A stretch of 64,000 nucleotides of DNA from Cavia porcellus. Lineage: Eukaryota; Chordata; Mammalia; Rodentia; Caviidae. The notes beneath the pieces were generated by a model that was not told the DNA's origin, made no database searches, and saw nothing but the letters and a program-made list of their open reading frames with translations. The stretch is taken from positions 36,486,785 to 36,550,784 of the forward strand of contig NW_026947502.1 of assembly GCF_034190915.1 (NCBI RefSeq), read 5' to 3'. The position numbers and the translations under genes are program-made. How positions within the stretch are numbered: the first letter of the stretch is position 1; every line of letters starts with the position of its first letter. Below are positions 1-64,000 of the stretch, piece by piece.

Positions 1-73
1 AATTGTACATTGACCCCACTCTAGTATTACAAACACCAACTCCATCATTAATGTTTAAATAAAAGCTAAATAT

Positions 74-202
74 TAAAGATAAGCATTTGGGGCTGAGGAT
101 TTAGCTCAGCGGCTTAAGTGCCTGCCTTGCAAGCACGTGGTCATGAGTTCGATCTCCGATACCCCCAAAAACAAATTATAAAAAAAATAAAGATAAGCAT
201 TT
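74..202 (+). mobile_element. ID-type SINE (copy 1) with 15-bp TSD
   Basis: The tRNA-Ala-like body runs from 89 to about 165, with an A box near 101 (TTAGCTCAGCGG) and a B box near 146 (GAGTTCGATCTCC), followed by an A-rich tail to 187. A perfect 15-bp direct repeat (TAAAGATAAGCATTT) flanks it at 74-88 and 188-202. Such tRNA-derived SINEs are transcribed by RNA polymerase III and mobilised by L1 in trans. This copy is recent enough to keep an intact TSD. Confidence 0.93.
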
Positions 203-1014
203 AAATTCTCTATCTGGGTTTGCATGTATATGATTTATTTAAAGGTATACAATATAATAATTATCTAATAATATGATAATGTCTTATTTGTGTTCAGATC
301 CTTCATGACCATCTACCTACAATGTGAGTATATTTAAGAAGTAATATTAGTAAGCTATTTATTATAATATTAGTACAAGTCACATACTATAATGGATAAC
401 AATTTGCCCTGAGAAATTAAATTTCTTGAAATTTAAATTCTTGGAAAATTTTATGATACAAAAATCTACAAATAATGATGCCTAAAGAGCCCCACATGGC
501 TGGCCATTGCCCCCAAAGAACAATGATGATTTGCTCCAACATGACACATAATTTACAGTCACAGACATCGACTAGAGAGAAGAATCTGAAATGATCCTTA
601 AAGGATGTCCGGTGAGCCTGGAGTTTTGAATTTCCATGGATGGTAGCCATCAGGCTTTCACTGGGAAGCTGACAATGGTCTCAACTCAAAAAACACAGGA
701 GAATTCCAACATTTTTACAATTCTCAAAAAACCGCTTCCAAGGGAAAACACCTGTCCTGCCTTCAGCTTGTTTTCAGCACACTGGCTACCACTGGGTTTA
801 CTGGCAGCGCTCAGAAATTTAATAAAGTGATTCCAGACAATTTTACAATACACATCAAAGGCTCTCAGCTTATTCTTCTTCTTATGGACTGTGTTTACTT
901 CCACACAACATAAAGTTTTATTAAATTTGCCTGAAAAATTTAAAAACAAGAAGGTATGTGACAGTCTCTAAGGTTAGGGACAAGGAGAAGTGGGAAGTTA
1001 TTGGTTTTCGTAAT
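203..1014. other. Unassigned AT-rich DNA
   Basis: No repeat family, splice-like exon or long reading frame recognised. The short frames on both strands around 640-950 overlap each other and have no recognisable domain, so I do not call a gene. Confidence 0.5.
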
Positions 1015-1542
1015 TTAATTAAGTTTATTGGTATAATTTAGGTATATGCAATGTTCACATTCATCATAGGGAATTTGTACCTGTACATCATATATCTTGA
1101 TTTGTCTTTCTTTTCCCTCCCAGGCTCCTCCCCTCTCTTCAGCCCCTCTTCCCCCCTTATTTACAAAGTTTTGTTTTCATTTTATACTTTTCTTCTATTT
1201 TTCTCTTCCCTTTCTTCCTTTCCCTCTCTCTTCTTCCGTTTTGAACAATTTATTTCACCATATCTATTGTACAATTTGGTTTTTATTTACACTTTCAGTT
1301 CCTCACACCAAAGAGACAATGTGATATTTACAAATGTGTGTTTGATTTATTTCACATAAGAGATGATCTCAAGGTGCATCCGTTTAGTTAAAAATGCATC
1401 CATTTAGTTAAAGTTTCTTCTTTATGGCTGAATAGTACTCCTCTATAGGGAACAAAACCACAGTTGATGGCTATTCGGTCTATTTCCAAGATTTACCTGT
1501 TAGAAATTGTGTTGCTATAGACATCAGTGGGCATATATCACT
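1015..1542 (-). mobile_element. Old L1 3' end, polypurine-type 3' UTR
   Basis: Read on the minus strand, 1542 to about 1360 matches the C-terminal end of L1 ORF2; the part meaning 'tacaatggagta..attcagcc' lies near 1420-1445. It is followed by a purine-rich 3' UTR, seen here as the C/T-rich stretch 1100-1250. It ends with the same terminal block seen at 29520-29600 and 58670-58740, including CAAATTCCCTATGATGAA and an ending close to AATAAACTTAAT. It is 5'-truncated. The 3' UTR differs from that of the young L1s in this window. Confidence 0.8.
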
Positions 1543-2489
1543 TTAAACTAAATAATATAAACCAAGAGTTTATATTATCACATACATCTAAGTAACTATA
1601 CTCCATAAGACAATAAAAGTGAGAAAATAATCAATAGCACCATTGTGAACTCTCACCCACACCCCTGCCATGTAGTGCAATTTTGACTCATCTCTTTTAA
1701 TGCTTCATGATCATGTGACATCTGGATAAGTGACATATGGACATGGTAAGTATTCCATGTCAATATGGAAAACAGAAAAAGCAAAAAAAAACCTAAAAGT
1801 TAGTTTTCTTTTAACATACAAAATAAGACAGACATCATTAAAAAGTATTGTAAATCAAAGCACACAAAAATGCCAAAGTAAATATAATTCATGGCTATTA
1901 AAATTCAGAATTGAGTTTGAAAGTAAGAAAAAGTTTAGGAGCAAAAGGGAAGGAGATAATGCAAATCAGAGTACCTCAGCTATAGCTGATACATACACAG
2001 TTGCCAGTCTTGGTAAGCAAGCGTTCTGCCTTCTGACAGCCACACAGGAGCCAGAAGATGATGTGGAAGTTGGCCTGAGACTCCTGTAAAAATCCCAAGT
2101 GTATGAGCCCCTTGTACTCAGTGAGAGAATACAATTATGAAAAACAATTTTTAAAAAATATACCTATTGTCTAATAGAAATAACCAGGAAATTTGTCTTA
2201 GTCTGAGATCCATAGAGGAAATGTTTTACCCAGAGCACTATTAATGCTGTGCCTGCTTTCACACATGCTTTAGAATTTCAAAATTGGCACCAATAAAGTG
2301 GTTTAGATAAAAGGGTTTAGGTTAAAGAGCTCACAGACTGGAAATTCTGCCAAGTTAGAAGTACATCTAAGTCAGCTTCACAGAGAAGTATCATCAGCCA
2401 GTCTCAAACAATTCCCTCCAAAAGGCACATAATAATAATAATAGTAATAATAATAGATTCTAAATAGTAAGGACATGGGCTGAAAATTC
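1543..2489. other. Unassigned DNA with a short (AAT)n run
   Basis: No family recognised. An imperfect AAT/AAC-type microsatellite lies at about 2429-2458. The 119-codon frame at 1730-2089 has no domain, is lysine-rich as expected from A-rich DNA, and is not called as a gene. Confidence 0.45.
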
Positions 2490-2715
2490 AAAAGGTACAA
2501 AAAGCAAACCCCCTCCCATGATCTGGGTAGCCACATGGGCCAGGAGGAGAATTAAGAAGCCAAATTCCTCCCATGAGCCAGTTGGCTTGCAGGCTGGTAG
2601 GGTGAGGGTGCCACTACAGTGCCCAACCCCCATTAGCAACCAGCTGATTCAGAGGAGCACAGGCTGAGATGATAGCTACAAAAGCACAAAAAACACCTAA
2701 AGTTTGAGAAAACCA
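2490..2715 (+). mobile_element. Leader block shared with the composite elements at 46.9 and 54.2 kb
   Basis: This stretch has the landmarks AAGAAGCCAA near 2553, GAGCCAGTTGG near 2575, CCCCCATTAGCAA near 2626 and CAGGCTGAG near 2662. The same landmarks occur in the same order at 46905-47060 and, twice in part, at 54189-54420. Here it lies directly upstream of the half-L1 start (GAGAACATGGCAGACAG, 2731). I cannot tell whether it is an extended 5' UTR or the stump of a separate element. Confidence 0.55.
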
Positions 2716-2727
2716 ACTCAAGACTTC

Positions 2728-3465
2728 CAGGAGAACATGGCAGACAGATAGCAGCTACGGAGGCTCTCTGAGAGACCCAGCTTAGAATCCAGGAATGGTG
2801 CGGAGTGAGGAATCCTAAGCAAGAGGAGATGTACCCTGCTGACCCAAGAATGAACGGGCTGAGAGAAACCAACTAGGAATGCAATGCTGGTGCTATAACA
2901 GGAACAGTTAAAGCCTCAGCATGGAAGCTGGAGCCCACGCCATTGGAAGCCGCAATTTGAGTTTCCTGCCACCACTGCTGTGTCTGAATCAGCTCAGCAG
3001 GGAGAAAGACATGCAAAAGCTCTGAGAATGGGAATCGGTGAAGCTGAAAGCGGGACGGGTGGGGAGCCATGCATCGGCCTGCGGTGAATGAGGGAAAAGG
3101 GGACTCTCCCACAGTCTAGGAGGCTCCAACAGAGGACATTCTGGGACTGGGCAGACTTGCCAGAACAGGGCACTGTAGTGACTTCAGTCACATATTCCCC
3201 CTCTCAAGCAGGATTGGTGAGCAGTGCCTAGACTACATGACGCTGCTGGCTGAGACTAAGTAGGCCAGCACAACCCAGGTCTCAATGCCTGAAGGTGCAC
3301 CCTAGCGATGAGGAGGGGTGGGGCCCCACATAGGCTGCCCGGTCCATAACTCCCTGGTACGCTGCAGTGGCAGGAACACCTAGCCAGTGTAATTCAAACA
3401 GACTGTGGCCGATAGGGAAGGAAGCTGGGCCTCCTATATACGCTTGTATATAAGGAACAAAGAAT
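2728..3465 (+). mobile_element. HAL1-A2 half-L1, 5' UTR part
   Basis: This follows the 5' UTR of HAL1-A1 (9035 back to 8288) nearly throughout. It has the same ATGGC-containing start, the same TGAGAGAAACCAACT block (2859-2873), the same 'accattctgggactgggcag' type block (about 3136) and the same approach to the ORF1 start. Most CpGs found in HAL1-A1 are TpG or CpA here, which fits an older, methylated copy. The element resumes at 13949 after an inserted L1. Confidence 0.85.
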
Positions 3466-3499
3466 ATGGGAAAAGGGAGCAACAAGAAAGGCTCCTCGG
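3466..3499 (+). pseudogene. HAL1-A2 ORF1, first 11 codons (interrupted by L1-1)
   Basis: ATG at 3466 opens MGKGSNKKGSS, the exact start of the ORF1 protein of HAL1-A1 (8287 on the minus strand). The frame is cut after 3499 by insertion of L1-1. The last 16 bp (AAGAAAGGCTCCTCGG, 3484-3499) are duplicated at 13933-13948, where the ORF continues with the expected residues APNPEKQ. Confidence 0.93.
3484..3499 (+). repeat. Left TSD of L1-1 (16 bp)
   Basis: AAGAAAGGCTCCTCGG, repeated exactly at 13933-13948. It marks the target site of L1-1 inside HAL1-A2 ORF1. Confidence 0.93.
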
Positions 3500-4193
3500 G
3501 GGCCCACACTATCAGCCTAGCCCAGCCTGTTTAGCTGCCGCGCCTGGCCATCGGTGTGCAGAGGAGGAGCTGGGCAGATCTGGGGTGCCCTCACCGGCCT
3601 ATCTGCATGTCTGGAGGACTCTGGATATCTCCGCCCAGACTGCTAGAGTCCCCCCAGGCTTCCAGGTGCAGTGAAGGGGAGAGGTGGGTTTGAGGCTTCC
3701 ACATCAGCCTCCCCATTCCGGTTACATTTGGAGAACTGCTGAGCTCCCGACGGGTGGGCCGGCCCACACTATCAGCCGAGCCCAGCCTGTTTTGCGGCTA
3801 CCCCTAGCCATCAGTGTACAGAGGAGGAGCTGGGTGGATCTGGGGTGCCTGCATCGGCCTCTCCGTGTGTCTGGAGGACTGTGGCTATCTCTGCAAGCAG
3901 GGAGGGTCCACAGGTTCCTGAGGCACCGCGGCCTGTGGTGAGTACCCTAACCCAGCTGCGATTGAAGAACTGTGGAGCTTCCAAGGGGCAGGTGGGCGCA
4001 CAGTGTCCCTGAGGCCCAGCTTGTCTGGAACTGTGGAGTTCTGAGCAGGCAGAGGAGGGCCACTGGTTCTGTAGGCCCAATGGCTTGGGGTAGTGCGGTG
4101 CCAGAGTCTCAGTAGCTCCAAACATAGAAGGGGATTTTCAACAGATCCTGAGGAAGCTTTCAAATAACACTTGAAACACAGAAATATAGGAAA
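3500..4193 (+). promoter_or_regulatory. L1-1 5' UTR of tandem monomers, about 260 bp each
   Basis: GGCCCACACTATCAGCC starts at 3501 and recurs at 3761. Each time it is followed by 'CAGAGGAGGAGCTGGG' and 'TGTCTGGAGGACT', giving a 260-bp period. A shorter, more diverged third unit starts near 3993 (GCGCACAGTGTCCCTGAGGCCCAG). Tandem promoter monomers are known from murine L1s. These are GC-rich with many residual CpGs. L1-2 keeps only the last part of this region (17567-17892). Confidence 0.78.
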
Positions 4194-5244
4194 ATGACAA
4201 AACGAAAGACCAAATTACAACCTCAAACCTCCAGCCCATCTCAAGAAACCCTAGGAGCGATGTATATAGAAGAAAATATATCCCATCCACCTCATATATC
4301 GGACACAATAGCTACTGAAATTGACAAGCAACTCCAGGAAGCTTTAAAGAAATTCAAACTCGAAATAATCTCCCAGATAAAAGAAGAAATGATAAAAGAA
4401 ATGAAAGAGATTCTAAATATATCTAAAGAAGACACATAAAAAATTGGAGGAACTAAACAAAAAGATAGAATCCCTAGACGAGCAATATAAGAAACAAACA
4501 GAATACATAATGCAGATGCACAGAGATATACAGGAAATAAAAAACTCCACTGAAAGTTGTAAAAACCGCCTTAATGAAAGTGAAGATAGAATTTCAGACC
4601 TTGAAGACAGGATTGTAGCTAGTGAACAGGAAAGGAAAGATCTTTTGAAAATAACAAGGAATCAGGAAACAACAATTCAACAACTGCAAGACGATGCAAA
4701 GAAGAATAACATAAGAATGATGGGGATTAATGAAAGAGAGGGAGACAACATGAAGGATGTCAGGAGGATATTTAGAGAAGTAATAGCTGAAAATTTCCCA
4801 AGCATGAGATCAGAAACTGACATCAGGATCAGTGAAGCATATAGAACAACAAATAGTCATAACCAAAATAAAACTACACCCAGACATATAATAATCAACA
4901 TCCCAGAAATCCAACACAAGAATAGATTATTAAAAGCTGTCAGAGAGAAAAGACAGCTCACTTATAAAGGAAAACCTATCAGAATCACAGCAGACTTCTC
5001 AGCACAAATGATAAAGTCAAGAAGAGCATGGAGTGAAGTATTCCAGATCCTAAAGCAAAACGATTTCCAACCAAGACTGATATATCCTGAAAAACTATCA
5101 TTCAAAATAGATGGTGCAATAGGATACTTCCATGACAAAGAACAGCTGAAGAACTTCATGAACACCAAACCAACCCTGCAAAAAATATTGAAAGACAGTT
5201 TAGATACACAAAGGAAAAAACCACTAAGCAAAGCAAATAATTAA
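4194..5244 (+). pseudogene. L1-1 ORF1 (nucleic-acid-binding coiled-coil protein), frameshifted
   Basis: ATG at 4194 opens MTKRKTKLQPQTSS. The first 81 codons are in one frame (to 4439). The rest, 4444-5244, follows after a loss of about 2 bp near 4435: L1-2 reads ACACAGTTAAAA where this copy reads ACACATAAAA. The N-terminal half is a charged heptad-type coiled coil, about residues 40-165. It is followed by the RRM-like region (NNIRMMGINEREGDNMKDV) and the C-terminal domain with the landmarks RHIIINIPEIQHKNRLLKAVREK and 'KGKPIRITADFS' split over about residues 250-290. L1 ORF1p forms trimers that bind RNA in the retrotransposition particle. The stop at 5242-5244 matches L1-2. Confidence 0.92.
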
Positions 5245-5263
5245 ACAGAACAGAAAGATAAAG

Positions 5264-5889
5264 ATGCAACAGCAGAGAGATGACATTCCTACAATTAACC
5301 AGCATTTAACAGTAATAACCATTAATGTAAATGGTCTCAATGCACCAATCAAAAGAAACAGACTAGCAGAATGGATCAAGAAACAAAATCCAACCATATG
5401 CTGTTTACAGGAAACCCATCTAACCCAGAAGGATACTCACAGACTGAAAGTCAAAGGATGGAAAACAATTCTTCATGCAGCAGGAATCCAAAAAAAGGCA
5501 GGAGTAGCCATTCTGTTTGCAGACAACATGAACTTAAAAACAACAATGACCATAAAGGACAAAGAAGGTCACTACATACTCCTAAGGGGAAAACTCCAAG
5601 AGGAAGAGATAACTATCTTAAATATATATGCACCAAACTCCAGAGCACCCAGTTATATAAAACAATTATTAACAGAAATGAAAACTCAAATTATCAGTAA
5701 CACAATTGTAACAGGAGACCTTAATACACCACTGACACCAAGGGACAGATCAACCAGACAGAAAATGAGCAAAGAAATAACAGAACTGAATCACACCTGT
5801 GAACAAATGGGTTTAAGAGACATATACAGAATGTTCCACCCAACAACATCAGAATACACATTCTTCTCAGCAGTACATGGATCATTTTC
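5264..5889 (+). pseudogene. L1-1 ORF2, N-terminal endonuclease part
   Basis: The frame opens MQQQRDDIPTINQHLTVITI and carries APE-type endonuclease landmarks: INVNGLN (metal and DNA binding Asn), CCLQETHL (catalytic Glu), and VTGDLNTPLTPRDRS (Asp/Asn pair; most L1s read GDFNTP). L1 endonuclease nicks the target at TTTT/A-like sites. The reading frame ends where HAL1-A1 is inserted; the 15-bp TSD ACATGGATCATTTTC (5875-5889) is its last coding stretch. The frame continues at 9051. Confidence 0.93.
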
Positions 5890-7110
5890 CTGCCATTTTT
5901 TTTTATTTATTTAAGGAGAAAAGAAAAGAAAAAAAAACAGTGAAGGGGTACAAGTTATACAGATTTACAGAAGAAAAAAATGTGCAGTAGGAAATCACTA
6001 GTTAATGGATTACATATTGCCATTTTAGAAATAATTGTTCAAGTCACAAAATTAAAGCTTGTAGAGTGGACATTCCAACAATGATACTGCAAACAGTTCT
6101 GTTCAATGATCCAATAGAACTCTGTGATATCATTTTCTATCTTATACACTTAAATATACATGCAGTTATATAGTTTAGAGCACTTTCTTTTCCTCTCTTT
6201 TGTACAGTGACTATTACACATTTTGGGTTTCATTGCTCCCACAGTTCTTATTGCTTTTTTGGAAGAGAGTAAAACCAATTGTGACATAACAGAACAGAAT
6301 CGGTCAAGTCAAAAGGGTGGATATAATAGATAACATAAAAACATAATACAAGGTGATCAACAATGGTTACCATAATGCCTCCCGCTATTTCTAATAGAAT
6401 TGCCTATATCATTAGTTGTAATACAATTGAACAAAACAGTAAAGAATAAAACCGACAAAACCAAAACATTGGAGATATTGTAGGTCTTCAAAAGTAGATA
6501 AAAGTCAACGAGAATGGGCGATATAATGAATCTCATTATCTTCTCAGCTGATGCCTAAACTTTCGAACCTGATACTATCCAGCAAAACAGAATAGAGGAA
6601 CCTCAGTCAAAAACAAGATGGTGAGAATAATACAAGGCTTCAAATCGAGATAATAGAAAGTCAAAGTGGGTTACTATATTATATCCTGCTATTTTTTTCC
6701 CTTTAATTAAACGGATAAAAATAAAAAAGTAAATAATGGAGCGGAGATTGAGAAAAAAGAGGGCATAACAGCGAAACAAGGCAGATCAAAACATAACCAT
6801 TTAAGCAGAATAGTGTTTCACCACCAGATATTTCCGACCCAAAAGTAGTTACCATATTGACTCTTTCCTTGAAGTCCTTGAGTACAACTTCATATACTGT
6901 AGCATAAGTATATCAAAACAATGTAAAACCATTTAAGAGAATGACAGTATTATAGAGTATTTAGAATTGACTAACAGAAAATGAACAATGGTTTCTGTAT
7001 AATCTCCTTGTCTTTAAAAGGTTTTTGCTTATACTATCGTACATAATGAAATCCAATAAGATACAACCTGTTTAGACCATTGGAGACAGAAGAACAAAAG
7101 CTAGATGAGA
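5890..7110 (-). repeat. HAL1-A1 3' UTR with module repeats and A-rich end
   Basis: It matches the 3' UTRs of L1-1, L1-2 and HAL1-A2 read on the other strand. The module region is 6360-7080. The unique tail is 5900-6340, including the block meaning AACTAGTGATTTCCTACTG (about 5994-6012) and, at the very end, TTAAATAAATAAAAAAAAA. Its tail subfamily is the same as the tail-only insertion 11701-12177: both have AAACAGTTCTGTTCAATGAT-type and CATTCCAACAATGATAC-type variants on matching strands. Confidence 0.88.
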
Positions 7111-7235
7111 CTTCAAAACAAGATGGTACTAAATCAGTATTACCTATTAAGATGTCATTTTCTCCAAAATAGCTGTTCCTATCATCCAATCTTCTCTGTC
7201 TCATTTCTGTTGAGCTCTTTTTCTGTCAGTCGCTG

Positions 7236-8287
7236 TCAGTTTGTCTTCTTCATTTTGTTCTCTGCTCCATTCGTTGTAGCCTCCCTGCCACTATTTCTGG
7301 GTTCTTTGTATTTTTCTTTTTTTAGAATATCCTGCAATACTTTCTGTAGGGTTGAATTGGTGGTTGCAAATTCCCCCAGTTCCTCTTTATCCTGGAAGCA
7401 CCTCGTTTTTCCATCAATTTCCAGGGACAGTTGTGCAGGATATCTCAATCTTGGCTGGAGATTATTATCTTTCAAAGCTTGAATTATTTCCCCCCATGCT
7501 CTTCGTGATTTGATGGTGGTGAAGAGAAATCTGCTATAATTCTGATGGGTGTTCCCTTGTAGGTAGTCTGTTTCTTGTCTCTTACAGCTTTTAATATTCT
7601 GTTCTTGTATTGAATTTCTGGAATTTTTATTATTATATGCCTGGGTGTTTCTCTGTTAGGGTTGTAGGTAGCTGAGGTCCTGTATGCCTCATACATCTGA
7701 CTATCTTTACCTTTTGCTAAATTAGGAAAATTCTCCTGGATTATTTCTGTGAGTAGCTTTTGTAGTTCACTTGTTTGTGTCCCTACTTCTTCTTTTATGT
7801 TCTTAATCCTTAAGTTATGGCTCCTCTTATCATCTTCTTGTCTTTGTATTATTGCTGTTTGTTTCTTTGTTATTTTTGAGAAGTTTTTCATTTCATTCTC
7901 CCATATTACAAGTCTGCCCTCCAGTTCAGATAGTCTGTCCTTAGTTTCTTTCAAGCTGTTATGCCAGTCTTGGATAGACTTCTTAATTTCTTGATAGTCC
8001 CTTTGAACATGCTTGACATACTCAATGCTTTCTCTGTTTTCTCCATCAAACAATTCTCCCCTCTTTTTCTGTTCTTCCATTCCACCATCTGTTTTTTCCT
8101 GGGTGGTGCTTAGCATTTCTCTAACTATTCTGCATACTTCTAGCTTCAGGTCGTTGATAACTTCATTCCTGAATTGGTCTATGAGGCTCTCTATATGGCG
8201 CTTAATGTATATTGGTGCGGTGTCCACTATTGCCTGTTTCTCAGGATTGGGGGCCGAGGAGCCTTTTTTGTTGCTTCCTTTCCCCAT
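7236..8287 (-). pseudogene. HAL1-A1 ORF1, one frameshift from intact
   Basis: The start codon at 8287 opens MGKGSNKKGSSAPNPEKQAI. 267 codons run open to 7484. A single-base loss near 7520-7530 (HAL1-A2 reads GACTTCTCGGCACAAACC at the matching place) shifts the last 79 codons, 7475-7236. The domain order is that of L1 ORF1p: short basic N-terminus, coiled coil (about residues 60-165, ending LKETKDRLSELEGRL), RRM-like part (HNLRIKNIKEEVGTQTSEL) and C-terminal domain (RHIIIKIPEIQYKNRILK). The N-terminus is unlike that of L1-1 ORF1 (MTKRKTKLQ), so the half-L1 carries its own ORF1 type. Confidence 0.93.
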
Positions 8288-9035
8288 ATTTTCTGTTCCT
8301 TATAAAATGCAAGCTTACATAGGAGGCCCGACTTCCCTGCCTGTCAGCCACAGCCTGATCACATTGCGCTGGCTAGTTGTTCCCGCCCACCGCTGCGCAC
8401 CAGGGAGTTGCGGAGGAGGCAGCCTACGCGGGAGTCAGTCGCTCCTCCGGGCCACCGCCAGGCTCTGGGATCTGGGTTAGGCCAGCCTAGGGAGTCCGCC
8501 AGCAGCGTCACTCAGGCCAGGCACTTTTCACCAATCCTGTCCGAGAGGGGAATGTGTGGCTGGAGTTGCCACCGCGCCCTGCTCTTACAGGACTGCCTGA
8601 GCCCAGAAAGTCCTCTGCTGGAGTCAAACTGTGGTAGGGGGTCAGTTTCTCACTCACCTTGCCACCAGTCAGTTTTCGTGTACGCCTCCTTGTCCGTCCT
8701 GTTTTCGACTCCGTTCACAGACTCCCGTTCCCGAGCTTCTGCGCGTCTCTCCTTGCCACGCCGCAGTGGAGGCAGCCAGCCGCCGGGCGGCGGGAAACCC
8801 AAATCCTGGTTTCCAATGGCGCACGGTCGAGCCTCCACACCGAGCCTTTTCTGTTCCTATTTTAGTGCCAGGACTGTATTCTAAGTTGGTTTCTCTCAGC
8901 CCAGTTCGTTCCTGAGTCAGCAGAGCATATCTCTACTGGTTCGTGTCTCCTTAGTCCGCATCATTCCTGGCCTCTGAGCCGAGCCTTTCAGAGAGCTTCC
9001 CGTAGTTGCTGTTGTCTGTCCGCCATGTTCTCTCC
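8288..9035 (-). promoter_or_regulatory. HAL1-A1 5' UTR, CpG-rich internal promoter
   Basis: About 750 bp, very GC- and CpG-rich between 8380 and 8800 compared with the AT-rich surroundings. The element starts with AACATGGCGG a few bases in (9031-9022). This is an ATGGC core like the YY1 site at the start of human L1 and like the AAAGATGGC starts of HAL1-B1 and HAL1-B2. Retained CpGs point to youth. Promoter function is inferred from position and family knowledge. Confidence 0.75.
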
Positions 9036-9050
9036 ACATGGATCATTTTC

Positions 9051-11700
9051 TAAAATAGACCATATATTAGCTCACAGAACATATTTAAGCAAATGCAAAA
9101 GAGTTGAAATCATCCCTTGCATATTATTGGATCATAGCGCTCTGAAATTAGAAATCAATGATAAAAGATACTGCAAAAATTCCGCAAACACATGGAAACT
9201 GAATAACACACTCTTGAGTAATCAGTGGCTCACAGAAGAAATTAAAGAAGAAATCAAACAATACCTAAAAGAAAATGAAAATGCAGATACAACTTACCGG
9301 AATCTGTGGGATGCCATGAAAGCCGTCCTGAGAGGAAAATTTATTGCACTGAGTTCCCACATCAGGAAAACAGAATGAATACAAATAAATAACTTGATGC
9401 TACACCTCAAACAGCTAGAAAAAGAAGAGCAAGTCAAGCCAAAAGCCAAAAGAAGAGAGAAAATTATAAAAATCAGAGCCAAAATCAATGCAATAGAGAC
9501 TAAGAAAACAATCCAAAGAATCAATGAATCAAAGAGTTGGTTCTTTGAAAGAATAAATAAAATCGATAAGCCCCTAGCCAACCTTATTTAAAAAAGGGAA
9601 GAAAAAGCTCAAATTCATGCAATAAGAAATGAAAAAGGAGAAATCACTACAGACCCAATAGAAATACAGAGGATCATCAACACCTATTTCGAAAATCTCT
9701 ACTCTCAAAAGTTTGATAACACAGAAGAAATAGACAGATTCTTAGAAGCATATGAAGTACCAAAGCTAGATCAAGAGGATGTAAAACTGTTGAATAACCC
9801 AATCTCTGCTAATGAAATTGAAAATGTAATTAAGTCCTTACCCACCAAGAAGATCCCAGGCCCAGATGGATTCACTGCAGAATTCTACAAGAAATATAAA
9901 GAAGACCTAATGCCAACACTCCTCAAACTATTCAATGAAATTGAAAGGGAAGCAATCCTTCCTAAGTCATTCCTGGAAGCAAATATTACTCTAGTAACAA
10001 AACCTGAGAAAGACCCAACTATAAAAGAGAACTATAGACCGATCTCCCTAATGAACACAGATGCAAAAATCCTCAATAAAATATTGGCAAATAGGATCCA
10101 GCAAATCATCAAGAAGATTATACACCATGACCAAGTGGGTTTCATCCCAGGAATGCAAGGATGGTTCAACATATGCAAATCAATAAATGTAATCCACCAT
10201 ATCAATAAAGCCAAAAATAAGAATCACATGATCATTTCTATAGATGCAGAAAAAGCCTTCAATAAGGTCCAACACTCATTCATGATAACAACTTTACAGA
10301 AAAATGGAATAAATGGCCTTTACCTCAAAATAATAAAGGCCATTTATGACAAACCAACAGCCAGCATCATACTAAATGGCCAAAAATTGAAAGCCTTTAC
10401 TTTAAAATCAGGCACAAGACAAGGATGTCCTTTATCACCACTCCTATTTAATATAGTACTGGAAGTACTAGCCAGAGCAATTAGGCAAGAAAGAGAAATA
10501 AAAGGGGTAAAGATAGGAAAAGAAGAAGTTAAATTATCATTGTTTGCAGATGACATGATACTCTACATAGAAGACCCCCTAAACTCCATTGAAAGACTCT
10601 TAGATACAATAAATAAATTCAGTAATGTGGCTGATACAAAATCAATACTCAGAAATCAATAGCATTCCTATACACGAACAACAAAATTACAGAGAGGGAA
10701 ATAAGAGAAACTGGACTATTCACATTAGCAAGCAAAAAAATGAAATATTTAGGAATTACTCTTACGAAAGAAGTGAAAGACTTATACAGTGAAAATTATA
10801 ATACACTGAAAAAGGAAATTGAGATGATCTCAGAAAATGGAAAGACATCCCTTGCTCATGGATAGGAAGAACAAACATTGTGAAAATTCTCCCAAAACTC
10901 TTATACAGATTCAATGCAATCCCAATAGAAATACCATCAACATACCTTATAGATCTTGAGAAATCACTCCTAAATTTCATCTGGAACTAGAAGAGACCTA
11001 GAATCGCAAAGGCAATTCTAAGCAGGAAAGACAAAGCAGGAGGTATCACAATCCCTGACTTGAAGTTATACTACAAAGCAACAGTAGTAAAATCAACATG
11101 GTATTGGAATCAAAACAGAGCCGAAGATCAGTGGAATAGATTAGAAGATACAACCACAACTACAAACACACTCAACCACCTTATCTTTGATAAAGGAGCC
11201 AAGCAGGTTCACTGGGAGAACGACAGTCTCTTTAATAAATGGTGCTGGAAAAACTGGCTCTCCATTTGCCGAAAACTAAAGCTAGACCCATGTCTATCAC
11301 CATGTATTAAATTAAAATCTAAATGGGTCAAAGATCTGAATATTAAAACAGAAACACTAAATCTATTGGAAGACAAATTAGGTAGAAACCTTGGAGACAT
11401 AGGAGTAGGTAAAGAATTCATGAACAGGACTCAAACCGCACGGGAAATACTTCCCAGAATCAATAACTGGGACCAATTCTTATTAAAAAGTTTCTGCATG
11501 TCAAAAGAAATCTCCAGCATAGTGAAAAGAAAACCCACAAACTGGGAAAAGATTTTAGTGAACTCTCTCTCAGACAAGGGCCTCTTGTCTAAAACATATA
11601 AAGAATTAAAGAAACTCAGACCTCCAAAATTCAAAGATCCAATCCAAAAATGGGCATCTGAGATGAATACGCAATTCTCAGATGAAGAAATGCAAATGGC
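9051..11700 (+). pseudogene. L1-1 ORF2, end of endonuclease through reverse transcriptase
   Basis: Continues the frame cut at 5889: [20 protein letters not shown], the end of the endonuclease. The linker has a stop at 9376-9378 and another frame break at about 9590. The RT domain lies in the open stretch 9790-10662. It holds [53 protein letters not shown] and the catalytic LFADDM (FADD codons 10542-10553). A frameshift follows near 10665-10860 and an open stretch at 11060-11710 (GTWYWNQNR-like thumb/C-terminal region). RT activity in life is target-primed reverse transcription. The copy is inactive. Confidence 0.92.
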
Positions 11701-12191
11701 CAATATGTAATCCATTAACTAGTGATTTCCTACTGTTCATTTTTTTTCTGTAAATCTGTATAACTTGTACCCTTTCCCTGCTTTTTTTTCTTTTCTCCTT
11801 AAATAAAATTTAAAAAAAATAAGTAATAACAACCGTGGGAGCAATGAAACCCAAAATGTGTAATAGTCATGTACAAAAGAGAGGAAAAGAAAGTGCTCCA
11901 AACTATATAACTGCATGTATATTTAAGTGTATAAGATAGAAAATGATATCACAGAGTTTTATTGGATCAATGAACAGAACTGTTTGCAGTATCATTGATG
12001 GAATGTCCACTTTACAAGCTTTAATTTTGTGACTTGAACAATTATTTCTAAGATGACAATATGTAATCCATTAACTAGTGATTTCCTACTGTTCATTTTT
12101 TTCCTGTAAATCTGTATAACTTGTACCCTTTCCCTGCTTTTTTTTCTTTTCTCCTTAAATAAAATTTTAAAAAAATCGAAATGCAAATGGC
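11687..12191 (+). mobile_element. Tail-only insertion: 3'-UTR fragment in L1-1 ORF2, 14-bp TSD
   Basis: GAAATGCAAATGGC flanks it at 11687-11700 and 12178-12191. The insert (11701-12177) holds only the end of the L1/HAL1 3' UTR. A first piece (11701-11819) runs from CAATATGTAATCCATTAAC to an A-rich end. A second piece (11820-12177) starts earlier in the UTR (AAGTAATAACAACCG) and runs to the same end. L1-2 shows the uninterrupted target near 22200. So it is a severely 5'-truncated retrotransposition with a duplicated tail. Confidence 0.9.
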
Positions 12192-12722
12192 AAATAAATA
12201 CATGAAAAATGCTCATCATCATTGGTCATTAGAGAAATGCAAATTAAAACCACACTGAGATACCATCTCACTCCTGAAAGAATGGCCAGGATCAAGAAAA
12301 CCAACAACAAATGCTGGAGAGGCTGTGGGGAAAAAGGAACTCTCCTGCACTGCTGGTGGGAGTGTAGACTGGTACAGCCTTTGTGGAGATCTGTCTGGAG
12401 ATTTCTCAAAAAGTTGGGACTGGAAATCCCATTTATTCCAGCTATTCCACTTCTAGGCATATTCCCAGAAGAACTGAAAGCATCATACCACAGTGATATA
12501 TGTGCACCTATGTTTATAGCAGCACAATTTGTAATCGCCAGATTTTGGAAACAACCCAAGTGTCCATCAACTGAGGAATGGATAAAAAAGTTGTGGTATT
12601 TCTATACAATGGAGTATTATTCAGCTATAAAGAAGGATCACATTGAGATATTTATCAATAAATGGGCGCAGCTTGAGACCATACTCATAAGTGAAATAAA
12701 TCAATCTCACATGTGTGAATAA
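12192..12722 (+). pseudogene. L1-1 ORF2 C-terminal part
   Basis: It resumes after the tail insertion. 12222-12722 encodes the cysteine-rich C-terminus with [20 protein letters not shown] (the CCHC-like segment of L1 ORF2), then [20 protein letters not shown] and the end [11 protein letters not shown] with a stop. The same end is seen in L1-2 (stop at 22724-22726). Confidence 0.93.
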
Positions 12723-13932
12723 AGAATAGTTTCCCTAATGTAAGTAATGATTCAAATATATAAAAATATGTGGTAATCATGATTCCCCATTAGGTGGCCT
12801 TGAAGCCTTATAAAGTTTTCACTCATTAATTAGAAAGGCTTTATTCTGGGCTTCTTGATATGGAAATATTTGAAGCTAGAGTATATGAAGTTTTATACAA
12901 ATATTTCAAGGAAAAAGACAGACACTATGGTAACTACTATTAAGTCGGGTTATATGGTGGTGAAGTACTAGGTTGCTGAAACAGTCATGCTTGGACCTCT
13001 ATTGTTATATTGTTATGTCCTGTTTTATCTCAATCTCCCCCTTATTCTTTTAAAAAAAATTATTTAGTCATTTCTTATGTTTGTCTTAATTAAAGAAAAA
13101 ATTTAAAAAATTAGGATATATAAATAGTAACTCTTTTTGATTTCCTATTAACTTGTTTTGAAGTCCTGTAATACTCCCATGATCTTGTTTTGACTGATTA
13201 GACTCTATTCCATTCTATATGATAGTATCAAGTTTGAAGACATAGGCAACTACTTTGAAGGCAATAAGATTCACTAAGATACCCATTCTGGTTTGACTAT
13301 TGTCTTCTTTGGAAGTCCTGTAATGTTTACAATGCCTAAGTTTTATTGGTCTTGTTCTCTACTGTTTTGTCCAACTTTATAATATCTAATGAGATAGACA
13401 ATTCTTTTTAAGGAAACAAGAGACAACGTTGATAACCATTGTTGATAACCTTGTACTCTGTTCTACACCATGTGCTATGTCTATCCTTGGTTTTGACTGA
13501 CAGCTTTGTTTTGCCATATTTGACTGTATTCTCTCCCCCCCCAAAAAAGTAATAAGCACTAAGGAGTAATAAAATCCAAAATGTGTAAATTTTGTTGTAA
13601 AAAAGAGAGGGAAAAAAAAGAAAAAAAAAGAAAAAGAGCTCTAACGGATATAACAGCAAGTGTGTTTAGGGGTGTTGAATAGCTGACTATATCAATGTTT
13701 TTGGATCATTGAACACAGCTGTTTGCAGTCTCCCTGTTTGAATGTCCACCTTGTATTCTTTGATACTGTGATTTGAGGAACTATTTTCAAGATGATAATA
13801 TGTAATCTACTAACAGGTGATTTCTTACTGTTATGTTTTTTTTTTTTTTGTAGTTCTGTATTACGTGTACCCTTACACCGCTTTGTTTTGTTTTGTGTTT
13901 TTCTCTTTTTCCTCTTAAATAAAAAAAAAAAA
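12723..13932 (+). repeat. L1-1 3' UTR (modular) and A tail
   Basis: It follows the L1-2 3' UTR with an internal deletion: modules 1-2 are shortened after GGCTTCTTGATATGGAAAT near 12850. Later modules are visible near 12925, 13140 and 13290-13440. The tail reaches TTCCTCTTAAATAAAAAA at 13909-13932. The CTTAAATAAA near the end serves as the polyadenylation signal. Confidence 0.88.
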
Positions 13933-16308
13933 AAGAAAGGCTCCTCGGCCCCCAATCCTGAGAAACAGGCAATAGTAGACATGGCACCAATAGACATAAA
14001 GCGCTGTCTCCAGAGCTTCATAGACGAGTTCAAGAATGAAGTTATTAATGACCTGAAGCAAGACATAAGCAGAATAGTTAGAGAAATGCTAAGCACCACC
14101 CAAGAAAAAAACCGATGGTGGGATGGAAGAACAGAAAAAAAGGGGAGAATTGTTTGATGGAGAAAATAGAGAAAACATAGAATACGTGAAGCATGTTCAA
14201 AGAGTTAACCAGGAAACTAAAAACTCTATCAAAAACTGGCATAACAGCTTGAAAGAAACTAAGGACAGACTATCTGAACTGGAGGGCAGATTTGTAATAT
14301 AGGGGAATGAAATGAAAAACTTCTTAAAAATAACAAAGAAACAAACAGCAATAATACAAAGACAAGAAGATGATAAGAGGATCTATAACTTAAGAATTAA
14401 GAACATAAAAGAAGAGGTAGGGACACAGACAAATGAACTACAAAAGCTATTCACAGAAATAATCCAAGAGAAGTTTCCTAATTTAGCAAAAGATAAAGAC
14501 ACTCAGATGTATGAGGCATATAGGACCCCAGCCACCTACAACCCAAACAGAGCAACACCCAGGCATATAATAATAAAAATTCCAGAAATACAATATAAGA
14601 ACAGAATATTAAAAGCCATCAGAGACAAGAAACAGACCACTTACAAGGGAACACCCATCAGAATTACAGCAGACTTCTCGGCACAAACCATCAAATCACG
14701 AAGACCATGGGGGGACATAATTCAAGCTTTGAAAGATAATAACCTCCAGCCAAGATTGATATATCCTGCACAACTGTCCCTAGAAATTGATGGAAAAACA
14801 AGGTGCTTCCAGGATAAAGAGGAACTGGGGGAATTTGCAACCACCAATTCAACTCTACAGAGATTACTGCAGGATATTCTAAAAATGAAAAATACCAAGA
14901 TTCCAGGAACAGTGGCAGAGAGGCCACAATGAATGGAGCAGAAAACGAAATGAAGAAGACAAACTGACAACTAATGACAAAAAAGAGCTCAGCAGAAATA
15001 TAGCAGAGAAGGTTGGATGGTAGGAACAGCCATTTTGGAGAAAACAACATCATAATAGGTAATGCTGATTTAATATCCTCTTGTTTTGAAGTCCCATGAA
15101 GCTTTTGTGCTTCTGTCTCCGTTGGTTTTAACCTGTTGTATCTTATTGGATTTTATTATATGTGATAATATAAGCAAAAACTTCTATAGACAAGGAGATT
15201 ATACAGAAACCATTGTTCATTTTCTGTTAGTTGATTCTAAACACCCTGTAATACTGTCATTCTCTTGAATGGTTTTACATTATCTTGATATGTTTGATGC
15301 TACAGTACACGAAGTTATACCCAAAGATTTTAAGGGAAGAGACATTATGGTAACTATTTTATGTCAAGATTATCTTGTGGTGAAACATGATTTTGCTTAA
15401 ATTGGCTATGTTTTGACCTGCGCTGTTTTGTTGTTATGCCCTTTTTTAAATCTCAATCTCCTTTTTATTACCTACTTTTTCATTTTTATCCTTTTAATTA
15501 CGGGAAAAATAAATAAAAATAGCAGGATATATTATAGTAACCCACTTTGATTTCCTATTAACTTGATTTGAAACTCTGTATTGCTCTCACCATCTTGTTG
15601 TGACTGATTTTCCTCTATTCTGTTATGCTTGATAGTCCGAGTTCGAAAGTATAGACAACAACTATGAAGACGGTAAGATTCATTGTGACCCCCATTCTGG
15701 TTGACTATTATCTTCTTTTGAAGTCCTCTAATGTCTCCAATGTTTTGGTTTTATTGGTCTTATTCTTTAATGTTTTGTTCAATTTTATTATAACTGATGA
15801 TATAGGCAATTCTTTTTAAGATAACAAGAGGCATTATGGTAACCATTGTTGATCATCTTGTATTTTGTTTTTATATTATGTATTATGTCCATCCTTTTGA
15901 TTTGACTGACTCTGTCCTATTATGTCACATTTGGTTTTACTTTCTTCAAAAAAAAGTAATAAGAACTGTGGGAGTAATAAAACCCAGAATGTGTAATTGT
16001 CATTGTACAAAAGAAAGGAAAAGAAAGTGCTCTAAAGGATATAACTGCATATATATTTAAGTGTATAAGATAGATAACCATATTACTGAGTTTTGTTGGA
16101 TCATTGAACAAAACTGTTTCCAGTCTCACTGTTTGAAAGTCCTCTCTATATGCTTTAATTTTGTAACTTGAACAACTATTTCTAAGATGACAATATGTAA
16201 TTAACTAGTGATTTCCTACTGTTTATTTTTTCTGAAATTCTGTATAACTTGTACCCTTTTTCTGTTTTTTTTTTCTTTTTTCTCCTTAAATAAAAAATTT
16301 TTTAAAAA
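13933..16308 (+). mobile_element. HAL1-A2 half-L1, rest of ORF1 and 3' UTR
   Basis: After the 16-bp repeat (13933-13948) the half-L1 ORF1 continues, then passes at about 14985-15020 straight into the 3' UTR with no ORF2. The 3' UTR runs 15021-16308 and ends TCCTTAAATAAAAAATTTTTTAAAAA. Module anchors near 15059 and 15210 are 151 bp apart. I could not read a convincing TSD for this element, because its left border is obscured by the leader block at 2490-2715. Confidence 0.9.
13949..14932 (+). pseudogene. HAL1-A2 ORF1, main part, frameshifted
   Basis: Together with 3466-3499 this encodes a protein collinear with HAL1-A1 ORF1: PNPEKQAIVDMAPIDIKR, then coiled coil, RRM-like part and C-terminal domain. 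A shift lies at about 14105-14115 (an extra base in CAAGAAAAAAACC), and a stop in the coiled coil is near 14299-14301. The open part 14312-14932 holds RIYNLRIKNIKEEVGTQTNE and RHIIIKIPEIQYKNRIL. It is more decayed than HAL1-A1. Confidence 0.9.
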
Positions 16309-16470
16309 CTCAGAAAAGAAACAAATGGTAGAATTACAAGGACATTGAAAGTTTTAACCATATGCAGAAGTTTGAAAAGATAGAGTAAATAAGCATACTA
16401 AATACATGGAAAAATTAAGACCCAAATCAAAGTTTAGGGAGGATAATCAATGTCTTATATTTTAAAATGC

Positions 16471-16546
16471 AGAGCCAGGGGTTTGGCTCAGCAGCACAAA
16501 CACCTGCTTGGCAAGCATGAGGCCATGAGTTTGACCACTGGTACCA

Positions 16547-16583
<37 letters not shown>
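16471..16583 (+). mobile_element. ID-type SINE (copy 2)
   Basis: The body has GTTTGGCTCAGCAGCACAAA (A box, decayed) and GAGTTTGACCACTGGTACC (B box, decayed), with a tail of A and AAAAG repeats. Flanking TTTAAAATGCA (16461-16471) and ATTTAAATGCA (16584-16594) look like a decayed TSD. Confidence 0.85.
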
Positions 16584-16584
<1 letters not shown>

Positions 16585-16890
16585 TTTAAATGCAATGAAT
16601 AAGATTAATAGGTGATTTAACATTGCAAAAGTACTGTATTAATAAATTAAAAGATATAGAAATTAAAGCTATCCACAAAACATAACAAAAACTGAAAAGA
16701 AAGTGTCAGTGAACCTTGAAAGAATTTTAAACAGACATATACATGTATATCTATCCGTTTATCTATAGGGAGCTCTCAAAAGAGAGGGCAATATAGAAAA
16801 AATATTGAAAATTATCAACAGAATTTTTTCCAAATGTGATAGAAATTATAAATGCTCAGAATGTAGCTGCTCAAAGAAACTGAATATAAA

Positions 16891-16991
16891 GGCCCAGGGA
16901 TGTAGCTGAGTGGCATAAGCACCTGCTTGGCAAGCCAAGGTCATGACTACAATCCCTGATACCAAAAATAAAAAAATAAAAATAAAAAATA
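16891..16991 (+). mobile_element. ID-type SINE (copy 3)
   Basis: GGCCCAGGGATGTAGCTGAG and GGCATAAGCACCTGCTTGGC match the ID body. The tail is a run of AAAAATA units. TGAATATAAA before it and TGAATTAAA after it are a possible decayed TSD. Confidence 0.85.
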
Positions 16992-17135
16992 TGAATTAAA
17001 ACAGCAAAACAAATCATCATGACACTACTTTAAACCAATGATAAAATAAAAACTTAAAAATATTCAGGAAATAAAACAATACAAGTAGAGAAACAAAGAT
17101 AAAATTGATAGCAGGCATCAGAAGTACTGCAATTT

Positions 17136-17297
17136 AGAAAATACAGCCATGGGGCTGGGGATTTAGCTCAGTGGCATAAGTGCCTGCCTTGCAAGCAGGC
17201 AGTTGTGAGTTCGATCCTTGGTACCAATAAAAACGAAAAAGACAAAAAAAAAAAAAAAAAGAAAGAAAGAAAGAAAAAAAAAAGAAAATACAGCCAT
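17136..17297 (+). mobile_element. ID-type SINE (copy 4) with perfect 15-bp TSD
   Basis: AGAAAATACAGCCAT flanks it at 17136-17150 and 17283-17297. The body 17151-17225 has a near-canonical A box (TTAGCTCAGTGGC) and B box (GAGTTCGATCC). The tail contains A runs and GAAA repeats. It is the best-preserved ID copy here. Confidence 0.95.
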
Positions 17298-17548
17298 ATT
17301 TTGAACATACAGACTAAAAATCTTTCAACATATAGTTCTTAGCCCAGTAAAAGCATACTTCAAAAACAATGGCAAAATAATGTTTTTTAGATTTACATAA
17401 GGTAGAGAATTCATCACATGCACATTTATACAACAAGAATTGTTAAAAAGAATTCATAAAATAAATGTGAAATGGTTTTTAGATGAACTCTAGATGTATA
17501 CAAAGAAATAGAAAGTACCAGAAATTGTAACAACTCTGGTAAATAGAC

Positions 17549-17566
17549 TTTAAAAATATTGTTCAA
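17549..17566 (+). repeat. Left TSD of L1-2 (18 bp)
   Basis: TTTAAAAATATTGTTCAA, repeated exactly at 24147-24164. The ancient L1M sequence reads straight across once L1-2 is removed. Confidence 0.95.
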
Positions 17567-17892
17567 GGGGCTTGGCAGACTCTGGAGTTCTGGGCCTGCC
17601 AGTGCCCATCAGTTCCAGAGGCTGGGAAGCCTGGGGTGAGTGTCCCCACACCATCTCCCAAGCCCAGCTAGTTTGGGACCCTCACCCAGCCCCAGACAGG
17701 GAGCTTTGCAGCTCAATGTTGCACTGGACCAGCTTGGTGGGTCTTGAGCCAGCATGCCCCACTCTCAGTGACCCTCTCTCAATCTGGGGAACTGGGCAGC
17801 CAGAGTGGCAGGAGCTGAGGGCATAGAAGAGGATTTCCAACAGGCCCTGAGGAAGCCTTGGAATAACACTTGAAACACAAAAATATAAGAAA

Positions 17893-18936
17893 ATGACAAA
17901 ACGAAAGACCAAATTACAATCTCAAACCTCCAGCCCATCCCAAGAAACTTTAGGAGCTATGTACATAGAAGAAAATATATGCCATACACTTGAAATATTG
18001 GACATAATAGTAACTAAAATAAAGAAGCAATTCCAGGAAGCTTCAAAGGAATTCAAACTAGAAACAATCTCCCAGGGAAAAGAAGAAATGATAAAAGAAA
18101 TGAAAGAGATGCTGACCATATCTAAAGAAGACACAGTTAAAAAATTGGAGGGAGTAAACAAAAAGGTAGAATCCCTGGATGAACAATATAAGAAAAAAAC
18201 AGAATACATAAAGGAGATGCAAAGAAATATACAGGAAATCAAAATTCCATTGAAAGTTGTAAAAATCACCTCAATGAAAGTGAAGATAGAATGTCAGACC
18301 TCAACAAGATTTCAGCTAGTAACAGGAAAAGAAAGATATTTTAAAAATAATAAGAAACCAGGAAACAACAATTCAACAGCTGCAAGATGATGCAAAGAAA
18401 AACAACATAAGGTTGATAGGGATAAATGAAAAAGAAGACAACATAAAGGATGTCAAGAGGATATTTAGAGAAGTAATAGCTGAAAATTTCCCAAGCATGA
18501 GATCAGAAACCGACATCAGGATCAGTGAAGCATATAGAACTTCAAATAGCCATAACCAAAATAAAACTACAACCAGACATATAATCATCACCATCCAAGA
18601 AATCCAACATAAGAATAGAATATTAAAAGCTGTCAGAGAGAAAAGACAGATCACCTATAAAGGAAAACTGATCAGAATCACAGCAGACTTCTCAGCATAA
18701 ACAATAAAGTCAAGAAGAGCATGGAGTGAAGTATTTCAGATCCTAAAGGAAAATTATTTGCAACTTAGACTGATGTATCCTGAAAAACTCTCCTTCAAAA
18801 TCGATGGAGAAATAAGATACTTCCATGACAAAAACAGCTGAAGAACTTCATGGTCATCAGTCCAATCCTGCAAAGAATACTGAAAGACATTTTAGATACA
18901 CTTACCAAAAAAACACTAAGCAAAGCAAATAATTAA
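17893..18936 (+). pseudogene. L1-2 ORF1, disrupted
   Basis: ATG at 17893 opens MTKRKTKLQSQTSSPSQETL. 165 codons are open to 18390, with the frame lost in the coiled coil near 18245-18300. The RRM-like and C-terminal parts reappear in 18413-18700 (MIGINEKEDNIKDV; RHIIITIQEIQHKNRILKAV), with a stop at 18697-18699. It ends at the stop 18934-18936, in the same place as L1-1 ORF1. Confidence 0.9.
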
Positions 18937-18955
18937 ACAGAACAGAAAGATAAAG

Positions 18956-21900
18956 ATGCAACAGCAGAAAGATAACGTATCAACAATAAACCAACATATA
19001 ACAGCTATAACCTTTAATGTAAATGGTCTCAATGCACCAATTAAAAGAAACAGACTGGGAGAATGGATCAAGAAACAAAATCCAACCATATGCTGTCTAC
19101 AAGAAACCTATCTAACCCAAAAGGATACTCACAGACTGAAAGTCAAAGGATGGAAAACAATATTTCATGCAAGAGGAACCTCCAAAAAGTGGGGGTACTT
19201 ATTCTGTTTGCAGACAATGTGAACTTCAAACCAATAATGATCAGAAGAGATAAAGAAGGTCATTACATACTGGTTAGGGGAAAACTTCAAGAGGAAGAGA
19301 AATCAATCTTAAATATATATGCACCAATATCCAGAGCTCCCAGTTATATAAAATAAGTATTAACAGAAATGAAAAACCAAAATATAAGTAACACAATTAT
19401 AATTAACACACCATTGACACCAAGGAACAGATCAACCAAACGGAAAATCAGCAAAGAAATAACAGAACTGAATCACACCTGTGAACAAATGGTCTTGATA
19501 GACATATACAGAATGTTCCACCCAACAACATCAGAATACACATTCTTCTCAGCAGTACATAGGACATTCTCTAAAATAGACCATATATTTGCTCACAAAA
19601 TATATTTAAATAAATGCAAAAGAGTTTAAATCAACCCTTACATGTTATTGGATCATAGCACCATGAAATTAGAAATTAATGATAAAACATACTTCAAAAA
19701 TCTCACAAACACATAGAAACTGAGTAACACACTCTTGAGTGATCAGTGGGTCACAGGGGAAATTAAAGAAGAAATTAAACAATATCTACAGGCAAAAGAA
19801 AATACAAATACAACTTACTGGAATCTGTGGGATGCAATGAAAGCTGTCCTCAGAGGATAATTCATTGCACTGAGTTCCCATATCAGGAAAATAAAATAAA
19901 TACAAATAAATAACCTGAGGCTACATCTAGAAAAAGAAGAACAAGTCAAGCCCAAAGCTAAAAGAAGAGAGAAAATTATAAAAATCAGAGCCAAAATCAA
20001 TGCAATAGAGACTAAGAAAACAATCCAAAGAATCAATGAATCAAAGAGTTGGTTCTTTGAAAGAATAAATAAAATCGATAAGCCACTAGCCAACCTTATT
20101 TTTAAAAGGGGAAAAAAAGCTCAAATTCATACAATAAGAAATGAAAAAGGCGAAATCACTACAGACTCTGTAGAAATGCAGAAAATCATCAACATCTATT
20201 TTGAAAAGCTCTATTCTCATAGGTTTGATAACACAGAAGAAATAGATTCCTAGAAACATTTGAAGTACCAAAGCTAGATCAAGAGGATGTAAAACTGCTG
20301 AATAACCCAATTTCCCTTAATGAAACTGAAAATGTAATTAAGTCCTTACTTACAAAAAGATCCCAGGCCCACATGGATTCACTGCAGAATTCTACAAGAA
20401 GTACAAAGAAGGTTTAATGTCGACACTCCTCAAATTCTTCAATGAAACTGAAAGGGAAGCAATCCTTCCTAAGTCATTCCTGGAAGCAAATATTACTCTA
20501 GTACCAAAACCTGAGAAAGACCCAACTAAAAAAGAGAACTACAGACCAATATCCCTAACGAACACAGATGCAAAAATCCTCAATAAAATATTGGCAAATA
20601 GGATGCAGCAAGTCATCACGAACATTATACACCATGACCAAGTGGGATTCATCCCAGGCATACAGGGATGGTTCAACATACGTAAATCAATAAATGTAAT
20701 CCACCATATCAATAAAGCTAAAAGTAAGAATCATATGACCATTTCCATAGATGCAGAAAAAGCTTTTGATAAGGTCCAACATCCATTTATGATAAGAACC
20801 TTACAGAAAATTGGAATAGATGGTCTTTACCTCAGTATAATAAAGGCCATCTATGACAAACCAATAGGCAGTATCATACTAAAATGGCCAAAAATTGAAG
20901 GCCTTTATTTTAAAATCAGGCACAAGACAAGGATATCCCTTATCACCAATCCTATTTAATATAGTACTGGAAAAACTAGCCAGAGCAATTAGACAAGACA
21001 GAAAAATAAAAGGGGAAAAGATAGGAAAAGAAGAAGTTAAATTATCATTATTTGCAGATGACATGATACTCTACATAGAAGACCCCCAAAATTCCATTGA
21101 AAGAGTCTTAGATATAATAAATAAATTTGGCAATGAGCAGGATACAAAATCAATACTCAAAAATCAATAGCATTCCTGTACACTAACAAAATCACTGACA
21201 GAGAAATAAGAGAAACCATAACCTTCACACTAGCAACCAAAAAAATGAAATATTTAGGAATTACTCTCATGAAAGAAGTGAAACACCTATACAGGGAAAA
21301 TTATCATATACTGAGAAAAGAAATTGAAGAGGATCTCAGAAAGTGGAAAGACATCCCTTGCTCATGAATAGGAAGAATAAATACTATGAAAATGACCATT
21401 CTCCCAAAACTGTTATATAGATTCAGTGCAATACCAATAAAAATACCATCAACATACCTCATAAATCTATAGAAATCACTCCTAAAATTCATCTGGAGTA
21501 AGAAGAGACCTAGAATAAATTAGACAGTTCTAAGTAACAAAGGCAAGGCAGGAAGTATCACAATCTCTGACTTGAAATTATACTACAAAGAAACTTAGTA
21601 AAATCAACATGGTACTGGAATCAAAACAGAGCCGAGGATCAATGGAATAGATTAGAAGATACAACCACAACTACAAACACACTCAACCACCTTATCTTTC
21701 ATAAAGGGGCCAAACATGTTCACTGGAAGAAGGACAGACTCTTTAATAAATGGTGTTGGAAAAACTGGCTCTCCATATGCGAAAAACTAAAACTAGACCC
21801 ATGCCTATCACCACGTACTAAATTAAAATCTAAATGGATTAAAGATCTAAATATTAAAACAGAAACAGTAAATCTATTGGAAGACAAATTGGGTAAAAAC

Positions 21901-22726
21901 CTTGAAGACACAGGGGTAGGTAGAGAATTCATGAACAGGACTCAAACCGCACAGAAAATACTTCCCAGAATCAATAACTGGGATCACCTCTTATTAAAAA
22001 GTTTCTGCACGTCAAAAGAAATCTCCAGCATAGTGAAAAGAAAGCCCACAAACTGGGAAAAAATCTTAGTGAACTCTCCCTCAGACAAAGGATTTCTGTT
22101 CAAAACATATAAAGAATTTTAAAAAATCAGACCCCCAAAATTCAAAGATCCAATCCAAAAATGGGCATCTGAGATGAATACGCAATTCTTAGATGAAGAA
22201 ATATGAATGGCAAATAAATACATGAAAAAAATGTTTATCATAATTACTTATTACAGAAATGCAAATTAAAACCACACTGAGATTTCAGAGGATCAAGAAA
22301 ATCACCACCAACAAATGTTAGAGAGGCTGTGGGGAAAAAGGAACTCTCCTACACTGTTGGTGGGAATGTAGACTGGTACAACCATTGTGGTGGTCAGTGT
22401 GGAGATTTCTCAAAAAGCTGGGACTGGAAGTCCCATTTGTTCCAGCTATCCCACTTCTAGGCATATTCCCAGAAGAACTGAAAGCATCATACCACAGTAA
22501 TAAATATGCACCCATGTTTATAGCAGCACAATTTGTAATAGCCAGATCTTGGAAACAACCTAAGTGTCCATCAGCTGAGGAACGGATAAAAAAGTTGTGG
22601 TATTTTTATACAATGGAGTACTACTCAGCTATGAAATATGATCACATTGAGATATTTATAAACAAATTGATGCAGCTTGAGACCATACTCACAAGTGAAA
22701 TAAATCAAAGTCACATGTATGTATAA
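18956..22726 (+). pseudogene. L1-2 ORF2 (endonuclease-reverse transcriptase), many frame breaks
   Basis: The endonuclease starts MQQQKDNVSTINQHITAITF with NVNGLNAPIKR and CCLQETYL. Frame shifts occur near 19195, with stops near 19354 and 19626. The GD.NTP catalytic region is damaged: the stretch before NTPLTPRNRS at 19403 lacks the Gly-Asp. RT blocks are [11 protein letters not shown] and [14 protein letters not shown] in 20417-20959, and LFADDM in 20895-21170 (FADD codons 21051-21062). The C-terminus, 22385-22726, ends EINQSHMYV. Several disabling changes are present. Confidence 0.92.
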
Positions 22727-24146
22727 ATACTGAATAGTTACCCTAGTGTAAGAAATGATAAGAATACATAAAAGTATGTGGTAATCATGATTCCCCATTA
22801 TATGGCTTTGAAGCCTATAACATTTTCATTCATTAATTGCAATGATTTTATTCTGGGCTGTTTGATTTTATTGTCTGTGATGGTATGAACAGCTATTTTG
22901 AAGTAAACCAGACATCATAATAGCTAGTGCTGATTTAATATCCTCTTGTTTTGAAGTCCCATAAAACTTTTGTTCTTCTGTCTCCATCGGTCTTGTCATG
23001 TTGTATCTTATTGGATTTTATTATATGTGATAGTACAAACAAAAATTTTATAGACAAGGATATAATATAGAAACCATTGTTCATTTCCTGTTAGTTGGTT
23101 CTAAATACCCTGTAATACTTTCATTCTCTTGAATAGTTTTACACAGTCTTGATATGTTTGATGCTATAGTATATGAAGTTATACTCAAATATTTCAAAAA
23201 AGAGACACTATTTTAACCACTGTTATGTCGGGTTATCTTGTGGTGAAGCACTATGTTGTTTAAATTGTTCTGTTCTGACCTGTGCTATTGTGTTGTTATG
23301 TCCTCTTTTATCTCACTCTCCCTTTTATTAATTAATTTATTTTTACTTTTTTAATTAAGGGAAAAATAAATTTTAAAAATAGGATATATTATAGTAACCT
23401 TTTTGATTTCCTGTTAACTTGATTTGAAACATTCTATTGCTCTCACCATCTTGTTTTGACTGATTTTACTCTATTCTGTTTTGCTTGATAGTATCAAGTT
23501 TGAGGATATAGGCAACTACTTTGATGACAATAAGATTCACTATGATGCCCACTCTGGTTTGACTATTACCTTCTTTTGAAATCTTGTAATGTCTCCAGTG
23601 TTTTTGTTTTATTTGTTTTTTTCTGTACTGTTTTGTTCAATTTTATTATAACTGATGACATAGGCAATTCTTTTTAAGATAGCAAGAGGCATTATGGTAA
23701 CCATTGTTGATCACCTTGTATTCTGTTTTTGCATCATGTGCTATGTCCAGCCTTTTGATTTGACTGACTCTGTTTTGTTTTGTCACATTTGGTTTTATTC
23801 TCTTCAAAAAAAAGTAATAAGAACTGTGGGGGTAATAAAACCCAAAATGTGTAATTGTTATTCTAAAAAAGAGAGCAAAAGAAAGTGCTCTAAAGGACAT
23901 AACTGCATGTATATTTAAGTGTGTAAGATAGATAACTATATTACTAAGATTTGTTGGATCATTGAACAGATCTGTTTGCAGTCTCACTGTTTGTCCACTT
24001 TGTATGCTTTAATTTTGTAACTTGAACAACTATTTCTAAGATGACAATATGTAATCTATTAACTAGTGATTCTTACTGTTTATTTTTTTTGAAATTCTAT
24101 ATTACTTGAACCCTTTTTCTGTTTTTTTTTCTCTTTAAATAAAATT
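22727..24146 (+). repeat. L1-2 3' UTR: six tandem modules of about 150 bp plus unique tail
   Basis: An anchor of the form 'agtaaCCATTGTTgat' or its variants occurs at 22923, 23074, 23218, 23398, 23548 and 23701, giving spacings of 151, 144, 180, 150 and 153. The 180 step includes an A-rich insert at 23350-23390. Between anchors the same order recurs: TTTCCTGTTA, then TTTTGAAGTCC, then CTGTAATRCTT, then TTTTATT, then GATAGTA, then a TTTGAAGATAACAAGA-like block. A unique tail (23810-24146) carries AACCCAAAATGTGTAATTGT, TAACTGCATGTATATTTAAG and AACTAGTGATT, and ends in CTCTTTAAATAAAATT. Confidence 0.85.
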
Positions 24147-24164
24147 TTTAAAAATATTGTTCAA

Positions 24165-25815
24165 ATCTCTTAAAAATAATGAACTATTTTGAGTAAAGTA
24201 AAAACATTGTTGGGGGGGGGACTATTACACACAAAGGCATAAAATGAATGCCAACAATAGCACAAAAGCTAGAAGGAGACAAATGGAAACATAGTCTTCT
24301 GAGGTTTTTAGGCTATATATAAAGTGAATGATAGAATCTAAAGATACATTGTAATACATTAAAAGAGAAATACTTTAAAATCTAAAACAATCACTGAAAT
24401 AACAAAATAAAACTAAAATTACTTAGCCAATAAAAGATAAAATACAGGCAGAAAATAATATTAAAATAATCCCAGAGAAAGCATAAAAAGAAAAAAGAAA
24501 TAAACAATTTAATCAATTAGAAAACAATTATTCAAATGAGAGAATTAAAATTAAACACATCAATGATCATATTAAATGTAAATACCTAATATGTGAAGAT
24601 ATCTAAAATATATCTAAAAGGCAAGATTGTAAGACTGAATTTTTAATAGCAAGATTTAATTATATGATGCCTGTAAGAAACCTTAAATATAAATATAAAA
24701 ATAAAAGGATAGAGAAATTATATGCGAACCTATATCGAGGAGAGTTGCAATAGCTATGTCAATATCAAAGTGTGATTTTGGAGTTTAGGCTTGATCAAAT
24801 GAATAGAGGGCTCTTTCATAAAAGTAAGATCAGTTTGTGAAGATGCATGGCAGTGCCAAATATTTATGACATGATAATACAGATTCGAATTATAAAAATC
24901 AAAAACCAATACAAGGGAAAATAGCTAAATCCACAGTTATTGTCTAAGATTTCAGCATTCTTCTCTAATTGATAAAACCAACAACTGGAAAATCAGAAAG
25001 GATACAGAAAATCTGAATTATCTTCTGTCAATTTGATCTACTTATCCTATATTGAATGCTCATTCTAAAAACAGTACAACACACATTTTTTTCAAATGCA
25101 CACCAAATATTCACCAAAAGCAATCATACATTTATCAATAAATTTAAAAGAATTATAATCATATAAAGTATAATTTCTGACCATAATGAAATTATATCAG
25201 CCATGAATACATAAGATAGCTAGAAGGTTTTCAAATATATGAAAACTAAGTAGTACACTGGTAAGTAAGCACTGGTTCAAAGAGGAAATCAAAAGGAAAT
25301 TATATCAAAATTGAAAACATAGGGGCTAGAGATTTAGCTCAGCAGTGTGCCTGCCTGGCAAGCATGATGTTGAGAGTTCAATGCCTAGTACTTCCCCCCT
25401 CCAAAAAAAAAAAAAAAAAAACACAGAACCTATAGTAAAAAGGAAAAGGTGAAATTGTTATTCATAAGTATGTTTTGCTATGAAAAATGTACACTTGTAA
25501 TGATAGAAGACATGATTGTCTATGACAATTATCTATAAAGAACATAACATCTATGGAGAAAATCCAGCAGAATTTACAAAACAATCTAATAGAACTAGTA
25601 GGTGAGTTTGGGATATTATAAAGTCAGAAGTTCAATTTATAAAGATAAATTTTATTCTTATACTAGAAATAAACAACTAGAAATTAAAACTTTAGAAAAT
25701 ACCATTTAAAATTACATCAAAAACATGAAGGTTTCAGGAAATAAGACATAAATAAGACCTGTACATTGAAAACAACCAAACACTGCTAAGGAAAATTGAA
25801 GGACATTGAAATAAA
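24165..25815 (+). mobile_element. Ancient L1M-type element, ORF1-ORF2 spacer and decayed ORF2
   Basis: It continues the element left at 17566. It has AACAATAGCACAAAAGC and a spacer ending near 24580. The decayed endonuclease start reads ATCATATTAAATGTAAAT (about 24565), followed by the block for target-DNA binding near 25100-25320 (TCAAAGAGGAAATCAAAAGG). A later ORF2 block follows near 25650-25800 (GAAATAAACAACTAGAAATT; AAGACCTGTACATTGAAAAC), so much of the RT is deleted. No long frame remains. Confidence 0.7.
25322..25421 (+). mobile_element. ID-type SINE (copy 5)
   Basis: GGGGCTAGAGATTTAGCTCAG with a short deletion in the next part (CAGTGTGCCTGCC) and a decayed B box (GAGAGTTCAATGCC), then an 18-A tail. 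No clear TSD. Confidence 0.88.
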
Positions 25816-26056
25816 TAATAAAAATTCTATTTGCAGACAAAGCAGATTTTAAGCCAACACTGATTAAGTGATACAAAGTTCACTACATCCTTGTAAATGA
25901 AGCAATCCAAGAGGAAGCAATCATAAATATATATGCACCAAATACCAGTGCACCCAAACTGTATAAAACAAATATAAACAAACATAAAAAATCAAATAAG
26001 CACTAACACAATTGTAATTGCCCCACTGTTACAAATAGATCAACTAATCAACAATG

Positions 26057-26178
26057 AAATACTAGAGCTAGGGGCTGGGTATTTAGCTCAGTGGCATAAG
26101 TGCCTACCTGGCAAGCACAAGGTCTTGAGTTCAATCCTTAGTACCAAAAACAAAAAACAAAAAAAAAATACTACAACT
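26057..26178 (+). mobile_element. ID-type SINE (copy 6)
   Basis: The body starts GGGGCTGGGTATTTAGCTCAG (26071), with B box GAGTTCAATCC and a tail of CAAAAAA units. AAATACTAGAGCT (26057-26069) and AAATACTACAACT (26166-26178) are a TSD with two mismatches. Confidence 0.9.
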
Positions 26179-27386
26179 GAACCAAACTTTTGAACAACGG
26201 GACTTAGTAGATGTCTACAGAGTGTTGAACCCCGCAGCATCAGAATACACATTCGTCTTGGGCTATACACATGACATTCTCTAAATAGACTACATACTAG
26301 CTCATAGAACACACTTAAGTAAATGTGAAGGAATTGAAATAATCCCATGTGTATTACCAGAAATAGTAAATAAAATAGAAATCTTTTGTTGTAAAGTAAA
26401 CCACAAAAACTTCATAAACACATGGCAATTAACACCTTCCTGAACAATAATGGGTCACAGATAAAATTAAACAAGAAATTACACAGTTTCTGCAATTAAA
26501 TAATGCCAATACAATACACCAGAATATAAAGGACACAATGAAAGCAGTCCTACAAGGGAAATTTATAGTGGTGAACACTCATCAGGAAAACAGTAAATTC
26601 AAATAAACAACTTAATGTTGAACCTCAAGTTTCTGGAAACAGAAGAGCAAGTCAAGCCCAAAACTCATACAAGGGAGGAAACTATAAAGATAGAAATGTA
26701 CAAATTCATAGATACATATTAATTACTGAAGTTTGAATCAAGAAGATATAAAAATTCTCAATGAACCAATGTCACTTAATGAAGATGTAATTGAAAACCA
26801 ATTAACAAAAAAGCCGAAGCTCTGACAGATTCACTGCTGAGTTCTACAAGAAATTTATAGAAGACATAATACTGCTATTCTCAAACTCTAATGAAATTGC
26901 AATAAAAACAATACTCCCAAATGCATTCTTGGAAGCAAGTATTATCCTGAAACCAAAACTAGGAAAAAATACAACCAAAAGAGAGAACCATAGGTCAATT
27001 CTCCTAATGAAAATAGATGCAAAAATCCTCCATAAGATACTGGCAAACAGAATGCACCAAATCAAGGTTACACACCACAACCAAGTTGGAGTTATCCCAG
27101 ATGGAAGGGTAGTTCAACATATACAAATCAATAACTGTAATACACCACATTAACAGAGCCAAGGACAAAAACCATAGAATCATCTCAATAGATGCAGAAA
27201 AATCATTTGGCAAACTCCAATACCTACTCATGCTTATAAAACCTACAGAAAATTGAAATAGATGATATTTATCTCAACCTGATAAAAGCATCTATGACAA
27301 ACTAACAGCCAACATCATAATAAGTGGTCAAAAACTGAAATTCATTCTAAAATCAGGAACAAGACAAGGACATCCACTGTTACCAC

Positions 27387-27485
27387 GTGGTGTGTGTGTG
27401 TGTGTGTGTGGTACTGGGGATCAAGCTCATAACCTTGCACTTGCCAGGCAGGTACTTAACACCACTGAGTTAAATCCCCAGCCAA
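27387..27485 (-). mobile_element. ID-type SINE (copy 7) with (CA)n tail
   Basis: On the minus strand: GGCTGGGGATTTAACTCAG, TACCTGCCTGGCAAG, GAGCTTGATCC and AGTACCAC. It is followed by about 12 CA units in place of the A tail, seen here as the GT run 27389-27411. It lies inside L1-3 ORF2. A TSD is not clear. Confidence 0.88.
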
Positions 27486-30414
27486 TGGCATTGGCACCAC
27501 TCTTAATCAATATGATTCTATGAATATTAGCCAGAGCAGTTAGATAAGAAAAAGAAATAAAAGCAATAATGATAGGAATAAATAGATCAAAATATCATTA
27601 TTTGCAGATGACATGACACTCCACCCAAAAACTTCATCAAAAGGTTTCTAAATTTAATAACCAAATTCAGCATCATAACTGAATACAAATTCAACACTCA
27701 AAACTCAATTCTGTAAGTGAATAACTCACTGAAAGAAAAATTAGGGCAATAATTTTTATAATAGCATTCCAAAAAATGCAATATCTAAGGTAAATCTAAT
27801 AAAGAAAGCAAAAGACCTCTATGTTGAAAACTAAGGTACTCAGAAAAAGAAGATTGAAGAGGCTATCAGAAAATAGAAAGATATCCCTTGCTCTTGGGTG
27901 TGAAGAGCCAATATAGTGAAAAGATCATACTTCCAAAATTGTTATACAGATTTCATACAATCCTGATCAAAATTCCAGCATCAATGTCACAGAATTAGCG
28001 AGGACAATCCTAAAATTCATGTTGAATCAGAAGACAGCTAAAAGAGCAAAGGCAATTCTGGGCAACAAAGGCAATGCAGGGGATATCACAATCCCTGATT
28101 TGAAACTGTACTACAAAATTACTGTGAAAAAAACAGCATGATTCTGGCAAAATAAAAACAGACCAAAGGATCAATAGAACATATTTGAAGATGCAGAAAC
28201 AACTCCAAAGACATTGTTACCTTATCATTGACAAAGGAACTAAATACCTGGATGACAGACAGCATCTTTAATAAGTGATGCTAGGAAAAGTGCTATTCAC
28301 ATGCCATAGACCCATCCATTAAACTGAAATTGAAATGGATCGAAGTTCTAAATATTAAAACAGAAACATTAAATCTGCTGGAAAATGCAACAGATAGAAC
28401 TGGTGTAGGCACAAACTTTATGAACAAAAGCCTGATTACACAGGAATCAACAACTGGGATCTCATCTTCTTAAAAAGCTTTTGCACAGCAAAAGAAATCA
28501 CCAACAGAGTGAACTGACAACCCACAGAATAGAAAATAATTTTTGCCTCAGACAAAGGACAAATAATTTGTTCCTCAGACAAAGGACTAATATCTAAAAT
28601 ATATAAAAGACCCAAGTAAATCAGACCCCCCCCAAAATTTAAAGACCTAATCCAAAAATGGGCTAATGAACTGGATAGACACTTCTCAGATGAAGTATAT
28701 GAAAAAATGTCCAGCATCACTGGTCATTGGAGAGCTGCAAATTAAAACAACTCTGATATTCCATGTCACTTCAGAAAGAATGGCTATTATCAAAAAATCA
28801 ATAAATTACAAATGTTTCCAGGGCTGTGGGGAAAAAGGAACCCTTTTCACTATTGGTGGGAGTGTAGATCGGTGCAACCAATATAGAAATTGAAGTAATG
28901 ATATCACAAAAAACTAAACCTCGAGGTTCCATTTTACCCAGTTATTCCTCTGCTTGGTATCTTCCCAAAGGAATTAAAAGCATCATGCCACAGTGATATA
29001 TGAACACCCACATTTATAGCAGCAATTTTCTAAAAGGCAAAAGATTTATACAGTCTGAAGAGAAACCAGTATATATAGCAGCACAGTTTGTAATAGCTAA
29101 GTCTTGGAAACTACTCAAATTCCCATTAACCAATGAATGCAAAAAAATGTGGGGTTTTTATACAATGGAGTTCTACTCAGTCATAAGAAAGATAAATTTG
29201 ATAACTTTCTAGGAGAATAAAAGCATCTTGATAGCATATTCTTAAGTGAAATAAATTGGACACACAAATAAATAACGCATTATTTCTCTGGTATGCAAAA
29301 CCAGAAGTGAAAATAAGGACAAAAATCTACAATTATTTAGAAATAAGAAGAAAGTTTTTAAAAGGAAAGAGGAACTAGGTATGGGAAGGGGAAATAGAAG
29401 GATGGGAAAAGTAAAGAAATAAGAAAAGAAGAAAAAATGGAAGCAAAGCTTTTGTAAATAAGAAGAATAGGGATTGAAGGGAAGGTAGGAAACAGGGAGA
29501 AAATAAGCATCAAGATGTATCATGTACAGATACAAATTCCCTATGATGAATGTGATCATCATGTACACCTCAAATGTACCAAGAAACTTAATTTTAAAAT
29601 TATAAGGAATATTTGCCTGTCAGTAGTTAAAAAAAATGAAATGGAAAGGAATTATAATATGAGGAACAACTTTGAAAAAGAGCCTAAATGAGGATTCACA
29701 CCATCTCACTTCTTATAAAGCAACAGAGAGGAAGAGAGTACGGTGTTGGTGCTAAGACTGACAAACACATGGATAAGAACAGCAATTCCAGAAACAGAAC
29801 CAAACGTATATGGCCATTTAAACAAAATGAAAAATTAATTCAAGGAAGAAGGATAGTCTTTTCATCAAATAGAATTAGAATAATTCGATATCCATAGGGA
29901 AACTACTGAGCTTTGAATACTGAAATGTCTACCACATACAAAAATTAATTCCAAATAGATCATAAGCCTAAATGTAAATCAGAAAATGATAAAACTTGTA
30001 GAAGAGAACCTATTCATGATTTTAGTTTTGGTAAAGACTTTCAATAAAACACCAAAAGCACATTCTATATATTAAAAGTGGTTAATTAGATAGCTCTTTG
30101 AATGGCATGTGAAGAGAACAAAAAGACAGGCCTAGAGACTGGTGGAAAATGCTAGAAAATCACATGACTGATAAAAACTCTCTGTACTCTGTACGCTGTA
30201 CTCTTTACATGTAAACAACTCCTGAAATTCAACAATAAATAATTCAACTTGTTTTAAGATAGGCAAAGAATTTGAACAGGCAACCAAATAAAATGTACTG
30301 AAAAGCACTATCTTAATAGATGCTCAATATTGTTAGAAATTAGAAAAATGACACTCAAAACCTCACTTTGGTGCTACTATCTGCATACTAGAATTTCTAA
30401 AATTAAAAAGACTG

Positions 30415-30490
30415 AGGGATCATTAGTAGATCACTTCCTGAGAATGCACAAAGCCCTACAATCAACCTCTAGCACTGCAAAATAACAAAC
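30415..30490 (+). mobile_element. Decayed tRNA-derived SINE
   Basis: CTGAGAATGCACAAAGCCCT, then CAATCAACCTCTAGCACTGCAAAATAA, resembles the second half of a rodent tRNA-derived SINE (the GCACAAGGCCCTGGGTTCAATCC-type segment). The first half is unrecognisable. Confidence 0.45.
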
Positions 30491-30850
30491 ATGAAAATAC
30501 AGGAATCCAAGCAACCTAATTGATAAATTTGGGATTTTATTTAGCTGAGCTAAGCAACCATGGACCGTAGACCCGTTTCAGAGTCCCACTGAGTGGCACT
30601 GAATTGGAAAGTCACAGGGCTTTTAAAACAGAAAAGCACAAAAAGACATCCTGTTGGAAACAAGTTAGCTAGAATCTTAGATTAATTTTTGGTTGACACC
30701 TGTATACTGCTTCTTTTTTGAACAGGTAAATTTTCCTCTCTTGAGGGTGCAGCTCATTCTGCTTTTCTCATGGGATTGTACTCAGAGTAATTTTCCACTC
30801 TTCAGAGTCAAATACAGGGCACAAGATGGCGTTAGTTATGCCAAGTTACA
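30491..30850. other. Unassigned insert within the ancient L1M
   Basis: L1M sequence stops near 30410 and resumes near 30860. After the SINE fragment, about 360 bp with no family I recognise remains, possibly an old LTR. It contains CACAAGATGGCG near 30820. Confidence 0.4.
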
Positions 30851-31440
30851 ACACAAACAAAAATGAAATCAAAAGTCATTGACCACAAGTGCTGTTGAAG
30901 ATGAGGAAATATTAGAACTGTCACATATTGCTTGTGGAAATGCTAAATGATGCAACCACTTTCATAAAAACCTTGGCAATTTCTTCCAAAAAACAAAAAG
31001 GTTCAATATACAGTTATCACATGATCTTCTCATTTTACTCCTAGGTGGTTTCCTGATAGAAATGAAGAAAGCATGTGCCACATTCATATGAAGACTTGTA
31101 TGTAAATATTAATAGCAGTTTTATTTGTAGTAGCCAAATCTAAAAATACTTTATAGTCCATCAACAGATAAATGGATAAGCAAACTATGATATAACCAAG
31201 TAAGAGAATTCCACACGGCAATAGAAAAGAATGAACTACCTGATCCATACAATAATATGGGTGACTCTCAAAACAATTGTGCGGACGAAAGAAGATAAAA
31301 GTCTAGAAAATGCAAACTAATCCACTAGTAGCACTGATAGTTCTATGGAGTGAGACTTAGAAGAAATGGACCTCGGTAAAGTGGCAGAAAACTTTGACAT
31401 GATAGATATTATCTTTGTAAAAGGATTTTTAAAAACAGCA

Positions 31441-32932
31441 TGATAGCAAGACTCCAGATTCTCTTATTTCTCCTGCCTTCAAGTCTTGTCTCTTCTTCCT
31501 TCGGTGGTGATGCTGTTGTTACTTTTGCTGCCTTCTAAACACAGGCTACCCAACAAACCACAGGATTGCAAATGGATTCTTGATAGAGCTGCTCTAACAA
31601 CTTTCTTGTTGAGATTAAACCAATGATTCTGAGCAGGAAGCACAAGAATAATTTTTTTAAAAGAGCAATCTTCAGTCATTACAATTGCAAGACTGACTGC
31701 AGTTAAAAACTAAATCCCTCTCATCTCCATACCTCATGAAATTCACAACCTACTTCACCCCGGAGAGTTACTTTTCTTCAGATGCCCCCTGATGTGTCTC
31801 ACAGTCCAAATCATCTAACTTCTGCTTGAGTCACTTCAATTTAAATATACATGCCTATTGTGGTTATGGTGTCCACGTATGTCAAAACATATCAAGTCAT
31901 AAGGATTAAAAATGTATATATTGATTACACTTCAATAGGGCTGTTTTTTTAAAAAATAACTTTCTGAGCTACCTCAAAGGAGGAAAATCCAGCAAAAATG
32001 TACAAATCTCAGAGTGGCAAAACAGCAAGTCCTGAAAACCACCGGAATCCTCCACAGCTCTCTACCCAAGTCAAATCCTGTCCTACAAATGCCCTGTCCT
32101 CCACAGTCAACTCCTCAGTCCTGCACCAAAAGCCCACCTGTCCCTCCCGTGAAAACGCAGAGCTAGAGAGCCATCCTTGTTGGACTTCACTGGCCTTTGT
32201 TCAGTCACCTTTGTTGAGTCCTGTAAGAACTGTCATCTCATCACCAGACTGACAAAAACAGACTATTCTCGGAATTTATACATGAAATTGTGCTTATTAT
32301 TTTTTCAAGAACAAATGTATTACAGACGTCGAAAAATGAAGTAAGCAAAGACATTGGCATACGCTCTTGACCCTCACCTTCTCTTGAAGGCTTGAGCACC
32401 AACTTCTAATTTCACAAATACAAACATTGAAGTGCGCAGCTGTGCCCTTGGGAGAAAAACAAAGCAAAACTTCAGCTGTCTGAGTCCTTGAATGGCATCG
32501 AAAGAAACAGCGAAAAGGTGAGGGCAGGATTGGATCCCTTGTTGTGACTTGATGCCTTTTTCGGGTTCACCAAACCATAGGGTGATTCACTTGCAATCAG
32601 TCCAGTGACTAAGAATTAATGTATATTAACACTGTTTCCTGCGGGATAAGGTAGGCTTTGATTAGACACCCTGATTTTGCCAGGGAAGCAAAATCAGCAG
32701 ATAATGGAAGAGGGTTCCTCCTCAGCCTTTTTTAAATTAGCTGTTTGAAATTTTTCCAAGCTTCAACACTGGGAAAGCTTGAACAGTACATGGTATCTCT
32801 GATAACAGAGGAATAAGAAAGACAGGAGGAAGAACTCACCATTTTATGTGGGGTTAATGTGTGTTGAACCATCGAGCCATGTTTGTGGAATATCTCAGGT
32901 CTTAATCCACCGGTGTGCTTTAGGCTACTCCT
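31441..32932. other. Unassigned, probably single-copy DNA
   Basis: No repeat or exon recognised. A short open frame at 31998-32252 (84 codons, Ser/Pro-rich) has no domain and no flanking splice-like context that I trust. Confidence 0.45.
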
Positions 32933-33051
32933 AAGAGGATAATGCTAGGGGCTGGGGATTTAGCTCAGCGGCATAAGCACCTGCCTTGCAAGCAGGCGGT
33001 CATGAGTTCAATCCCCGGTACCGATAAAAAAAAAAAAAAGAGGATGATGCT
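32933..33051 (+). mobile_element. ID-type SINE (copy 8) with 14-bp TSD
   Basis: AAGAGGATAATGCT (32933-32946) and AAGAGGATGATGCT (33038-33051) differ at one base. The body is near canonical: GGGGCTGGGGATTTAGCTCAG, CTGCCTTGCAAGCAGG, GAGTTCAATCCCCGG, then an A13 tail. Confidence 0.95.
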
Positions 33052-33749
33052 GGCACAGTGTTATTCTGTAGAAACTTCATGTACAGCCAGACTAAATGAA
33101 GCTCAGAAGATTTAATGCTACAAAAGCCAGCCAGTCCTCTTATCCCCTGCAATGTTCTCTAATCACTTATATCCATGGAGGAAAAATAGGTTACACAGAA
33201 CATAACCACAAATTGAATTCACTGGCTCTTAACTAAGGCACCAGATTCAATGTAATACAAAAGGGCAAATGTCACTGGCATTACATGGCATCTGATAACT
33301 CCAGGGGGAAGCAACAGGTAATTTAAATTTTTCCTTGAGTCCTTCCATCCCCCACAGTGATTTGGACATCGACAGTTACTAGAGTCTACAGGTGTACCCT
33401 ACATCACTATGCTAAATTTAATTTCCTTGTGGGAAATAAAATCTCTTGTTCATACCTCTTAATTTGTATATGAACTGTTAAAGTTGTAATTAGCATTTCA
33501 GATATTAATGAAATATTCTTTATAATTGCAGAAAAGGAACTTTCAGGCTGTAACTCCTTTCTGATTTCAGGTAAATTCAGAAGTAATTGGAGTGTTTAAT
33601 ACTGTTTTATGCTCAATTAAACCATAATTGGCAAAAATTTCATGATTAAAAGAAATGATTATAACTTGGAAAGATATAAACACTCTTCTGAGCCTTATAT
33701 TTAAATAAATACCCCCTTCATCAGACTCCAAGGAACATCATCGAGAGGG
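33052..33749. other. Unassigned AT-rich DNA, no repeat recognised
   Basis: Stretch 33440-33670 is AT-rich with several TAATTA/ATTAGC-like motifs and no sign of a repeat. It could be ordinary intergenic DNA or a conserved non-coding element. I cannot decide from one sequence. Confidence 0.4.
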
Positions 33750-34130
33750 GAATTCGCAAAGGTCAAAGATCACCAACCCTAAGAAACTTGCAAGTCCTGA
33801 TGGGGAGAGGAATAATTCTAGCTATATAGCATACAGCACAAGGACTCTAGTTAATAGTATCATGGTGTATATTATAAACTTGCCCCCAAAAAAGTAGATT
33901 TTAGGTGCCGTTCTCACCACACAAAACTGGGCATCTATGTGAGATGGTGACATGATGATGAATTGGTTTGATTATAGTAATCATTTATATAATCTGATCA
34001 CATAATCATTTATATATGTACACGATATGTTATATCAAAACATCTTGTTTTATACTCTAAATATATAAAATAAAAACACAAATTTAATAATAGAGATAAA
34101 TATAAAAGGAGAAAAAAGAAGTATTTAAAG
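33750..34130 (+). mobile_element. Old L1M-type 3' UTR fragment
   Basis: AGCATACAGCACAAGGACTCTAG, AGTAGATTTTAGGTG followed by TTCTCACCACA, a TATGTGAGATGGTGACATG block and TAATCATTTATATAATC appear in the order known for the ends of old mammalian L1s. It finishes in ATATATAAAATAAAAA (about 34062-34077). Confidence 0.75.
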
Positions 34131-35099
34131 ACCCATTCCACCTAGTGTATTTGAACATCCATCAGATGTGGTTATTTAACACCTACTGGGAACTCAGGCA
34201 TGAGCTAGAACAGCATATAATGAATCATTTTATTTCCTCACCCTTAAAATCACTAAACAATGAATACTACATGAGGTTGGAAATCAAGAACATAACTACT
34301 ACATGCACTATGACAGAGCACTCCATTAAGCCTTTAAATCGAAGAGGAAATTATTTTTCCCTTGTTACCTAGATGACTATCTTAGTTTTTTCTCTCAAGT
34401 TTTCGGTCTAGAGGTGCCCAAGCAGCATGCATTTTTGGGTGGTATTGCAAACATTTGACTCTATTATTAACTTCTCTGTGGTCGTACTACTTCACCTCTC
34501 TTCACTTATTTCAATACAGAAGGAAATGTCAACTCCTTACATACACATTTCCCATATTGATGCCCAAGTGAAACTGACAGCCCAGGATGAGGCACTATCC
34601 TTATTTCCCAGTACATCTCTGTGAACCCCAAGACACAAATGCACAAACAGGAAGTACCCAAGCCCAGGCTGTACCTTGATCCCTAAGAAGTCACACAGTG
34701 AGGCTAAGCCGGTGATGCTAGAAACTGAGGCATGTGGTGGTGGGGACTTTGGCAGCTAGAACAGCCTGATCCATCTGAGAAGACACGTCCCTAGTACTTT
34801 GCTCCTGAGACTGTTCTGTAGAAACCTGGGCCAGACACTCAGTTGTTCCAAATTTTTAATAAAACACACTAATATCCATGTTTTTAATAAAATACTTCTT
34901 TATTTTAAATATGGATGAGAAAATAAAAACATCTTTATAAGGTGACAAGCCAAATTATCTTAGCCTCTTCCTTTCCCTTAATTTCCCTCTCCTTATATCC
35001 CACCTGCCTGACTATGCCACCTCTGACTTAAGAATTCTACAACTCACCTCCAAACTTCACCTCTGGACCATGAGCTCTAAGTGAATAGGATTTTGTTGA
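34131..35099. other. Unassigned DNA
   Basis: No family recognised. A decayed MIR-like look at 34150-34280 is too weak to call. Confidence 0.4.
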
Positions 35100-35515
35100 G
35101 GTGTGTGCTATGGCTTATGTTTGGATGCTCCCTCAAGGCCTCATGCAGTCATAAGCTAAGCTTTTCAGAAGTGGCTGAATCTAGAGTAAATGATTGGTTC
35201 ATGGTGCAATTGCTAGGATTAAGGGTGCTCAGATTAAGGGTGGGTGATTACTAAATTGGTCTGCTGATTGGTTAGGCACAGTTCTAATCTTGGCAGCATG
35301 GATGCAGGATAGGGATAGAAAAAGGCTAGTCTCTCTTCCATGTTTAGTTTTGCTGTCTTCTGCTTGCCATGAACTGGTCCTCTTCTCAAGGCCCTTCTGC
35401 CATGCCACTTTGCTTGGAACTAAAATCTCTACAAATTGAACTAAGTAAACCATCCCTCCTTTAACTTTGTCAGGTATTCTGACTCAGTGATGAGAGAAAA
35501 GTAACTAAGACAGTG
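35100..35515 (+). mobile_element. MaLR-type LTR (MST/ORR1-like), solo
   Basis: It starts TGTGCTATGGCTTATGTTTGG and ends GTCAGGTATTCTGACTCAGTG, then GTAACTAAGACAG. It has the internal arrangement of ERVL-MaLR LTRs: a CTTCTGCTTGCCATG block in the middle and TGAACTAAGTAAACCATCCCTCC (AATAAACC-like region) near the end. No internal retroviral sequence adjoins it. Confidence 0.75.
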
Positions 35516-35912
35516 GGTGACCTACCCAAATACACAGGATGACCCTGCACATCCTACAGCAGCATTCTGCACCTTACATGCCAGTCACCTCTGCTGGATT
35601 CTACACTACTGAGTAACAGTGGCTAAGAAAGGTCACAGAACAAATTGGCTGAAGACAGAAACTGTAGCAAATTTGTTGAGTTCATAATGTAGTCCCAACG
35701 CTTAATGATTTTGATCTTAAAGTGGGAAAATCTGAGCTTTCCTTATATAAGTCTAGCTGTAAGATTTGGCAGAGAAAAAAGAGGCAAAAAATATTAAGCA
35801 TTGCTGGAAATGGAGGATAAGTACATTCTCAGTATGAGGTAGATGTTTTTATTATGTCTGTGTATTCCCAGCATTGTGAACAGCATCTAGAAACTAGTAG
35901 CTGTTCTGTGAC
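35516..35912. other. Unassigned DNA
   Basis: Nothing recognised. Confidence 0.4.
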
Positions 35913-36030
35913 TTTGTTTGTTTGAGACAGGGTCTCACTATGTAGCCCAAAGTGGCCTCAAACTCATGGTAATCCTCCTGCCTCAACCCCTCAAGTGATG
36001 GGTTTACAAGTATACACCGCCACACTCAAC
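35913..36030 (-). mobile_element. B1-like 7SL-derived SINE
   Basis: It reads TTTGAGACAGGGTCTCACTATG, then TAGCCC, GGCCTCAAACTCATGG and TCCTCCTGCCTCA. This is the complement of the 7SL-derived B1/Alu monomer. CTGTGACTTTG before and CAGTAACTTTA after may be a decayed TSD. B1 elements place the genome in Rodentia. Confidence 0.88.
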
Positions 36031-39000
36031 TATCCAGTAACTTTAAATGTTTGAAAGTCTGTAGCTTTAGAAATAATGTTCCTATATCTTGTGGATAGTC
36101 CAAACTGGCTAGAATGGTGAGAGAAAAGGACCATAAAGTTAAAATAAACTTAATAGTAAATTACAGAAGAAACAAAAGGCCATGTAAAGAGAGGACATGA
36201 ACCAAATATAGAAAGAAAAGCTAAACTAGAAAGTGTTTTTAAGGCAAAATAAAAATCATACAGAGGCACAATTAAGATGAAAAGGGAAACAGTTACACAA
36301 AAACCATATGAGGACTTTCTCATGATCCCAGAAAACACGATTGCACTTCCCTTTCATCTTCTAAGTCAGGAGGAGTTCACAAGCATCCTCTCCTTCTCTC
36401 TGCCTCATTTTTCTTTGTGACTGGTGCTGCTCATTCCCTAGGGCAGTGCAGTTCACCCTGGGAGAGCTGCTTCAGCAGGGCTGGCTCCTCTGAGCCTGCC
36501 TTCTTGCCTGGTCACTGCCTTGCAGGTTATGAGAATTTCCCTTCTGCTCATGTATCTTCACAGGGCTTACAGTCAATGCCCAAGTCTAGGGTTTTGCTTA
36601 ATTTGGTTTTGTTGGAAAAATAAAAAAGAAGAAAATATCTCTGTCCTTATGAGAAGGCTGTGCTAGAAGGGGTGCTCACACTGGGGAATTTCCTGCTTCT
36701 AAAGGAAATTGGGTTAATTGAGAAAGGCATGAAGAAATACTGAAGCCCAATTAACAAAACCTAAATCTCCGTTAACAAGATAATTGTTAAATGGTTTGGG
36801 GGCAGCACTTAGAGCTTTAGGAAAGAAACCATTTGCCCCAGGTTTAGTCAGAGAAAAGTTTGGAAAGAACAAACATGCCAGAGAGCCTCAAAGGTCCAGG
36901 CCTGTCCCAAGGTGCCCAGAAAAAGTATTTCCCCGCTGCTGAAATTTATTCCAATGATAGCACCAATTGTGAAAACCTCCCTATAGACAGAAGACCCTCA
37001 TGGCCACACATCCTGGATCTCTGTCCGCCCTATGGACTCTTTAACTGCCCTCTAGTTAGCCCTTTGTTATTCTGTATCTGCTCTCTACAGTCACAGCAGT
37101 GTCTGCTACTTGTCTGAGGATTTTAAAAGATATATAATGTCCACAAATATAAAAAATTAGAGAGGGGTTACAAGAAGGAATGCTTCCTGAGGCTTGTCTT
37201 CCCAGGAGGAGGGAGGCACATCTATCCTCCCGTCAGACAGAAGTGGCTTGGTCCCTGGAACCTCGATGCTGCAGGAAGTGCTGAAGAAACTCCAAGTCTC
37301 AGGAGGGACTAAGCATCATCCCCACCAGTTCAGCAGCTGCTGTCAGGATCAGGCACTTTGCTCCTAAGGAGCACACAGTCCTTGCTGGCATGGAACAAAC
37401 CACCGTCTGTGTCTCCAGTGCCCCAAACAGTCTGTACTCTCGTGGCATTCAGAGGGGGAATGGGCAGGCAGGCGCTCACTTGTCCTGCTCTGTGAGGAAG
37501 GCAGGCCACAAAGACCCTGGTGCTCACAGCTGCCACAGGGCTGTTCTTTCACCTGCATGATGTTGATTCTTAAAGTCAGCTTCTGATTTTGTTTCCAAAG
37601 CTGCTTTGCTAGGGAAGATAAAGAGTAAACTGTGAGTGCCCAGGATTCCCATCAATGATGTGGGCATCTACCCTAGGGAAGCAAGCATTTCTCCACATCT
37701 GCATTTAAATCACCACTACTTGCACTGAAGTTTTCCATTTGGAATTTATGCAGCATGGGCTGAGAGGTGGTTGGGCATGAAACCAAGTCTGTTGTTATCT
37801 TCTCCATTTTGAATGATTGGGAAAGTGTTTGGAATACAAATGATTATGTCTGTTATTTGGGCTGAAAAGCCCTTTACCCAAAGAGAATTCTCTGGCCTTC
37901 CCCATACAGTTTCACTCTGCTGTGCTGTCCTGGATACTCTGCAAGCAAAAAACTAAGATTTTTTTCTCTCAAATGCATGAAAGGATTGGTGATTAGCCAA
38001 AATCAGGGGCGAAAAAGAAAGCAAAAGGAAAGAATAAGGAGTCTACTTTTGCACTTGTGGTTCTGCTTTGCTTTTTATATCCTCTTCCCCAGTGTTTTAC
38101 TACAAGATTGGGAACTATAAATACTTGGATAGTTAGGTATTTGCTTTAAAATCTCCAGAGGCACACTCTATTAAATTCCCACACACAATACAAAAGATTC
38201 AGAGCTGAAAGCCATGAAAATGCTGGTGGCTCATTTGCTTTAAAAATCAGTCTTCCCTGGAAGATGACAGCTTGACATTTTTCTATAGATGCCTGATAAA
38301 CCACGTCAGTGAGTCTTTTAAGAAGGGAATTTCCTATAGACAATTTTAGCAAAGCCAAAAATATGACTATGAACCTTGACTGTATTTGAATTGGTGGAGT
38401 TCAAAAAAACTTGACCAAGGCTTTTGGTCCTCATGTCACCTCTGTATCAAATGCAGCCTGCAGCTGCTCAGATGCAAGGACTGGCATGGCTGTCGGAAAG
38501 TAATAGGAGAAATGTTAGAGAAGACAGTAGGTAGCAGAGGCGATAATGAGCCGGAGTGACATCCCAGCCCCCAGCAAGATTAAATGTGCACATGTCTTCC
38601 TTCTCTAATTAGACATTTATATCATCCGCTTTCCAACCTTAAGAAACATCCCAGGAGAGTTCCTCACTTTCCACTTCCTCTAGTGACCTCTCACAGTTTT
38701 GCAAAGGAAAATCCTTCTGCTGAAAAGAAGCTGGAGATGAGTTCAGCATCCTGCCACCACATCAAGCACCAGTTGGCCAGTCCCTCACAGCTCCTCACTG
38801 CTCACATGCAAAGATTCCAGGATGGAAAGATGGTCTGTTGAATGTTTGCATCTCAAATCCAAAAAGTGTACTCCATATGCTACAGGCAGTCTCTCATTGC
38901 AGAAACATTTTTCTGTGCTTTCTGAATGGAACAGCTTGTCTCTTCCTGCAGCTTCAGAATCATGAAGAAGAAATAAATGCTGAAGTTTTTTAGTAGGCTA

Positions 39001-39150
39001 CAGGCAAATGCTGAGTGTTTCCCATCTTGTAACTGTAAACATTTACTCTGCATTCCCTTCCCCTCTCTCTGGCTCTCATGAAACTGAGTATGTTTGAAGA
39101 AACAATGATTTTTAAGAATGTAGATATTTCTTTTATTTTTTTAAGAATGT
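36031..39150. other. Unassigned, probably single-copy DNA (3.1 kb)
   Basis: This is the longest stretch without a repeat I recognise. Short frames (36417-36623, 36860-37117, 37330-37558, 38584-38841) have no domain and overlap frames on the other strand. No convincing exon. Confidence 0.45.
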
Positions 39151-39151
39151 A

Positions 39152-40008
39152 TATTGTTTTAGTCAGGAGTTGTAAGGAGAACAGTTAGAATCAGGACAAA
39201 GAATTTATAATATTACTTATGACGGTCACCCAGAATTCACACAAGCAGTGCAGGAAATCTGTCCACAACACTAAGACCTGGAATATTCAGCCCAGGGCCT
39301 GGATCCCACAGCAGTGTCCCACATGAGTCCAGATGAAGATCTAGAACCCAAGACAATGCCTCCCACGAGTCCAACTGGAGGTCTAGAGCCCCCAAGGACT
39401 CACACCAGTCTCTTTTACAGATATGTGCTGGGAAGGCCCAAAGGTCAGTGATGGAAGCTAGAGAGTCTATGCCAGCAGGGTGAAGGGGCTATGCTGGTAG
39501 GTTGAGGGTTGCTGGAGCTGACAAGTCAGGCTCAAAACAAAGACCAGGGCTGTCCTGAAAAGCACTATACCCATCCTCAGCAACACAAAGGCCCCAAGCT
39601 CTTCCAACAATAAGAACAGTTGAGTACATGCCAGAAAGCCAGCATGCTAAGTTTGTCCTGAAGATTAAACAGCACACATCTTCCCCTCTGGAGCCAGAAA
39701 GTGATGCTCAATGTAAGGACCAGAACTCCCCCAGAGTGAACCACAGCCACTCTCAGCAATAAGGTCCCGAGCTCCTCTGATGGCAATAGTTGAATTCACA
39801 CTGGGGAAGCTAGTCATGATGAGCTCCTCCAGGAGAACCAACAGTTCAAACAGCAACACATAGGAGAACCCACAGTGCCACTCTTCTCCTTCTCCATGTC
39901 TCTATTTATGCTGGAAACTTTCCTCAGGTAGAACATCTATGCTCAGTACCATGGTGATTTAATTCAGCTGGCATTGAGTTGACCATCAAATTTTAATCCA
40001 TAACATGT
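39152..40008 (+). mobile_element. LTR-like block, family uncertain
   Basis: It starts TTGTTTTAGTCAGGAG and GAGAACAGTTAGAATCAGGA and ends GAGTTGACCATCAAATTTTAA. These ends resemble an ERVL-type LTR group whose better copy lies at 49140-49253 plus 52232-52535 (start 'tctccagagacactgaac', end AAGATGACACATAAAATCC). The middle contains repeated GGTCTAGAGCC/GATCTAGAACC-like units at 39330-39390. The family name is not secure. Confidence 0.45.
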
Positions 40009-40296
40009 ATATTTCTACTAAACCAATTATTTATAATTCTTGTTCTCTAAGATACCAGTTGCTGTAATTAGAAGCAGCCATGGAGAATCGGTATGCCATT
40101 ACCAAATTTCCCATAGGAACTGGAAAGGGCACAAAGAGAACAGAGGTCTTTGTTCCAGAGCTGGCTTACTCAGTGGCTGTTTGGCCTTGAACAAATCATC
40201 TTGTATCTCTGTACTTGCTTTTCTACTGTCCAAAATGAGGTGCGAAGAGGAGCTGGCTAGCCATCCCCGCCTGCACACAGGCTGAGACCAGTCTGC
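40009..40296. other. Unassigned DNA
   Basis: Nothing recognised. A B-cell-like exon was not supported by splice context. Confidence 0.35.
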
Positions 40297-40583
40297 ACAC
40301 AATCACAAACTGAACATACCTAATCTGAAATGTTCCAAAATTTTAAATTTGTTGTTGCTACAAGTGGGAAGCTCCACGACTGTCCTCATGTCATAGGTTT
40401 CAGAAAAATGCAAGTGCACTAAAATGACAGTTTGCAATGACTTTCAGATTGTACATAAGGTATACATGAAATATAAATGAGATTCATGCTTAGGCCTGGT
40501 CCAAGCCCTAAGATATTCCAAGGAAATATGAGATCCCAAACACTTCTACTCCCAAGCATTTCAAATAACGGATGCTCACCCCA
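40297..40583 (-). mobile_element. Tigger-like DNA transposon fossil (MITE)
   Basis: On the minus strand it begins GGTGAGCATCCGTTATTTGAA, then AATGCTTGGGAGTAGAAGTG, and further in CTCATTTATATTTCATGTATACC. It ends with a partial inverted version of the start (CCAAAATTTTAAA and CATACCTAATCTGAAATG on the plus strand near 40316-40350). This layout, with inverted ends of the form 'gagtatcccttatccgaaatgc', is that of Tc1/mariner Tigger-type MITEs. Confidence 0.6.
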
Positions 40584-40799
40584 TACTGCCATAATTTATT
40601 CATGCCCAGCAACCATTTATATGAAGACCTCAGTGAACACACACACATATACATGTGCATGCACATACATGGATGCATCTAAAGAAATTGAAAATTCAAG
40701 GATAATTTTCAGTTGGATCCAGAAAGATACTAGAAAAACTAGAACAACTCCAAAAGACCTGCAAAGCTCAAAAAATCATCACTATAAGATGATGCCATT

Positions 40800-41568
40800 G
40801 GGGGGGCAGAGCAAAGATGGCAGATAGATAACAGCTGGCTACAGAGGCCCCATGAGATAGTCAACTTAGAATTGAACATCATATAGCATGGGGACCCCGA
40901 ACAGAGGGAGATGAATTCTCTCATCCCAAGAAGAAACTAACGTGAGAAGAACCAATCAAACATATAGTCCTGGTGCTATTATTGGAACAGCTAATTAAAC
41001 AGTGGACTGTTTAATTTTAGTCCACTTTGATTCACTGGAGGCCCAGTCACACTGAGGTCAGGTATCAGCCAGAAAAGAGAGAGCTGAGCTGGCAGGGAGC
41101 CTGCATTGACCTGTGGTGAGTGACGGGATGGAGCCATTCCACAGAAAGGGGGGCTCCAGTGGACGACATTCTAGGACTGGGAGGGACTGGCAAGTACAAG
41201 GGGCAGCAGTGACTTCAGTCAATTGTTCCCTTCCCAAATGAGATTGGTGGAGTGAGCTAGGCCTGGGTCATGTGACCTGGCTGAGCCCCAATAGGTTATC
41301 TGAAATCAATTCCCTACAGTGATGGTGCATAAAAATCACACTAATGCAGTGAAGCCTCAGAAGTTTGACTGATCCGGGGGGAAGTGGTGCACAATAATAC
41401 AGTGCAGGCCTCAGCAGCTTGACTGACTTGGAGGAGAGAGGCCAGTATATGCTGTCTCTGTCTGCAATTCTCTAGCACACGGGCAGTGTGAAGGGTCATC
41501 TAGCCAGCATGCTTCAGAAGAATGGTGAGCAACAAAGAAATTGGGGCCTCCTGGAAGAAACAATAAAG
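40800..41568 (+). promoter_or_regulatory. HAL1-B1 5' UTR
   Basis: It starts GGGGGGCAGAGCAAAGATGG. AAGATGGC at 40814-40821 is a YY1-like core in the same place as in human L1 and in the other half-L1s here. It contains two copies of a 54-55-bp unit with TTTGACTGAT/CTTGACTGAC at 41364 and 41418; HAL1-B2 has four. Promoter role inferred. Confidence 0.72.
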
Positions 41569-42655
41569 ATGGGAAGACGAAGCAACAACAAAAAGTTCCC
41601 AGGATCCAACCCTGAGAACATTGACCCAGGAGAGGTAAATACAAAAGAGAATGAGAACAGCAAACATGCAATATCAAACACAACACCAGTGGACATAAAG
41701 AGATATATTCAGGACCTCATTGGCGACTTCAAAAGTGAAATATTTAGCCAATTAAAGCAAAATATAAGAAGATTAATAAAAGAGATGCTAAGCACCCCTC
41801 AAGCAGACAAAGACAAAAGAAGGGAGAAACTCAAACAAAGGAGAGAACTATTTGATGAAGAATATAGAGAAAATATAGAATACATGAAGTAGATTCAAAG
41901 ACATTACCAGGAAATTAAAGCTCTAAGGAAAGATAGCAAATCTGCTTGAAAGAAACTAAGGATAAATTATCCAAGCTGGAGGATAGTTTTGAAATTTGGG
42001 ATTATGAAAGGAAAAACTTTTTAAAAATAACAAGGAAACAAGCAGTAACAATACAAAGGCTAGAAGATGACAAGAGGATCTATAACTTGAGAAGAAAGAA
42101 TGTGAATGAGGAAGCAGGGGTACAAACAAAGGAACTACAAAAGCTATTCACAGAAATAATTAAGGAAAACTTCCTAAACATAGGAAAAAGAAATGATATT
42201 CAGATGTATGAGGCATACAGATCTCTAGCCACCTACCACCAAAACAGAGCCGCACCCAGGCATATAATAATCACAATCCCAGAAATTCAATATAAGAACA
42301 GAATATTAAAAGCTGTTAGAGACAAGAAACAGATAACCTATAAAGGAAAGCCCATCAGAATAATGGCAGACTTCTTGACAAAAACCATCAACTCAAGAAG
42401 AGCCTGGAGTGAAATATTCCAAGTCCTGAAAGAAAATAACCTCCAACCCAGATTGACATACCCTGGTAAACTGTCTCTAGAAATTAATGGAGAAACAAGA
42501 TGCTTCCAAGACAAAAAAGAATTTGGGAAATTCACAACCACCAATCCAGTTCTACAGAAAATTTGGGAAATTCACAACCACCAATCCAGTTCTGCATTCT
42601 CTAGAATGCAGAGCATTCTAGAGAGAGAGAGAGAAAAGTACTAGGATTCCAGGAA
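41569..42655 (+). pseudogene. HAL1-B1 ORF1, disrupted
   Basis: The aligned start is the ATG at 41569 (MGRRSNNKKFPGSNPENIDP); an upstream in-frame ATG at 41488 is in the UTR. A stop occurs at 41889-41891 (after RENIEYMK), with a frame change before the next open stretch 41946-42644. That stretch holds LKEN and coiled-coil residues (MKETKDKLSKLEDSFEIW), the RRM-like part (IYNLRRKNVNEEAGVQTKEL) and the C-terminal domain (RHIIITIPEIQYKNRILK). A 40-bp tandem duplication at 42521-42600 and a small hairpin-like rearrangement disturb the C-terminus. Confidence 0.9.
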
Positions 42656-42764
42656 CAGTGGCAGAGAGGCCTCAATGAATGGAGCAGAAAACAGAATGAA
42701 GAAGATAAGCAGACAACTGATGGCAAAAAAGAGCATAACAGAAATGAGGCAGAGAAGGTTGGCA

Positions 42765-43070
42765 ATAATCTCTAATATAGATGGCCTTGATACGCTAAAT
42801 TAAAAAAAGAACCACACGGGGAGTAGATCAGGAGGCAAGGTCCACTGAGATGCTATTTATAGGAAATATAATTAACATGAAAAAGAGTACATGGACTGAA
42901 AATCAAATATGAGAAAACAATGCTCTATGTGAGAGGGAACCAGAGAGTAATAGGGGCAACTAGACCAGTATTTGTGGATAGGTTGGAAAGACAGGCTTTA
43001 ACAGGTAAAGGAATACAATTAGAAATCAAGTCCAGAAAAGAGAAGGTTCAGAACCACTTGGGTAAATAGG
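42765..43070 (+). pseudogene. Relic of ORF2 endonuclease start in HAL1-B1
   Basis: The plus strand reads AATATAGATGGCCTTGATACGC where L1 ORF2 has NVNGLNAP. It is followed by recognisable counterparts of EWIKKQNP (GTAGATCAGGAGGCAAGGTCC), of KVKGWKTI (AAATCAAATATGAGAAAACAATGC) and of KKAGVAILFAD. There are stops throughout. This shows the half-L1 arose by loss of most of ORF2 while a 5' stump of about 300 bp stayed. HAL1-B2 and both HAL1-A copies lack it. Confidence 0.75.
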
Positions 43071-43289
43071 AGGTTGCCCCCTACCAGCACCAATTTAAAA
43101 CCAAGTGTCTTGGTCAGACCCAAAAATTCTCAGTGTACGCTGGGGAAGTGAAAGGGGAGGGAGAGTCTTAAAAAAGAAGGCAGAAGATATTGTTAATAGT
43201 GTATCAGGAATTAAAACCCACATTACTTGCACCACTCTACTTAGATAGATTATATTCTGTCCCAGTAGGTCTATTTGCATTAGATTTGA

Positions 43290-44680
43290 GGGTACAGACA
43301 GCTATCCCAAAAACATCACAGTAATCATCTTTAATTTCCTATTAACTTAATCTGGAGCCCTGTATGATTTATACTGTTTTGTCATGCCTGATTTTAGTTA
43401 AATCTGGTTTGTTTGATTGCTGTTTGGTATTGACAGATTTTTTTCAAAACTGATATGATTGATAGTATCAAGTCTGAGAGTATAGGCAATTACATTGAAG
43501 ATGACAAGACTCACTACAATTCACATTCTGGTTTGATTACTGCCTGCTTTTGAAGTTTTATACTATATACAAAGTTGTGTTTTTATTAATACTGTTATGT
43601 ACTGATATATTCAATTATACTATGTCTAATGATATAGCCAATTCTATTTAAGATAAGAGACAATACAGGAACTATGGTAGAACTCCTTGTACAACAGGCT
43701 TATATGTCTTTTTCGTTTCATGTGTTTATAGGAATATGTTTTGTTTTGTCTTGCTTTGTTTTGTTTCTCCCTCTAATATAGAAAGGATAGACATACATGT
43801 TTAGACTCATGCATGAGCAGAATCTATAAACAGTTTATGAGAACTGATCTTATGACACATGATGAAATGAACAGATACTTTGAAGAAAAAGAGACACTAA
43901 AGTACCCAGTGCTGATCTTGGAGTGTCATAATGTGAAACCCAGCAATAGTACTATTCTTTGTTCAGAGTGATATTAGCCTACTTGAGTTTGTTCAATCTC
44001 AACATAATTGAAGAGATGGATAACTGCATGCATATTTAAGTGTATAGGATTGATAACCATATTTCTAAGTTTTTGTTGGATAGTTGAATAGAACTGGTTG
44101 CAGTCTCACTGTTCGGATCCCCACTTTTTATGCTCCATTTTAGTATCTTGAATAACTATGTGTAAGAGGACAATCTGCACTCAACTAGTGATTTCTTACT
44201 GTTTACTTTTTATTTGAAAGTATTTATTATTTCTACCCATTTTACATTTTATTTAGTCTTTCTTTAAATAAATTTTTTTTTAAAAAAGACACTACAGTAC
44301 CCAGTACTGATCCTCGAGTGTCATGATGTGAATTCCAGCAATACTATTATTCTTTGTTCAGAATAACTTTAGCCTGGTTTAGTTTGTTCATTCTCAACAT
44401 AAATGAAGATATGGATAACTGCATGTGTGTTTAAGTATATAAGATTGACAACCATATTACTAAGTTTTTGTTGGGTAGTTGAACAGAACTGTTTGCAGTC
44501 TCGCTGTTTGAATTCCCACTTTATGTGTTCCACTTTTGTATCTTGAGCAACTATTTGTAAAAGGACAGTATGTAAACATTAACTAGTGATTTCTTACTGT
44601 TTACTTCTTCTCTGAACATATGTATTATTTCTACCTATTTTCTGTTTTGTTTAGTCTTTCTTTAAATAAAATTTTTTTAA
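43290..44680 (+). repeat. HAL1-B1 3' UTR; last 395 bp duplicated in tandem
   Basis: Modules 4-6 are visible (TTTCCTATTAACTTAATCTGG near 43333; TTCACATTCTGGTTTGATTAC near 43520; GATAAGAGACAATACAGG near 43656). AGACACTAAAGTACCCAGTGC at 43892 and AGACACTACAGTACCCAGTAC at 44287 begin two tail units, each ending in TCTTTAAATAAA plus an A/T-rich run. They are alike throughout but diverged. Confidence 0.83.
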
Positions 44681-44694
44681 AAGATGACATCATT

Positions 44695-45049
44695 CTTTGA
44701 AAAATAAAGTCTGGTTTCTCCCCAAATTTGCTGTCCTTACAAAGTTTGTCCTTCTGAAAAGAACGGCCCAATTTTCAAATTTGTCATGCCAAAACCTGGA
44801 TTTTTTTTTCTTATCCTACATTCCTTCCATTAGCAAGTCTGAGTGCTTTAACTTCAAATAACCATAACTTGACTCAGAATGTCCCTGCCCTGGTCATCTC
44901 CCAATCTTCACTCCCCACCCAGTCTGCACTCAAGACAATGACTTGAGTAATTCTTTTAAAGTGTAAAACATACCATCTGTCACATTTTTGAGGCTTCCAA
45001 AGATTTCCTTCTCACCATTTAAACCCAAACCTAGCATGATCTAAAAGAA
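44695..45049. other. Unassigned DNA
   Basis: Nothing firm. The later part may belong to the adjoining L2-like fossil. Confidence 0.4.
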
Positions 45050-45366
45050 CCTGTTTGTTCTCCCCCTGCAACCACACCAGCCTCGTGACTAGTCCTCCGG
45101 CGCACCAGTTACACAATCAGCTCAGGGCCTCTTCCCAGAGCATTCTGTCATGGTCTGCCTCTGTATCTCCTTCTAGTCTCTCATAGAATGTGAGTAAGGA
45201 TTCCCCCAGCACCCCATCCACCTCTGACATGCCACCCTCCTTACTGTCCTCTTACTGTCACTTGACATTTACTTATTTGTTTAGACATTTTGATATCTCC
45301 CCCCAAATCACTCACCATAGAATATAAACTCCATGAGGACAGGAAACTTGCCTGTTTTGTTCCTTG
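45050..45366 (+). mobile_element. L2-like LINE fossil, 3' end
   Basis: Pyrimidine-rich coding-like sequence followed by CACCATAGAATATAAACTCC, then ATGAGGACAGGAAACTTGCCTG and TTGTTCCTTGGTATTG. This is the typical L2 ending ('tagaatgtaagctccatgagggcagg' type). The left limit is uncertain. Confidence 0.6.
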
Positions 45367-45368
45367 GT

Positions 45369-46121
45369 ATTGTAATTTAGGTAAGAAATGTCCTTCAGGA
45401 CTCATGTGTTGAAGGCTTCATATCCAGTGCAGCAGTGTTCAGAGGTGATTGGATTATGAGGGTTCTAATCTCATCAGTGGATTACTCCATTGATAGATTC
45501 ACAACTGAAAAGATTTTTCAGGTTGGTAGAAACTGTTCAAAGTGAGGCTTGGTTAGAGGAAATAGGTCTGTGAGGTTATGGCCTGAGAGACTATGTCTTG
45601 TCCCTGAAATCTTTCTGTCTCATTCTCATTCTTGTTCTCTTTCTCTTTCTCGTTCTTTCTCTCTTTCAATCCCTCTCTCTCCCCTTTTCCTCTCCTCCCT
45701 ATTTTCCTCTCTCCCTTGCTTTTTCTCCATCTTTTTTTCTTTCATCTTTTTTACTCTCCTTTTCTTTCTCCTCCTCTTCCTTCTTCTGGTTTCTTCCCCT
45801 GCTTTTTCCTTTCTTCTGCTTCATCTCTTTCTTTTCCTCCTCTTTCTCCTTTTCTCCATTGCTCCCTGTATCTCTCTTTCTTTTTCTCCCCTGTCACCAT
45901 CCATGTGTCTGTTTGCCGTCTGTCTGCCTGCCTTCCATGAGGTGAACAATTTTCTTCAGCTTCCCCTTTCATCATGATGTTTCTGCCTCATTGTAGGCTT
46001 AAAAGAAATGCAGCCAGCTGGCCATGGACTGAATCCTCTGAAACTTGAGCCAAAATAAACCTTTTCTCCTGTAAATTGATTTTCTCTGATTTGTCATTGT
46101 GACCTAAAGCTGATTAACACA
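45369..46121 (+). mobile_element. MaLR-type LTR (MST-like) with expanded pyrimidine tract
   Basis: ACTCATGTGTTGAAGGCTTCA near the start and GGTGATTGGATTATGAGGG appear first. After the tract come TTCCATGAGGTGAACAATTTTC, TTCTGCCTCATTGTAGGC, GCCATGGACTGAATCC and GAGCCAAAATAAACCTTTTC, ending with CTGATTAACACA. This is the exact block order of MST/THE1-group MaLR LTRs. The CCAAAATAAACC block holds the LTR polyadenylation signal. No internal region adjoins. Confidence 0.88.
45600..45895 (+). repeat. Pyrimidine tract (TTTCTC/TCC-rich) inside the LTR
   Basis: About 300 bp of almost pure C/T, with TCTTTCTC-like units early and TTCCTCC-like units later. MaLR LTRs normally carry only a short CTCTCTCT stretch here, so this is a local expansion. 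The open frames across it are artefacts of composition. Confidence 0.9.
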
Positions 46122-46129
46122 AATGGAGC

Positions 46130-46650
46130 TTTGAAAAAGACTAATGTTATGGTTTTATCCTGGTTTCTTTGATTTTATTATCTGTGATGGTACAAACAGC
46201 TATTATGCAGAAAACAAGACATTATAATAGCCAGTGCTGATTTAATATCATCTTACTCTGAAGTCCTACCATGCTTTTGTTCTTCTGTTTCCATTGGTTC
46301 TATCATGTTGTAGCTTAATGAATTTTGTTATGTGTGATAGTATAAACAAAATTTCTATGAAAAATGAGATAATATAGTAGCCATTGTTGGTTTTCTGTTA
46401 TTTGGTTCTGAATGCCCTGTAATACTTTAATTCTCTTGAATGGTTTTATACTATTTTGTTATGTTTGATACTATTGTATATGAAGTTATACTCAACTATT
46501 TCAAAGAAAGAGACATTATGGTAGTTACAGTTAATTATAAGTTGTCTTGTAAAATAATGTGTTGCTTACATTGTTCTGTTCTGATCTGCTTTGTTATGTC
46601 CTCTTTTGTCTTAATCTCTTTAAAATAAAAAAAATTTAAAAGACATGTAA
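46130..46650 (+). mobile_element. Detached 3'-UTR fragment: first three modules only
   Basis: Collinear with 22850-23330 of L1-2. Anchors TAGCCAGTGCTGATTTAATA (46230) and GCCATTGTTGG (46380) are about 150 bp apart, with a third near 46525. It stops where the full UTR has its internal A-rich stretch and ends CTTTAAAATAAAAAAAATTT. This suggests an RNA cleaved at the internal signal. AAAAGACTAATGT before and AAAAGACATGT after may be a decayed TSD. Confidence 0.7.
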
Positions 46651-46870
46651 ATATTTCTAGAAGAGAAGGTGAAGTGAGACCATTTGTAATGGCTCAGTTA
46701 AGACGTGAATATGAAGCAGGAAGGAAACCTTGGATGCCTTCATTGGCTCAAAAGCCTCTCTGCTGCATCTCTAGCACAGGGTCACTGGACCTCTGCTGGA
46801 AACTCTACCCAGAGACACCGAACACATCCACCAGCACTGTGAGGAAGGGGTTTGTTGACAGGGATAAAAA
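46651..46870. other. Unassigned DNA
   Basis: Nothing recognised. Confidence 0.4.
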
Positions 46871-47434
46871 CTTAAACATAGCCTTCCTATTAGCCAGCAG
46901 AAGCCATGTGGACTGGGAGGAGAATCAAGAAGCCAACCCACGCTTTCTTGTGAGCCAGCCAGTGGCATAGGCTTTGGAGACAAGAAGAGCAACACCTTCT
47001 GCCCCTACCTCTGGTAAGCAACTGACTGATTGAGAGGAACTCAGGCTGAGGTGATAGCAACTGAAGTAAAAAAATTAACAGTGCTTGTATTGTTTGATTG
47101 ACTGCAGGACTAACGCTGATAGTCTGAGCATCTATTTGGAGGATAACAACATGCATTATAGCAACTGTGGGGGATTTCCTTTAGTTTTGAAATCCAATGT
47201 TTTGTCCTGTTTTTTGTTTTATTTTATTCCTGGATCTAGTAACCTGACAAAATATTTTGAAGATAACAATATGCAATATAACTATCACTGTTAAAGTCCT
47301 ACCATCATGTTTTAAAAAACTTATATCACTATTTTTGTTGTTGTTGTTGTCATTTTGCTTTTGTTGTTGTCATTTTTTGTTTGTTTGTTTCTTGTTTTTT
47401 CTCTTTAAAATTAAAAAAAAGCTTACACACAGGC
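46871..47434 (+). mobile_element. Short composite element: leader plus two UTR modules plus A-rich end
   Basis: The leader (46884-47060) shares landmarks with 2490-2715. From 47080 two module copies follow: TTTGGAGGATAACAACATGC at 47133 and TTTTGAAGATAACAATATGC at 47254, then AAAGTCCTACC. The end is a T/G-rich stretch, then CTCTTTAAAATTAAAAAAAA. CTTAAACATAGCC (46871-46883) and CTTACACACAGGC (47422-47434) are a possible decayed TSD, 10 of 13 identical. There is no ORF. Confidence 0.6.
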
Positions 47435-49139
47435 TAATACACAGGCTGAATTACTCCAATTTGCAAAATAAGAAACTGAACCTTGTGAAAGGTGACATGG
47501 CATTACAAAGTAAGCAGTAAAATGAGCACTATACCATATTTCTCAGCCCCGTCTAATGTAAAAGAGGAGGTTAGTAAGAATCCATGTATTATATCAATTA
47601 ATCCAAATAACTAAATAAAGTCATCCAATACTAGTCAAAGGTCTTTTGCAAAGTCATCTACTGACACCATCTCCCTTCTGTGAATCCAAATGCAGACAGT
47701 ACTGAAAGTAGCAAGTAGGAGCTATTGACAGGTGTCTCCACCCTCCTGGCTCTGTTCACAGTTGGGGCTAAGCAATCTAATTTAGTCCACCAAACACTGC
47801 TCCTGGGAAGGAAATAATAAGGGGAGTTCAGTTGACAAGCCCCCATATCATGTCCTCCCCTGAGATCCAGCCTCTTGGAGCAAGGACTGTGGGCCCTGAA
47901 AGAATGGAATCCTTAGGGACTTTCTAAATAGCAGAGAAGGCTGAGGGACCTGCAAGCAGAAAAGTTTACTCAAGAAAGAGGAAAAATATTTTTGTAGAAA
48001 TGGTGCCTAATAATAATGACCCTGGCCAGTGAGAAATAATAGATATAAAGCTTCCTGAAAAGCCCTACTATAAACTTGGGAACTACTTGTCAGTCCAAAC
48101 CAGAAGACCCAGTTTCTCATCCAGGTCTAAATTCTATTGCGCCTCTGTTGGAGTAGTGAGGAGTGGAGGTAGGGAGCAGATTAAACCAGTGGTTCTCCTG
48201 AGGTGCCCAGAAAGATCCCATAAAGGTGGCTTAATCACTGTCTTCTGTCTTTGAAAGAGTTAAACAAAAGCCACGCATTTATTGCCAGTATATAAGGCTT
48301 ACATGATAAACTCAAATCAACTACTTTGATGGGAATTTTATGTTTATAGTTAACCACTTACAGTTTACGTCAAAGCATCACTCTGTCTGCACATTTGTTT
48401 GCATATTCACTATCCCAAGTATCACGGGGTTAGGTATCATTTCAATAGGTCAATTCTTGCATTGAACAACTTTGCTAAACTTGTCATTTTTATATTTCCT
48501 GCTAAAGTATCTTTAAAAATTATCAAAAATATTCAATTTTTGGTCATCTTGTAATTAAATAATTGGACTGGTAAGTGGTTAAATAAATGAAAATGTACAG
48601 TAACTATGTCATAATAGAGAAATCTTTATTAAAAAAAGTTTGGGGATTAGGAAGGAACCTTGGTGGTCAGGCTGGAAACCACAAGACTTTATAATCTGCT
48701 TGGTTCCTACCAGCTTTACAGTCTAGATGTTCTGTACTATTACAACTACATGAGAAGCATTCACCTGAGATGCCATAAAAAGATCAAATTCCTTTGTATC
48801 TGGGGTAGACTTCAGCAGTTCTATGTTCAGGGTACAGCAGCATCACAGGGCCATCTGTGTGAAGTCACTCTCACATGGATTAGTGTAGATAACATGTAAC
48901 CAAGTGGGAAAAGCAGAGACCAAGGGTCATGAAGCTTATGCTCTGGTGAAGAATATATGTTAAACCCTGGAAATGCTTGGCCTCTATTTTCTGAGAGATA
49001 AAACAAGGATCACTACAGATAATATTTAATGTCCTTTGTAACTTCTAAATCTTGTAGCTCCAGAGATTAAAAGAAGGTCATTTGGACTTATCCTCAGTTT
49101 CCTCAAGAAAAAACCCAAGCATTTACAAAAGCATCTATG
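47435..49139. other. Mostly unassigned DNA, with a possible MIR core
   Basis: 47445-47530 (CCAATTTGCAAAATAAGAAACTG; GTGAAAGGTGACATGGCATT) has the order of the MIR core ('ttttacagatgaggaaactga', 'aaggtcacacagc') but is strongly decayed. The rest shows no repeat or exon that I recognise. The frame 48660-48899 has no domain. Confidence 0.4.
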
Positions 49140-49253
49140 TCATAAAAGATCTCCAGAGACACTGAACAAAAAGGAGGTAAATAGGATGGATAGAGATAGA
49201 TGATTTCGATAGATATAAAGATAGATAAGGAATTCATAGAAATTTGTCTCACA
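49140..49253 (+). mobile_element. ERVL-type LTR, left part (split by HAL1-B2)
   Basis: ATCTCCAGAGACACTGAAC, then a GATAGATA-like simple stretch (49180-49228), then GGAATTCATAGAAATTTGTCTC. This is the usual start of an ERVL-type LTR group ('ttctccagagaaacagaac', GATA repeat, 'ggaattggctcaca'). It continues at 52232. The GATA run is normal for the family. Confidence 0.65.
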
Positions 49254-50232
49254 GAGAGTGGAGCAAAGATGGTGGATACATAACAACTGGCTACAGAGGC
49301 TCCCTGAGATAGTCAACTTAGAGTTCAACATAATACAGGATGGGGAGCCCCAAACAGAGGGAGATGAATTTTCTTGTCCCAAGAAGAAATTAAGGTAAGA
49401 AGAACCAACCAAACATACAGTCCCAGTGTTATTATTGGAACAGCTAAAGGTTCAGTGTTCCTGCCACGACGGGCAACTTACCAACCATCTGAGGTCCTGC
49501 CGTGACTTGCTGAAATCCCACTGCTGCTTGCCGAGGTTCCACCATGATTTGTCGAGCCATCCAAGGTCCTGGCACTTCAACTCACTAGAGGTGCAGTTAC
49601 ATTGAGTTCGGGGGTCAGCGAGCCAAATGGAGAACTGAGTTGGCAGGGTGCCTACATCAACCTGTGGTGAGTGACGGGAGTGGAGCCATTTCATAGAAAG
49701 GGGAGCTCTGGCAGATGATATTCTGGGACCAGACAGGACTGGCAAGTACAAGGGGCATCAGTGACTTCAATCAGTTGTTCCCTTCACGAATGGGATTGGT
49801 GGAGTGAGCTAGGCCATGGTTATGTGATCTGGCTGAGACCCAATATGTTATCCGAAATTAGTTCCCTACAGTGATGACACATATTAACCACAACAACCCA
49901 GGGAAGCCTCAGAAGTTTGACTGACCCAAAGGAGAGGCAGTGCAAAGTAATATCATGCAGGCCACAGCAGTTTGACTGACCTAGAGGGGAGGTAGCACTA
50001 AGTAATACAATGCAGGCCACAGCAGCTTGACTGACCCAGAAGGGAGGCAGCACATAGAAATACAGTGCAGGCCACAGCGACTTGACTGGTCCGGCTGGGA
50101 GGAACCAGCATACACTGCCTCTGTCTGCACTCATTAGCACATGACAGTCAGAAGTGTCGTCTAGCCAGTGGGCTTCATAAGAATTGTAACCAACAAAGAA
50201 AGGAACAGGAGCCTCCTGAAAGAAACAAAAAA
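49254..50232 (+). promoter_or_regulatory. HAL1-B2 5' UTR with four 55-bp monomers
   Basis: It starts GAGAGTGGAGCAAAGATGGTGG; AAGATGGT (49266-49273) is the YY1-like core with one change. The motif TTTGACTGAC/CTTGACTGAC occurs at 49916, 49971, 50026 and 50081, exactly 55 bp apart each time. Each is followed by GGGAGGYAGCAC-like and ATRCAGGCCACAGC-like parts. HAL1-B1 has two units. Confidence 0.82.
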
Positions 50233-51255
50233 GACAGGAAGACGAAGCAGCAACAAAAAGTCCCCAGGTCCCAACCCTGAGAACAATGACCCAGGACAGG
50301 TAAATACAAATGAGAATGAGAACAGCAAACATGCAATATCAGACACTGTGCCAGCGGACATAAAGAGATATATTCGGGACCTCATAGACGAGTTCAAGAG
50401 GGAAATATTTAGCTAAATAAAGCAAGATATAGGAAGATTAATAAAAGAGATGCTAAGCACCCTCAAGCAGACACAAACAGAAGGGAGGAACTCAAACAAA
50501 GGAGAGAGCCATTTGATGAAGAATATTAAAAATATACAGTACAGGAAGCAGATTCAAAGAGATCACCAGGAAATTAAAAACTATATGGAAAGATGGCAAA
50601 TCTGCTTGAAAGAAACTAAGGATAGATTATCCAAGCTGGAGGACAATTTTACCATGTGCGAGTATGAAAGGGAAAACTTTTAAAAAATAACAAGGAAACA
50701 AGCAGTAACAATACAAAGGCTAGAAGATGACAAGTGCATCTATAACTAGAGAATAAAGAATGTGAATGAAAAAGTAGGGGTATAAACAAAGGAACTACAA
50801 AGGCTATTCACAGAAATAATTAAGGAAAATGTCCCAAACATAGGAAAAGGAAATGATATTCTGATATATGAAGCATACAGAACTCCAGCCACCTACAACC
50901 AAAAGAGAGCCACACCCAGGCATATAATAATAAAGATCCCAGAAATTCAATATAAGAACAGAATATTAAAAGCTGTTAGAGACAAGAAACAGATAACCTA
51001 TAAAGGAAGGCCCATCAGAGTAACAGCAGACTTCTTGACACAAACCATCAACTCAAGAAGAGCCTGTAGTGAAATATTCCAACTCCTGAAAGAAAATAAC
51101 CTCCAACCCAGATTGATATACCTTGATAAACTGTCTCTAGAAATTAATGGAGAAACCAGATGAAGAGGAACTTGGCAAATTTGCAATCACCAATCCAATT
51201 CTACAGAGAATAGTGCTGGACATTCTAGAGAGAGACAAAAGTACTAGAATTCCAG
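50233..51255 (+). pseudogene. HAL1-B2 ORF1, start codon lost and frame broken
   Basis: The aligned start reads AAGACAGGAAGACGAAGC where HAL1-B1 has AAGATGGGAAGACGAAGC, so ATG has become ACA. The first part (RRSSNKKSPGPNPENNDPGQ) is open to a stop at 50414-50416. More stops and shifts follow (about 50685, 50745, 50785). The C-terminal block RHIIIKIPEIQYKNRIL is readable at 50917-50975. Confidence 0.88.
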
Positions 51256-51354
51256 GAACAGTGGCAGAGAAGCATCAATAAATGGAGCAGAAAACAGAAT
51301 AAAGAAGATAACTGATGGCAAAAAAAGAGCATAACAGAAATGAGGCTGAGAAGA

Positions 51355-52215
51355 TTTTATTCGAAACTGATATGATTGATATTATCAATTCTGAGAGTAT
51401 AGTCAACTGCACTGAAGATGACAAGATTCTACAATACACATTCTGGTTTGATACCTCCCAGTTTTTGAAATTCTAGACTATATACAAAGTTGTTTGTTTA
51501 TTAATACTGTTATGTACTGATATATTCAATTATACTATGTCTGATGATATAGCCAGTTCCACTGGAGATAACAAGAGACAACACAAGAACCATGGTAGAA
51601 CTCTTTGTACAATGGTCTTATATGTTTTTTCATTTCATGTGTTTATAGGAATATGTTTTGTTTTGTCTTGCTTTGTTTTGTTTCTCCCTCTAATATAGAA
51701 AGGATAGACATGCATGTTAAGACTCATGCATGTGCAGAATCTATAAACAGTTTAGAGAACTGATCTTATGATACATGATGAAGTAAACAGATACTTCGAA
51801 GAAAAAGAGACACTAAAGTACCCAGTGCTGATCTTGGAGTGTCATAATGTGAAACCCAGCAATAGTACTATTGTTTGTTCAGAGTGATATTAGCCTGCTT
51901 GGGTTTGTTCAATCTCAACGTAATTGAAGAGATGGATAACTGCATGTATGTTTAAGTGTATAGGATTAATAACCACATTTCTAAGTTTTTGTTGGATAGT
52001 TGAACAGAACTGGTTTGCAATCTCACTGTTTGAATCCCCACTTTATATGCTCCACTTAAGTATCTTGTATAACTATGTTTAAGAAGACAATCTGTAATCA
52101 TCAACTAGTGATTTGTTACTGTTTATTTTTTCTTTGAAATTATGTATTATTTCTACCCATTTTCTGTTTTGTTTAGTCTTTCTTTAAACAAAAAAATTTT
52201 TAAAAAAAGAAGAAA
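51355..52215 (+). repeat. HAL1-B2 3' UTR, shortened
   Basis: It begins inside the module region (TTTTATTCGAAACTGATATG, equal to 43437 onward in HAL1-B1). It holds two modules and then the tail with AACTGCATGTATGTTTAAG and CAACTAGTGATTTG, ending TCTTTCTTTAAACAAAAAAA. The usual AATAAA reads AAACAAA here. Confidence 0.85.
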
Positions 52216-52231
52216 AGAAATTTGTCTCACA

Positions 52232-52535
52232 TGAGTGTTTGTCCTGGCAAGTACAAAATCTATAACATGAACTGGCAGCCTAAAAACTCAGTCTTGAAGA
52301 ATTCCTTTTTTTCCCCTAGGAAACCTCAAATTTTACTTTGTAGACTAGGTTTTCACCTGATTATACAAAGCCCACACTGTCAAGGATAATCTTCTTAAAA
52401 CTAACTCATGGTAAATGCTATTTATATCTACAAAACATCTTCACAACTACATCTAGATTAGTTTCTGACCAAACATCTGAGCACCATATTAAGGCCAAGA
52501 TGACACATAAAATCCATTACACCTCCCATAGTGGC
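52232..52535 (+). mobile_element. ERVL-type LTR, right part
   Basis: It continues from 49253: CTGGCAAGTACAAAATCTA, GAAGAATTCCTTTTTTTCC, AAACATCTTCACAACTACATC, then CTGACCAAACATCTGAGCACC and GCCAAGATGACACATAAAATCC. Read with 49140-49253 and without HAL1-B2, the block order fits one ERVL-type LTR. No internal retroviral region adjoins. Confidence 0.72.
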
Positions 52536-54166
52536 ATTTTAGTAGAAAGGTGGATTTCCAGGGAAACGAGAGTGAGAAGGCAAAGGTAAAATGAAGTATA
52601 GGAGGGAAGCACATAAGAAAAGGTATAGTGCCGAGCTAGCTGTACCTTTGCAACAACAAATGTAGTACCTACTCAGATTCTAAAACTACACTTTGGAACA
52701 CCCCCTAGAAAAGAGTAAAGCAGAGCACTTGGTCTACTGATTTCTTTCCATCTCCCATTATACATCAGGTCCTTTCTATGGAGTGTTAGAGCTTGGGGCC
52801 ACCAAAACCCAGCAGCCAGAATCCAGCGTGGTATGTAACATACTTGCCAGCTTCCCAACAGTGCTCCCCGATCAGCACACGTGGACCAGCGGCTGAGAAG
52901 GTAGTTATCTGACAGCTCTCAGCTGAGGCCCATGTAGGAGCCAGGGACAGGGAATCAGGATTCCCCCTCAGTGATACCCTTCCAAATAGCAGCCCATTCC
53001 CAGTGCCTGGCTGACAGGGGGACACAAAGCCCAGAGCTGTCCCATTGGTCCTCTTTGCAACAACTCTGAATGGCAATCTGTATGCCAGACTGCCTGATGC
53101 AGACCTTCACTGAAAAAGTGTCATATTTCATTCCTTCTCTGTGTCCCACGCAGCTTTGGTAGATGAAATTAATCTTACCACAAATCTCAGTAACACAGAG
53201 ATTCCATTTAAAATAACTTAAAGAAAAAATCCAAAGGTCTAGTGTGTCTCCACTCTCTATCATTATCAGAAGCCAAGTATTTATGGCAGTCTGCTTTCAA
53301 TTCAAAATCACATAGTTAAAGACAAAAAAATCATTTATTACTGCCTAGGGAGTACCCACCCATGAAATGACTAGCCAAGAGCATATATGACAGGTGGCAG
53401 TTAAACTTCCAAATATTTGTATGAAATAATAACAATAATAATTTTTTAAAAATCATTAATGCTCTTCTGATTCTCCCAGAAGAAAAAGTACCTAATAGGA
53501 CACCATAAATAAATAAATGTCTTTTGAATATCTGCACTTAAAAGAATTCCAGGAGAGCTTTTGGCTTTTTCTATTTTTCAAACTCAGCACACTCCCTGAG
53601 CACATGATAACATCATTTCTTTTCTTCTACATGAAGCCAGTTCCAAGCATGTGCAATTAAAAAAATGCTATATTCTTCCTTCTTGGGACTGTTTCCCTGC
53701 TGTTTTATACATGAACTGGTCTGCATCACACAAACAGGAAATCACATCCAAACAGTCATTTATTACACAAGGTCCACCTTGGGACTTGGATGATCTATAG
53801 TCATTGTGGAAACTAATTAAACTAAACATCACATACCTGTCTGCTTTCCCTTTCCCTTTTTGACAAAAGTGTTAAAACTCCTTGCCCTCTGCAGTCTAGA
53901 GCATGCATACCGAAATGACTAACTACTGGATTTGTTTCTGTCTACCACTGTTTAAAAGGAATAGAGACCACTGGTACGTAAACTAAGGGAGGAAATGATA
54001 TGATAGACATTTTTTAAAGTGTTCTACTAAAGAATCAATGAAAGAACTGAGGGCATTTGATCTAGAGAAACAAATTGAAGAAGTATCTTTGAACAGAAGG
54101 TATATTTGCAGTTTTTTATCCATTCAAATTTTTGGTGGCCAGAAGTAGAAACCAACTGGTTAACAT
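52536..54166. other. Unassigned, probably single-copy DNA
   Basis: No repeat recognised. Minus-strand frames at 52673-53263 have no domain. Confidence 0.42.
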
Positions 54167-55174
54167 AAAATGAAAAGAAACGGGAACCCAAGCAACCTGC
54201 TCGCCTCCCTGGTAAGCAGGTGTGGCTTGAGCAAGCTGCAGCTGCCCCAGCACCCAGGATCTCCCAAGATCCACACCATGTTGGAATTTAGGGCGCTGGG
54301 AAACCAAGCAACCTGTTCACCTCCCTAGTAAGCAGCTGTGAGCCTACTGGCACACAGGCTGAGAATCAAACATCTCATTCCCCCCCCCCGCCCCCATTAG
54401 CAAATGGGAACCAGAGGTCTGAACATCTCTTGGGAGGTTGACCGTATGCAATATAACAAATAGGAAGTATTTCCTTCCACCGTCTCTTTGAAAGAAAATA
54501 TTATTATCACTGTCTTGCTTTGTTCTGATTAATTGTATTGCTCTATTCAATATACAGTTTTGATAAGTTCTATAATGGTCTGTATTTCATTGGATTTTTC
54601 TATACCTGATTGAAAGAACAACTATTGTGAAGATAATGAGCTGTACTATGGTACCTATTACTGTTATCCCAGTAACCTGCTGTGACATTCTGTACCAATT
54701 TCACTGCACTGTCTCAACTGACAAAAAAAAGAAGTCACATTGGCCAGCCTCGTATATCTCCCTAAGGAATAAGCAGACCTTGAGAATGTACTTTAATTAG
54801 TATTGCCCAGTCCATTAAGTCCAGATAAGTACCAGACACCAGGTGGGTGAGCAGAATACCTGGCCCCATCCCTTTCCACACTGTTTCTGTTTTAGGAGTC
54901 ATAGATGAGCCAAGGTTAATGGTGCTAGTCCTACAACTTCGCTACATGCCCAGCTTCCCTCCTGGATCAGTATTAGCTAAGCAGCTCTACGTGTAATCCT
55001 ACAGAATGGCTATAGTTTGACCCATATTGTGACTTTGCTGGATACATTATCCCTTGACAAAGGGTCCCAGTGGCAACCCATTTTGGACCCCTCCTATCTG
55101 TCAGGACCTATTCCTATTCCTCAATAAACCTTTTCTACTCTTAAAAAAAAAAAAGAAAAGAAAATGAAAAGAAA
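54167..55174 (+). mobile_element. Composite non-autonomous retroelement with 14-bp TSD
   Basis: AAAATGAAAAGAAA flanks a 980-bp body (54181-55160) at 54167-54180 and 55161-55174. Parts: a leader unit present 1.5-2 times (CAAGCAACCTG at 54189 and CAAGCAACCTG at 54305, 116 bp apart, both followed by 'CCTCCCT.GTAAGCAG'); UTR-like modules 54430-54720 (AACTATTGTGAAGATAATGAG; TACTATGGTACC); an A8 run (54723-54730); an LTR- or transcript-end-like 420 bp (54731-55142) finishing CTCAATAAACCTTTTCTACTC; and an A tail. No ORF. The build recalls SVA-type composites: repeated 5' part plus retroviral-like 3' part plus A tail. Confidence 0.62.
54381..54396 (+). repeat. C-rich homopolymer run
   Basis: CCCCCCCCCCGCCCCC within the leader of the composite element, at the place where the 2490-2715 leader has CCCCCATTAGC. 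Prone to length change and sequencing error. Confidence 0.85.
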
Positions 55175-57229
55175 AAGAATAGAATGAAGAGAAGGGAAAA
55201 ACTAAAATGGAAACCATAGAAAATCATCACTTACTGGAAGAATGGTGAGGTATTTCAAAGAATGAAAGGAAAATGAGTCCAGTTAGGTTTAGAAGCAAGG
55301 GGGCTGCAACTAGGAACCAAGGTAGCACAAGTCAATAGGATGACATAGTCCCCACTTTTTTCCATCCTGTTTCAAATTCTTGAGAATCGCCTTCCTTTTG
55401 TGGTGCAATACCCTGGGACAGTGGGAGGCAGAGTAGCATGATTGGTGCTCAGTGACCACCTGCAGTCAACAAACAAGCTCATCTCTAGAGGAAAGAACAG
55501 ATGCTGTTCCCAAAGAAAGAGGGAAAGGATCTTGAATAGTCTAATTCAGAACCACCAAGCTAATTCACAGACAGTCTGCAGCAACAGCATTTCCTAGAAA
55601 CTTAGAAATACAAACTGTCGGCAGGACCTCAGACCTGCTAACTCACAACATGTTGGTATTGTAGCAAGTTCCTAAGGCATGCTGAAGTTTGAGGAGGACT
55701 GACCCAAACATTCAGATGCCCACTAGACTCCAAAGGCAGGCCAAAGAAAAGCAGGGTGAAAATTAAAAGAACATTTTTTAGATTGAAATAAAGAGCAAGT
55801 GAGCTAACAGGTACAGTCATTAGCAGCTTTGGGAATTAAGAAGTCCCTGCTAGAGGATGGATTTAAGTAAGAACCACAGGGAATGATACTGAGGACATTA
55901 AACAAAAAATGACCTTTAAAGTCCCTGTCAATCATGAGAGTTTCAACTGTGATTTACTTTATCTAATGCTCTCTAAATATAGGATATAATCCTTACAGAG
56001 AAACTATATTTTCCTTTTGAATTGCCCTATGCAAAGAAACTCTGTTCACCCTGAAGAGAACATGAAGAACTGGTGACCCTTTTCCCAATGGCAGAAAACA
56101 AATATTCCAGGCTGATGTTTGCAGCTGCTTTGTACATGGCAGAAGGAGGACTTCACCATGGATGGGCGGGCTAAGAAGAAGCCTGGACTCTGGGACTTTT
56201 CCAAGTAGGGTCAGAGTATATCAACTCTTCCTCCTGATAAAAGTTCTTTTCTATGACCTTGCACCTAGACATTTGTCCTCTCAGATTCATAAGGTTGTCC
56301 AACTTGTGAGCTGAAAGGTAGAAACAAGAACAAAATAAAACAATAAACATTTATTGTACAAATTAATAAATTGAGGAGAAAGAAAATTGTTCACATTAGA
56401 AGTGCAATTACGTGCAGACATATGGTCACTCAAGGACATCAGTACAAGTCCTCTTTCAGATTAGATTAGCATTTCTCCCAACCAAAAATGATTCTGGGCA
56501 ATTTAAAAAGGCAATCAACGTTTCTCTTTTCCTTTTTCTACTTAGCTGTGAGGATGCCCAGAAGAATATTTTCTAATGGCTCAGTTGAGAAATACTCTTT
56601 CATAAAAATGGCATAGTCCTTGAAAATGAACTCCAAATCCTTATTATGTTTTTATAAAAAGCAAAACTAATCTTGATGCTTCACATCCTCTCAAGATGAT
56701 TGGCATGTCTTCTAAACACCAACATGACTTGCTTCCCCTTGTTTAAATTTAGATCCAATGGTACAGAAAAACAATAAAACACTGACATACAGCTGTGCCA
56801 TTCCTCGCTCTTACAGGAGGACAATTTTAACTCATAAAGCAGTCTTATTTTCATTGAGACCCTTGTTCTTAGGAGTGACTGTGAATCTCCTATCTTTGTT
56901 CATGAACGTTCTGGTTGGAGAGGCCTGGCCAAGGGTGACTGATGAAACCTAAAAGGTCTTTGCTGTCTACTTCAGCTGTGTTATTCTTGACAGACACCGC
57001 TCAGTGGAAACTTTATTTTGCTTTTGTTGGAAACCACTCAGTGGCTAACTTTATTTTGCTTCTGTCAAGAACAAGTCCTAAATCTTGACCAACTTAAAAT
57101 CATCACAGTTAGCATATTATCCTTCAACATTATACTGAGAGGTCTAGGGTAACCACAAAGAAAGAAAAAAAAGAGGAAATCTTACAGCAACAAACTGTGG
57201 CTCATTACAAAGATCTGTAAAATTCAATA
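55175..57229. other. Mostly unassigned DNA, contains the MER20-like fossil
   Basis: Apart from 55575-55705 no repeat recognised. The 56758-56952 frame has no domain. Confidence 0.42.
55575..55705 (-). mobile_element. MER20-like hAT-Charlie MITE fossil
   Basis: CAGCAACAGCATTTCCTAG, then AACTTAGAAATACAAACTG, then GGCAGGACCTCAGACCTGC, and near the end GCATGCTGAAGTTTGAGGAGGACTG. These follow the block order of the hAT-type MITE MER20/MER5 group, whose end reads 'aagtttgagaaccactg'. Non-autonomous and long dead. Confidence 0.6.
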
Positions 57230-57480
57230 AGCTTCTAGTAAGAAAAAAAGAAAACACAAATTACTAAAATAATAAATTAAAACATGATATCACTCCAGAG
57301 TTCACATATACAAAAATATGATAAAAGAATATCATGATAAACTCATGCTTATAATATGTGCCCACAAACTTGCTAGCCCAGATTTAATGGATCAACTTCT
57401 TAAAGGACACAATTTGCCAAAATTCACACAAGAAGAATTAGATTATTTAAGTAGCCTTATTAATGAAATTAAGGTAATGA
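57230..57480 (+). mobile_element. Old L1 ORF2 fragment (linker/RT start region)
   Basis: 57318-57480 matches the old L1 ORF2 stretch before the RT domain ('aaattcctagaaagacacaatctaccaaaactgactcaagaagaaat' type), seen here as AAAGGACACAATTTGCC and TCACACAAGAAGAATTAGAT. It jumps by deletion to the C-terminal region at about 57490. Confidence 0.6.
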
Positions 57481-57489
57481 TCAATACAT

Positions 57490-58740
57490 TTCAGATGCAA
57501 ATTAAAACAACCGTGAGATCCCATCTCACCCCATAAAGAGTCACTATCATCAAAAAATCAATCAATAACAAATGCTAGAAGGGCTATGAGGCTGAAGGAA
57601 CCCTCCTCCACTGTTGGTGGGAGGGTAGACCAGTGAAACCACTGTGGAAATAAGTGTCAAGATTCTTCAAAAACTAGGACTGCAGGTTCCATGTGACCCA
57701 GCTATTTTCTTTCTTGGTATCTCCTCAAAAGAATTAAAAGCATAACACCACAGTGATATATGTGCATCCATGTTTATAGCAGCACAGTTTATAATAGCTA
57801 AATCTTTTTTTTCTTTTTTTTTTTATTTAAAGAAAAGGAAACAAAAAAATACATGGAGATTAAAAAAAAGGGTAGAAATAATACAAAATTACAGAAAAAC
57901 AAATGGTAAGAAATTGCTGGTTGATAAGTTACACATTGTCATCTTAGAAATAGCTGTTCAGGTTATAGAATTAAAGTATTTAGAATGACATACAAAAAGT
58001 GACACTACAAACCGTTCTGCTCTATGATCGAACATAAGCTCAGTAATATGATTATCAGTCCTACACATTTGTTTTACATCTCAAAGAGGGTAAGATTAAA
58101 CATATCAAAACAGAACAGAACTTTAAAAAAAACAATTTAAAGAAATACAGATTTCAAAGCAAGTCCACTGGAGATCTTCATTATCTGTCTGACTCTAGTT
58201 TCTTACAAATAGTTGTCCCTATCTTCACCCACTTTATATACTTATTGCATATATAATAGCCAAATCTTGGAAACAGCCCAAATTCCCATCAACCAGTGAC
58301 TGTGATTTTTATATACAATGGAGTACTACTCTTCCATAAAGAAGGATAAGTCTGAGACACTTGTAGTAAATGGATGCACCTTGAGTTCATACTCTTAAGT
58401 AAAATAAATCAGACTCACATGAGCAAATACTGCATTGTTTCTTTGGTGTGAAAAACTGAAAATGAAAGTAGAGAACAAAGTATATAATGAATATTATGAA
58501 ATAGGAAGAAAATGCCTTGATGGGAACAGGAACTGGCAAGGAGGGAAGAGAAAAGAAAGGAAGGGAAAAGAAAAACTGATGAGGAAAAATGGAAACAGTC
58601 TTTTGTAAATAGGGAAAGAAGGAGAGTTTGAAGAGGGTAGAGGGATGTGAAAAAAGAATCAAGTTAAATCATCTACAGGTACAAATTCCCTATAATGAAT
58701 GTAATCATTCTGTATACCTAAAATGTACCAATAAACTTAA
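57490..58740 (+). mobile_element. L1-4, old L1 3' end with polypurine 3' UTR (split)
   Basis: The ORF2 C-terminal region (CAAATTAAAACAACCGTGAG, GGGCTATGAGGCTGAAGG, TATATGTGCATCCATGTTTATAG) is interrupted at 57806 by a tail insertion and resumes at 58268 (TGGAAACAGCCCAAATTCCC) to about 58430. The purine-rich 3' UTR (58450-58660) ends with the block TACAAATTCCCTATAATGAATG and CCAATAAACTTAATTTT, as in L1-3 and the copy at 1015. Confidence 0.85.
57791..58267 (-). mobile_element. Tail-only 3'-UTR insertion in L1-4, 15-bp TSD
   Basis: ATAATAGCTAAATCT (57791-57805) and ATAATAGCCAAATCT (58253-58267) differ at one base. The insert, read on the minus strand, starts within the late modules and contains the tail, with a counterpart of AACTAGTGATTTC near 57920-57935. 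It ends in a TTAAATAAA-type signal and A run, seen here as T-runs at 57806-57830. A second independent case of an insertion made only of the shared L1/HAL1 3' UTR. Confidence 0.9.
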
Positions 58741-58929
58741 TTTTAAAAAGTGATAATCTTCCATAACAGAAAGCACCATATCCATCTTGGTTCATTGGTT
58801 AATTCTTCTAAACAAGAAGGAAGAAGTTATACCAGTTCTCTGTACTTTCTTCCAGAAGAGAGAAACAGTAGTAATAATTTCTAAATCATGCTTATCAGGC
58901 CAGAATTATTCTCATATCAACACCAGAAA
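58741..58929. other. Unassigned DNA
   Basis: Nothing recognised. Confidence 0.4.
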
Positions 58930-59079
58930 AAAGATATTAAAAGAAAAGAAAATTGAAGATCTGCCAACCAATAGCTCTCATGAGCATAGGTGCAAAAATC
59001 CGCAACAAAATACTAGCAAATTGAATCCACAAAATGTGTAAAAAGAATTATATACCATAATGACTATGAACTGAGTTTG
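58930..59079 (+). mobile_element. Ancient L1M RT-domain fragment
   Basis: CCAATAGCTCTCATGAGCATAG, then GGTGCAAAAATCCGCAACAAAATACT and TATACCATAATGACTATG correspond to the RT block usually coding '[18 protein letters not shown]...HHDQ'. Cut at about 59080 by an LTR. Confidence 0.68.
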
Positions 59080-59400
59080 AAACCTACCTCCAACAGTGTC
59101 ATCATATTAGAAGGTGGGCACTTTGGAAAGTGGAAGCCTTAGAATAGAATTAGTGTCCCTGTAAGAATCATGAAAGATCTAGCTTTCCACTCTTGGCTCT
59201 CCGAAAGTATGTATGAGGATACAAACAGTACACAGTATGAAACCTGGGAGAAAAGTCCACCAGAACCTACATGTACTGGCACCCTGCTCTCAGACTGCTC
59301 CCCTCAGAACTGTGAGAAATTCAGTTTCTATTGCATATAAGCTACCTTATTTACAGTATTCTGTCATACCTGCCTCAGTTAACTAAATAATTGAGTCCCA
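59080..59400 (+). mobile_element. MaLR/MLT1-like LTR fragment
   Basis: AAACCTACCTCCAACAGTG, AAGGTGGGCACTTTGG and, at the end, CCTCAGAACTGTGAGAAATTCAG, then TTTCTATTGCATATAAGCTACC and TACAGTATTCTGTCATACC. This is the order seen at the end of MLT1-type MaLR LTRs. Confidence 0.65.
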
Positions 59401-60930
59401 GCTAATTATTTTGTGGATACTGATAAACTCTTCTAAAAGTTTATATAGTCAGTCAAAAAACTCAAAATAACCAATTCACTATCACAGAAAGATAACAAAA
59501 CCAGAGGAAGAAACGATACTATTAAACTTCAAGAATTATCATAAAACTAGAGAAATCAAGCCAATGTGATGAAAAAAAACTGACAAATAGACAAAAATAT
59601 CAATGTAACAAGTCAGAAATCTCAAAAAGAGACTCTTGTAAATATAATCTAGTAACCTTTTAAACAAGTGATGTCAGAACAACTGGAAATACATATGGAT
59701 ACTCCTCACAAAAATTTATTCAAATGTATATAGACCTAGATATAAAGCTCTAAAATCTCTAGAACATAACATCAGAGAAAATCTACACAATCTTGTATTT
59801 CATGGTGGCATTTTAGATACAAGACTGAAGGCTCAAGTTAGTAAAAAAAAAATTAATATATTCCTATTCGATAAATTCAAAATTTCTATTCTGCGAAGGA
59901 TAATGCAACATAAAGAGAAGATAAGCCGCAGACTGAGCAAAATAGAGACATATTTGTTAAAGGACTGGTATATAAAGTATACAAAGAGCTCCTAAAACTC
60001 AGCAGCAAAACATCACAACCAATTAAAATCTGAGCAGAAGAGGTGAATACACAGATATGTAGACGGCAATAAACTTATGAAAAGATGGTGAATACGATGT
60101 CAGTAGAGAACTACAAGTTAAAACCGAAACTCATTCTCCATCAGTACATATCAACTGGGATGGCCAAAGTGCAAAATGTGGAGAGCGCAGAATGCTTGTG
60201 ATAAGGTAGAGCGGCAGAAACTCTCACTCTCTGCAGATACAAGTGCAAAATGGTACAGCTGCTCTGGAAAACACTCTGGCACTTCTTCAGAGGGTGAACA
60301 TATTCTTACCACACAATTTAGCACTGATGTTCCTGGGCTTTAACTCAGTGAATTAAAAACTTACACCCACAATAAAAAAAATCCTGCACCTTGATCTTAA
60401 TAGCAATTGTATTCCTAATTACCAAAATTTAGAACCAGTTAAAATATCCTTTAGTAAGTGAAGAAGTAAATGATCCAGGCACTGGAATGTTATACAGCAC
60501 TAAAAACCAATAAGTTATTCAGTGTGGGAAGGCCTGAAACAATTTCAATTTCAAATGCATATTATTAAGCAAAAGAAGTCATTCTTAGAAGTCTACATAT
60601 TTTGTGATCCCAGCCACTCTGAAAAGGAAAATCTTATAGAGACAATAAAAGGTGAACTGTTGCCAGAAGTTAAGCAAGAGAGATGAAGCAGAACACAAAA
60701 GATTTTAGGACACTGAAATTATTCTGCATAACAAAATGGTGGATACTTGTCATTATACATTGCTCCAAACTCCCAGAATGTATGACGTCAAACTTAATGT
60801 AAATGATAGACTTCGAGTGATAATGATGTATCAATATGTTTATAAGTTGTAATATGATGGGGAGATTGTATAGTGACAAGAGTAGGTGAGAACTCTGTAC
60901 TTTCCTATAGTGTTAAACTTCTCTAACAAA
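59401..60930 (+). mobile_element. Ancient L1M-type ORF2 3' half and 3' UTR
   Basis: The decayed ORF2 C-terminal half has AGAGAAATCAAGCCAATGTG, TAAACAAGTGATGTCAGAACAACTGG and ATAACATCAGAGAAAATC, then GGAATGTTATACAGCAC. The 3' UTR has GTGGATACTTGTCATTATAC and CTTCGAGTGATAATGATGTATC, typical of old mammalian L1 ends. Confidence 0.75.
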
Positions 60931-61189
60931 TAAAGTGCATGGATTCTTTAAATGGACGAAGAAAAATTTATTAGAAGGATGCTTTCAAATTTTAAAATCT
61001 GAACAATTCTATAGTTAATGCTATTATAATACACCCCATTTTGAACTTTTATGCAGTTATTTAAAATTCTATGAAGTATCTGAAAATAATATAATCCTCC
61101 ACATGGAAAATACTGAAGATTACACACACAATATATGCACATATTAGAACTAACGAATTAAGGGAGGAATACAAAAATCACAAAAAGCA
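60931..61189. other. Unassigned AT-rich DNA
   Basis: Nothing recognised. Confidence 0.4.
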
Positions 61190-61303
61190 TACTAAACATA
61201 TGAAAACCACTTGTCTTTCTATACACAAGCAAAAGTAATTATATATTTAGGAACAAATTTAAAGAAGTGAAAGGCTTATACACTGAAAATGATGAAACAT
61301 TTC
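61190..61303 (+). mobile_element. Ancient L1M ORF2 fragment, left of the L1-5 insertion
   Basis: TTTCTATACACAAGCAAAAG, TATATTTAGGAACAAATTTAAAG and AAAGGCTTATACACTGAAAATG are the post-RT region of an old L1. It continues at 63742 (AAGTAAAATAAAAGACGTAAG...) after removal of the insertion. Confidence 0.72.
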
Positions 61304-61379
61304 CCTTTTAAAACATTTTTTTTACTTTCAAAGGCAGTAAAACCAAGTGAAATAAAACAGAAAAGATTCAATTAAATCA

Positions 61380-61990
61380 AAACAATGAACATGATGCAGG
61401 ACTTCAAAAAGACATCAAATGAAATCAATAATGGCTACAATAATGCCACTTGCTATCTTCAAAATAACTGCCCATACCATCAAACAAAATAAAATCAAAA
61501 CAGAACAGAATAAAACCTATCAACACAAAATAATGAAGCAATACAGGACTTCAAAGCAAGATAATAGAAAAACAACAATGGCTACCATAATTTCTCTTGT
61601 TATCTTCAAAGTAGTTGCCTGTACTATCAGACATAACAAAATCAAACAAAACAAAATAGAATAAAGCCAACCAAAACAAAACAATGAAAGTAATACAGGG
61701 GTTGGAAACAAGATAATAGGAAATCAATAATGGCTACTATAATATATTTTGTTATCTTTGAAATAGCTTCTTCCCATGTCATCAAATATAATAAAATCAA
61801 ACAAAACAAAATAGAATAAAACCAGAACAATGAAAACAATACAGGATTTAAAAACATGATAATAGATTAACAATGGCCAGTGCCTTTCCTTTTTAGAGAT
61901 TTCTTTCCCTTTAACTTTCACAATATCTATTGTACATTTTGGAACCACTATCTCCTTTAGTTTTTATATCAGGGAAACAATGCGATCTTC
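61380..61990 (-). repeat. L1-5 3' UTR: old-type start followed by tandem modules
   Basis: On the plus strand ATGGCTAC or ATGGCC recurs at 61431, 61578, 61730 and 61873 (147, 152 and 143 bp apart), each with neighbouring TATCTTCAAA and ATCAAACAAAATAAAATC-type blocks. Just before the modules (61900-61990) the first part of the older L1 3' UTR is present (CACAATATCTATTGTACA, also seen at 1257-1274). Confidence 0.83.
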
Positions 61991-62149
61991 ACCCATGTGA
62001 CTCTGAACCATTTCACCTACTGCATCCCATTTATCTATAGGAGGCTTAAGGTTATATTTTTGGCTAAGAAGCTTTCCATTGTATAAAAATGCCATCTCTT
62101 TCTTATCCATTCTGCAGTTGACAGCAAGCTATCCCTACTTTTTTCTGGT

Positions 62150-62290
62150 TGCCTGTCACATTGAGCATTGTTTTCTCTCCTTTGACTTTCAGTCTATGAA
62201 TTTTTTTTCTGACTCCTGATCCATTCTACTGTGTTTCTTTTTATTGATGAATTGAGGCTGTCTATATTAATGGTTATGGCCAGCATGCAC
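62150..62290 (-). pseudogene. L1-5 ORF2 stump (endonuclease start)
   Basis: The minus strand reads AACCATTAATATAGACAGCC, then CTCAATTCATCAATAAAAAG, the counterpart of TINVNGLNAPIKR, and later ACTGAAAGTCAAAGGAG for LKVKGW. It then breaks to the ORF2 C-terminus (TTTTTATACAATGGAAAGC, about 62083). Confidence 0.72.
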
Positions 62291-62419
62291 TGGCTTGTCT
62301 CTACCATGCTATTTTCCTACCATTGGCTGCTTATTTGTCCCCTCTAATCAATTGTCTGTCCCACTTGGTGATCCCTCTCTGACACTATTCCTGGAACCAT
62401 GACCACTTTTATCTCTCTC

Positions 62420-63330
62420 TAGAATGTCCTTTAGTATTCTTTGCAGGGTTGGTTTGATGGTTGTGAATTTCTTCAGTTACTCTTTGTTATGGAAGTATCT
62501 TGTTTGTCCATTAATTTTGAAAGAAAAGTTTTGCAGGTTACATCAATCTGGTTTGGAAGTTGTTTTATTTCAGGACTTGCAATACTTCACTCCAATTTCT
62601 TGACTTGATGGTTTGTGTTGTGTTGAGAAGTCTGTCATGATTCTGATGGGATTTTCCTTTTTAAGTAATCTGTTTCTTTTCTCTAACAGCTTTTAATATT
62701 CTGTTCTTTTGCCAAATTTCTAGGCTCTTGATTATTATATGTCTGAGTATGGATTTCTTTTGGTTATGGCTAGCTGGAGTTTTATATGCCTCGTTTATCT
62801 GTATGTCAGGTCCTTTTCCCATATTTGGGGAGTTTTCTACTATTATTTCTGTAAATAGACTTTTTATGTCTCTTGTGTTAACCCCTGCTTTTTTGCTGAC
62901 GCCTGTTATTCTTAAATTATCTTTTTTTTGCATCATGTTGAAGCTGTTGAATTGTTATTTCCTGGTTCATTATTACTTTTGAGAGATCTTTCCTTTCACA
63001 ATCGCTAGCTGCAAACTTGTCTTCAAGGTCTGAAAGTCTATTTTCAGTTTCTTTCAAGTGGTTTTGCCAACTTTCAAGAGTTTTTAATTTCCTGGATATC
63101 TCTGAATCTGTTTCATGCATTTAAATCTTTCTTATATTGTTTATTCAAGGTTTCCCTCATTTCCCTATGCTCCTCTATTTTTATACATGTCTTCTTTAGA
63201 GATGCTTAGCAATTCTTTTATTGTTTTTCATTTCTTCTTTTACCTGAGATTGTATTTCTATTCTAATTTCTTTTATAGCCTCATGAAGTTGTTGCTTTCT
63301 TCAGTTGCTATCACTTCAGAAACTTCAGAT
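62420..63330 (-). pseudogene. L1-5 ORF1, decayed
   Basis: The coiled-coil part 63120-62917 (ESWQNHLKETENRLSDLEDK) is followed by 62936-62661 (DNLRITGVSKKAGVNTRDIK; RHIIIKSLEIWQKNRILKAV). These are the RRM-like and C-terminal blocks of L1 ORF1. The N-terminal region up to about 63330 is broken into short frames. Older than the ORF1s of L1-1, L1-2 and HAL1-A1. Confidence 0.85.
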
Positions 63331-63729
63331 GTGTGACTCCCAAACTCTTCCATGCTTACATCTCCTAGACCTTCTTTGTATGGGTTGGAGGCGAGAGAGT
63401 GCCTTTTTTCCTTCTTCGTCTTTACATTTTCCTGCACTCTTCTGGACAAGTAGGTAGTGAGGTCCTAGGCACTTCTCATGTTGACAAATAGTTCTCCAAA
63501 GTGTGACTGCTTGGTTCTCCTGGCCAGTGCTGGCTAAGGGTATCTGATGGTGGCCACTGGGTGTGCTGGTGCAGGGCTGGCAGCTGCTTTTCCCAGCCCC
63601 CATTTGCTACCAGTGGCAGAAAGCGTCCCTCATGGCAGCTCCTGTGAGCATGGGGGCAGGGGTGGCTGCTGCCTCCTGGACCAAGCTGGTTACCAGTAGG
63701 AAGTGATCTTGAAGGCAGTCAGTATGTCT
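63331..63729 (-). promoter_or_regulatory. L1-5 5' UTR remnant
   Basis: GC-richer, non-coding stretch upstream of ORF1 on the minus strand, with CAGCAGCCACCCCTGCCCCC-type and CCAGTGGCCACCATCAG-type parts. No tandem monomers seen. The short open frames here are not called. Confidence 0.5.
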
Positions 63730-63741
63730 ATAAAACATTTC

Positions 63742-64000
63742 TAAAGTAAAATAAAAGACGTAAGTAAATGGAAAGGTATTACTGAAAGACAGTAGTGCTA
63801 AAATGAAAATACTGGATACAATCCAAAAATTTAACATAATCCTTATCAAAATTCTAATGACATCTTTTTCCTAGAAATATATATCCTAAAATTCATTTGG
63901 AATATTAAAGAACCCTGATATTTCATAACAATCTTGAAAAAGAACAAAGATGTAGTTCTCACATTTCCTTATACCAAAATCTACTGAAAAGCTTCAGCAA
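63742..64000 (+). mobile_element. Ancient L1M ORF2 fragment, right of the L1-5 insertion
   Basis: AATACTGGATACAATCC, then CCTTATCAAAATTCTAATGACATC, CCTAAAATTCATTTGGAATATTAAAG and CAATCTTGAAAAAGAACAAAGATG are the ORF2 region just after the RT domain in old L1s. It runs off the window edge. Confidence 0.78.

Follow-up and report, generated by a model that had tools for sequence, protein, structure and literature searches.

The class of half-L1 (HAL1) elements is already known, guinea pig included; what we describe here is real yet largely expected. Half-L1s borrow ORF2p in trans and yet retain an ORF1p of their own, and they offer a natural experiment on the reason for this. Judging from the passages of the published reports that concern them, the named guinea pig families include HAL1-1E/1G/1H_Cpo and HAL1-3D_Cpo, beside L1-1C/1D_Cpo (PMC3183009), and guinea pig HAL1s have retained the coding of ORF1p for about 29–44 Myr (PMC3627910). 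As described in those passages, they resemble the present elements in being derived from L1, in having ORF1 only and in forming several families beside L1; at a guess, our HAL1-A and HAL1-B could correspond to HAL1-1 and HAL1-3, the likening being by description and not by Repbase sequence. Human HAL1 and HAL1B, in the part of the account that treats them, are similarly ORF1-only derivatives of L1, but differ, again by description, in that HAL1s are there ascribed several independent origins (PMC5753468).

The locus analyzed here contains nested insertions whose order can be read, what may be a fossil of ORF2 loss, and a mosaic of ORF1 and 3' UTR. These features make it testable on a whole caviomorph genome whether half-L1s had a single or a multiple origin, and whether they continually replace their 3' end with that of the L1 serving them.

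Elements Present in the Window

The window, namely the whole stretch of 64,000 nucleotides of Cavia porcellus DNA that was analyzed, holds degraded copies of two related half-L1 families in which only the first of the two genes of LINE-1 is kept. The material examined comprised the copies within the window and public proteins. New here is element X, a fifth ORF2-less element with both ORF2 ends around a deletion of ~3.36 kb; it lies outside the four half-L1s counted in the preliminary description, as they are identified here. The elements compared with HAL1-B are the following.

2729..3499, + strand: HAL1-A1, 5' part (5' UTR and first ORF1 codons)
13933..16308, + strand: HAL1-A1, 3' part (remaining ORF1 and 3' UTR), split off by the L1-1 insertion
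3500..13932, + strand: L1-1, inside HAL1-A1 and itself interrupted; duplication AAGAAAGGCTCCTCGG at 3484-3499 and 13933-13948
5890..9035, − strand: HAL1-A2, inside L1-1 ORF2; duplication GAAAATGATCCATGT at 5875-5889 and 9036-9050
11701..12176, + strand: HAL1-A-type 3' tail insertion in L1-1, with tandem tail
17567..24154, + strand: L1-2; its 3' UTR (about 22870-24154) is the closest to that of HAL1-A1
61336..63440, − strand: element X, with ORF1, ORF2 5' remnant, ORF2 3' remnant (junction about 62122) and 3' UTR

Judged by alignment, ORF2 is absent between ORF1 and 3' UTR, which are joined directly in HAL1-A1, HAL1-A2, and HAL1-B2, while HAL1-B1 and X hold short ORF2 remnants only. The target-site duplications are exact in HAL1-A2 (15/15) and in HAL1-B2 (16/16); that of HAL1-B1 is weak, since 11 of 14 positions are identical and the aligner scored just a 10-nt piece. 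For HAL1-A1 and X, a search by flank alignment gave no convincing duplication.

On sequence grounds, HAL1-B1 and HAL1-B2 are confirmed as ORF2-less derivatives of L1 that are kin to HAL1-A by ORF1 and 5' UTR, and not to L1-1 or L1-2. The best explanation of the whole, to which we give a probability of roughly 0.8, is that they are dead copies from one branch of a long-lived HAL1 lineage, probably of a caviomorph host. In such a lineage the HAL1 RNA, produced from its own 5' UTR, would be translated into ORF1p coating the same RNA, which the ORF2p of L1 would then copy in trans via target-primed reverse transcription.

HAL1-B1, HAL1-B2, and the Missing 679 Nucleotides

The features of the two HAL1-B copies are as follows.

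40786..40799, + strand: likely 5' target-site duplication of HAL1-B1, partner at 44681-44694
40800..44680, + strand: HAL1-B1; a second, tandem 3' tail (about 44282-44680) is counted in
40800..41568, + strand: HAL1-B1 5' UTR
41569..42644, + strand: HAL1-B1 ORF1, frame-broken, its second half carrying RRM-like and dsRBD-like domains
42758..43436, + strand: 679 nt of HAL1-B1 missing from HAL1-B2, with GT at the start and AG at the end
42802..42976, + strand: what is left of the 5' end of ORF2 in HAL1-B1 (by alignment and by tblastn against L1-1, E 2e-8)
42911..43182, + strand: HAL1-B1 stretch aligning with X over X's ORF2 deletion junction (alignment score 32)
43437..44287, + strand: HAL1-B1 3' UTR, with M2- and M3-type modules and other sequence
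49238..49253, + strand: 5' target-site duplication of HAL1-B2, partner at 52216-52231
49254..52215, + strand: HAL1-B2
50234..51281, + strand: HAL1-B2 ORF1, broken, with ACA where the start codon is expected
51354..52215, + strand: HAL1-B2 3' UTR

The end coordinates of the finding, 40786 and 52231, take in element plus target-site duplication for both copies. The Pfam domains of L1 ORF1, PF02994 (RRM-like) and PF17490 (dsRBD-like), score above cut-off in HAL1-B1 and HAL1-B2. The common 5' UTR and ORF1 N-terminus previously attributed to the two copies are borne out: identity is 81% in the 5' UTR (trimmed alignment) and 90% in ORF1, and the ORF1 N-termini read MGRRSNNKKFPGSNPEN in HAL1-B1 and GRRSSNKKSPGPNPEN in HAL1-B2.

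HAL1-B2 would have lost its ORF2 remnants via a deletion or a splice. It may conceivably be a spliced copy, the absent 679 nt running from GT to AG, and the donor is a fair one, equaled or exceeded in weight-matrix score by 13 of the 174 GT sites in HAL1-B1. Against this, a 2-nt repeat at the junction permits three equivalent placements, so that chance would yield GT-AG at about 3/256 (an estimate for equal base frequencies), and the acceptor tract is ordinary, with 67 of 341 AG sites equally or more pyrimidine-rich. We regard splicing of a B1-like transcript, instead of deletion, as possible but doubtful. The known parallel, according to the relevant part of its description, would be the spliced integrated retrotransposed L1 elements or SpIREs, retrotransposed copies without a stretch bounded by splice sites (PMC5860796); HAL1-B2 is unlike them in that the stretch it misses belongs to a HAL1 and holds the ORF2 remnants, and the evidence is weak.

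Phylogeny and Selection of ORF1

The N-terminus of HAL1-A1 and HAL1-A2 ORF1 (MGKGSNKKGSSAPNPEK) can be set beside those of HAL1-B given above, versus that of L1-1 (MTKRKTKLQPQTSSPSQ); the Cavia protein P0001 (MGKGSNKKGSSVRNPENTDAGKVNAKENEDRKHAIS) is intermediate between HAL1-A and HAL1-B. In the ORF1 protein tree, built with 18 outside proteins hand-picked among 224 listed, HAL1-A, HAL1-B, and proteins P0001-P0005 form one clade with support of 100/100 (SH-aLRT/UFBoot, read from the unrooted newick), and three of these five outside proteins come from Cavia porcellus. ORF1 distances between HAL1-A and HAL1-B are smaller than those between HAL1-A and L1 in 1000/1000 bootstraps. Trees nesting HAL1-A or HAL1-B within the L1-1/L1-2 clade, which had been named in advance as the contrary outcome, are rejected by AU tests (p-AU 8e-6 and 2e-5); the p-AU of the ML tree itself (9e-63) is an artefact, its topology being identical to that of tree 5 with a log-likelihood difference of 0.0005. 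The earlier proposal that HAL1-B resembles HAL1-A in ORF1, and not L1-1 or L1-2, is sustained by the single clade; the AU tests and the bootstrap order of distances bear out the further proposal that ORF1-only elements form a lineage apart, with two or more branches.

An alternative is that HAL1-A and HAL1-B descend from two L1 subfamilies, each of which lost ORF2 on its own. Independent origins of HAL1 are reported several times in mammals, in the part of the account dealing with them (PMC5753468); the joins of ORF1 to 3' UTR differ among HAL1-A, HAL1-B1, and HAL1-B2; and the direct L1 parents may lie outside the sample, since other parts of the genome could harbor an L1 whose ORF1 is of HAL1 type. 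The rejected nesting in the sampled L1 clade nevertheless renders such an origin unlikely, as do two features that HAL1-A and HAL1-B have in common: the sequence directly following ORF1 (about 84 nt in HAL1-A1) and an alignable 5' UTR, with 53–58% identity and a similar start in a trimmed alignment without chance control.

The dN/dS of ORF1 is 0.35–0.48 between HAL1-A and HAL1-B and 0.40 (0.30–0.56) between HAL1-A1 and HAL1-A2, versus 0.75–1.07 and 0.80–0.85 in the wrong frames. These ratios show ORF1 under purifying selection between HAL1-A and HAL1-B, with constraint after the loss of ORF2. Between HAL1-B1 and HAL1-B2 the ratio is 0.85 (0.61–1.24), not below 1, and the wrong frames give 0.61 and 0.81.

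Relationships of the 3' UTR

HAL1-A1 matches L1-2 at 84–93% identity in the 3' UTR but at 60% in ORF1, a contrast that suggests exchange; for HAL1-A2 the 3' UTR identity to L1-2 is 80–82%. That all four half-L1s share the 3' UTR of the L1s holds closely for HAL1-A, and for HAL1-A1 above all, whereas the 3' UTR of HAL1-B is homologous but more divergent (67–70% in module M2, 80–81% in M3). In M3, HAL1-A2 (81.7%) is hardly nearer to L1-2 than is HAL1-B (79.5–81.0%), and the first module (M1) has no match of at least 100 nt to the HAL1-B 3' UTR among the matches listed. The preliminary description also regarded the 3' end as the only link with L1; this link stands for HAL1-A1, but it is not the sole one, because HAL1-B1 and X also retain ORF2 remnants.

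The order of distances is reversed between the two regions: in the 3' UTR HAL1-A lies closer to L1 than to HAL1-B, in ORF1 closer to HAL1-B than to L1. Unlinking the branch lengths of ORF1 and 3' UTR (here M2 plus M3 only) improves the fit by 158.6 log units at the cost of 8 additional parameters. HAL1 monophyly is not significantly rejected by the 3' UTR trees (p-AU 0.21 for M2, 0.07 for M3); unrooted module trees of three pairs are unable to reveal incongruence by topology, and the tests stayed non-significant with X added to M2 and fragment F58 to M3. Among window copies and public proteins, half-L1s cluster by ORF1 as had been anticipated; given the non-significant 3' UTR trees, their anticipated mixing with L1s by 3' UTR rests on distances and branch lengths.

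HAL1-A would have shed its ORF2 remnants by joining a 3' UTR of L1-2 type, through template switching or recombination. LINE-1 chimeras formed by template switching or RNA ligation are alike, as far as the pertinent part of their report goes, in carrying a foreign 5' part on an L1 3' end (PMC13174262); they are unlike the present case in that the partner here would be HAL1 RNA and the product exists in at least two copies. Slow evolution of the 3' UTR with no exchange would fit the unrejected HAL1 monophyly in M2 and M3, but is very improbable given the reversed distances; nor does the 3' UTR evolve slowly between L1-1 and L1-2, which differ by 19–25% in its modules and by 11% in ORF1.

Element X and the Loss of ORF2

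The junction of X falls at corresponding sites whether L1-1, L1-2 or both together serve as reference (with both, 120 vs. 107); on L1-2 the breakpoint pair lies near 19206/22571. Its alignment with HAL1-B1 over this junction scores 32, the maximum of 300 mononucleotide shuffles being 21; to the right of the junction, HAL1-B1 scores 18 against X, equal to the maximum of 500 shuffles (mean 11.4, sd 1.6), and 11.0 against the ORF2 3' end of L1-2, no better than shuffles (mean 11.8). Comparison of HAL1-B1 with both L1s fails to place the deletion, X's place scoring 98 and another site, the best, 101; L1-2 alone puts it within 5 nt of X's place, L1-1 alone at a different one. Since these placements disagree, our claim is limited to the alignment between HAL1-B1 and X, which suggests a single founding deletion but is no proof of one. 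X groups with HAL1 with moderate support (90.6/88), its grouping with L1 lying just within the 95% set (p-AU 0.052).

As X and HAL1-B1 suggest, a single deletion of about 3.36 kb inside ORF2 would have started the HAL1 lineage; HAL1-A and HAL1-B2 would be later copies that lost the ORF2 remnants as well. We tentatively entertain, at somewhat below even odds, the fuller scenario that a single deletion founded a caviomorph ORF1-only lineage comprising X, HAL1-B, and HAL1-A, which lasted long beside L1 by taking its partner's 3' end (HAL1-A from L1-2) and shedding ORF2 remnants, once by splicing, X and HAL1-B1 being founding fossils. It is very improbable that we are dealing with isolated L1 copies that each suffered an internal deletion, and with no propagating family: all copies examined are broken and X could be one deleted L1, but two pairs of like-structured copies occupy separate sites, HAL1-A1 and HAL1-A2 show constraint in ORF1, and Cavia proteins of the same type exist. 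As to how the deletion in X arose, splicing was considered and rejected, the deletion ends not being GT-AG.

Order of Insertions

The nested insertions give the order HAL1-A1, then L1-1, then HAL1-A2, from which it follows that HAL1-A was active over the same period as L1. The view that the half-L1 lineage was kept alongside its L1 partner is upheld to this extent for HAL1-A; HAL1-B is without such a tie. HAL1-A1, being split by L1-1, has to be read as 2729-3499 plus 13933-16308.

Structure of the Half-L1 Elements

The L1 family complex of the window was resolved by self-comparison, ORF lists and direct reading of the sequence, and comprises L1s together with half-L1s (HAL1), derivatives with ORF1 and without ORF2:

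2729-3499 and 13933-16308, HAL1-A1, in two parts
3500-13932, L1-1
5890-9035 (minus strand), HAL1-A2
17567-24154 (plus strand), L1-2
40800-44680, HAL1-B1: 5' UTR, broken ORF1, 3' UTR
46145-46620, separate L1-type 3' UTR fragment between HAL1-B1 and HAL1-B2 (self-comparison)
49254-52215, HAL1-B2: 5' UTR, broken ORF1, 3' UTR
61336-63440 (minus strand), X, a fifth ORF2-less element

HAL1-B1 and HAL1-B2 have in common a 5' UTR starting with GCAAAGATGG..., the type of 3' UTR and two L1 ORF1 domains (Pfam), with target-site duplications identical at 16/16 positions in HAL1-B2 and matching at 11/14 in HAL1-B1. ORF2 is absent from HAL1-B2, in which ~70 nt or less separate ORF1 from the 3' UTR, and also from HAL1-B1, the extra stretch of which contains ORF2 remnants only; the segment 44695-49237 belongs to neither element. 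Self-comparison also revealed tandem 3' tails within apparent single insertions, at 43887-44291 and 44282-44689 in HAL1-B1 (84% alike) and at 11701-11820 and 12057-12176 (98% alike), as if reverse transcription had run across two tails or one tail had been duplicated on insertion.

A Separate ORF1 Lineage

The ORF1 protein tree (320 columns, model Q.mammal+F+G4) encompassed 25 sequences, seven from the window and 18 outside proteins hand-picked from the matches listed, its L1s being those of the window and those among these proteins. The four HAL1 copies form one group with outside proteins P0001-P0005 (support 100/100), while L1-1 and L1-2 cluster with P0007 and P0008, and X lies on the HAL1 side (90.6/88). 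Placement with the L1-1/L1-2 clade gave AU test p values of 8e-6 for HAL1-A, 2e-5 for HAL1-B and 0.052 for X (0.948 for X with HAL1). A tree nesting HAL1-A and HAL1-B in different L1 subfamilies is therefore rejected for both with respect to the window's L1 clade, though not quite for X, and the separate HAL1 lineage proposed in the preliminary description stands. The closest relatives of a piece of the HAL1-A1 ORF1, among the 120 of 289 matches listed, are the Cavia porcellus gene-model proteins P0001 (90%) and P0002 (89%), pointing to a probable host among guinea-pig-like caviomorphs. These and P0005, models named for ZNHIT3, JAZF1 and a B3GNTL1-like gene, contain HAL1-type ORF1 either spliced to host exons or through erroneous modeling.

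All four pairs of a HAL1-A with a HAL1-B copy have dN/dS values of 0.35-0.48 whose bootstrap limits stay below 1, and HAL1-A1 versus HAL1-A2 yields 0.40 (0.30-0.56); wrong-frame controls gave 0.75-1.07 and 0.80-0.85, respectively. For HAL1-B1 versus HAL1-B2 the value is 0.85 (0.61-1.24) and wrong frames yield 0.61 and 0.81, hence no constraint is visible between these two.

Probable Exchange of the 3' UTR

The order of distances is reversed between ORF1 and the 3' UTR modules M2 and M3. Mean differences for HAL1-A versus HAL1-B and HAL1-A versus L1 are 24% and 40% in ORF1, 34% and 21% in M2, and 26% and 19% in M3, the former being smaller in 1000, 0 and 3 of 1000 bootstraps, respectively. Unlinking branch lengths between ORF1 and M2+M3 gained 158.6 log units for 8 extra parameters. 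HAL1-A1 differs from L1-2 by 7% in M3, 13% in M2 and 16% in M1, versus 40% in ORF1; HAL1-A2 differs by 18-20% in these modules. The join in HAL1-A lies directly after GAGAAGGTTGG (position 15016 in HAL1-A1), ~84 nt past the ORF1 stop, where HAL1-B-like sequence gives way to L1-2-like sequence (L1-2 ~22879). With an outgroup added, HAL1 monophyly is not rejected (p-AU 0.21 for M2, 0.07 for M3), and M3 identity to L1-2 is about the same in HAL1-B1 and HAL1-B2 (79.5-81.0%) as in HAL1-A2 (81.7%). From these sequence comparisons we conclude that HAL1-A acquired an L1-2-type 3' UTR through exchange, most clearly in HAL1-A1. The earlier claim that all half-L1s have their 3' UTR in common with L1s thus holds for HAL1-A, best for HAL1-A1 (7-16% from L1-2); that of HAL1-B is a more divergent relative, in which M1 was undetected.

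By self-comparison and direct reading, the 3' UTR of L1-2 (22870-24154) and HAL1-A is divisible into three modules, of which M1 also occurs alone at 46145-46620 with its own A-rich end, as if the 3' UTR had grown by tail addition.

Loss of ORF2

On the minus strand, X consists of ORF1, the start of ORF2, the end of ORF2 and a 3' UTR; the latter shows tandem units of ~140-150 nt (61336-61877). Two-part alignment places its junction at 19206/22571 of L1-2, matching 5515/12567 of L1-1, with a score of 120 against both L1s jointly and 107 at the next-best site. A remnant of the ORF2 5' end is likewise present in HAL1-B1 (tblastn E 2e-8), which aligns with X across the junction at a score of 32, against at most 21 in 300 mononucleotide shuffles. 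For the part of HAL1-B1 right of the junction, the score against X is 18, equal to the highest of 500 shuffles (mean 11.4, sd 1.6), and that against the ORF2 3' end of L1-2 is 11.0, at chance level (mean 11.8). Against L1 alone HAL1-B1 leaves the junction unfixed, scoring 101 at another site and 98 at that of X. These results make a single founding deletion common to X and HAL1-B1 plausible, chiefly via X as a bridge, but not proven.

The 679 nt of HAL1-B1 missing in HAL1-B2 (42758-43436) contain the ORF2 remnants and are bounded by GT at the 5' end and AG at the 3' end, so HAL1-B2 may possibly have been spliced before reverse transcription. Because of a 2-nt repeat the gap has three equivalent placements, and GT-AG would therefore arise by chance in ~3 of 256 cases by our estimate. 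On a weight matrix, 13 of 174 GT sites of HAL1-B1 score as high as the donor or higher, and 67 of 341 AG sites have a tract equally or more pyrimidine-rich than that of the acceptor. A plain deletion is as likely as splicing, or more so.

Coexistence with L1

L1-1 lies within HAL1-A1 and HAL1-A2 within L1-1, each with a clear duplication; one HAL1-A copy therefore inserted before L1-1 and another after. This is direct evidence that HAL1-A coexisted with L1, as the preliminary description held for half-L1s in general. HAL1-B has no dating nest in the window, its timing being tied only by similar ORF1 divergence (HAL1-B1/B2 10%, HAL1-A1/A2 9%, L1-1/L1-2 11%). On general L1 biology, HAL1 would provide ORF1p in cis and use the ORF2p of L1 in trans. 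A passage of PMC3627910 reasons likewise from the retention of ORF1p coding in guinea pig over ~29-44 Myr, with reference to Bao and Jurka (2010). One table in PMC3183009 includes guinea pig HAL1-1E, 1G, 1H and HAL1-3D as well as L1-1C and L1-1D, giving the numbers of copies with little divergence, and a statement in PMC5753468 has HAL1s originating independently several times; coexisting guinea pig HAL1 families are thus already in print. Among the matches listed, no publication deals with the founding deletion, splicing or 3' UTR exchange of HAL1, which Bao and Jurka (2010) may cover.

Self-comparison further showed tandem monomer-like repeats in the 5' UTR of L1-1 (3501-3634 and 3761-3894, 84%). 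It also detected one SINE-like repeat with copies at 88-197, 16475-16582, 16894-16995, 17150-17264 and 26071-26168, which appears to be tRNA-derived and similar to rodent ID elements.
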